Below, in pieces: positions 1-32,207 of a DNA stretch of 32,207 nt. The DNA is from an uncultured Bacilli bacterium (GTDB lineage Bacteria; Bacillota_I; Bacilli_A; RF39; UBA660), in contig CALVJP010000061.1 of assembly GCA_944332215.1 (NCBI GenBank), positions 1 to 32,207 of the forward strand, written 5' to 3'. A program made the translations under genes and the position numbers. How positions within the stretch are numbered: the first letter of the stretch is position 1; every line of letters starts with the position of its first letter. The notes under the pieces were generated by a model. It searched no databases, was not told where the DNA came from, and was given only the letters and a program-made list of their open reading frames with translations.

Positions 1-700
1 TATTGAATAATTCTAAATATTCAAATACATCGTTAACTTGTTTTAAGACAGATCCTTTAAATTCTTTTCTGTCTTTAAATTCTAATTTATTATTCCCATT
101 ATAAATTGCACATTTTACCGTATAAGGACACTCATCTGATAATAATAAGCCTAAATTTGTATATTGACCATTTAAATTAACAATATTTAAACTTTTTAAT
201 TTATTTTCATCTAATTTAATGTTATGTCTATCAAAAATACTATTTAATGTATCAAAATGAAGAGTTTGATTTTTAGAGGTTAATGTTTCGAAAGAATCTC
301 CTTGACTTTCAATCAACATTTTCTTTATTACCTCTTCACTTGCAGGTGCACTAGTATTACCGTATCTTAAATATACACCAGATGTTTTAATACCTTTGTC
401 AGCTAAGTAATAAGGCTTATTAGGAGCTTCCATGATATTTATTTCAATTACATCTTTATCACTTATGTTTATTAAATTGATTGATGTATATAATGTTAGA
501 TCACTCTTAATTCCCTCACGTATCATTCCGGAAAGTGATTCTAAATCGTCTTTTGCATTTTTTAAACCAACCACTTTGCCATTATCATCAATACCAATGT
601 ATATTTTCCCACCTTTAGTATTAGCAAAGGCAATTATTTCTTTCTTAATTTCCTTTGTCAATTCAATTTTTAATTCTGTATATTCATCTTCACTAAACAT
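1..700 (-). CDS. AlbA_2-type putative DNA-binding/transcriptional regulator, partial (C-terminus outside window)
   Basis: Reading the minus strand from the ATG at 700 gives an open frame of 233 codons that leaves the window without a stop. The protein starts MFSEDEYTELK and contains IIAFANTKGGKIYIGIDDNG (residues about 24-43). This is the pattern of the Schlafen AlbA_2 (former AAA_4) domain found in many putative transcriptional regulators and RecG-like accessory proteins. A second block around residues 98-138 (DVIEINIMEAP, KPYYLADKG, GVYLRYGNTSAPAS) is also typical of this family. The RBS GAGGTG lies 5 nt upstream of the ATG, and a TTGATA-17-TATACT promoter precedes it. The start was chosen on that RBS. 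The gene lies on the far side of a RhuM cassette downstream of ssrA, and a deleted copy of it sits at 2206-2463. The family is seen in the sequence; the regulatory role is inferred. Confidence 0.8.
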   Translation of the reverse strand, partial: MFSEDEYTELKIELTKEIKKEIIAFANTKGGKIYIGIDDNGKVVGLKNAKDDLESLSGMIREGIKSDLTLYTSINLINISDKDVIEINIMEAPNKPYYLADKGIKTSGVYLRYGNTSAPASEEVIKKMLIESQGDSFETLTSKNQTLHFDTLNSIFDRHNIKLDENKLKSLNIVNLNGQYTNLGLLLSDECPYTVKCAIYNGNNKLEFKDRKEFKGSVLKQVNDVFEYLELFN

Positions 701-717
701 TTTATCACCTCAATTAT

Positions 718-746
718 AGTATATACAAAACAAAAAATATTATCAA
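718..746 (-). promoter_or_regulatory. Promoter of the AlbA_2-type gene
   Basis: On the minus strand TTGATA (741-746) is followed by a 17-nt spacer and TATACT (718-723), about 18 nt upstream of the start codon at 700. Three tandem GTGACCGAAAA units lie directly upstream of the -35 box, a position where a regulator could act. Confidence 0.6.
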
Positions 747-752
747 TGTTTT

Positions 753-785
753 CGGTCACTTTTCGGTCACTTTTCGGTCACTTTA
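753..785. repeat. Three tandem 11-bp repeats (CGGTCACTTTT) upstream of the AlbA_2-type promoter
   Basis: CGGTCACTTTT occurs at 753-763 and 764-774, with a third unit CGGTCACTTTA at 775-785. On the transcribed strand this reads as GTGACCGAAAA units ending 6 nt from the -35 box. The duplicate locus at 2456-2466 carries only one unit. The arrangement resembles a multi-site operator or activator site; function is inferred. Confidence 0.75.
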
Positions 786-819
786 AATAAAATATAATTT
801 ATCAGTCTTTCATTAAAAG

Positions 820-842
820 AAAAAACGAACTTCAAAAGTTCG
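820..842 (-). terminator. Intrinsic terminator, second copy of the ssrA terminator
   Basis: A 7-bp stem (826-832 pairing with 836-842, loop CAA) is followed on the minus strand by a run of six T. It matches the ssrA terminator at 2503-2525 apart from a paired change that preserves base pairing: G-C in the ssrA copy, A-T here. It lies upstream of the AlbA_2-type gene and downstream of the RhuM gene. Confidence 0.8.
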
Positions 843-859
843 AATAAAATTCAATCTGG

Positions 860-1111
860 GGCCGCCAAAGAAAGTTATCTACAACTTTTACCAAAGGTAA
901 TTGATATTTGAACCAACCTTTAATTAAATTATAACATTATTTTCTGAATTTGTTATATTTATTTTAATCTTACTATTAAATCATTCCAGTTATTAGCAAT
1001 AATATTAAAAAAGCCTAGTTCATGATTAGAAACTATATCATCCTTTTATAATTTTTATCTAAAATCTCTTTCAAGTTACTATTTCTATCAAGCCACTAAA
1101 TATAATCTATC
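860..1111. other. Non-coding stretch between the repeat copy and the RhuM gene
   Basis: With the repeat and promoter region, 701-1111 holds no gene. From 860 to 1111 the DNA is AT-rich with no convincing frame or RBS on either strand. The minus-strand text next to the repeat reads GGCGGCCCCAGATTG. It resembles the end of a tmRNA or tRNA acceptor stem, but no full tRNA or tmRNA fold can be made from the flanking bases. It may be a degraded attachment site or junction; this is uncertain. Confidence 0.4.
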
Positions 1112-2146
1112 TCATTCTTTATTGTTTTCAATATTTTTGGTTTCTAGCATAAATTTATCAAAATCTGATGAAAATAATTTATCTTGTTTTATTCTATATT
1201 TCTCAAACTCCGTTAATGCTTTATCACATGCAATCTCATGTGAAATTTTCCCTGCATTTTTTAAAATATCTCTATCGTCAGATAATAGATATTTATCAAT
1301 TCTAGCAGACCAATCTTCCATAGTCATAGGAATATTTCTTTTTGCTCTGGCTTCTGCTAAATCTAAAAAGGCAGTTACTATCAATTCTAGTTGTTCTAGT
1401 TCATCCTTACTTAAATAATTCTTTGCAATTACAACATCGGTTTCTAATATTTTACCGTTAGGAGAATTTTTCCAACTCGTAAGCCCCATATAATCTTTGT
1501 CGGCATCAACACGATTATAAATTATTTCAGCAGCAGTATGATGTGTTACAGCATATTCCATTTTATTTTGAATCTTTTTAAAAAAATTAATAGTTGTAGG
1601 AGATTTACTATCATAATCAATACTTGTTGCATAAATATCTGTTATTTTTTGATAAAATCTTCTTTCTGATAATCTTATTTCTCTTATTTCAGCAAGTAAT
1701 GATTCAAAATAATCTTCGTCAAAGAATGTTCCATTTTCCATTCTTTTTTTATCAATAATATATCCTTTTTTAGAAAATTCTTTTAAAACTGATGTAGCCC
1801 ATCTTCTAAATTGTATTGCTTTATCAGAATTTGCTCTATATCCAACAGAAATTACAGCGTCTAAATTATAATAGTTTGTTTGATATTTTTTTCCATCACT
1901 AGCAGTATGTGCAAATATTGCACATACTGAATCTTTATCTAATTCATAAGTATCAAAAATATTCTTTAAATGTTTGGTAACAACACTTCTATCGATATTA
2001 TATAATTCAGAAATGGACTTTTGAGTAAGCCATAACTCACCATTTTCAAATCTAACTTCGATTCCTTTTCTATGAATTTGCTTATCGAATATTAAAAATT
2101 CTGCACTAGAACTTCTTATAATTAAATCTTTAGACACATATCTCAT
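1112..2146 (-). CDS. RhuM-family protein
   Basis: The 344-residue product matches the RhuM (virulence RhuM) family in length and motif order. It has IEVRFENGELWLTQ and a helix-turn-helix-like KSISELYNIDRSVVTKHLKNIF at about residues 29-63. FAHTASDGKKYQTNYYNLDAVISVGYR follows at about 79-105, then QFRRWATSVLKEF. The C-terminal half (residues about 160-250) has the YATSIDYD and HHTAAEIIYNRVDADK blocks usual in this family. RhuM was named from a Salmonella pathogenicity island; its biochemical function is not established, and it is common as island cargo. The gene appears intact. It lies between two copies of the ssrA-downstream sequence, which supports acquisition as a cassette. The RBS before the ATG is weak. 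Confidence 0.85.
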   Translation of the reverse strand: MRYVSKDLIIRSSSAEFLIFDKQIHRKGIEVRFENGELWLTQKSISELYNIDRSVVTKHLKNIFDTYELDKDSVCAIFAHTASDGKKYQTNYYNLDAVISVGYRANSDKAIQFRRWATSVLKEFSKKGYIIDKKRMENGTFFDEDYFESLLAEIREIRLSERRFYQKITDIYATSIDYDSKSPTTINFFKKIQNKMEYAVTHHTAAEIIYNRVDADKDYMGLTSWKNSPNGKILETDVVIAKNYLSKDELEQLELIVTAFLDLAEARAKRNIPMTMEDWSARIDKYLLSDDRDILKNAGKISHEIACDKALTEFEKYRIKQDKLFSSDFDKFMLETKNIENNKE

Positions 2147-2205
2147 CTCACTTTCAAATTGGATAAGTAACTTCTATAAAATATTATACTCTTTTCTAAG
2201 TATTT

Positions 2206-2463
2206 TTAAAAGATTTGTGGTATGTATTTTTCTTCTTGATTTTCAATTAGCATTTTCTTTATTACCTCTTCACTTGCAGGTGCGCTAGTAGTAGCATATC
2301 TTAAGTATACACCAGATGTTTTAATGTCTTTGTTAGCTAAGTAATAGGGTCTATTAGGGGCTTCCATGATATTTATTTCAATTACGTCTTTATCACTTAC
2401 ATTAGTTATATTATATACAAAATTATTTACGAACCTAAAAATATTATCAATGTATTCGGTCAC
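2206..2463 (-). pseudogene. Remnant of an AlbA_2-type gene, internal deletion
   Basis: The open frame encodes 85 residues, of which only about 27-75 are a real gene remnant. That part (DVIEINIMEAP, KTSGVYLRYATTSAPASEEVIKKML) is nearly identical to residues about 98-150 of the intact AlbA_2-type protein at the left edge. The first ~18 codons read through what is promoter and leader DNA in the intact copy, beginning at the GTG of a GTGACCG repeat unit. The RBS, true start and first ~95 codons are therefore deleted, probably across a short TATATA-like microhomology, and the frame ends soon after the conserved block. A functional short protein is unlikely. Confidence 0.8.
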
Positions 2464-2542
2464 TTTGAATAAAAATATAATTTATCAGTCGTTTATTAAA
2501 AGAAAAAACGAGCTTCAAAAGCTCGAATAAAATTCAATCTGG
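2435..2542. repeat. Long direct repeat, ssrA-proximal copy
   Basis: This copy includes the last bases of the tmRNA gene (CCA at 2540-2542), the tmRNA terminator and the leader DNA of the AlbA_2 remnant. It pairs with 731-859. Differences are point changes plus two fewer CGGTCAC units. Confidence 0.85.
2503..2525 (-). terminator. ssrA intrinsic terminator
   Basis: A 7-bp stem CGAGCTT/AAGCTCG (2509-2515 with 2519-2525, loop CAA) is followed by six T on the minus strand. It begins 15 nt after the CCA end of the tmRNA gene. Confidence 0.9.
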
Positions 2543-2895
2543 TGGAGCCGAGGGGAATTGAACCCCTGTCCAAATATACTTTGAAAAAAATCTCTACAAG
2601 TTTAGTTAGCTTGAACATGTCCTAATAGATACAGTAGCTAACTCCTAATCTATTAGTAAGCCTATAAAATTCATTATTACCCTTAGGCCAAGTAATAATA
2701 TATCTCATTAAATGTGAGCCCCAACAAACCCCCATGAGAAAGGAGTAAGTAAGAGCGCTTCGCGTTTTCTAGGCGAAAGCTAATTGACCATAAGAGGTCT
2801 TTTCATTTTTTGCAGTTATATTTAACTGTGGACGTAACGTGCCCTAACGACTTGCAATTTTAATCGCCATATATCTGTCGAAACCAAGCGGCCCC
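2540..2895 (-). ncRNA. ssrA: tmRNA (transfer-messenger RNA)
   Basis: The minus strand starts GGGGCCGCTTGGTTTCGACAG and ends with a T-arm and CGGCTCC-A-CCA. The first seven bases pair with the last seven before ACCA (one G-U), giving the tRNA-like acceptor stem, with CCA encoded. Length is 356 nt, normal for one-piece tmRNA. The tag frame runs from the GCA resume codon (2811-2813) to TAG (2769-2771) and encodes AKNEKTSYGQLAFA, with the hydrophobic end that proteases recognise. tmRNA with SmpB rescues stalled ribosomes and tags the incomplete protein for degradation. It follows rnr and smpB, the classic arrangement, and has its own promoter and terminator. Confidence 0.98.
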
Positions 2896-2906
2896 AGATA
2901 AAAGAT

Positions 2907-2935
2907 ATTATAACACGATTAATTACTCCTGTAAA
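2907..2935 (-). promoter_or_regulatory. ssrA promoter
   Basis: TTTACA (2930-2935) and TATAAT (2907-2912) are separated by 17 nt on the minus strand. The -10 box ends 11 nt before the mature tmRNA 5' end, so a short 5' leader must be trimmed. The promoter abuts the stop codon of smpB, allowing tmRNA to be made independently of rnr-smpB. Confidence 0.8.
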
Positions 2936-2936
2936 G

Positions 2937-3371
2937 TCAGCGTTTTAATCTAGTTTGAATATCACGTTCAATATCTCGTCTTTTTATCGTTTCTCTTTTA
3001 TCATAAGTCTTTTTTCCCTTAGCCAACCCTAAAAGAATTTTAGCTTTATTTTTTTTGAAATATAGTTTAAGTGGGACCAAAGTAAAACCTTCAAACTTTA
3101 ACTTATCCGATAATTTAATAATTTCTTTTTTATGAAGTAAAAGTTTTCTCGTTCGAGTTTCTTCATGATTAAAAATATTACCTTGTTCATAAGGACTGAT
3201 ATGCATATTTATTAAGAGTGCTTCCCCTTTTTTAATCGTTGCATAACTATCTTTTAAGTTAGCTTTACCTGCCCTGATAGATTTTATTTCAGTGCCAGTT
3301 AAAACAATACCCACTTCAAAAGTTTCAAATATTTGATAGTCATATTTAGCTTTGCGATTGTTTATTTCCAT
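2937..3371 (-). CDS. smpB: SsrA-binding protein SmpB
   Basis: SmpB binds the tRNA-like part of tmRNA and brings it to the empty A site of stalled ribosomes. The sequence has the family signatures [49 protein letters not shown] and the basic tail [19 protein letters not shown]. The ATG at 3371 is preferred: AGGTGG lies 5 nt upstream, and [12 protein letters not shown] matches the family N-terminus. A GTG three codons upstream would overlap that RBS. The length of 144 residues is typical. The gene overlaps the end of rnr by 26 nt, indicating translational coupling, and is followed directly by ssrA, its RNA partner. Confidence 0.97.
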
Positions 3372-5469
3372 GCTTACCACCTTTTTTTACTGGTTTAAAA
3401 TTAATTAAACCTTTATCTTTGTTTACACTATCCACAACAACCTCAATTTCTTCACCTAATCTATATCTTTTTTTGTTATGTTTACCAATTAAACTATATG
3501 AAGCTTCTTGATAAATATAATAATCATCAGCTAAATCATCAATTCTAATCATTCCCTCAACCAGATTAGATAGTTGAACAAAAAGCCCAAAACTAGTAAC
3601 CGTACTGATAAAGCCTTTATAAGTTTCTCCAAGATGTCCCATCATATATTCCGCCATTTTCATGTCAGTAACATCACGTTCACAGTCCACGGCTGCTCGT
3701 TCACGCTCTGACGATTGCTTAGCAATTTGCGGTAAAGTTTGTTCAAAATAACTCAAAGTCTCATTATTTATTTTATGTTTAAATAAATAAGTGTGCAATA
3801 AGCGGTGAACAGTTAAATCTGGAAATCTTCTAATTGGGGAAGTAAAATGGGTATAACATTTACTAGCTAATCCAAAATGGCCAATGTTTTTAGCATCATA
3901 AATGGCTTTTTGCATACTTCTTAAAAGCATAGTCGAAAATATTGGATATTCTTTTTTATCTTTTAGTTGATCTAAAATGCCTTGAATAGTTTTTGAGGTT
4001 AATTTTTTTAAATTGGCGTTGACTTTATAACCTAAAGTACTAATAAAAGTAAGAAAACTTTGAATTTTTTCTTCATCTGGTAAACCATGGACTCGATAAA
4101 TAAAAGGTAGCTCCATATAATAAATTGTCGTCGCGACAGCCTCGTTAGCCGCTATCATAAAGTCCTCAATAAGTTTCTCACCTGCACCACGGATTCGTCT
4201 TTGAATATCGATTGCTTGACCATTTTCGTCAACAATTATCTTAGGCTCATCAATATCAAAATCTATATAACCTTTTTGGACTTTCGCTTTTCTGATTATT
4301 TTGGCTAATTCAGCCATAAGTTTAAGCTTATCAACATAGGGCTCATAGCCTTCAGGAATAATATCTTCTTCGATTATTTTATTCACGTTTTTATAAGTCA
4401 TTTGTTTGCGCGATCTAATAACACTAGGGTTTATTTCACTATTAATAGTGGTTCCATGCTCATCGATTTCCATAACGCAAGAGATGGTTAACCGATCCAC
4501 ATTAGGATTTAATGAACATATGCCGTTAGATAGCTGATGCGGAAGCATAGGAATAACTCTATCAGCTAGATAAGAACTAGTCCCACGATTATAGGCTTCA
4601 TCGTAAAGAGCGGTTCCCTCTTTAACATAATGCGATACATCGGCAATATGAACACCTAAAAGATAATGTCCATTATCCAATTTTTCTATACTAATAGCAT
4701 CATCAATATCTTTTGTATCATCGCCATCAATAGTGAAAATTATTTGATCGCGGTAATCAAGACGATCATTCAATTCTTCCGGTTTAACGGCACTTGGAAT
4801 AGTAACTAATTCATTTTCCACAGCTTCTGGAAAAGTATCGAAAATAGCATATTTAGCCGCGATGGAGGCAATATCGACTCCAGGATCATCTTTATGCCCA
4901 ATGATTTTGACTACCTCGCCTTGATAATAATTACTTTTAGCCACAACATTATCGATTTTAACTAATACTTTATGACCTGCTACAGCCCCTTTTGTTTTAC
5001 TTGGATCAATTTCAATGATAATATTCAGTTTATCATCATCAAGATCGATAAAGTTTTTATTATCTTTGACATAAAATTCCCCAACTAACAAATCGTTTAA
5101 ATCACGTTCATTAATTTGTTTAATAACAGCTTCATGCTTTTGTTCATCGATAATATTTATTACCACTTTATCTCCATTAATGGCCCCATGCATGTTATTT
5201 CTGGCGATATAATAATCGTTTTCTTCTCCTTCAATGCTGACAAAGCCGAAGCCTTTAGGATGAGAAATTAAAGTGCCTATTTTTTGCAAACGATCGTTAA
5301 ATTTTTCATATTTACCTTTATTAGTTACTCTTATTTGTAAATTTTTTTGTAATTTGATGAGAATCTCTGGTAAATAAGCTTGCTCTTCAGGTGCTAATTT
5401 TGCTAAAATTTCTTCATACGTAATGGCCTTGTTTTGGCTTTCAATTATCGTTTGAATTTTTTCTTCCAT
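3346..5469 (-). CDS. rnr: Ribonuclease R
   Basis: A 3'-5' exoribonuclease of the RNB family that degrades structured RNA and, with tmRNA, non-stop mRNA. The 707-residue protein has an N-terminal winged-helix-like part, cold-shock domains ([21 protein letters not shown] at about 67-87), the RNB catalytic domain with the [16 protein letters not shown] aspartate cluster (about 245-260) and [20 protein letters not shown], then an S1 domain ([23 protein letters not shown]). The tail is short and basic. The start is supported by AGAGGTGG 6 nt upstream, and a TATAAT box lies in the preceding gap. It is first in the rnr-smpB pair and overlaps smpB. Confidence 0.97.
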
Positions 5470-5531
5470 GTTTCCACCTCTATTATTTATTATAATCTAT
5501 TTTCCCTTAAAAATATAGTATTTTAATAATT

Positions 5532-5553
5532 AAAAACAGTTTAAAACTGTTTT
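5532..5553 (-). terminator. Intrinsic terminator after the DUF2238-like gene
   Basis: AAAACAGT/ACTGTTTT stem (5533-5540 with 5546-5553) followed on the minus strand by a T-rich tract. It lies between the membrane-protein gene and the rnr promoter and separates the two transcription units. Confidence 0.7.
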
Positions 5554-5561
5554 CTGTAAAA

Positions 5562-6119
5562 TTATTTTAATAAACGTTTAGAATTTAACACATACCAAAA
5601 GCTAAAAACAATAGATCCGATAAAGGCAACAATCATGTCCCACATGGTATCGTCAACGCCTGTTTCAACAACTTTCTGAGCATCGCCACCAAATAAGGCA
5701 TTGCAAGTAAACTCAAAGACTTCCCATACACCAGCGCACAGCCAAGTAAATGAAATAATAAATAAAATATTGAAGATTAGGCCTTTGATTTTTTTATGCT
5801 CTAATATTATCATCGCTATATAAGCGGTTAAAATACCAGAAATTGTATGAGTTACTTTATCAAAACCGATCCAGGTATTATAATATTCAGCTGTCACGCC
5901 TAAATAATGGGCCATGAAAATAAAGATGACCCAAATGGTAACAAAGCCTTCATTTATTTTTATTTTGCAAATTTTTTGAACAATATATGGTAAGATCACG
6001 GTTAAAACGATACTAGAATCTTTAAGAATTATGACAATTCCTTTATCCATTTCGCCAATAATGGTAAATGCAGCACAGATAATGGTAATGATCATTAAAA
6101 AGATATTAATTTTCTTCAT
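5562..6119 (-). CDS. DUF2238/YjdF-like integral membrane protein
   Basis: A 185-residue protein with about five or six hydrophobic segments. Conserved polar motifs lie at or between membrane segments: FDKVTHTISG (about 86-95), GVWEVFEFTCN (about 129-139) and GVDDTMWDMIVAFIGS (about 153-168). The His, Glu and Asp residues in membrane context match the pattern of the DUF2238/YjdF family, whose function is unknown. The start overlaps the last 14 nt of rmuC; GGAGAG lies 8 nt upstream, so the two are probably co-transcribed and coupled. No link to DNA repair is evident beyond this coupling. Confidence 0.7.
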   Translation of the reverse strand: MKKINIFLMIITIICAAFTIIGEMDKGIVIILKDSSIVLTVILPYIVQKICKIKINEGFVTIWVIFIFMAHYLGVTAEYYNTWIGFDKVTHTISGILTAYIAMIILEHKKIKGLIFNILFIISFTWLCAGVWEVFEFTCNALFGGDAQKVVETGVDDTMWDMIVAFIGSIVFSFWYVLNSKRLLK

Positions 6120-7170
6120 GGGTTAAGCTCTCCATTTCTACTTGGTTAATTGAATTAAAGCGCTTGGTGATTTTATCGGTGGTGGTGTGTAGATCTTTGA
6201 CATCTTTGCTGACACTATCGATAGAACGAGATAGTTTATCCCATCTTTCTTTATAGCGTTTAAATTCTTCGGATAATAAGCGAAGTTCATTTTGAATAAC
6301 TTTAGTATACTTATCTCTTTCAATGTTTTTCATAATGATTTGCATGGTCGTTAAAGTACTCATTAAGGTTGTAGGACCAGCAAGCCAAACGCGTTTTTTA
6401 TAAGCATAGTCGATAATATCTTGATGATAAGCATTGACTTCAGCAAAGATGGCTTCAGCTGGTAAAAATAAAATAGCTTGATCCGCAGTTTCCCCAGGAA
6501 TAATATATTTAGTGGCAATAGCATCGATATGTTTTTTCATGTCGGCTTTGAACATTTTTTCAGCTATTTCCCGATGGGTATTATTTTTATCGACCATAGC
6601 TTGGTAATTTTCCAAAGGAAATTTGGAATCGATGGCTATTAAGCCTAAAGGCTCGGGGGCAAAAAGAACACTGTCAGCAATGGTACCATTACTTAATGTA
6701 TATTGTAATTTATAAACTTTATTATTATTTGGACCAAAAACATTTTCAAATATATGCTTAAGATTAACTTCACCAAAAATACCACGAGTTTTTTTATCGG
6801 TTAAAACGGTTTGCAGAGAGATAATGTCATTGGACAAATTATCTATTTTCTTTTGAGCTTCGTCAATTTTAGATAGTCTTTCTAGTACTGATGTAAAAGT
6901 TTTATTGGTTTTTTCAAAATTTTGATCTAAACGTTCATTAACTTTGTCATTAATTAAATTGAGTTTGTTTTCGATTTTCTCATTAAGAGTACTGAAATTA
7001 TTATTGGTATTTTGGGTTAAATTATTTTTAAATTCTCCTAATTCTTTTATAACTTCGGTTTCCATTTTACCTAATCTTTCAGTTATATTTGATTCATTGA
7101 CATTTTTAGTAAGAGTGATGATACTAACTATTAATATTATAACTAATAAGCCAATTATTATGTATTCCAT
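6106..7170 (-). CDS. rmuC: DNA recombination protein RmuC
   Basis: RmuC-family proteins are membrane-tethered, with a nuclease-like core, and limit DNA inversions and rearrangements. The 354-residue protein has one N-terminal membrane segment (about 2-22), a long coiled coil (about 25-125) and the RmuC core. Core motifs are TRGIFGEVNLKHIFENVFG, ADSVLFAPEPLGLIAIDSKFPLENYQAM and ADQAILFLPAEAIFAEVN (about 138-245). KKRVWLAGPTTLMSTLTTM follows. Length and domain order are normal. A strong promoter and an AGAAGGTGG RBS precede the ATG. Confidence 0.95.
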   Translation of the reverse strand: MEYIIIGLLVIILIVSIITLTKNVNESNITERLGKMETEVIKELGEFKNNLTQNTNNNFSTLNEKIENKLNLINDKVNERLDQNFEKTNKTFTSVLERLSKIDEAQKKIDNLSNDIISLQTVLTDKKTRGIFGEVNLKHIFENVFGPNNNKVYKLQYTLSNGTIADSVLFAPEPLGLIAIDSKFPLENYQAMVDKNNTHREIAEKMFKADMKKHIDAIATKYIIPGETADQAILFLPAEAIFAEVNAYHQDIIDYAYKKRVWLAGPTTLMSTLTTMQIIMKNIERDKYTKVIQNELRLLSEEFKRYKERWDKLSRSIDSVSKDVKDLHTTTDKITKRFNSINQVEMESLTHEEN

Positions 7171-7193
7171 ACATCCACCTTCTATCTTTATTC

Positions 7194-7222
7194 ATTATAC
7201 CTTATATAACAAGGATATTCAA
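7194..7222 (-). promoter_or_regulatory. rmuC promoter
   Basis: TTGAAT (7217-7222), 17-nt spacer and TATAAT (7194-7199) on the minus strand, about 24 nt before the rmuC start. It would drive rmuC and the overlapping membrane-protein gene. Confidence 0.8.
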
Positions 7223-7254
7223 GGTCTTGTTTTTAATATAATAAACTTAATCTG

Positions 7255-7288
7255 AGCAAAAAATAAGAGGGATTTGCCTCTTATTTAT
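7255..7288 (-). terminator. Intrinsic terminator of the rhodanese gene
   Basis: AAATAAGAGG/CCTCTTATTT stem around a short loop, followed by a T-rich end on the minus strand. The stem includes the stop codon of the rhodanese gene. Confidence 0.8.
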
Positions 7289-7562
7289 TTAATAACCAAG
7301 CTTCATATCCACCGATGATGTTGATAGCTTTATATCCCTGTTTTTGTAATAATTGACATAGTCCTTTGGAACTGGAGCCTGATTTACAATAGAAATAATA
7401 GGTTTCATCTTGATTTAAATATTTACTAGGGTTAATGATTAAACTATTATACGGGATGTTTTTAGCACCAGGGATGTGGTTGTTATTGTAATTTAAGCTA
7501 GGTCTAATATCTATGATATTAGGATTATTCAGTGTTAATAATTCGGATATTGAGATATTCAA
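7281..7562 (-). CDS. Single-domain rhodanese-like sulfurtransferase
   Basis: The short product (about 93 residues) has the rhodanese fold pattern: NIIDIRPSLNYNNNHIPGAKNIPYN, then YYFYCKSGSSSKGL with the catalytic-loop Cys, then GYKAINIIGGYEAW. Such proteins carry persulfide sulfur on the active Cys; the physiological substrate cannot be read from sequence. The active loop is CKSGSSS, so the Arg common at its end is replaced by Ser. The start chosen is TTG at 7562 because AGAGGTG lies 6 nt upstream. A GTG three codons earlier would overlap that RBS. The gene is monocistronic, with a terminator at its end. Confidence 0.88.
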   Translation of the reverse strand: MNISISELLTLNNPNIIDIRPSLNYNNNHIPGAKNIPYNSLIINPSKYLNQDETYYFYCKSGSSSKGLCQLLQKQGYKAINIIGGYEAWLLNK

Positions 7563-7674
7563 AATAATCACCTCTAGTACAGTATATGAAATAATATATT
7601 TTAAATAGCGGTTAATTAAATAGAAAAGAGGAAGTTTTTAAATTCCTGCTTTTAATCCATAAAATAATTACAAG

Positions 7675-7712
7675 ATTACTTGAGGCGGTTAACTTGCTCA
7701 AGTAATTTTTTG
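7675..7712 (+). terminator. Orphan intrinsic terminator-like hairpin, plus strand
   Basis: A perfect 10-bp stem ATTACTTGAG/CTCAAGTAAT (7675-7684 with 7697-7706) with a 12-nt loop is followed by six T on the plus strand. No plus-strand gene ends here; the neighbours on both sides are minus-strand. It may end antisense transcription or a small unrecognised RNA. Nothing else is identifiable in the gap between the rhodanese and VirD4 genes. Confidence 0.55.
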
Positions 7713-7760
7713 GTGTAACCTTGTCTATGCCGAGCTGTTTCTAGGGTATATATGCACAAT

Positions 7761-7800
7761 AAAAGGCCTTTAAATATAAGAAATTAAAGGTCTTTTTAAT
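7761..7800 (-). terminator. Intrinsic terminator of the VirD4-like gene
   Basis: AAAGACCTTTAA and TTAAAGGCCTTTT form a stem immediately after the stop codon, with a short T-rich end on the minus strand. It is symmetrical enough to act in both directions. Confidence 0.75.
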
Positions 7801-10183
7801 AGTCGTCATCGTCATCTGCAAAGAAATCATCGAAAAATTGATCGTCAGATATATAGTCCTCTTTTGGAGGCGCCTTAGATATTTCTGGCTCAGTTTTAGG
7901 TGACTCAGCTTTCATCGTGGCATTGACTTTATTGGTAATTCGAGCCGCAAAATCGGCCTTATTGAAAGCTGGTTTAGTTGTTTTAGCTGAAGTTTCATTC
8001 TCTTCGTTAGTTGCTTGCTCTATAGCTGCTGGCTTTTTATTGTCTAAACTAACTGCTGGGCTAGTTTTAACAGCTTCGGTGGCCAAAACATTTTCTTGCT
8101 TGACGGTATCTTTTGGTTGCTCATGATCAGTTTGATCAATTGCAGGCATACCCGTTTTAGCTTGAATAAACTCTGAAAGTGGTCTTGGTTTAACTGGTTC
8201 ATGAGCTATTACTGAAGGCTCCACTGAAATTTTATTTGATTCCATTTTAGCACGCTCAGCTTGTTCTTCAGCTTCCAGTTCGGCTAATCTAGCATCAATA
8301 CGTTTAACTAAATCATCAATGTTTTTACTGGTTGGGACTTTATTCTCTTGCGGTCTCATAGCAGGCCTTGGCATTTGATTTCGGGCCATGGGATTTCTCC
8401 CCATATTATTATTGATAAATTTATTAAGTTCTTCGTCTTTTTTCTTATCAACATAACCTTTTAAATCAAAAACATGAACAACTTCTTTATTTCTGGTTGG
8501 ATAAACAGCATCAGAGGCCTCTTGGGAAACAAACAAAGGCCCCCATTTAATTTTCCAGTCATATTCAAGTTTGGTTTTGAATGGGTCTAAACGAGTTCTT
8601 AAGAGAATAACTTCGCCCTCTTTTAATTTTTGTAAATCACTGACCGTGGCAAGTGGCCTAGTTTCTTCTTTTTCTTTTTCTCCTTTGCCCGTTTTAACTT
8701 TAATTTCACCACACATTTTACTAATTTCTTCAAGGGCAGCCAGTTCGGTACTGATTAAATAAATGATATTAGTACAGTTGCCTTTAATAGTATCGCCTTT
8801 ATTTTTTCCATAAACTTCTGATAACTGAGCAAAGTTTTGAATAACGAAATAGAAACGCATTCGGCGGCTACGTGCAGCCGATACCATAGTCTCTACATCT
8901 TTTAATGGCGGCATATTAGCAAACTCATCAAGAATAAAATTAGTGCGGTATGGTAATTTTCCTCCACATTTTTGGGCATAGTCCACTAAAGTCTCGTAAC
9001 ATTGCTTAACGAAAATAGTAACTAATGGATGATAGGTCTTTTTTTCATCTTGAATAACAATAAAAACCGCGGTTTTTTTGCTACCAATATCTTCCATTTC
9101 AAAATCACTATGGGAAAGCATTTCCGAAATGTTTTCTCTTGAAGCAAATAATCTTAGTTTTTGCTTAAATACTGATAAAATGCTTCCTTTAGTCTCAGTT
9201 GGAGCAATTAAGGTTGATGAAGCACTGACATAAGCCGGTGAAGCGGGATCTTTATAACTAAAATATTTATTCACATAAGTAGCATTTGGTCCACATTTTT
9301 CTTCCCCCACCGTGGTAAATAAATTGACACTGTTGAGGTTAATTTCTTCTTCTTTGGCATCTTCAAATAAAGCTAAACAAAGGCCTGAGAAATAATCAGC
9401 TGAAGTTTTTTCCCAAAATGGATCTTGGTTTTGCGCGTTTGCATCATATAAGATATTAATTGCTAGGTCATCAATTAATTCGTTTGCTTTATCGCTGTTG
9501 CCATTTTTATAATATTGATACGGCAAATGTAAAGGATTCCAGCCACTACCGTTTTGAGGATTACGGAAATTAAGTAAAACAACATTGTAGCCTTTTTCTT
9601 TCAGCATTTTTGAAGTTTTTTCGTAAATTTCCCCTTTAGGGTCAGTAATAATCATAGATTCATCATGTTTAGCTAATGATTTGACTAATGGTAAAATGGC
9701 TATTTGAGTTTTACCAGACCCGGTGGATCCAATAATGAGATTATGCCCTTCACCATTATCCACCCACATTTTTTTCCCATTATTGATTAATGGCATCCCA
9801 CCAGCATTGGCATGTTCGGTTTGAATATCTACTTCTTCAATATCTTTTTGACGTTTAAGTTCACGTTCTTCTAGCCATTTAGAGTAACCTTTTTCTTTTT
9901 TACTGGCGGTTGAGAATCCAAGACCTTTTTCTAAGTCAAAGAAACGATCAGACACACTTAAAACACTGGCAACTAAGGCCACGATATATACGACAATTGT
10001 AATACCGATAAAATCTTTACCGAAAGCTGGGAACGGATTAAAACCATGAAATGGATGATCAATGTCACCAGCCGCAAATTGAGCTAGATTTAAAATGGCA
10101 ATGGCGACAAAATATAAAAGAATAACGGCATATATACCGAATAATAGCCAATCTTTAGGATCTGCTCTGAATTTTAGTTTCAT
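7796..10183 (-). CDS. virD4: VirD4/TraG-family type IV coupling ATPase
   Basis: A membrane-anchored hexameric ATPase family that delivers substrates to a type IV secretion channel. The 795-residue protein has two N-terminal membrane segments (about 12-35 and 57-77), Walker A GSTGSGKT (152-159), the VirD4 hallmark GWNPL (214-218) and Walker B NFILDEF (415-421). VIQNFAQLSEVYG follows. The last ~200 residues form a low-complexity Pro/Lys/Glu-rich cytosolic extension ending in a very acidic tail (DDDDDY). Such extensions often contact substrates; that role is inferred here. It has its own strong promoter and GAGGAGG RBS, so it is transcribed apart from the main T4SS operon upstream. No relaxase is nearby, so it may serve protein or unknown cargo. 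Confidence 0.93.
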   Translation of the reverse strand: MKLKFRADPKDWLLFGIYAVILLYFVAIAILNLAQFAAGDIDHPFHGFNPFPAFGKDFIGITIVVYIVALVASVLSVSDRFFDLEKGLGFSTASKKEKGYSKWLEERELKRQKDIEEVDIQTEHANAGGMPLINNGKKMWVDNGEGHNLIIGSTGSGKTQIAILPLVKSLAKHDESMIITDPKGEIYEKTSKMLKEKGYNVVLLNFRNPQNGSGWNPLHLPYQYYKNGNSDKANELIDDLAINILYDANAQNQDPFWEKTSADYFSGLCLALFEDAKEEEINLNSVNLFTTVGEEKCGPNATYVNKYFSYKDPASPAYVSASSTLIAPTETKGSILSVFKQKLRLFASRENISEMLSHSDFEMEDIGSKKTAVFIVIQDEKKTYHPLVTIFVKQCYETLVDYAQKCGGKLPYRTNFILDEFANMPPLKDVETMVSAARSRRMRFYFVIQNFAQLSEVYGKNKGDTIKGNCTNIIYLISTELAALEEISKMCGEIKVKTGKGEKEKEETRPLATVSDLQKLKEGEVILLRTRLDPFKTKLEYDWKIKWGPLFVSQEASDAVYPTRNKEVVHVFDLKGYVDKKKDEELNKFINNNMGRNPMARNQMPRPAMRPQENKVPTSKNIDDLVKRIDARLAELEAEEQAERAKMESNKISVEPSVIAHEPVKPRPLSEFIQAKTGMPAIDQTDHEQPKDTVKQENVLATEAVKTSPAVSLDNKKPAAIEQATNEENETSAKTTKPAFNKADFAARITNKVNATMKAESPKTEPEISKAPPKEDYISDDQFFDDFFADDDDDY

Positions 10184-10224
10184 ATGAAATCCTCCTCGTT
10201 TATAACGTTAATTTACAGTAACTT

Positions 10225-10253
10225 AGTATATACTATTTTAGTTAAAATTTCAA
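10225..10253 (-). promoter_or_regulatory. Promoter of the VirD4-like gene
   Basis: TTGAAA (10248-10253), 17-nt spacer and TATACT (10225-10230) on the minus strand, leaving a leader of about 35 nt before the GAGGAGG RBS and the ATG. Confidence 0.8.
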
Positions 10254-10313
10254 GCTGTTATTGCATAATATCATTATAACACATAATACTTGGATATATT
10301 ACTTTTTGTGCAA

Positions 10314-11099
10314 TTAGCTTTGGCAATCCTTTTCTAATTGCCATTTGCCCTCTTTTATTTTATATATCTGATAACAGCTATCGAACGTAGGAATATTATA
10401 GACATCTTTAGATACAATGATTTCATATTGCCCATCATTATCTAAATCTAATATTTCCATTAAATAAAGAGGGCCATCAGATATTTTATCTATTTTGGTA
10501 ATTTGACCATCATCCACCATAATCATAAGGCCTCCAATATCATAATTAACTGCTTCTAAGGTAAAGTTGTTAATCGAATAGATAGCCTCTTCCTGACCAT
10601 CGTTATCAAAGTCGTAGACTATTTTCATCGCGGTATACGTATCTGGGGCATACATATGATATTTTTTAATGGCATCCGTCACGTATTGATCATCTTTAAT
10701 ATTTATGATGTTTTCCTGGGTGTATTCAGCGATTTTAACCTCTAGGTCATGGGTGGCTATTTTAAATTCTGGCATATTAATCTGCGTATAATCTTTTTTT
10801 AAGAAATACCAACTATTATTTTGTGAATATTGCAATTTGACATCATTATATGTATTCACGCCATCAGTTATTTTATAGGTTAAAGACTGAAGTTTGTCAT
10901 TATATTCTTTTATTTGTTTCCAACTAGTATTAGTCTGCTGTAAAATTAAATAATTACCAACAATTAAATATTTATCACTAAATTTTTCACCATCGCCTTT
11001 AATAAAAACATTATATAATAAACCAAAAATAATAGCAATTACAGGTATGCAAATAGCTATGATTACTAATTTTTTATTTTGTCCAGTCATTTCATTCAT
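10314..11099 (-). CDS. Membrane-anchored protein with FG-GAP/VCBS-like calcium-binding repeats
   Basis: The 261-residue protein has one N-terminal membrane segment (about 10-30) and an extracellular remainder. Two repeats, YDFDNDGQEEAIYSI (about 163-177) and LDLDNDGQYEIIVSKD (about 216-231), have the DxDxDG...E layout of FG-GAP/VCBS-type calcium loops found in surface adhesion proteins. It lies between the VirD4 gene and the rest of the T4SS locus, with its own promoter and a leader of about 90 nt. A surface accessory or substrate role is possible but unproven. No named family was recognised for the rest. Confidence 0.65.
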   Translation of the reverse strand: MNEMTGQNKKLVIIAICIPVIAIIFGLLYNVFIKGDGEKFSDKYLIVGNYLILQQTNTSWKQIKEYNDKLQSLTYKITDGVNTYNDVKLQYSQNNSWYFLKKDYTQINMPEFKIATHDLEVKIAEYTQENIINIKDDQYVTDAIKKYHMYAPDTYTAMKIVYDFDNDGQEEAIYSINNFTLEAVNYDIGGLMIMVDDGQITKIDKISDGPLYLMEILDLDNDGQYEIIVSKDVYNIPTFDSCYQIYKIKEGKWQLEKDCQS

Positions 11100-11196
11100 C
11101 TTTTGTCACCATAATCAATAATAATTGACTATTTCCTTTCTATATATTTAAAAAATTAAAATATGTTTATTTCAGTATATTAGCTTCTATACTTTC

Positions 11197-11225
11197 ATTA
11201 TAACTGTTATTAAAAATTCCGTCAA
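11197..11225 (-). promoter_or_regulatory. Promoter of the calcium-loop protein gene
   Basis: TTGACG (11220-11225), 17-nt spacer and TATAAT (11197-11202) on the minus strand. The transcript would have a leader of about 90 nt before the start at 11099. It is back to back with the plus-strand promoter at 11256-11284. Confidence 0.8.
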
Positions 11226-11255
11226 TTAATTTGCTGGCAATTTCATGAATTATTA

Positions 11256-11284
11256 TTGCATAAAATTAGCTTAATTGATATAAT
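11256..11284 (+). promoter_or_regulatory. Promoter of the 188-residue membrane protein gene
   Basis: TTGCAT (11256-11261), 17-nt spacer and TATAAT (11279-11284) on the plus strand, followed closely by AGAGGTGG and the ATG at 11302. This is the only clear plus-strand transcription unit in the secretion region. Confidence 0.8.
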
Positions 11285-11301
11285 TTTTATAGAGGTGGCA
11301 T

Positions 11302-11868
11302 ATGATAGGTGAAAATAAAATTCCCATTATTATAAAATTGGCTAAATGGATTATTATTGGTGTCATAATACTTATTATTATATGGATAGTCATAAGTGTC
11401 ATTTTTGGTAAATCAAACCAAAATAAATTGGAAAATTATTTAAATAAAAATGGCTTTACGGAAGATGAAGGGGTATGGACCAAGGAAGAAAAGGTCACGG
11501 AAAATGAAACAACGACTAATACAACCTCTACATATGATCTTGATATTAATAAGTATGTAAAAGAAATTCAAAGTAATGGGGCTAATTATCAAGAACAATA
11601 TAGATTTAAATATAATGGAAATAATGATATTATAGTCAATTATAGTTATAGTGGTACAGAAGATAATAAAAATTGTATATTAACTCAAGAAGCAACTTAT
11701 AATTATAAAAATAAAGATTTTCAGTGTAATGTCAAATATAATAAAAGCGATTGCTCTTTACATTGTGATGATATTAAAAAGCATAGTGAAATTTTCGGAA
11801 AAGAAATTGAAGAAATTATGGATAATGCAAAAGTAAATGAATTATTTTTAATTAAAGATAAAGATTAA
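11302..11868 (+). CDS. Unknown membrane-anchored protein
   Basis: The 188-residue product has a short N-terminus, one strong membrane segment (about residues 12-35, rich in Ile) and a polar Asn/Lys/Glu-rich outer part. That part has three Cys residues (CILTQ, CNVKY, CSLHC region). No family was recognised. It has a good promoter and RBS and ends at a strong shared terminator. It is the sole plus-strand gene between the VirD4 gene and the rest of the T4SS operon. It may have been inserted into the locus, or may be an immunity or surface protein; both are speculation. Confidence 0.6.
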   Translation: MIGENKIPIIIKLAKWIIIGVIILIIIWIVISVIFGKSNQNKLENYLNKNGFTEDEGVWTKEEKVTENETTTNTTSTYDLDINKYVKEIQSNGANYQEQYRFKYNGNNDIIVNYSYSGTEDNKNCILTQEATYNYKNKDFQCNVKYNKSDCSLHCDDIKKHSEIFGKEIEEIMDNAKVNELFLIKDKD

Positions 11869-11899
11869 TAAAGCCAGGCACTTAATGCTTGGCTTTATT
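11867..11899. terminator. Bidirectional intrinsic terminator
   Basis: A 14-bp stem AATAAAGCCAGGCA / TGCTTGGCTTTATT with one G-U pair and a 5-nt loop lies between two convergent genes, with T-rich sequence on both sides. It ends the plus-strand gene and the long minus-strand T4SS operon. Confidence 0.88.
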
Positions 11900-11926
11900 T
11901 GTATATTTAAGACTTAATAATATATT

Positions 11927-14224
11927 TTATCTTGATGTCGGCCAATGACTTTTCATATATTCTTGCCATTTGCCGGTCGTATTTAGACTTAAAAAATAAC
12001 TATAAGTTTCTGTTGGTTTAGCTGCATTGAAGTTACCAGTTTTTAAAACTTCATATTCTGCCATTCTTCTTCTAACTAAACCGTCGTTATAGTTAGCTGT
12101 CCAGCCACACCCATTAGATTTCATACAATTAAATACTTCAAAACTGTCAACACCATATTGTCTGATTTTATCAGCAATATCGACATAACTTCCTGCTAAA
12201 CCAGTATTATAAGCCACACTAGCCAAAGTATATATTTGATATTCTTGTAAAGAGACATTGGTCATATCCGCTTTTACACCATCTAAAAATGCTTGCATAA
12301 CAATGGGGAACATCTGATCAATATATTTCTTATCGGTACACCCGTTTACAATGTCAGTCTTAAAACTACTATAACCAACTTGATCAGCATATTTAGCATC
12401 ATATCTTTCTGTAATTCCAAACGCCGTTGTCATACCGGCCCCATCGCCTTCATTGTTGGCAGCATAACCAGTATTATCGCCTTGGTTTTTATAATTACAA
12501 TGTGATACGCCTTCAACGTAGGCTACAAAATCCAGCAGATCTGATAAATTAGTAGAGCCTGCGCACTGGTCACCACTTATTGGGGCATTTGACGTAGTAC
12601 TGCCCACTTCAATATCCGTGGCATACATCACTTTATATGTTTCCACTACCCAGCCACTATAATTTTCATCTAAAGTAGTTCCACTTGGTGATCCAGGATC
12701 AAAAATAGTCACCTTGCCATCTTTAACCCCATTAACAGCTACCCAGTGTTGTGCACTTTTATTATGGTGTATTTGCAAAACAATAAATTTTTGATATTTT
12801 CCTTCCGCACCACTTGAAAGTTCATTGGTTATCATATCAGCTATTTTCGCATTATCAGAAGACCATACCGAATGAGATTCCCCGAAGCTCCAATTAGGAG
12901 CTATATTACTAGTTCCATTCCATGTAAAGGAGCCGCCACCTGTAAAACTTATTCCAGATTGATTTAAAGACGTTACAAAAGCCCCAGGATTAAAACTACT
13001 AAAGCCGCCAGGCAAATTGGTTATTTGGGTGCCTGAACGAGCGATTTGCATGCTTATGGAAGTAATAAGGCAACCAATACTAGCCATGCTTTTACCACCG
13101 CCAAGTCTAATACTTCCCCACTCTGGATCTGCTTGCTTCCAGGACGAAAAATCACCCGTGGCTTCGGCTACACATTGCGTATTATTTTTCTTACGATAAT
13201 ATTCAGCTAATTTAATTATTTCTTCAGCAATGATTTCTTTCTTTGTTTGATATTGCTCTTCATTTGACATATTTTGAACAGCTTGATAAGTCCCACCAAT
13301 GTATCCCGATTCACAAATTCTAGTCATGGTATAATACCGGCTTAATTTTTGAGCGGCATTAGAATCAGTTGTCGATAAACCAAATTCTTTCATTTCCCCG
13401 AAGTTGACACTTGGATTAAAACCGGAAGTGACACCATCTATAACGGCTCCATTGGTAGCCATATCAGCGACAGCTCCAAAAGTACAAAACATGCCATTCA
13501 GGGCAATAGCGGCAAATCCACCGATAGGATTACTATCATCAATAAAAGAGCCAACTAAACCATTTCCGGCTAAAGCCTTTTTATAATTTTCATCACTATA
13601 TGTTCCAATCCAGCCACTAGAATCAAGCATAACAATTGTAGCCGCGGTTAATAGATCAATAGAAGCTGGTTTTTTGATATTTTCGGCATCTTCATACGAC
13701 ATATGGCTAATATCTGTGGCATAATGGTTAATTAATTGATTAAGAACGCATCCAAAACTTAAAAGGTCCCCTTCGTACTCAAATTCATCGTCCCGAGTTA
13801 CGGCAGCCCCTATACATTCTCCGGTTGCAATACCTAAATTACCTATTATAGACATCATTTGCAAAATATCTATAAAACCATTGCTATCAAAGACTCCAGT
13901 AATATCGGATTTAAATGAGCCCCAAGTATCAGAATATGCATCTTCATCAAAGTTTGGATCATATGAGTCATTTATATAGTCAGATAAATATCCACGATGG
14001 GCCAAAGTAGCATAAAGAGCTATTTCATCTGTTTGCTGTGGATAAGCATTATGAATAATTTGTATCTTTTTTATTAATTGCTGTTCTTTTTTATTGCCCT
14101 CTGCCACGTCGTCCATATAAGCAGCACTTGATGATGATAAATTGACGAATACCACTAAAAAAGCAATTATTATTACTGAAAAACGTTTTAAGATTTTTAA
14201 ACCCTTAGCTTTTTGTTTTGTCAT
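11927..14224 (-). CDS. Exported bifunctional cell-wall enzyme: C39-like peptidase plus GH24-like lysozyme domain
   Basis: The 765-residue protein begins with a signal peptide or signal anchor (about 13-35) and a helical region of unknown role (about 40-345). A papain-like C39_2-type peptidase domain follows (about 355-535): Cys385 in GCLITS, His493 in QHWVAVNG, Asp509 in IFDPGS. The C-terminal domain (about 562-735) resembles phage-type GH24 lysozymes: Glu571 in YVEG, Thr599-600 in GMTTAFGIT, ASVAYNTG and GLVRRRMAEYEVL. T4SSs need a local hole in peptidoglycan, usually made by VirB1- or CwlT-like enzymes; this protein probably fills that role. It is the last gene of the T4SS operon, 20 nt after the previous gene. 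Catalytic activity is inferred. Confidence 0.85.
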   Translation of the reverse strand: MTKQKAKGLKILKRFSVIIIAFLVVFVNLSSSSAAYMDDVAEGNKKEQQLIKKIQIIHNAYPQQTDEIALYATLAHRGYLSDYINDSYDPNFDEDAYSDTWGSFKSDITGVFDSNGFIDILQMMSIIGNLGIATGECIGAAVTRDDEFEYEGDLLSFGCVLNQLINHYATDISHMSYEDAENIKKPASIDLLTAATIVMLDSSGWIGTYSDENYKKALAGNGLVGSFIDDSNPIGGFAAIALNGMFCTFGAVADMATNGAVIDGVTSGFNPSVNFGEMKEFGLSTTDSNAAQKLSRYYTMTRICESGYIGGTYQAVQNMSNEEQYQTKKEIIAEEIIKLAEYYRKKNNTQCVAEATGDFSSWKQADPEWGSIRLGGGKSMASIGCLITSISMQIARSGTQITNLPGGFSSFNPGAFVTSLNQSGISFTGGGSFTWNGTSNIAPNWSFGESHSVWSSDNAKIADMITNELSSGAEGKYQKFIVLQIHHNKSAQHWVAVNGVKDGKVTIFDPGSPSGTTLDENYSGWVVETYKVMYATDIEVGSTTSNAPISGDQCAGSTNLSDLLDFVAYVEGVSHCNYKNQGDNTGYAANNEGDGAGMTTAFGITERYDAKYADQVGYSSFKTDIVNGCTDKKYIDQMFPIVMQAFLDGVKADMTNVSLQEYQIYTLASVAYNTGLAGSYVDIADKIRQYGVDSFEVFNCMKSNGCGWTANYNDGLVRRRMAEYEVLKTGNFNAAKPTETYSYFLSLNTTGKWQEYMKSHWPTSR

Positions 14225-14244
14225 TAAATCACCACCATTAGATA

Positions 14245-14898
14245 CTAATATTTACTTCTTTTATTAAATTTAATTTTATAATATAAAATAATACCGCCTA
14301 TCACTATTACAAGTGAACAAAGCATGATTGCCATTTCAACTGAACTGTTACTTATTACAGGTTGACTTTTTAACATGGTAATATTTATCGGTTTATTTTG
14401 ATAGTTATCACCATTTATATGCCAAGTGTATGTATGACCTTTTACTTCATCGGCATTATGACTTTCTACTTTTAGTTTCGTTGTAATGTTAATTTTAACT
14501 GTATCTAAATTAACATCGTCATACATTTTTAGGCAATTGAAACGATTTGACGTTGAAATTATAATGCGTTTATTAGTTACTTGATTATAGTTCTCTTCAT
14601 AGCAAAAATTTATAATTTTCGATTCCTGATAATTTTCTAGGTTATGCTGATAATTATAATTAACGTAATAATTATTATTATCTTCTTGTAATTTTATATC
14701 ATAGTAATAATCTTGATCTTTGTATACCAAATCAGGATGTTCAAATTGATTTTGGAGAGTATTTTCATCTATAACGCTTTTAGGCATTGTAATTGTAAAC
14801 TTCTCGCTTATATTATTTTCATCAATATTTAAATTATAGTTAGCAGTACAACTAGTGCATAAAAATATTGTGAATACTATAATTAGCTTTTTCAACAT
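14245..14898 (-). CDS. Small exported protein with C-terminal membrane anchor, possible lipoprotein
   Basis: The 217-residue protein has an N-terminal hydrophobic stretch ending FLCTSC, which is only an approximate lipobox, so Cys17 may or may not be lipidated. The middle is a beta-rich, Asn/Tyr-rich outer domain containing two Cys. A C-terminal membrane segment (about 187-208) ends in a basic KFNKRSKY tail. No family was recognised. It lies in the T4SS operon between the two cell-wall enzymes, 34 nt after the NlpC/P60 gene, which suggests a structural or assembly role at the wall. Confidence 0.65.
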   Translation of the reverse strand: MLKKLIIVFTIFLCTSCTANYNLNIDENNISEKFTITMPKSVIDENTLQNQFEHPDLVYKDQDYYYDIKLQEDNNNYYVNYNYQHNLENYQESKIINFCYEENYNQVTNKRIIISTSNRFNCLKMYDDVNLDTVKINITTKLKVESHNADEVKGHTYTWHINGDNYQNKPINITMLKSQPVISNSSVEMAIMLCSLVIVIGGIILYYKIKFNKRSKY

Positions 14899-14931
14899 TT
14901 TAACCTCCTAGCGTTATAATTATAAAATACT

Positions 14932-15591
14932 TTATCCTGTATAATGTCTAAAAACTACGTGCCCTTTACCCTTGATAAAATCATCTAATGTAGCCTCGGT
15001 TACTTGGTTAGCTGTTGATGAGGCGTGTGTTACAGTTAAATTTCCCGAATAAATGCCAACATGAGTGGCTGATGAAGCTCCGGTAAAAATGAGGTCTCCC
15101 GCGCTTAAATCAGTTGCCGAGGTCACAGTCTCAAAATGCGAATCACCTTCTTGACTATGAGTTACTCGAGGAAGATCAACGCCTAAAGCCTGGCTATAAC
15201 AATAAACAACTAATCCAGAGCAATCAAATGTATCTGGACCTTCTGCCCCATATACATATTCTTTACCAATTTGTTCTCTAGCGCATGATACAACTGAAGA
15301 AGTGGTGATAAGACTACTGCTACTGCTTGAACTATTGCCACCATTTAACAAACTATCAACAACAATCATCGGGTAAATCAAAAAAGACATAAGAGATATA
15401 AATAGAAAAAATGTTAAAGCTGCACCAATGATTAAGGCACCTTTCATTAATGGAGGAAGGCTAGTAAAACCCAGCCCTCCTAAACTTTCGGCTGTGCTAT
15501 TTGCATTTTTTAATTGTTTACTAGCTTGATTTACAGCCATACCTTTTTTTATGGCACTTTTAGCTTTGAGTACTATTGCCGGTAAGGCCAT
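14932..15591 (-). CDS. Membrane-anchored NlpC/P60 peptidoglycan peptidase
   Basis: The 219-residue protein has a cytosolic N-terminus, one membrane segment (about 52-78), a Ser-rich linker (about 86-100) and an NlpC/P60 domain. The catalytic Cys124 is in DCSGLV, His177 in HVGIYSG and a third residue His189 in VTHASS. The family cleaves peptide stems of peptidoglycan, usually at D-Glu bonds. The CwlT/Orf14-type proteins of Gram-positive conjugation systems combine such a domain with a lysozyme. Here the peptidase is a separate protein and the lysozyme-like domain sits two genes downstream. It follows virB4 by 15 nt. Confidence 0.92.
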   Translation of the reverse strand: MALPAIVLKAKSAIKKGMAVNQASKQLKNANSTAESLGGLGFTSLPPLMKGALIIGAALTFFLFISLMSFLIYPMIVVDSLLNGGNSSSSSSSLITTSSVVSCAREQIGKEYVYGAEGPDTFDCSGLVVYCYSQALGVDLPRVTHSQEGDSHFETVTSATDLSAGDLIFTGASSATHVGIYSGNLTVTHASSTANQVTEATLDDFIKGKGHVVFRHYTG

Positions 15592-15614
15592 ATTATCACC
15601 ACCAATTTTTTATA

Positions 15615-17399
15615 TTAAAGTCCGCCACCACTACCAAACGAATCTAATTCTTGGTCAGTTACAACTATATTAATAGTCATACGTTTACTACCACAAACAA
15701 ATAGAGCTTCTCCTTGATTAAATCCTTTAATATTTTCTCTTTCATTATCATTTAAATCAATTAGTTTTGATAAATCTTCAACGGCTTGTTTTTTTAGGCC
15801 CATAACTAAGTAATATGAAGCATTATCGAAAATAGCTTTTCCTTGAGTAATGACACTTGGGTCACTAAAATCGGTTGGTTGCTGCGTTATTATAATGGTC
15901 CCTGTATTATATTTTCTAGCCCGTCTTTGCACTTGGGCCAAGAAATCAGCTCCAAGGGTATTATTTCCACTTAATAACACATGGGCTTCATCAACCATTA
16001 AAACCGTATTAACATCTGGATTTAGGGTTAAACTCCAAGAATATTTTAAAGTATTAAAGAATAAAGCATTTCTAATATTGGTATCAGCATTCATTAACTC
16101 TTTAATGTTGAAAACAATAAAATTACTTTTTGGAGAAATAGTAGTAGTACCGTCAAAATAATATTTTAACTCTTTAATTAAAGGTCTTAATTTTAATTCT
16201 AATTGTTCTAAAATATCTAATTCTTTATTATGTTCTGGCATGGCCGTTATTTTTCCTCTAACGGTTGCATAAACATCTTTAAATGTTGGATAATCAGCTG
16301 AAGTAAATTTAGTAAAATCGGTGTCAAAACTAATCCCAAAACGACGGTATGTTTCTTGGACCATCTCGCTGAAGATATTTAAAATATCTTCAGTAATTGA
16401 GGGATCATAGTATTTCATAAAAGCTTTCACGGTTTGTAAAGTCCTAGTTAAAACCGCATAGCCTAGGCCTTGCTTTAATTCATCCTCATCGGCATCGATT
16501 ATAACTTCTAAGGGATTGATCATTCCAAACTCGCCACCTTTACCAAGTTCGATATAATCACCACCATATAATCTTGCCATATCTTCTAATTCACCTTCCG
16601 GGTCGATGACAACAATTTGATTATCGTTTCTAATATGAGTTCTTAACATTACTTTAGCCGCTGTTGATTTACCACTACCTGAAGTACCTAAGATAATCAT
16701 GTTAGCATTATTACGATTGTGTTCTTTTTGAATTTGATATAAAAATTGATTGAATAGAACAACTCCACCAGAAAAATCGACTCCTAATAATGTTGATAAG
16801 CCAGGGTCTTTGATGCTATCAAAAATAAAGGGATACATCGCCGCGATGGTTGGCGAAGGAATAGGCGTACCAATCCTATCTTCAATCTCTTGTTTTGGAA
16901 AAATTGGGAGCATTGATTTTAGGGCTTTTTCTTGTTCAAATCTTAAAGGTATAGCACGCATATCCATGGCTTCTAAATAGCTTTTGACTTGCAATTTTTT
17001 AGAAGTTAAGTCATCTTCAGAATCAGCTGTAATCATAATATGCAATTGGAAATCATAAATTTTAGCTTGACTGGCTGCTAATTGTCTAATAAATTGTTCT
17101 AAAGTTTCATAATTTTGTCTGATTTTTTCCTGAATGGTAACATCGTTTTCTTCTTGATATCTAACTTTTAAATCAGCAATTTCCTTATTTATCATTTTAT
17201 TGATTACATCAAATTGCATAGGAATATGTTTAATTACCATTTTTATACCTGCCATACTAGTAAGGTGTGCTAAAAAACCTGGAGCAATATATCTAGGATA
17301 AGAAATGACCGTGAGAATAGTCGCATATTTATCAGAAACAACAAAACCACTTGGTTTAAATTCTAACCCTTTTGGGGCAATTTGACTTTTAATATCCAT
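15615..17399 (-). CDS. virB4: VirB4-family ATPase, C-terminal and central part
   Basis: The core energising ATPase of type IV secretion. The 594-residue protein holds part of the VirB4 N-terminal domain (about 1-200), Walker A GTSGSGKS (238-245), VVIDPEGE (263-270), the INPLEV block (294-299), Walker B VLMVDEAHVLL (466-476) and the TQQPTDFSDP motif (505-514). Usual VirB4 proteins are about 800 residues; the missing first part is on the preceding ORF, which ends TAATG so that its stop overlaps this ATG by one base. The split therefore looks like coupled translation of two polypeptides rather than decay, and both reading frames are clean. Confidence 0.93.
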   Translation of the reverse strand: MDIKSQIAPKGLEFKPSGFVVSDKYATILTVISYPRYIAPGFLAHLTSMAGIKMVIKHIPMQFDVINKMINKEIADLKVRYQEENDVTIQEKIRQNYETLEQFIRQLAASQAKIYDFQLHIMITADSEDDLTSKKLQVKSYLEAMDMRAIPLRFEQEKALKSMLPIFPKQEIEDRIGTPIPSPTIAAMYPFIFDSIKDPGLSTLLGVDFSGGVVLFNQFLYQIQKEHNRNNANMIILGTSGSGKSTAAKVMLRTHIRNDNQIVVIDPEGELEDMARLYGGDYIELGKGGEFGMINPLEVIIDADEDELKQGLGYAVLTRTLQTVKAFMKYYDPSITEDILNIFSEMVQETYRRFGISFDTDFTKFTSADYPTFKDVYATVRGKITAMPEHNKELDILEQLELKLRPLIKELKYYFDGTTTISPKSNFIVFNIKELMNADTNIRNALFFNTLKYSWSLTLNPDVNTVLMVDEAHVLLSGNNTLGADFLAQVQRRARKYNTGTIIITQQPTDFSDPSVITQGKAIFDNASYYLVMGLKKQAVEDLSKLIDLNDNERENIKGFNQGEALFVCGSKRMTINIVVTDQELDSFGSGGGL

Positions 17400-17950
17400 T
17401 ATCCAATCACCGTCCCAAACTTAGTGGTTTGTCCACCATTTAAGAAATTATCCAAAATGACTCTTAAATCGTCATTTGATGTTTGCTTTGATTGTAAGCC
17501 TGCACTAGCAAAGCTTTGAATTAATGTTCTGATTCGTTTTTGGATTTTTTCTAAATCGTTTTCTTTAAATAAAAGGTAAAATTCTGTATCAACCACATTA
17601 TTATTTGTAAACATATTAGCTTTGTTTATATCATCAATTATTAGTTTTCTTTTTACTGGATTTTGCTGCGAATTATACAATAGTTGTAATTGGGAAAGAT
17701 AGGCATTGATATCTACTGGCCTATCAGCCGCTATAATCCAAAACTCATAATCTATAATGTTATAAACGTTTCTTAAATTATTAATAATACCATATATAGC
17801 TTCCTCTTCTAAAATGAAAATATTTCTTGGGAATATTTTAACACCGGTTACTTTTTCCCCATTATCTAAAAGAATCATTCCATTAGTTATTGATTTAACG
17901 GGTACAAAATCATTGGTGTATTTACTTCTTGTTTGTTTCTTTGAACTCAT
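17399..17950 (-). CDS. VirB4 N-terminal domain on a separate ORF
   Basis: The 183-residue protein starts with a basic stretch, then VPVKSITNGMILLDNGEKVTG and IFPRNIFILEEEAIYGIINNLRNVY. This is the pattern seen at the start of full-length VirB4 homologues of Gram-positive conjugation systems. It lacks a P-loop; the ATPase part follows on the next ORF, coupled through TAATG. It overlaps the preceding PrgI/VirB3-like gene by 29 nt. Together the two VirB4 ORFs reach 777 residues, the normal family size. Assignment rests on motif resemblance and position. Confidence 0.75.
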   Translation of the reverse strand: MSSKKQTRSKYTNDFVPVKSITNGMILLDNGEKVTGVKIFPRNIFILEEEAIYGIINNLRNVYNIIDYEFWIIAADRPVDINAYLSQLQLLYNSQQNPVKRKLIIDDINKANMFTNNNVVDTEFYLLFKENDLEKIQKRIRTLIQSFASAGLQSKQTSNDDLRVILDNFLNGGQTTKFGTVIG

Positions 17951-18248
17951 CTTTTACGCACCAACCTTTCCAAATATATTTTTGCCCATGTATGTCTGTG
18001 TAAAAATTATAGACATTTTTTATTACAGTAAGGGTATTATGATAATTAGGTATTGGTAAGACTAGAAACCCCGTTATTAAGGCAGGAAGTAAATCTATTA
18101 TGGCCCCCCAAAATGTTGATGGGCTTATAAACAATAATAGAATTATTGTTGTAACGATGCCACTTCCAAATAATATCAAATCAAATTTTGTAAACATGCC
18201 AAATATTAATAAAGATTTTTTGGCATTTGAAGGTATTAAGTAATCCAT
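17922..18248 (-). CDS. PrgI/VirB3-like membrane protein
   Basis: The 108-residue protein begins YLIPSNAKKSLLIFGMFTKFDLILFG, has two close membrane segments (about 23-45 and 47-68) and a short cytosolic tail. This matches the PrgI family, the VirB3-equivalent inner-membrane component that nearly always precedes VirB4 in Gram-positive T4SSs. It overlaps the following VirB4 N-terminal gene by 29 nt, so expression is coupled. RBS AAGGGG precedes the ATG. Confidence 0.85.
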   Translation of the reverse strand: MDYLIPSNAKKSLLIFGMFTKFDLILFGSGIVTTIILLLFISPSTFWGAIIDLLPALITGFLVLPIPNYHNTLTVIKNVYNFYTDIHGQKYIWKGWCVKDEFKETNKK

Positions 18249-18266
18249 TATTTATCATCCCCTTTT

Positions 18267-18815
18267 TTATCTTCTTAAATGTTTATCACGTTGATACCTA
18301 TATATGGCATCAGCTATTTGCATTGAATGTTCATAATCTGCACTAGTTTCAATTTGTACGAGAATACTTCTGGCTAATTCAGCTGAAGCTTTAATATTTT
18401 CCCATGTACTAAAATCCATCTCTGCAATGCCTATTTTCTTTATGTTTTCTTTTTTAATACGATATAGTTTATTTTTTGATGAAATAATTATATCATCTGC
18501 TTGTGGCGAATCTATGTATGATCCTAATATCATATTTCTTTTGTTTTTAAGAACATTTACAATTTCAATTAATTCTTCTTCTGAAAGTTGCCCTCTTATA
18601 AATTGATGATGTACTCTATCTTGCTGTGCTTTATTTAATAGCCAATCTTGATTATTTGATGCTTCTAATATATCGATGGCATCATTTTCTATTTTCTCTT
18701 TAGTTTGCTCTATTGTCTTATAGACAGTTATGTTTTGTTTAGTTATTTCTATTTTCTGGGGCATACCTGTTTTTACTCTAAAAACCCCACCTAAAATATT
18801 TGCAATTTTTCTCAT
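18267..18815 (-). CDS. Unknown cytosolic protein of the T4SS operon
   Basis: The 182-residue protein has no signal peptide or membrane segment. It is predicted to be mostly helical, with charged stretches (KTIEQTKEKIENDAIDILEA, HHQFIRGQLSEEELIEIVNVL, SADYEHSMQIADAIYRYQRDK). No family was recognised. It sits between the VirB6-like and PrgI-like genes with gaps of only 14-18 nt and a good RBS (AAGGATGG). It is therefore probably a cytoplasmic part or chaperone of the T4SS, though this rests on position only. Confidence 0.7.
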   Translation of the reverse strand: MRKIANILGGVFRVKTGMPQKIEITKQNITVYKTIEQTKEKIENDAIDILEASNNQDWLLNKAQQDRVHHQFIRGQLSEEELIEIVNVLKNKRNMILGSYIDSPQADDIIISSKNKLYRIKKENIKKIGIAEMDFSTWENIKASAELARSILVQIETSADYEHSMQIADAIYRYQRDKHLRR

Positions 18816-18829
18816 TCAACCATCCTTTA

Positions 18830-20881
18830 TTAATGGCTACCGCCACCACCAATATGTTTTTGCATAAGTCCTGACTGTTGAGCTTCATGAACCGCTTTAG
18901 CATTCTCATATTCGTCGCTATCTCTAATGCCTCTAGCTGCGGCCTTAGCTTGATCTTTAGCTGTGGTGATACCATTGCCACCACCAGAAATATGAGCCCA
19001 ATCGCTAACGTCATAACCCAATTTTCCGTCTTTATTAATTCTCTCTAACGCAATTCTCATACTTGCAAGTTCTGCATCAGAGCCAGCAGTTATTCCACCT
19101 CGATCAATATATTCTTGAACCATTTTGTCTTCCTTAGTTTTTAGTTGGTTCATCATATTAGAAAATGCATTATCAGTCATACGTCCTTCCCTATATTCTT
19201 TTCTGAAATATTCACGTTTTTCTTCAAGCAATTTAAAATCATCGCTTTTCTTCTTAAGTTGATCTTTTGCACGCTCCTCCATTTGATCAGCATAACTGGC
19301 GAAACTGTCATGCAATTTCGCTCTTTGTTCTAATACTTCATATTTCGATTGAGCTCCTACGGCATTTCGCATTCTAGCGCCTATTCTATCTTTCAAATGA
19401 GTGCCATCTCTTAAGGCCATTGATCTAGTTAAATCACCCACGGTTCCCGCTGCTTTAGAAACCACATTCTTTCCTTTAGCGCGAGCTCCAACGAAACCAC
19501 CTCTAGCAAAACCACTACCAGCTCCACCTAAAGCACTAAGTGCACTTCGGCCTAATGATCTACCCATATTTCTCGAAGTAGCAAAGGCACCTAAAGCATT
19601 GGCCCCAGCACCAACCACGCCTCCTGCTACTCCGCCTATAATACCCGTTGCTAAAGCATTATTACCTATTGTTTTTAAATGATTAAGACCGAGTTCTCCT
19701 GAAAATTTAATTCCAAATATATTCTCGATCATTTCTGGAACTTTTTTGGCAAAGACAAAAGCTCCAAGAATTAAGAATAAGTATATCCAGAAACTCATTT
19801 CATTGTCATTAATACCACTAGCTAATTCACTATTATTCGCTAAAACTTTACTAGAAATGATAGAAATTAATAACATTACAAGGAAAATAGTCGCCAGTCT
19901 TAAGAATAACGAGAAATAAGTTTTGGCACATTCATTAATCCATTTTCTTAATTTACTGTCGCTTATACTTTCTTTAGGGTCTATATAAGAGACAATAGCT
20001 ATCGGGGCAATCATTTGTAAAAATGCCAGCTTAATTGCCCTGAGTGCTACATCAATACAAAAACTAATTAATAAGAAAACTAAATATATACCAGCAGCAG
20101 TAGAAATAAAAGGAAGATAGTTTACAGCATATTCATTATCAACTTTCCACCATAATAATTTATCAAAGTGGGAAAAATTTCGATCATCAATTACACTATT
20201 TCCATCATACTTGAGGAAAAAGCTATCTAAAGTAACTCCATTACCACTAATATCCGGGGTGCTGGCAAAATACCCATCTAACGCTTCCAAACAATCCTTC
20301 GATTTGGCCATTTGGGCACTACCAAAAATTGGTCCATCTGCGCATTCTGTTATTTTATCGGTGTTAACCGAGAAAAAAGTCCCAAAGACCATAAATTGAA
20401 CATCTTTAGCCATCATTTCCGCTTGCGTGCTATCTATTTTTTGAACATTACCCTCAGCATCTGTAGTACTGTAATTGGTACTACCTCCAGTGCCTAAAAC
20501 AAGCTGACCTATTAAATTGTTTTGGACAATAATTCTTTGCAAATTCATTGCATAACTAAAGATACTTGGTACACTTACTAATAACACAATAACCACTAAA
20601 GTGTTAGTTACTAGCTTGCCAAACCCTTTTGAGCTATCAGAAAAAGCATTCGGATCCACAAGATATTGTAAAAGCGAAAAACTAACTTTAAACAACATAA
20701 ATATACCTAGTAAAACATATACCCTGCTAATTAAAGCAGTTAAAGGATCATCCGGATCGCCACTGTACAAATTGACTTCTGACAAATATACCAGGAGTTT
20801 ATATAGAACAGGGATTATCGAATAGACGATATTATCAATGAAGAACATCAAAGTTCTAAAACCGTTTACAAATATATCCAT
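18830..20881 (-). CDS. VirB6/TrbL-like polytopic channel protein
   Basis: The 683-residue protein has about six or seven membrane segments. Three lie near the N-terminus (about 12-38, 47-71, 88-110), a loop exposed outside the membrane follows (about 115-255), and further segments lie at about 255-300, 320-345 and 360-380. Then comes a Gly/Ala-rich stretch (about 405-475: GIIGGVAGGVVGAGANALGA) and a long charged coiled-coil tail (about 510-605). Multi-span VirB6-type proteins with large soluble tails form part of the T4SS inner-membrane channel. It follows the VirB2-like genes, as expected. Direct sequence identity to a named VirB6 subfamily could not be judged by eye. Confidence 0.8.
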   Translation of the reverse strand: MDIFVNGFRTLMFFIDNIVYSIIPVLYKLLVYLSEVNLYSGDPDDPLTALISRVYVLLGIFMLFKVSFSLLQYLVDPNAFSDSSKGFGKLVTNTLVVIVLLVSVPSIFSYAMNLQRIIVQNNLIGQLVLGTGGSTNYSTTDAEGNVQKIDSTQAEMMAKDVQFMVFGTFFSVNTDKITECADGPIFGSAQMAKSKDCLEALDGYFASTPDISGNGVTLDSFFLKYDGNSVIDDRNFSHFDKLLWWKVDNEYAVNYLPFISTAAGIYLVFLLISFCIDVALRAIKLAFLQMIAPIAIVSYIDPKESISDSKLRKWINECAKTYFSLFLRLATIFLVMLLISIISSKVLANNSELASGINDNEMSFWIYLFLILGAFVFAKKVPEMIENIFGIKFSGELGLNHLKTIGNNALATGIIGGVAGGVVGAGANALGAFATSRNMGRSLGRSALSALGGAGSGFARGGFVGARAKGKNVVSKAAGTVGDLTRSMALRDGTHLKDRIGARMRNAVGAQSKYEVLEQRAKLHDSFASYADQMEERAKDQLKKKSDDFKLLEEKREYFRKEYREGRMTDNAFSNMMNQLKTKEDKMVQEYIDRGGITAGSDAELASMRIALERINKDGKLGYDVSDWAHISGGGNGITTAKDQAKAAARGIRDSDEYENAKAVHEAQQSGLMQKHIGGGGSH

Positions 20882-20901
20882 TTTGATTTATCCTCCTTCT
20901 A

Positions 20902-22026
20902 TTATTTATCTACATCACAGAAAACATTACCGTCTTCACCAATTTGTACTTCCCCAGCAGTATAGTTATTGATGATTGAAATAACAAATCCTAACAGCAT
21001 TGGAAGTAGTAGCAATATAATTACTACTATAATTCTAATCCATAAATGTTTTAATACATCACGTAATTTTTCATCATCTGAGCCAGTAATGGCTTTGATA
21101 AAACTAATCATTGTCATCACGATCAGTAATATAATACCGGCGATACTAATTACCCAAAATATTGTATTTAGCATATCACTTAATTCACCACTAATTAAAG
21201 CACCGCATGCACTACCAACATCACTAAATGTATAGTAATTGCCACCACTGGCATAATTGCCCCAGTTTTCAATCAATTCTCTACTAGATGCATTAAATGA
21301 AGTACCCGCATTAACATTGTCCCCTGTATCAAAATTTGTCTGAGAATTTGCTTCCCCTGCCTGTTTACTATTATCTTTCCAAAGATAAGCTGTGGCTATG
21401 GCATCACCTGCTGGAGGAAACTTAATTGTTTCTGTTAATCCATGCCACTCTGGGTTTGCTTTGCTATGGTCATAGTCATATGAAACAACTATACTAGAAG
21501 GACATTCCCATTTTTCCTTGCCACTCTTATAAAAATTTGCTAATAGTGCATCTAATTGTCGGGTCTCGCGAACACCAACTTGGCACTGTTTAGAAGGATT
21601 AGTTTCCCCTTGTTCTTCCCCTTCTATATACTCTTTTGAGCATTTTGTACTTATTACGGCAGAATAATATTGATTACCAGAGCTATCAGTCCCGGCAGAT
21701 TTTGCTACTTGTATAGAGAAATCAATATGCCGTTTTATAGGTTTTTTATATTGAGCAGGGTCACCTACTTGTGGGCCTGTCCAAGCCACATTATGCATCC
21801 CAACTTGGACATCCAAATAATAATAGCACATCGCAAAACCAGGCTCCATAACAGAGGCAGCATTATAGCAAATATCTCCATCGATATATACTAAATTCCC
21901 CTCAGAATCTGTCATACTATCAGGGCAATCCAGTGCAACTGCCCTAACACCATCTATATTAACAAAAAATATATTCAAACATAATATTGTAAATAAACTA
22001 ATTAATTTGATTTTGCTATTTTTCAT
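20902..22026 (-). CDS. Secreted-domain protein with C-terminal VirB2-like two-helix hairpin
   Basis: The 374-residue protein has a cleavable-type signal peptide (about 1-29, ending GVRA), a Cys-containing extracellular domain (about 30-270) and two C-terminal membrane helices (about 289-313 and 332-352). These are joined by a charged loop GSDDEKLRD. The helical end mimics the small VirB2-like proteins upstream in spacing, loop charge and one Cys before (Cys274) and one after (Cys370) the hairpin. It may be a pilus-tip or anchor version of the pilin; this is inference. A TATAAT box lies 37-42 nt upstream of the start, but no good -35 is visible. Confidence 0.7.
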   Translation of the reverse strand: MKNSKIKLISLFTILCLNIFFVNIDGVRAVALDCPDSMTDSEGNLVYIDGDICYNAASVMEPGFAMCYYYLDVQVGMHNVAWTGPQVGDPAQYKKPIKRHIDFSIQVAKSAGTDSSGNQYYSAVISTKCSKEYIEGEEQGETNPSKQCQVGVRETRQLDALLANFYKSGKEKWECPSSIVVSYDYDHSKANPEWHGLTETIKFPPAGDAIATAYLWKDNSKQAGEANSQTNFDTGDNVNAGTSFNASSRELIENWGNYASGGNYYTFSDVGSACGALISGELSDMLNTIFWVISIAGIILLIVMTMISFIKAITGSDDEKLRDVLKHLWIRIIVVIILLLLPMLLGFVISIINNYTAGEVQIGEDGNVFCDVDK

Positions 22027-22071
22027 AATAAATTCCCCATTTTCTTATTTTTTCACAAATATATTATAACA

Positions 22072-22101
22072 TAAAAAAAAACAACAATAAACTATTATTG
22101 T
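22072..22101 (-). terminator. Weak intrinsic terminator after the VirB2-like pair
   Basis: A 7-bp AT-rich stem ACAATAA/TTATTGT is followed on the minus strand by nine T. Because the stem is weak, read-through into the downstream T4SS genes is likely, giving more transcript for the two small proteins than for the rest. Confidence 0.65.
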
Positions 22102-22115
22102 GTTTTTTATCGAAT

Positions 22116-22535
22116 TTATTCTTCATTATCATTTTCAGTATCTGTATTATCATCATTAGAAACACCATTAATAAACTTTTTACTACATGACCAAATATCA
22201 TCTGACGTTTGTCCTTCGACATTGGATTTTTCTTCAACGCCTGATAATAAATTAACAGCTAACTGAACAATTGTGATAACTAAGAAAACTAAAACAGCAG
22301 AGATAAGCCTAGAAATAAAAGATTTTTGATATTTTTTAATATCCTCTTCTTTTTTAGCCACAACTGACTTAGCAAAGTCCAACATACCCCATATAATTAA
22401 TAAAATAGGAACAACTATTTTAATACCTTTAATAATTGTCGCCACCACATTAAAAAGGGTGTTGGGCACTTCAATACCACCACAAAGGGTTGTATTACTA
22501 ACTTCAGTTTCTAAAATATTCAGCAATTCCAACAT
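22116..22535 (-). CDS. VirB2/TrbC-like small membrane protein (pilin candidate), second copy
   Basis: The 139-residue protein has two membrane helices (about 35-57 and 76-97) flanking a Lys/Glu-rich loop, and a polar tail ending in an acidic stretch. It is a clear paralogue of the next upstream gene: VVPILLIIWGM-DFAKSVV, VFLVITIVQLAV and IWSC--KFING are shared. One Cys lies before the hairpin (Cys18) and one after (Cys117). Small two-helix proteins at this position are the VirB2 pilin class of T4SSs. RBS GTGGGGA lies before the ATG. Confidence 0.72.
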   Translation of the reverse strand: MLELLNILETEVSNTTLCGGIEVPNTLFNVVATIIKGIKIVVPILLIIWGMLDFAKSVVAKKEEDIKKYQKSFISRLISAVLVFLVITIVQLAVNLLSGVEEKSNVEGQTSDDIWSCSKKFINGVSNDDNTDTENDNEE

Positions 22536-22572
22536 TATATCCCCACTTTCTATTAGTTAATTTAACTTATAT

Positions 22573-22929
22573 TTATGAGCGGCCATTGATAAATTCTTCA
22601 ATACAAGACCAAATACTATTCGAATCATCAGTACCAGAAGCTCCAACTTGACCAACTAATCTTACAGCTAATTGAACCACAGTTATCACTAAGAATACAA
22701 CAATAGCAGCAATAAGTCTTCTCATAAAGGTTTTTTGGCCAGCTTTGATTTTATCTTCGTCACCACCAACTACTGATTTAGCAAAATCAATCATACCCCA
22801 TATGATTAATAAAATTGGCACAACAATTTGAATACTTTTGATAATCAAACTAACAATATTTACTACACCATCTGGAATAGCTGCGCAAGCATCACCAACA
22901 CTTGATAAAATAGCTATATTATCTAACAT
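22573..22929 (-). CDS. VirB2/TrbC-like small membrane protein (pilin candidate), first copy
   Basis: The 118-residue protein has two membrane helices (about 24-46 and 70-92) with a charged loop GGDEDKIKAGQK. Its tail is IWSCIEEFINGRS. Cys15 and Cys109 bracket the hairpin. It is the first gene of the T4SS unit, with a strong TTGACA-17-TATTAT promoter and an AGAGGAGG RBS, both suited to high expression as needed for a pilin. No N-terminal signal peptide beyond the first helix is apparent. The VirB2 assignment comes from topology and gene order, not from strong sequence identity. Confidence 0.72.
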   Translation of the reverse strand: MLDNIAILSSVGDACAAIPDGVVNIVSLIIKSIQIVVPILLIIWGMIDFAKSVVGGDEDKIKAGQKTFMRRLIAAIVVFLVITVVQLAVRLVGQVGASGTDDSNSIWSCIEEFINGRS

Positions 22930-22954
22930 ACAATAACCTCCTCTTTATGTATTA

Positions 22955-22983
22955 ATAATACTTTAAAATACATAATTTGTCAA
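22955..22983 (-). promoter_or_regulatory. Strong promoter of the T4SS/VirB2-like unit
   Basis: Consensus TTGACA (22978-22983), 17-nt spacer and TATTAT (22955-22960) on the minus strand, with AGAGGAGG downstream. It marks the switch from the Tad operon to the T4SS operon. Confidence 0.85.
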
Positions 22984-23006
22984 TATAATAGGATATTATT
23001 GACAAA
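22976..23006. promoter_or_regulatory. Inverted repeat over the -35 box, candidate operator
   Basis: Perfect 10-bp arms TTTGTCAATA (22976-22985) and TATTGACAAA (22997-23006) surround an 11-bp AT-rich centre. One arm contains the -35 box. No T-run follows on the minus strand, so it is not a usual terminator. Binding by a dimeric repressor is plausible. Confidence 0.6.
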
Positions 23007-23018
23007 TAATTACGGTTT

Positions 23019-24026
23019 TTAATGAAATAAACCGAATAACCCTTTCTTTTTATCTTCCGTCTCCGTAGATTGTCTAACAAAACCAAGCTTCACTAAAAAA
23101 GCATCCAAAGCACTGTTATTGTTTTCTTGATCATATAAAGGCGGCAGACTATAAAAAACCTTAGTATGAGTTTCATATTCAAAATCTAAAACATCATGAC
23201 TACTTAATAAACTTTTATTAAGCACAATTCTTTTATTTTTATAACGTTCAAAAACCCTCGGATTTTGAGCTAAAAGCTTGTTTAACTTTAACTTTGACGG
23301 CTCAACTAGATAGATAGTATCATTAACAATAGACTCCGCCGCAGGATTATTGTTAAGATCAACTAAAATAACATCAACTTTAGTACTATATTTACCAATA
23401 TTATTACCAAGCTCATTGCTACTGATACTATACATATCTTTATCATCAAAATACATAAAATCACGTTTATCAAGTTCTAAAGCCACAACCTTGTAATTGC
23501 GCTCAAGCTGTTTTTTCATAATATAAATTAAACTCGTCGCGCCAGCTCCATCAGTCACATTTTTAAAACCAATTACCTGAGCCACCGAAGACTCACGGTA
23601 AACCTCAACTACCTCTCTAGTTGGGGCATTCATCTCATGATAAGTGTCTAATTGGTGATACTGCGCCACATCACGATAACTATTAGGGTTATTATATAAA
23701 TAATTAACTCCCTCAATATTCATTGTAAAATTATAAATGCGCATCGAAATTAAATCCGATAAATATTCTGGATTAGTTACTTCAGGAGAGCCATCTAAAA
23801 GTAAAATTAAACGATCCATATCTAAAGATAAAGATAACTTTTGTAAAGTTTTGATGTCTTTATAATCTTTAAGGGCAGTAATATCGAGAATCATGCGCTG
23901 GAAGAAAAAGTTTTTAAACGTTTCGACAATTTCATCAACCGTAAACTCACCTTCCAGTTTTTTAATGACATCAATATCTAACGATGCTAAAGCATCACGA
24001 TATTTATTAGCAATTATGACGTTCAT
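23019..24026 (-). CDS. tadZ: TadZ/CpaE-like protein with degenerate P-loop
   Basis: TadZ/CpaE proteins are MinD/ParA-type factors that place the Tad machine in the cell. The 335-residue protein has an N-terminal receiver-like or divergent region (about 1-110) and a ParA-like fold (about 148-320). At the P-loop position it reads KNVTDGAGATS (155-165), so both key lysines of KGGxGKT are absent. VDVILVDLNN (about 218-227) follows, like the Walker B strand, then ERYKNKRIVLNKS. The missing lysines agree with the known atypical ATPase motifs of some TadZ proteins. It is the last gene of the Tad operon, 10 nt after a pseudopilin gene. The assignment combines fold pattern and context. Confidence 0.72.
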   Translation of the reverse strand: MNVIIANKYRDALASLDIDVIKKLEGEFTVDEIVETFKNFFFQRMILDITALKDYKDIKTLQKLSLSLDMDRLILLLDGSPEVTNPEYLSDLISMRIYNFTMNIEGVNYLYNNPNSYRDVAQYHQLDTYHEMNAPTREVVEVYRESSVAQVIGFKNVTDGAGATSLIYIMKKQLERNYKVVALELDKRDFMYFDDKDMYSISSNELGNNIGKYSTKVDVILVDLNNNPAAESIVNDTIYLVEPSKLKLNKLLAQNPRVFERYKNKRIVLNKSLLSSHDVLDFEYETHTKVFYSLPPLYDQENNNSALDAFLVKLGFVRQSTETEDKKKGLFGLFH

Positions 24027-24035
24027 AGGTCCCTC

Positions 24036-24539
24036 CTAACTTTTTAATTCTGTAAAAATCATCGTTTCCCCATTAACTGGGATTTTTAAAAGCTCACCAA
24101 TAATAGGAATATCAAAATACATATAAGTTGTAACTTTATAATAATATCCGCATTTAGTTTTGCGTTCAGAACTTGCATTTTCACAAGTATTGACACGGTA
24201 AACACAATATTCAAATTCCCCGGTTTTATTAACTAATTCACCCTTATTACTCGAGCAGTTACTAGTATTATTATGTCCACCATTCGTATTAACGCGGTAA
24301 CCAATACCAGTCCCATCTTCACCCGCTTTTAACCACTGTAAAATATCTTCTTCAGCAGCATTATAAGCATTGGCCGGATCATTTGAACTTTCACCTTGTT
24401 TTTCAATCTCTTCAATTATTTTATTTTTAACCTTATAAGCCTTAGAATAGGCTAAAGAGCCGACAAAAAACATAATTAGCACCACAACAAAAACAATAAT
24501 AATATTAAAGAGCACGGCATTTCCTATGGCTTCTTTCAC
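24036..24539 (-). CDS. TadE-like pseudopilin, second of a paralogous pair
   Basis: The 167-residue protein starts KEAIGNAVLFN, followed by one membrane helix (about 10-32) and an extracellular Cys-containing domain. It is a paralogue of the next upstream gene: both have a KAYKVN helix exit, YCVY, and a C-terminal P-I-(I/V)-G...KIPV block. The start is GTG, overlapping the previous TGA stop as GTGA, so the two are translated together. TadE/TadF-type minor pilins have this topology. A specific match could not be confirmed. Confidence 0.68.
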   Translation of the reverse strand: MKEAIGNAVLFNIIIVFVVVLIMFFVGSLAYSKAYKVKNKIIEEIEKQGESSNDPANAYNAAEEDILQWLKAGEDGTGIGYRVNTNGGHNNTSNCSSNKGELVNKTGEFEYCVYRVNTCENASSERKTKCGYYYKVTTYMYFDIPIIGELLKIPVNGETMIFTELKS

Positions 24540-25009
24540 GCAGCATTCCCTCCTCTATCTGAAAAGTTATAAGTCCTTTCACCTTTAGTATGAACGGGAA
24601 TTTTGAAAGCACCGACAATTGGTAATTCAACATAAATATAGCTAACAACACTATAATTGTAATACAAAAATTCGCCATCTTTATTCTTTTCATCATTAGG
24701 AGTATCGTTATTAAAATAATAAACACAGTAGAAGAAATTAGAATCTTGAGGCTCTAATTTCCCTTTACCGCGGCTTGCAGCACATACACTGCCATCACTT
24801 GGCGTATAACCAATAGTCTTTAACGTATTATCAATTTCCGTGCGTGCCAATTCATTATAGCCCTCAAACTTTTCAATGGATGCTAATATGCGGGCATTAA
24901 CCTTATAAGCTTTATAATAACTGATGGTAGCCGATAAAATGCCAAAGACAATGATAATGAAGATAATTATCATATTATATGTAAATGTTTCCCCAATACC
25001 TTGACGCAT
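24536..25009 (-). CDS. TadE-like pseudopilin, first of a paralogous pair
   Basis: The 157-residue protein begins MRQGIGETFTYN, with one membrane helix (about 10-32) and an outer domain carrying two Cys (SVCAAS and FFYCVY). The ending is VELPIVGAFKIPV. The N-terminal pattern, a short basic-polar stretch, a Gly, then a hydrophobic helix, resembles a prepilin. GGAGGTAG precedes the ATG. It is coupled to the following paralogue by a GTGA overlap. Confidence 0.68.
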   Translation of the reverse strand: MRQGIGETFTYNMIIIFIIIVFGILSATISYYKAYKVNARILASIEKFEGYNELARTEIDNTLKTIGYTPSDGSVCAASRGKGKLEPQDSNFFYCVYYFNNDTPNDEKNKDGEFLYYNYSVVSYIYVELPIVGAFKIPVHTKGERTYNFSDRGGNAA

Positions 25010-25031
25010 AGGCTACCTCCTTTTTAATTCT

Positions 25032-25214
25032 TTAACTATTACATGGCTGACAACCAGCTTTATCATCCCAGCATTGCCCGTTATTCAAACATTCAGTTCT
25101 CTCTTTAGTATTGTTCATTAAACTAGTAATTAATGGTGTTACTACGGCAACAATAACTCCAATAAGGATAATCGTAACAACCGTTAAGTTTGCTTCTCCT
25201 GATGCCTCTTTCAT
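25032..25214 (-). CDS. Flp-like small pilin candidate
   Basis: The 60-residue protein has a short leader KEASGEA, a hydrophobic helix (about 10-32) and a Cys-rich polar tail with four Cys (CLNNGQCWDDKAGCQPC). Size, leader and position after tadC fit the Flp major pilin of Tad systems. However, the classical G/xxxxEY cleavage site is not present, and the Cys-rich tail is unusual. RBS AGGTGG lies 9 nt before the ATG, and a TATAAT box lies upstream in the 58-nt gap, so extra transcription from here is possible. Confidence 0.65.
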   Translation of the reverse strand: MKEASGEANLTVVTIILIGVIVAVVTPLITSLMNNTKERTECLNNGQCWDDKAGCQPCNS

Positions 25215-25272
25215 AAATTATCACCACCTATCTTTCTCTATTTTAAATTATAACACATTTTCCTTAGTTTTC

Positions 25273-26064
25273 CTAGAAATTCATCATCATCATCATTGAA
25301 ATTAACATGAAGATAAGAATGCCTCCGCCAGTACCACCTAGCATAATCATGGTTTTACTTTCCATTTTATCTAAACGTTCTTTATACTTTTGTTCTCTTG
25401 CTTTATTTTGCAATGAAGAAATAGTCCTTGAAAACATAAGTAATTGCTCCTGTTTATTTTCTTGACTACCTAAACCAAGACGATAAAGCAAACGCATCAT
25501 GCGCATTGAATCACGCACAGGATATTCATTAGCAAAATCCATGTATGGTTGGACAGAAGAATCACCAGCATCGATTTTTTCAATCAACCTTTTAAGGCCC
25601 GGTTTAAAAATTTCCGGCGCCGTAGCAATCGATTTAGAAATGGCTACGGGAACAGTATAATGTTGAATTAAAATTTCTAAACTTTTAAGATAATAAGGAA
25701 GCATTAAATTGATTGTGTGTAAATTAGTTTTATAATACTGTTTTAATTTTTGATATGGAATTTTAAAAACCACATAACCAATAATAATTGATAAAACAAC
25801 ATATACAAAGGAAATTTGGGTCAAGAAAATGAAAATCATTGCGACAATGGCAATTAAACCATTACGGACCCTTTGTGAGAATAATTTATTAACATCAACT
25901 TCACCATATTTGATATTAAGTAAAAACTCATAATCATCTTCCATTAAAAAGCGAAAATAAGGCTCGGTATCTTTGACAAATTTACGCGAACTAAAATGAT
26001 GATTAGCTTCCAGGATAATGATGAAGATTAGCGCGATAATTATAAATAATATTCCTGTACTCAT
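25273..26064 (-). CDS. tadC: TadC-like type II secretion F-domain membrane protein
   Basis: The 263-residue protein has membrane segments near residues 3-20, 70-110 and 238-258, enclosing a T2SSF-type helical cytoplasmic domain (about 120-230). That domain includes YYLKSLEILIQHYTVPVAIS and YPVRDSMRMMRLLYRLG. It forms the Tad inner-membrane platform with TadB. Its ATG overlaps the tadB stop by one base (TAATG). Confidence 0.88.
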   Translation of the reverse strand: MSTGILFIIIALIFIIILEANHHFSSRKFVKDTEPYFRFLMEDDYEFLLNIKYGEVDVNKLFSQRVRNGLIAIVAMIFIFLTQISFVYVVLSIIIGYVVFKIPYQKLKQYYKTNLHTINLMLPYYLKSLEILIQHYTVPVAISKSIATAPEIFKPGLKRLIEKIDAGDSSVQPYMDFANEYPVRDSMRMMRLLYRLGLGSQENKQEQLLMFSRTISSLQNKAREQKYKERLDKMESKTMIMLGGTGGGILIFMLISMMMMMNF

Positions 26065-26966
26065 TATTCCGCCCCCACATCTTCATTATAATATTTTTCT
26101 CCACTTAACAAGAAATATGTATTAAGGAGTATAATTCCATGCAATAATAACTGAATTAGTCCATTATTTAACATTTCGTTATAAGTTTCCACCCCTAAGA
26201 GGAATTGCACTAACATAACCATTAAATAAAGAATAATTCCAAATTGCAAAAATTTTTTATGGAATGCTGCTCTATCAATACGATCACGATATACATTTTC
26301 AACTAACAAATCAATATCTTGGCTCATGTTTTCTAATGATTCTCCAGAGTCCCTTGAGCCTTCGTTAGTAATTTGTAAGAATAATTGATGCATATTTCTA
26401 ACAATATAGAAATCATATCTAGCATTGAAAAATTCAATTGATTGATCAATCGTTCCGTTTTCATAAGCCATATCAATCATAGCTTTAACATCAGATTTCA
26501 CCGGATCTTCTAAAACCCCAGATTCATAAACACCTTCCAAAGCTTTCACAAACGATTGGGTGGTGCCAAATTCCATAATTGTATTAGTTGTATAAACTTG
26601 AATTTGTTCAAAAATAAATTCACTATATACTCGTTTACATCTTAGATACGTTAAATAAGGGATTGCTAAAATTGAAAGGCAAGCATAGATAAGCGAAATA
26701 CCAATGTTGTAGAAGTATAAATAAGTTATAATGGCCGCACTGGCCGCAAAAACAACAATTTGAATAGCATACTGTCTTGGGGTGTATTCTTGGCCTAATT
26801 CTTTTACTTTTTCCCTTATAACCCTAAATGAATAAGGAGTATATTTTTCATAAACCGCGGTGAATTTTTGATTGACAAATTTATAGACATTAGTTTTTTT
26901 CTCACTGCGATAAACAATGATGAAAATAGCAATAGCTAAGACAATTAGAAAGATGATAAATGTCAT
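26064..26966 (-). CDS. tadB: TadB-like type II secretion F-domain membrane protein
   Basis: The 300-residue protein has an N-terminal membrane helix (about 2-19), a pair of helices (about 70-110), a T2SSF-type domain (about 125-245; FGTTQSFVKALEGVYESG and ITNEGSRDSGESLENMSQDI) and C-terminal helices (about 248-292). It follows the TadA ATPase and precedes TadC, the standard platform order. RBS GAGGGG lies before the ATG. Confidence 0.88.
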   Translation of the reverse strand: MTFIIFLIVLAIAIFIIVYRSEKKTNVYKFVNQKFTAVYEKYTPYSFRVIREKVKELGQEYTPRQYAIQIVVFAASAAIITYLYFYNIGISLIYACLSILAIPYLTYLRCKRVYSEFIFEQIQVYTTNTIMEFGTTQSFVKALEGVYESGVLEDPVKSDVKAMIDMAYENGTIDQSIEFFNARYDFYIVRNMHQLFLQITNEGSRDSGESLENMSQDIDLLVENVYRDRIDRAAFHKKFLQFGIILYLMVMLVQFLLGVETYNEMLNNGLIQLLLHGIILLNTYFLLSGEKYYNEDVGAE

Positions 26967-26980
26967 TATTTTCCCCTCCT

Positions 26981-28093
26981 TTATTCAAATAATTTTTCAC
27001 TAGTATCAGACGTGATTAAACTTTTAGTGGGCTTACCACCGAGAAAACGCATTTCTTCTGGTAAAAATACGCCTTGAATTTCCAAATAATCGATAAGATA
27101 TGGACTTGGGTTATTGCGAATAACTCTTCCATCAGCTGATTTACGATAAATAACGTTGGTTTTAGCTTCATTATTTTCATTAACATAAAATTCCGTAACC
27201 TCGGCAATTTCACGATTAAACTTATGGGTTGTCTTGTCAGTATAACCGCGAACATATACGCCCAATTGAATGTACCTGTGAATGGTTTTGACAAATTGAT
27301 CAATTTCTTGATTAGTTTCCAATAAACTATACATACGCTGAGGAATCGAAGCAGCCTTATCAGCATGGATTGTTGATAAAATATAATGGCCTGAAGAAAT
27401 TGAGTTACGAACAGCTAAGACGGCCTCAGCACTACGCACTTCTGAAAGTAAAATCCATTTTGGGTTTTGACGCATACAAGTGACTAAAACGTCCGTATAT
27501 GAAGCAATATTATTGGTTTTCATTGCCACTATATCACGGTGAGGGAAAATTTTATCTAAATGTAATTCAAGGGTATCCTCGATGGTAATTATTTTCTCAT
27601 CACCAGCGATTTTAGAAGCTAAATACTTAACTAATTCTGTTTTTCCTGAGCCGGTTTCACCACAAACCATAATGTTACAATGTCCTTTGACACAGTATTC
27701 CAAAAAGTCGTGAATATCGGCTTCAATATATTTTTGAGCGATGATTTTTTCTTTTTCTAGTCTAATTTTTGCCGGAGTTTTACGAACTACACAAGCAATG
27801 CCGTTAGAGGCAATAGAATCGTGGACAAAATTCATACGTAACTCAGCGCTTTCCGCATCGAGGAATGGATGAGCCATATTAAAGGTTTTACCCATAACAT
27901 TCGAGCACTGAAAGGCTAATTTTTCTATGAAAGCATTGTTAATTTCAGGTTTTTCGACACGAAATATACCTTGAGATAAAGTCTTTAACCATATTTGTCC
28001 ATTATTACTATAAGAAATGTCTGTAATATCATCGTTTTCTAAAAATTCTTTTAAGGGGCCAAAATCTATTTGGTCAAACATATTTTCATGCAT
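26981..28093 (-). CDS. tadA: TadA/CpaF secretion ATPase
   Basis: A GspE/VirB11-superfamily hexameric ATPase that powers pilus assembly. The 370-residue protein has an N-terminal domain (about 1-110), Walker A GETGSGKT (145-152), an acidic box IITIEDTLELHL (168-179), Walker B ILLSEVR (214-220) and a His box GHYILSTIHADKA (235-247). CpaF-type proteins are often longer at the N-terminus; this one is compact. Neighbouring TadB and TadC identify it as TadA rather than VirB11, although a role in the adjacent T4SS cannot be excluded. Confidence 0.92.
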   Translation of the reverse strand: MHENMFDQIDFGPLKEFLENDDITDISYSNNGQIWLKTLSQGIFRVEKPEINNAFIEKLAFQCSNVMGKTFNMAHPFLDAESAELRMNFVHDSIASNGIACVVRKTPAKIRLEKEKIIAQKYIEADIHDFLEYCVKGHCNIMVCGETGSGKTELVKYLASKIAGDEKIITIEDTLELHLDKIFPHRDIVAMKTNNIASYTDVLVTCMRQNPKWILLSEVRSAEAVLAVRNSISSGHYILSTIHADKAASIPQRMYSLLETNQEIDQFVKTIHRYIQLGVYVRGYTDKTTHKFNREIAEVTEFYVNENNEAKTNVIYRKSADGRVIRNNPSPYLIDYLEIQGVFLPEEMRFLGGKPTKSLITSDTSEKLFE

Positions 28094-28096
28094 ATA

Positions 28097-29179
28097 TTAT
28101 TGCCCCGTTGTTGTATTTGTTGAATTAGTTTGGGTATTTGTCTCACCAACATTAATCGTAAACGTAGCTGTATGAACTGTGCCATCTTTTTCAGTTAACG
28201 TAGCAATTAGAGTACCAGCGGCATTGAAAGAAACATTTTGTTTAGTTTTGGTAACTTTTTTATCAGCACCACCATTGATGCTATAAGCACAAGTATAAGT
28301 ACTACCACAGCCTTTTGGATAAGTAAGAGTTACTTTATTTGGCGTACCGCCAGTTTCTGTCATGGTTGGTAATAATTCATCGGTCGTCGTTGTATCTTGC
28401 ACTGGTAACGGAATATTAACAGCATGTGCTTCAATATAATCAGCTAATTGTTGGGTTGAAACCTCAGTAGCTCCCGTAGCATCGACACTACCACCATGTG
28501 GAACGGGGAATAATTCAACCCCTAAAGAACTCATGTAAGAAGCTTTTCTTAACAAGATGTTGATCTCTTCAGGAACTCCGAATATCATCATAGCTGGAGT
28601 CCTATTTTCGTCAGTGTTTTCAAAAACGTTTTTACCAGATGAATCTTTAACAGCTAAAACTTCAACGTTTTCAACTAATTTACCTAACATTACTTTTTCA
28701 TCAGTACCATTCCCAGTTTTCATATAAATATCAATGGTATTACCTGGGTAAATTGAGTTACCGTAGGTACTTTCCATATTTACTGGGAAATTGTAAACAA
28801 TCTCACCTTTTTTAACTTTTACAAAAACTGAGTCTGGTAATTTACTTTTATCAACAACGGTATCGGTGTAGAACATACTACCTTTAGGAATGACTGAGTT
28901 AACGTTTGAGTATTTACCAACAACGTTGGCTTTTGTTCTAATGACGTTGTCGCCAATAGAAATATTTGGCATATCAACTAATTCAACCATGTCATCAGTA
29001 ATTTCTGTACGTGGTTGAATGGTTTCTACAGCCACGGGAACTTTAATTGGCTCCACGGCTTGATTAATTTGGCTACTATAACCGATATATAGAAGTACTA
29101 AAATAATGATTACTCCTATAATCGTAATAGTGTTTTTGTTTTTCAAAAACCTTTGTGCCGAAGCTAAAAATTGATTCAT
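28097..29179 (-). CDS. cpaB: CpaB/RcpC-like SAF-domain protein with C-terminal Ig-like domain
   Basis: The 360-residue protein has one membrane helix (about 19-36), an SAF domain (VPVAVETIQPRTEITDDMVE, about 47-66) and a RcpC/CpaB core (KVKKGEIVYNFPVN, IYPGNTIDIYMKTG, GKLVENVEVLAV). After a linker, residues about 285-345 form a small beta-rich domain with two Cys (KGCGSTYTCAYSINGG, TLIATLTEKDGTVHTATFTINV), like a PKD/Ig-type module. Its tail is Thr/Asn-rich. In Gram-negative cells CpaB works at the periplasmic outer-membrane pore. Here, with no outer membrane expected, the extra domain may suit a wall-exposed role. It is tightly linked to tadA by a 3-nt gap. Confidence 0.85.
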   Translation of the reverse strand: MNQFLASAQRFLKNKNTITIIGVIIILVLLYIGYSSQINQAVEPIKVPVAVETIQPRTEITDDMVELVDMPNISIGDNVIRTKANVVGKYSNVNSVIPKGSMFYTDTVVDKSKLPDSVFVKVKKGEIVYNFPVNMESTYGNSIYPGNTIDIYMKTGNGTDEKVMLGKLVENVEVLAVKDSSGKNVFENTDENRTPAMMIFGVPEEINILLRKASYMSSLGVELFPVPHGGSVDATGATEVSTQQLADYIEAHAVNIPLPVQDTTTTDELLPTMTETGGTPNKVTLTYPKGCGSTYTCAYSINGGADKKVTKTKQNVSFNAAGTLIATLTEKDGTVHTATFTINVGETNTQTNSTNTTTGQ

Positions 29180-29205
29180 ATTTTTCTCCTCTTCTTTCTT
29201 TTATA

Positions 29206-29628
29206 TTAATATGGAACTTCTAATATCGCATCTAGTTTATTACTGATATCGAAGCCATCATCGGATGTTTGTCCATTTAAAGCGGCTGTAGCATTACTAC
29301 TACCACTAAAACTGGTTACTTTGACACTGACCTTAGGAGGGACCTCACTAATGTCATAAAATTCAATCGTGTATTTTCGAGATTTATTCGCGCTTTCAGC
29401 ATAACGCCTTAAAAAGTTTTCCACAAATTTTTCCCGATTTATACGAATTTCACCACTTTTGCGGTAAGCTGAATAATCCAAAGCTTCCCACATGGCGGCT
29501 TCTGTAACTTCTTTTAATAGTTGGGAATTGTGTTCGTCGGTATTGGTAATGGTTTGAAAAAAGGTAATAAAGAATATTGAAGCAACTCCAAGCATGATGA
29601 CCATAATGGCCCAAAAGGATTTATTCAC
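29206..29628 (-). CDS. TadE-like single-span extracellular protein
   Basis: The 140-residue protein has one membrane helix (about 5-27) and an extracellular domain with a long helix followed by beta-type sequence (KYTIEFYDISEVPPKVSVKV). No Cys and no catalytic motif are visible. The topology matches TadE/TadF minor pilins, and the position at the head of the Tad operon supports this. The start is GTG with GAGGTG 7 nt upstream; the RBS overlaps the stop of the preceding gene, implying coupling. Confidence 0.65.
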   Translation of the reverse strand: MNKSFWAIMVIMLGVASIFFITFFQTITNTDEHNSQLLKEVTEAAMWEALDYSAYRKSGEIRINREKFVENFLRRYAESANKSRKYTIEFYDISEVPPKVSVKVTSFSGSSNATAALNGQTSDDGFDISNKLDAILEVPY

Positions 29629-29634
29629 TATTTA

Positions 29635-32196
29635 TCACCTCGGATTTCTACAACTATAATATTTACTGCGGTCACTGGTTAAACAACTTCCTGAGCGACT
29701 TTCAGAATACGCGGAGTTACTGATAAATTTACTAATACACCTTGAGCCATCGTCATCACAGTCTAAAGTAAAATCGTCATATTCAGTTTTGCTATTATAG
29801 TCACGGATATTTTGAATATTAGTCGCATTTAATGTAAACTTATAAATTGGCTCTTTATTGGTATAAAGATTTTCGTTTTCTTCTTGCCGGTTATGGGTGA
29901 TAGTATAGTAAACTACGCCATTGCTACTTTTGCAATTTAACTGGCCAGAAGTAGCATCATAGCCACACCAGTTGGCTCCGGTTAATCTTCCTGTTCCCAG
30001 TTGTCCCGGAAATGGAGTTGTCAAATCGATCGGACGATAAATCAAATTATCAATGGGACATTCGGCAGCTCCAATTAAACATGGATCAAGCTCGCCACCT
30101 TTATTATTAGGACAGGCTGGGTCATTAGGATATAATTCGCAAAAGTCAGGGCCACACTGTTTATTGTAAGTATCTTTATCTGTTTTATTACCATCTTTAT
30201 CATAGTACACATTATTTATAACTACGCATTTTAAGCCACCACCGGGATTATTAGGATCGTTATTAGAACTAGCAATTCTAACTGGGCATTTATAAGCCGT
30301 ATCGGATGTGGATTTTTTATAACAATCGCTAGTTTTAATAGCTGAAGTGCTATTGTTTTGGAAACAACTTAATAAGTTTTCGCAGTTACCATTGCCATTT
30401 TTACAACGATTTTTGACACAAGCTGAATTAGAAAGCTCGGTACATTGTTCATTAGTTAAACCATTACAACTATAACTAGTATTATTAACTAATTTTTTAT
30501 TAAGGGCAACATAGTAAATATTGGTTTCTTTTTTAGTATCGTTAGCAAAGACTTCTGGATTTTTATAAGCTATTTCCATTTTACTATCATCCATATCATA
30601 TTTTAAATAATAATAACCCGCTATTTTATTGTCATCGCCAACATTTTTATATGATACAGGGAAATTAGGATAACCAAGATCATCATATTCTTCTTTAGGT
30701 TTGGTGCTGACAGATTTTCCGTCACTTTTTCGAATATATTGATAAGTGGTCCCGCCTTTATCTTGATAGAAATAATAATAATTAGTTTTAGTAATGCTAT
30801 ATTGGCCAGCTGTACCTTGATCCGCGCCTTTATCTTCGTATAATTCAATATAGTCAGTTTTATAAGGATCTTTTACTCCTTCATTGGCCTGTTCGTCATA
30901 TTTAATTGAAACTTTACCATTGCTTTGGTTTTTATAATATTGATAAACTTCGTTAGGATTATATGAACCACTACCATTAGGGGTACATTGAATGGTCCTT
31001 GTGACTGATATTTTGCCGGTATCCGGTATTGCTCCAGGTATATCTTTAAAATAAGTAGCCTCAAATTTACTATAATCTTCATGTTCAGCAGCCACGGTAA
31101 AGTGTCTACCCGTTTTTACATCTACACCATTTTTAGGAAAATTTACTTGACGTTCTTCGGTACATATATAATTATGCCCATTAATCGTCCTTGAGAAATG
31201 ATCGACAATGGCTTCTTTCCCGCCTTTTGAATTATAGCTATTTACCATCGATTTTAACCTAGATAAATCAATAGTGGTATCTTTAAAAATATATGAAGAT
31301 CCAGAAGTAGTGTCAGTACAGTCAGTACAGTCAGTTTCTGGTGATAAGTTATTTCGGCTTTCTTGTGGAAACCAAATTATATTATAACCAAGACCACTAT
31401 ATCGATTAGCATAATTGGCGCGGTTAGCACTGTAATTAGTACCACGATAAATACCAATATCATCTCTAAACGTTAATAAATCACCTTGGTAACTTGAAGG
31501 CCTATCTGGGGCATAACCAAAATCCCCATCTTTATTACCTGTAGGAATAGATGAAGCGGCTAATTCTTTTCTAGGAGCGGCATAAGTTTTTTGGCTTGAA
31601 GCAAATATCGTAACCTGCTGGATTAATAAACGATAACCATATGAGTCCAAACGGCCAGGCTCATTATCTCCTACTAAGCTTAAATCATTGACACTTAGGC
31701 CTAATTCCGATACCCAATTTTCAGGTTTTAAATTTTGTTCAAGATAACCCGATGCTTCTAATTGAGCAATCACATCGTATGACTGCACCCCGTGGCCACC
31801 ACTCCGAGCATCATCAATTTTTTTAACCAGATTATATAAAGTCCCTGATGTTAACACTTTCTTAGTGGTCGTATTATGATTAGCATAATCAAGTGTTACA
31901 TTATAATAACGGTTTCCAGTTTTCACTATGTAAACAACCGCGGAAGCAATTGAGTAATAGGCCTGCCCTTGTGGCCTATACACTAATTCTACCTTATAAG
32001 ATCTGCTACCTGTAATATTTCCAGCATCAGATAGCTCATCTATAAGCCCTCCTATTCCACCCGAACCACCAGGTGTGAAACCACCAGTTCCTCCCGTACC
32101 ACCAACAGCTTCGGCAGTTTGGGCTGAGGCAATTATACATAATATCAGTACTGGAACAAGCAGTAATGAAATGACTTTTTTATAGCGTTTTGACAT
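29635..32196 (-). CDS. Large secreted Cys-containing surface protein, first visible gene of the Tad operon
   Basis: The 853-residue protein has a signal peptide (1-30, LILCIIASAQTAEA) and a Gly-rich linker (31-53). A long extracellular region follows, rich in Tyr, Asn, Ser and Gly, with many aromatic beta-strand-like segments. A Cys cluster lies in the last third (TNEQCTELSNSACVKNRCKN and others), suggesting disulfide-stabilised modules. There is no LPxTG motif or C-terminal membrane anchor. No domain family was recognised. It is transcribed together with the Tad genes and is a candidate tip adhesin, shaft-associated protein or secreted cargo. RBS AGGTAG lies 5 nt before the ATG. A promoter must lie outside the window. 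Confidence 0.75.
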   Translation of the reverse strand: MSKRYKKVISLLLVPVLILCIIASAQTAEAVGGTGGTGGFTPGGSGGIGGLIDELSDAGNITGSRSYKVELVYRPQGQAYYSIASAVVYIVKTGNRYYNVTLDYANHNTTTKKVLTSGTLYNLVKKIDDARSGGHGVQSYDVIAQLEASGYLEQNLKPENWVSELGLSVNDLSLVGDNEPGRLDSYGYRLLIQQVTIFASSQKTYAAPRKELAASSIPTGNKDGDFGYAPDRPSSYQGDLLTFRDDIGIYRGTNYSANRANYANRYSGLGYNIIWFPQESRNNLSPETDCTDCTDTTSGSSYIFKDTTIDLSRLKSMVNSYNSKGGKEAIVDHFSRTINGHNYICTEERQVNFPKNGVDVKTGRHFTVAAEHEDYSKFEATYFKDIPGAIPDTGKISVTRTIQCTPNGSGSYNPNEVYQYYKNQSNGKVSIKYDEQANEGVKDPYKTDYIELYEDKGADQGTAGQYSITKTNYYYFYQDKGGTTYQYIRKSDGKSVSTKPKEEYDDLGYPNFPVSYKNVGDDNKIAGYYYLKYDMDDSKMEIAYKNPEVFANDTKKETNIYYVALNKKLVNNTSYSCNGLTNEQCTELSNSACVKNRCKNGNGNCENLLSCFQNNSTSAIKTSDCYKKSTSDTAYKCPVRIASSNNDPNNPGGGLKCVVINNVYYDKDGNKTDKDTYNKQCGPDFCELYPNDPACPNNKGGELDPCLIGAAECPIDNLIYRPIDLTTPFPGQLGTGRLTGANWCGYDATSGQLNCKSSNGVVYYTITHNRQEENENLYTNKEPIYKFTLNATNIQNIRDYNSKTEYDDFTLDCDDDGSRCISKFISNSAYSESRSGSCLTSDRSKYYSCRNPR

Positions 32197-32207
32197 TATA
32201 ACTACCT

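What the first reader, a model, noticed from the sequence alone, without database searches (positions are those of the whole stretch)
20902..22929. Three VirB2-like hairpins with a shared Cys bracket, one fused to a secreted domain
The two small paralogues and the C-terminus of the 374-residue protein all have one Cys about 10-20 residues before the first helix, a charged loop, and one Cys after the second helix (Cys15/109, Cys18/117, Cys274/370). This suggests a common fold stabilised by a disulfide outside the membrane. The fused form may be a tip or adaptor version of the pilin.
Basis: partly seen in the sequence, partly recalled or inferred. Interest (0 to 1): 0.58.

Follow-up and report, generated by a model that had tools for sequence, protein, structure and literature searches.

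The report
Cysteine-bracketed pilin hairpins carrying secreted domains
In one family of small-genome gut bacteria, a pilus-type membrane hairpin clamped by two cysteines is made both as a free subunit and fused to many different secreted domains, including cell-wall-cutting enzymes, which suggests a surface machine with interchangeable attachments.

Summary
Window 20902-22929 (minus strand) encodes two small hairpins and a 374-residue secreted protein ending in a third, each bracketed by two Cys (15/109, 18/117, 274/370). The bracket is no accident: 251 of 257 related hairpins keep both Cys, whereas 0 of 28 T4SS_pilin hairpins from outside this bacterial family have it. The three sit in a chromosomal operon holding CpaB- and CpaF-like pilus genes and VirB3, VirB4, VirB6 and VirD4 genes.

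The larger finding lies outside the coordinates. In 50 of 54 sampled genomes of one GTDB family, and 0 of 341 elsewhere in the class, the hairpin occurs free, at the C-terminus of fast-evolving Cys-rich secreted domains, or at the N-terminus of secreted domains that often are peptidoglycan enzymes. The C-terminal form is mostly beside virB4, the N-terminal form mostly elsewhere in the genome.

Best reading: a disulfide-braced VirB2-type pilin module that displays exchangeable domains through a chromosomal T4SS. A disulfide outside the membrane is well supported. Incorporation into a pilus is inferred; the rival is a plain membrane anchor. I call it a new variant of a known kind.

The parts
22573..22929 (-). 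Small bracketed hairpin protein A (118 aa), VirB2/T4SS_pilin-like; Cys15 codon 22885-22887, Cys109 codon 22603-22605
22116..22535 (-). Small bracketed hairpin protein B (139 aa), PF18895 above cut-off; Cys18 codon 22482-22484, Cys117 codon 22185-22187
20902..22026 (-). Fused protein (374 aa): signal-peptide-like N-terminus, Cys-rich secreted domain (about 30-250), C-terminal bracketed hairpin; Cys274 codon 21205-21207, Cys370 codon 20917-20919
18830..20881 (-). VirB6/TrbL-like membrane protein
   Evidence: TrbL_4 8.5e-4; MMCAP2_0566 6.7e-9; pLS20_p028 7.5e-8; all below cut-off
17922..18248 (-). PrgI/VirB3-like small membrane protein
   Evidence: (PrgI E 0.08 only) and position; homologue in all 50 loci with long upstream flank
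17399..17950 (-). VirB4 N-terminal part as a separate gene
   Evidence: VirB4_plasma positions 95-276, E 5.6e-16, below cut-off
15615..17399 (-). VirB4 ATPase, main part
   Evidence: TraG P-loop 8.5e-15; VirB4_plasma positions 295-891, E 3.8e-105, below the equivalog cut-off
14932..15591 (-). NlpC/P60 peptidoglycan hydrolase
   Evidence: E 2e-21
11927..14224 (-). VirB1-like secreted protein (weak phage-lysozyme and C39 matches)
   Evidence: E 0.0036, 0.018; both below cut-off
7796..10183 (-). VirD4/T4CP coupling ATPase
   Evidence: T4SS-DNA_transf 1.4e-56; CD1115 family above cut-off
23019..24026 (-). TadZ-position protein beside the pilins (name by position only)
   Evidence: no family match; present in 46 of 50 related loci
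24036..25009 (-). Two minor-pilin-like proteins with one N-terminal helix (24036-24539, 24536-25009)
   Evidence: no significant family match; present in 45 of 50 loci
25032..25214 (-). 60-aa Flp-pilin-like ORF with Cys-rich tail
   Evidence: sequence; no NCBIfam match
25273..26966 (-). Two TadC/TadB-position membrane proteins (25273-26064, 26064-26966)
   Evidence: T2SSF in 2 of 20 at best E 0.37, not significant; none; position
26981..28093 (-). CpaF/TadA- or VirB11-like secretion ATPase
   Evidence: T2SSE 1.2e-28; VirB11 1.3e-33 and TadA 2.4e-30, both below cut-off
28097..29179 (-). CpaB/RcpC-like Flp pilus protein
   Evidence: RcpC 2.4e-7 above cut-off; CpaB 6.8e-9 below cut-off

Best explanation
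The three hairpins are members of one family: a VirB2-type T4SS pilin module whose extracellular ends are clamped by a disulfide. The two small proteins are the free pilins of a chromosomal T4SS, with no relaxase seen nearby, that shares an operon with a Tad-like pilus apparatus. The fused protein is a display form: its signal peptide exports a fast-evolving Cys-rich domain, and the hairpin docks it in the membrane pool of pilins so that it can join the machine or pilus, most likely at the tip or as a minor subunit. The same module is reused across the genome family. C-terminal hairpins carry mostly unknown Cys-rich domains and are usually coded beside virB4; N-terminal hairpins often carry peptidoglycan or ester hydrolases and are usually coded elsewhere. 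Shown: homology, bracket conservation, fusion repertoire, genomic linkage, co-occurrence with virB4. Inferred: that the bracket is an intramolecular disulfide, that the hairpin enters a pilus, and that the domains act on other cells or on the wall.
For: Bracket: 96/96 N-Cys and 94/96 C-Cys in small homologues; 56 of 57 fused in the first set; 97 of 102 in a second set from other genomes; pooled 251 of 257 with both within four residues of the columns, 230 of 238 by strict column after thinning at 90% identity; the two sets overlap slightly. Loss is joint more often than expected (Fisher p 6e-4 on 238 rows; one of the two 'neither' rows is cut by a contig end, and rows are not independent). Specificity: 0 of 28 PF18895 hairpins outside the family have the bracket (read from the printed sequences). 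Second pair: CxxC and a tail Cys occur together in 46, alone in 2 and 1, neither in 47. Topology: all 57 fused have a hydrophobic N-terminus and 24 others carry their soluble domain after the hairpin, many of them wall enzymes. Shared pilin residues: D48, K51 and R71 kept in 120, 119 and 122 of 126 small; 80, 82 and 105 of 106 C-terminal-hairpin rows (middle ones included); 19, 24 and 18 (plus 7 Lys) of 25 N-terminal hairpins, which a mere anchor would not need. Display: N-domain median identity 14% against 48% for the hairpin, hairpin higher in 275 of 276 pairs; N-domain Cys 3.2% against 0.8% in other long ORFs. T4SS link: close virB4 in 46 of 54 family genomes, all 46 with hairpins; of the 8 without, 4 also lack hairpins (p 2e-4). 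Linkage: C-terminal-hairpin fusions within 12 kb of virB4 27 of 44, N-terminal 1 of 21 (p 9e-6). Recurrence: the label 'free' against 'fused' needs at least 11 changes forced by starred branches.
Against: No assembly was tested. Solved-structure searches found no pilin: nothing by sequence, Foldseek E no better than 2.5, and the second look found only generic hairpins. Two of the three window hairpins are below the PF18895 cut-off. None of 39 genomes searched (24 of the own genus, own genome included) has VKOR or DsbB, and Thioredoxin_4 was found in one genome, outside the genus, so the disulfide catalyst is unknown; two exported thioredoxin-like CxxC proteins in the own genome are only candidates. 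Four or five rows lack one or both Cys without being truncated. The fused-protein model is weak (pLDDT 64, pTM 0.38). Four family genomes have hairpins without a detected close virB4 (assemblies may be incomplete).
Confidence: 0.58

Rival explanations
1. The hairpin is only a disulfide-braced membrane anchor. Both ends lie outside, so it can tether secreted adhesins and wall enzymes to the cell; the small proteins are channel subunits and no pilus is built from the hairpins. The Tad-like genes make the filament.
For: Fusions on both sides of the hairpin suit an anchor; wall enzymes tethered to their own cell would be useful; N-terminal-hairpin proteins are mostly unlinked to virB4; no pilin match in solved structures.
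Against: Charged hairpin residues are kept in fused forms; hairpins are confined to genomes of one family and track virB4; free small forms beside virB6 remain unexplained by anchoring.
Confidence: 0.3
2. The two Cys form bonds between neighbouring subunits, or bind a ligand, rather than closing one hairpin; a covalent filament would result.
For: Intramolecular distance was not measured; small proteins with odd Cys counts exist (8 of 96).
Against: One Cys lies on each side in nearly every protein and the extra Cys also come in pairs; N-terminal-hairpin fusions keep exactly the same two positions (25 of 25), as expected of a bond within the module.
Confidence: 0.12
3. An ordinary integrated conjugative element with its pilin, not a domesticated system.
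For: Nearest VirB4 and VirD4 models are conjugative (Mbov_0397 and CD1115 families).
Against: No relaxase among the 20 window proteins scanned with Pfam; the genes past virD4 look like ordinary chromosomal ones (named from sequence by recall: smpB, rnr, rmuC); closely related virB4 (E below 1e-278) in 46 of 54 family genomes; no match to protein B in 72,556 plasmids and none of the profile in viral contigs.
Confidence: 0.1

Closest known systems
VirB2/TraA/T4SS_pilin conjugative pilins (PF18895, PF04956)
   Same: Two hydrophobic helices with a charged loop, beside virB3, virB4 and virB6; PF18895 matches
   Different: Disulfide bracket absent from 28 of 28 PF18895 hairpins outside the family; fusion to secreted domains; PF04956 not among the matches
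Patescibacteria T4SS with VirB2-like pilin arrays (PMC12102498, passages read)
   Same: Chromosomal monoderm T4SS mostly without relaxase, with tandem divergent VirB2-like pilins (2-11 genes)
   Different: No Cys bracket or enzyme fusions mentioned in the passages I read; different phylum; I did not test their pilins
Archaeal Ced/Ted DNA-import system with CedA1/TedC pilins (PMC9905601, passages read)
   Same: Domesticated chromosomal VirB2-VirB4-VirB6 set; Ced works beside the separate Ups pili (abstract start of PMC11868833 in the listing)
   Different: The words cystein and disulf do not occur in its main text; here VirD4, wall hydrolases and fused pilins are present
Mollicutes ICE conjugation proteins (Mbov_0395, 0396, 0397 families)
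   Same: VirB4 main part E 3.8e-105 and pilin-like or VirB6-like matches, all below the curated cut-offs
   Different: VirB4 is split into two genes here; PF18895 hairpins of the sampled genomes with in-frame TGA lack the bracket
Tad/Flp pilus apparatus
   Same: CpaB/RcpC and a CpaF/TadA-type ATPase, Flp-like ORF
   Different: TadB, TadC, TadZ and minor pilins assigned by position only; set in one operon with T4SS genes
VgrG/PAAR 'evolved' T6SS tips (recalled)
   Same: Works like: a structural subunit carrying swappable effector domains
   Different: Unrelated machine and fold; no membership claimed

Membership tests
T4SS_pilin (PF18895) / VirB2-type pilin | Sequence match to the curated profile | tested here: met
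   Protein B 27.0 bits over cut-off 26.6; A and the fused hairpin below cut-off; further members over cut-off in related genomes
T4SS_pilin (PF18895) / VirB2-type pilin | Two membrane helices with a short charged loop | tested here: met
   Predicted helices 20-54/58-98 and 280-314/319-355
T4SS_pilin (PF18895) / VirB2-type pilin | Encoded with VirB4 and VirB6 homologues | tested here: met
   VirB6-like next door, VirB4 about 3.5-5 kb away; hairpins in 48 of 50 loci with long flank
T4SS_pilin (PF18895) / VirB2-type pilin | Same fold as solved conjugative pilins | tested here: inconclusive
   No pilin among Foldseek/VIA rows; hairpins are too simple to discriminate
T4SS_pilin (PF18895) / VirB2-type pilin | Assembles into a filament | not testable with these tools
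   Needs electron microscopy or shear fractions
Conjugative T4SS of a mobile element | Relaxase encoded nearby | tested here: inconclusive
   None among the 20 window proteins scanned with Pfam; genome not searched for relaxases
Tad/Flp pilus system | CpaF/TadA ATPase, CpaB, TadB, TadC, Flp pilin | tested here: inconclusive
   ATPase and CpaB/RcpC match; VirB11 scores as well as TadA; TadB, TadC and Flp have no significant match

The most novel reading that the evidence does not exclude
A VirB2-type pilin has become a general display chassis: a disulfide-clamped hairpin onto which a family of small-genome gut Bacilli repeatedly grafts adhesin-like and wall-degrading domains, delivered by a domesticated T4SS-plus-Tad machine to the surface or envelope of neighbouring cells, an independent parallel to the epibiont machinery of Patescibacteria and to 'evolved' T6SS tips.
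Probability: 0.3. Interest if true: 0.85.

Novelty: new variant of a known kind. Interest (0 to 1): 0.66.

Why it matters
A 2025 review states that VirB2 subunits are not found among Gram-positive T4SSs except in Patescibacteria (passages read). Here a VirB2-like family is near-universal in one Bacilli family, has a diagnostic Cys clamp, and is fused on either end to varied secreted domains. If the fused forms join the machine, pilins would be carriers of enzymes and adhesins rather than only fibre subunits. It also poses a direct question: how do bacteria with no detected DsbB or VKOR oxidise so many conserved extracellular Cys?

Tried and rejected
Solved-structure searches: profile A2 gave only a designed protein at E 1.1; Foldseek and VIA-align gave generic helical hairpins; the fused model gave nothing (no hit at E 0.001 or better). 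Known VirB2/TraA entries were not listed; that absence is not evidence against the fold. Profiles for the TadZ-position and TadB-position proteins gave nothing significant. The window's N-domain found no relative with single-sequence phmmer; a profile of 24 others found it at E 4e-17, so 'orphan domain' was rejected.

Two own-genome PF18895 hits (L003, L006) have no bracket and read, by recall, as RodA/FtsW-type and CAAX-protease-type membrane proteins; I dropped them. A first hmmsearch of the outside-family loci with my hairpin HMM missed nearly all of them, so I read the frames directly. Weak HMM hits inside VirB6 proteins (E 0.02 and 0.05) were dropped. Row L072 is cut by its contig end and is the reason for one 'missing' bracket.

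Viral contigs and plasmids were searched for the hairpin: none. Literature searches listed no paper whose title or abstract start describes bracketed or enzyme-fused VirB2-like pilins; most subscription papers and preprints are not in that library.

Full report
WHAT IS THERE. On the minus strand, 20902-22929 holds three hairpin proteins: A (118 aa), B (139 aa) and a 374-aa fused protein. PF18895 (T4SS_pilin) matches all three, only B above the curated cut-off. The window is contig C61 of a 1.08-Mb, 74-contig genome, 86% complete. Relatives found through VirB4 are mostly metagenome assemblies titled Bacilli, Firmicutes, Bacillales or Tenericutes; the name RF39 used in my searches is my recollection, not a result.

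SURROUNDINGS. Upstream in the transcript come a CpaB/RcpC-like protein, a T2SSE ATPase that scores about equally as TadA and VirB11, two TadB/TadC-position membrane proteins without significant family matches, a 60-aa Flp-like ORF, two minor-pilin-like proteins and an unassigned 335-aa protein. Downstream come a VirB6/TrbL-like protein, a weak PrgI match, VirB4 split into two genes, an NlpC/P60 hydrolase, a VirB1-like protein and VirD4. Of 50 loci with at least 9.5 kb upstream of virB4, 50 have the VirB3- and VirB6-like genes, 48 a hairpin and 46 the 335-aa protein. No relaxase was seen among the 20 proteins scanned with Pfam.

THE BRACKET. In 96 small homologues the two Cys columns are among the seven most conserved positions (1.00 and 0.98), while their neighbours vary; median pairwise identity is 41%. 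Only 4 Cys occur in 9,027 residues between them. Cys counts are even in 88 of 96 (2 in 46, 4 in 35, 6 in 5, 8 in 2). Where a second C-side Cys makes CxxC, a tail Cys is usually there too (46 together, 2 and 1 alone, 47 neither). Fused homologues in the same loci: 56 of 57 bracketed. A second set, from 64 stretches of sampled genomes plus the own-genome locus L005: small 28 of 28, hairpin at the C-terminus 40 of 45, at the N-terminus 24 of 24, in the middle 5 of 5. Pooled, 251 of 257 have both Cys within four residues of the columns; 3 have the N side only, 1 the C side only, 2 neither, one of these cut by a contig end. After thinning at 70% identity, 197 of 204 have both by strict column. The two sets overlap slightly and rows are related, so they are not independent. 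Control: 28 PF18895 hairpins from other families in a sample of the phylum, read in frame with TGA as Trp: 0 have both Cys.

TOPOLOGY AND OXIDATION. All 57 fused proteins of the first set start with a hydrophobic, signal-like stretch, which puts the N-side of the hairpin outside in those with an N-terminal secreted domain. Twenty-four proteins carry their soluble domain after the hairpin, often a wall enzyme, which puts the C-side outside too. Both Cys should thus be extracellular (inference). VKOR and DsbB were found in 0 of 39 genomes and Thioredoxin_4 in 1 of 39, outside the genus. The own genome has one cytoplasmic-looking thioredoxin and two exported-looking CxxC proteins, a lipoprotein-like one and a membrane-anchored one. 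The oxidant is unknown.

THE REPERTOIRE. A profile of 45 small hairpins found the family in 50 of 54 sampled genomes of the window's GTDB family and in 0 of 341 others of the class. Many hits lie in long ORFs. I fetched the listed hits with an open frame above 180 aa (one search says more matches exist than it lists). With the own-genome fourth copy (L005, 340 aa, contig C63), 74 fused proteins resulted: 45 with a C-terminal, 24 with an N-terminal and 5 with a central hairpin. Pfam on the 24 N-terminal-hairpin proteins: C39_2 in 4, GDSL_2 in 3, Big_2 in 3, M23 in 2, and one each of ELLD, NlpC/P60, CHAP, VanY, YkuD, two amidase models and a weak GH99; PF18895 in 5 (the threshold was E 0.001 and some are below curated cut-offs; three further single matches look like chance). 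On the other 50: PF18895 in 13, C39_2 in 2, a VgrG3-like C-terminal domain in 1, and one probable chance match. C-terminal-hairpin fusions lie within 12 kb of virB4 in 27 of 44 with a located virB4; N-terminal ones in 1 of 21 (p 9e-6; 1 and 3 in genomes without a located virB4 and the 5 central ones left out). Draft contigs limit this, but the contrast is strong. On a hairpin tree of 238 rows the labels small, C-terminal and N-terminal need 27 changes, and the label small at least 11 by starred branches (short alignment, many forks open). The window's fused hairpin groups with other fused ones, not with its neighbours A and B.

FAST DOMAIN, SLOW HAIRPIN. Among 24 fused relatives, N-domain identity is 14% and hairpin identity 48% (medians), the hairpin being higher in 275 of 276 pairs. 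Hairpin residues D48, K51 and R71 of protein A are largely kept in small and fused forms alike. The pattern fits a conserved docking module carrying a diversifying displayed domain.

LINK TO THE T4SS. With VirB4 as query, 46 of 54 family genomes have a close homologue (E below 1e-278) and all 46 have hairpins; of the other 8, 4 have neither (Fisher p 2e-4). Genomes outside the family with more distant VirB4 have no hairpin by this profile. Viral contigs and plasmids gave none.

STRUCTURE. Protein A: two helices, pLDDT 77. Fused protein: the same helix pair plus a three-strand region, pLDDT 64. No informative solved-structure match. I could not superpose the models or measure Cys distances.

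HOW IT MOST LIKELY WORKS. Inferred: small pilins and fused forms share a membrane pool, N and C ends outside and loop inside, clamped by a disulfide. VirB6 and VirB4 draw from the pool. The fused form would cap or decorate the assembly, its outward end displaying the domain; in conjugative pili the pilins are two- or three-helix subunits packed with lipids (PMC9905601, passages). N-terminal-hairpin enzymes could open the own wall for the machine or act on a touched cell. The plain-anchor rival stays open at about 0.3.

AGAINST WHAT IS KNOWN. Patescibacteria have VirB2-like arrays of 2-11 genes, and most of their T4SS clusters lack a relaxase (PMC12102498, passages). A review says VirB2 is otherwise missing from Gram-positive T4SSs (PMC12857230, passages). 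The Ced/Ted authors know of no other domesticated conjugation apparatus for DNA transfer. I found no description of bracketed or fused forms in nine searches. I therefore call this a new variant of a known kind, with a bolder reading in the novel case.

Noticed in passing
window 15615-17950 (-): VirB4 is split into two genes sharing one base: 183 aa matching VirB4_plasma 95-276 and 594 aa matching 295-891. The main part is 594 aa in 69 of 81 ORFs, so the split is conserved.
   Followed up: partly
L005 1420-2439 (-), own genome contig C63: A fourth bracketed hairpin in the own genome, C-terminal in a 340-aa protein with 15 Cys, beside a NifU/SufU-like gene (named by recall).
   Followed up: partly
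L235 (a genome of another family): A 512-aa secreted-looking protein with a PF18895 match, apparently at a C-terminal hairpin, and no Cys bracket: pilin fusions may exist beyond this family.
   Followed up: no
window 25032-25214 (-): A 60-aa Flp-like ORF whose tail has four Cys, so Cys enrichment extends to the Tad-like pilin.
   Followed up: no
L213 and L214, own genome contig C67: Two exported-looking thioredoxin-like proteins (CSAC lipoprotein-like, CPWC membrane-anchored) about 3 kb apart: candidate disulfide catalysts.
   Followed up: no
window 29635-32196 (-): An 853-aa Cys-rich secreted-looking protein at the head of the operon with no NCBIfam match; a possible large surface adhesin.
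   Followed up: no
L148 1258-6936 (-): Four adjacent N-terminal-hairpin genes with similar hairpins but different C-terminal domains (one C39, one SGNH-like by recall, two unassigned): looks like cassette shuffling.
   Followed up: partly
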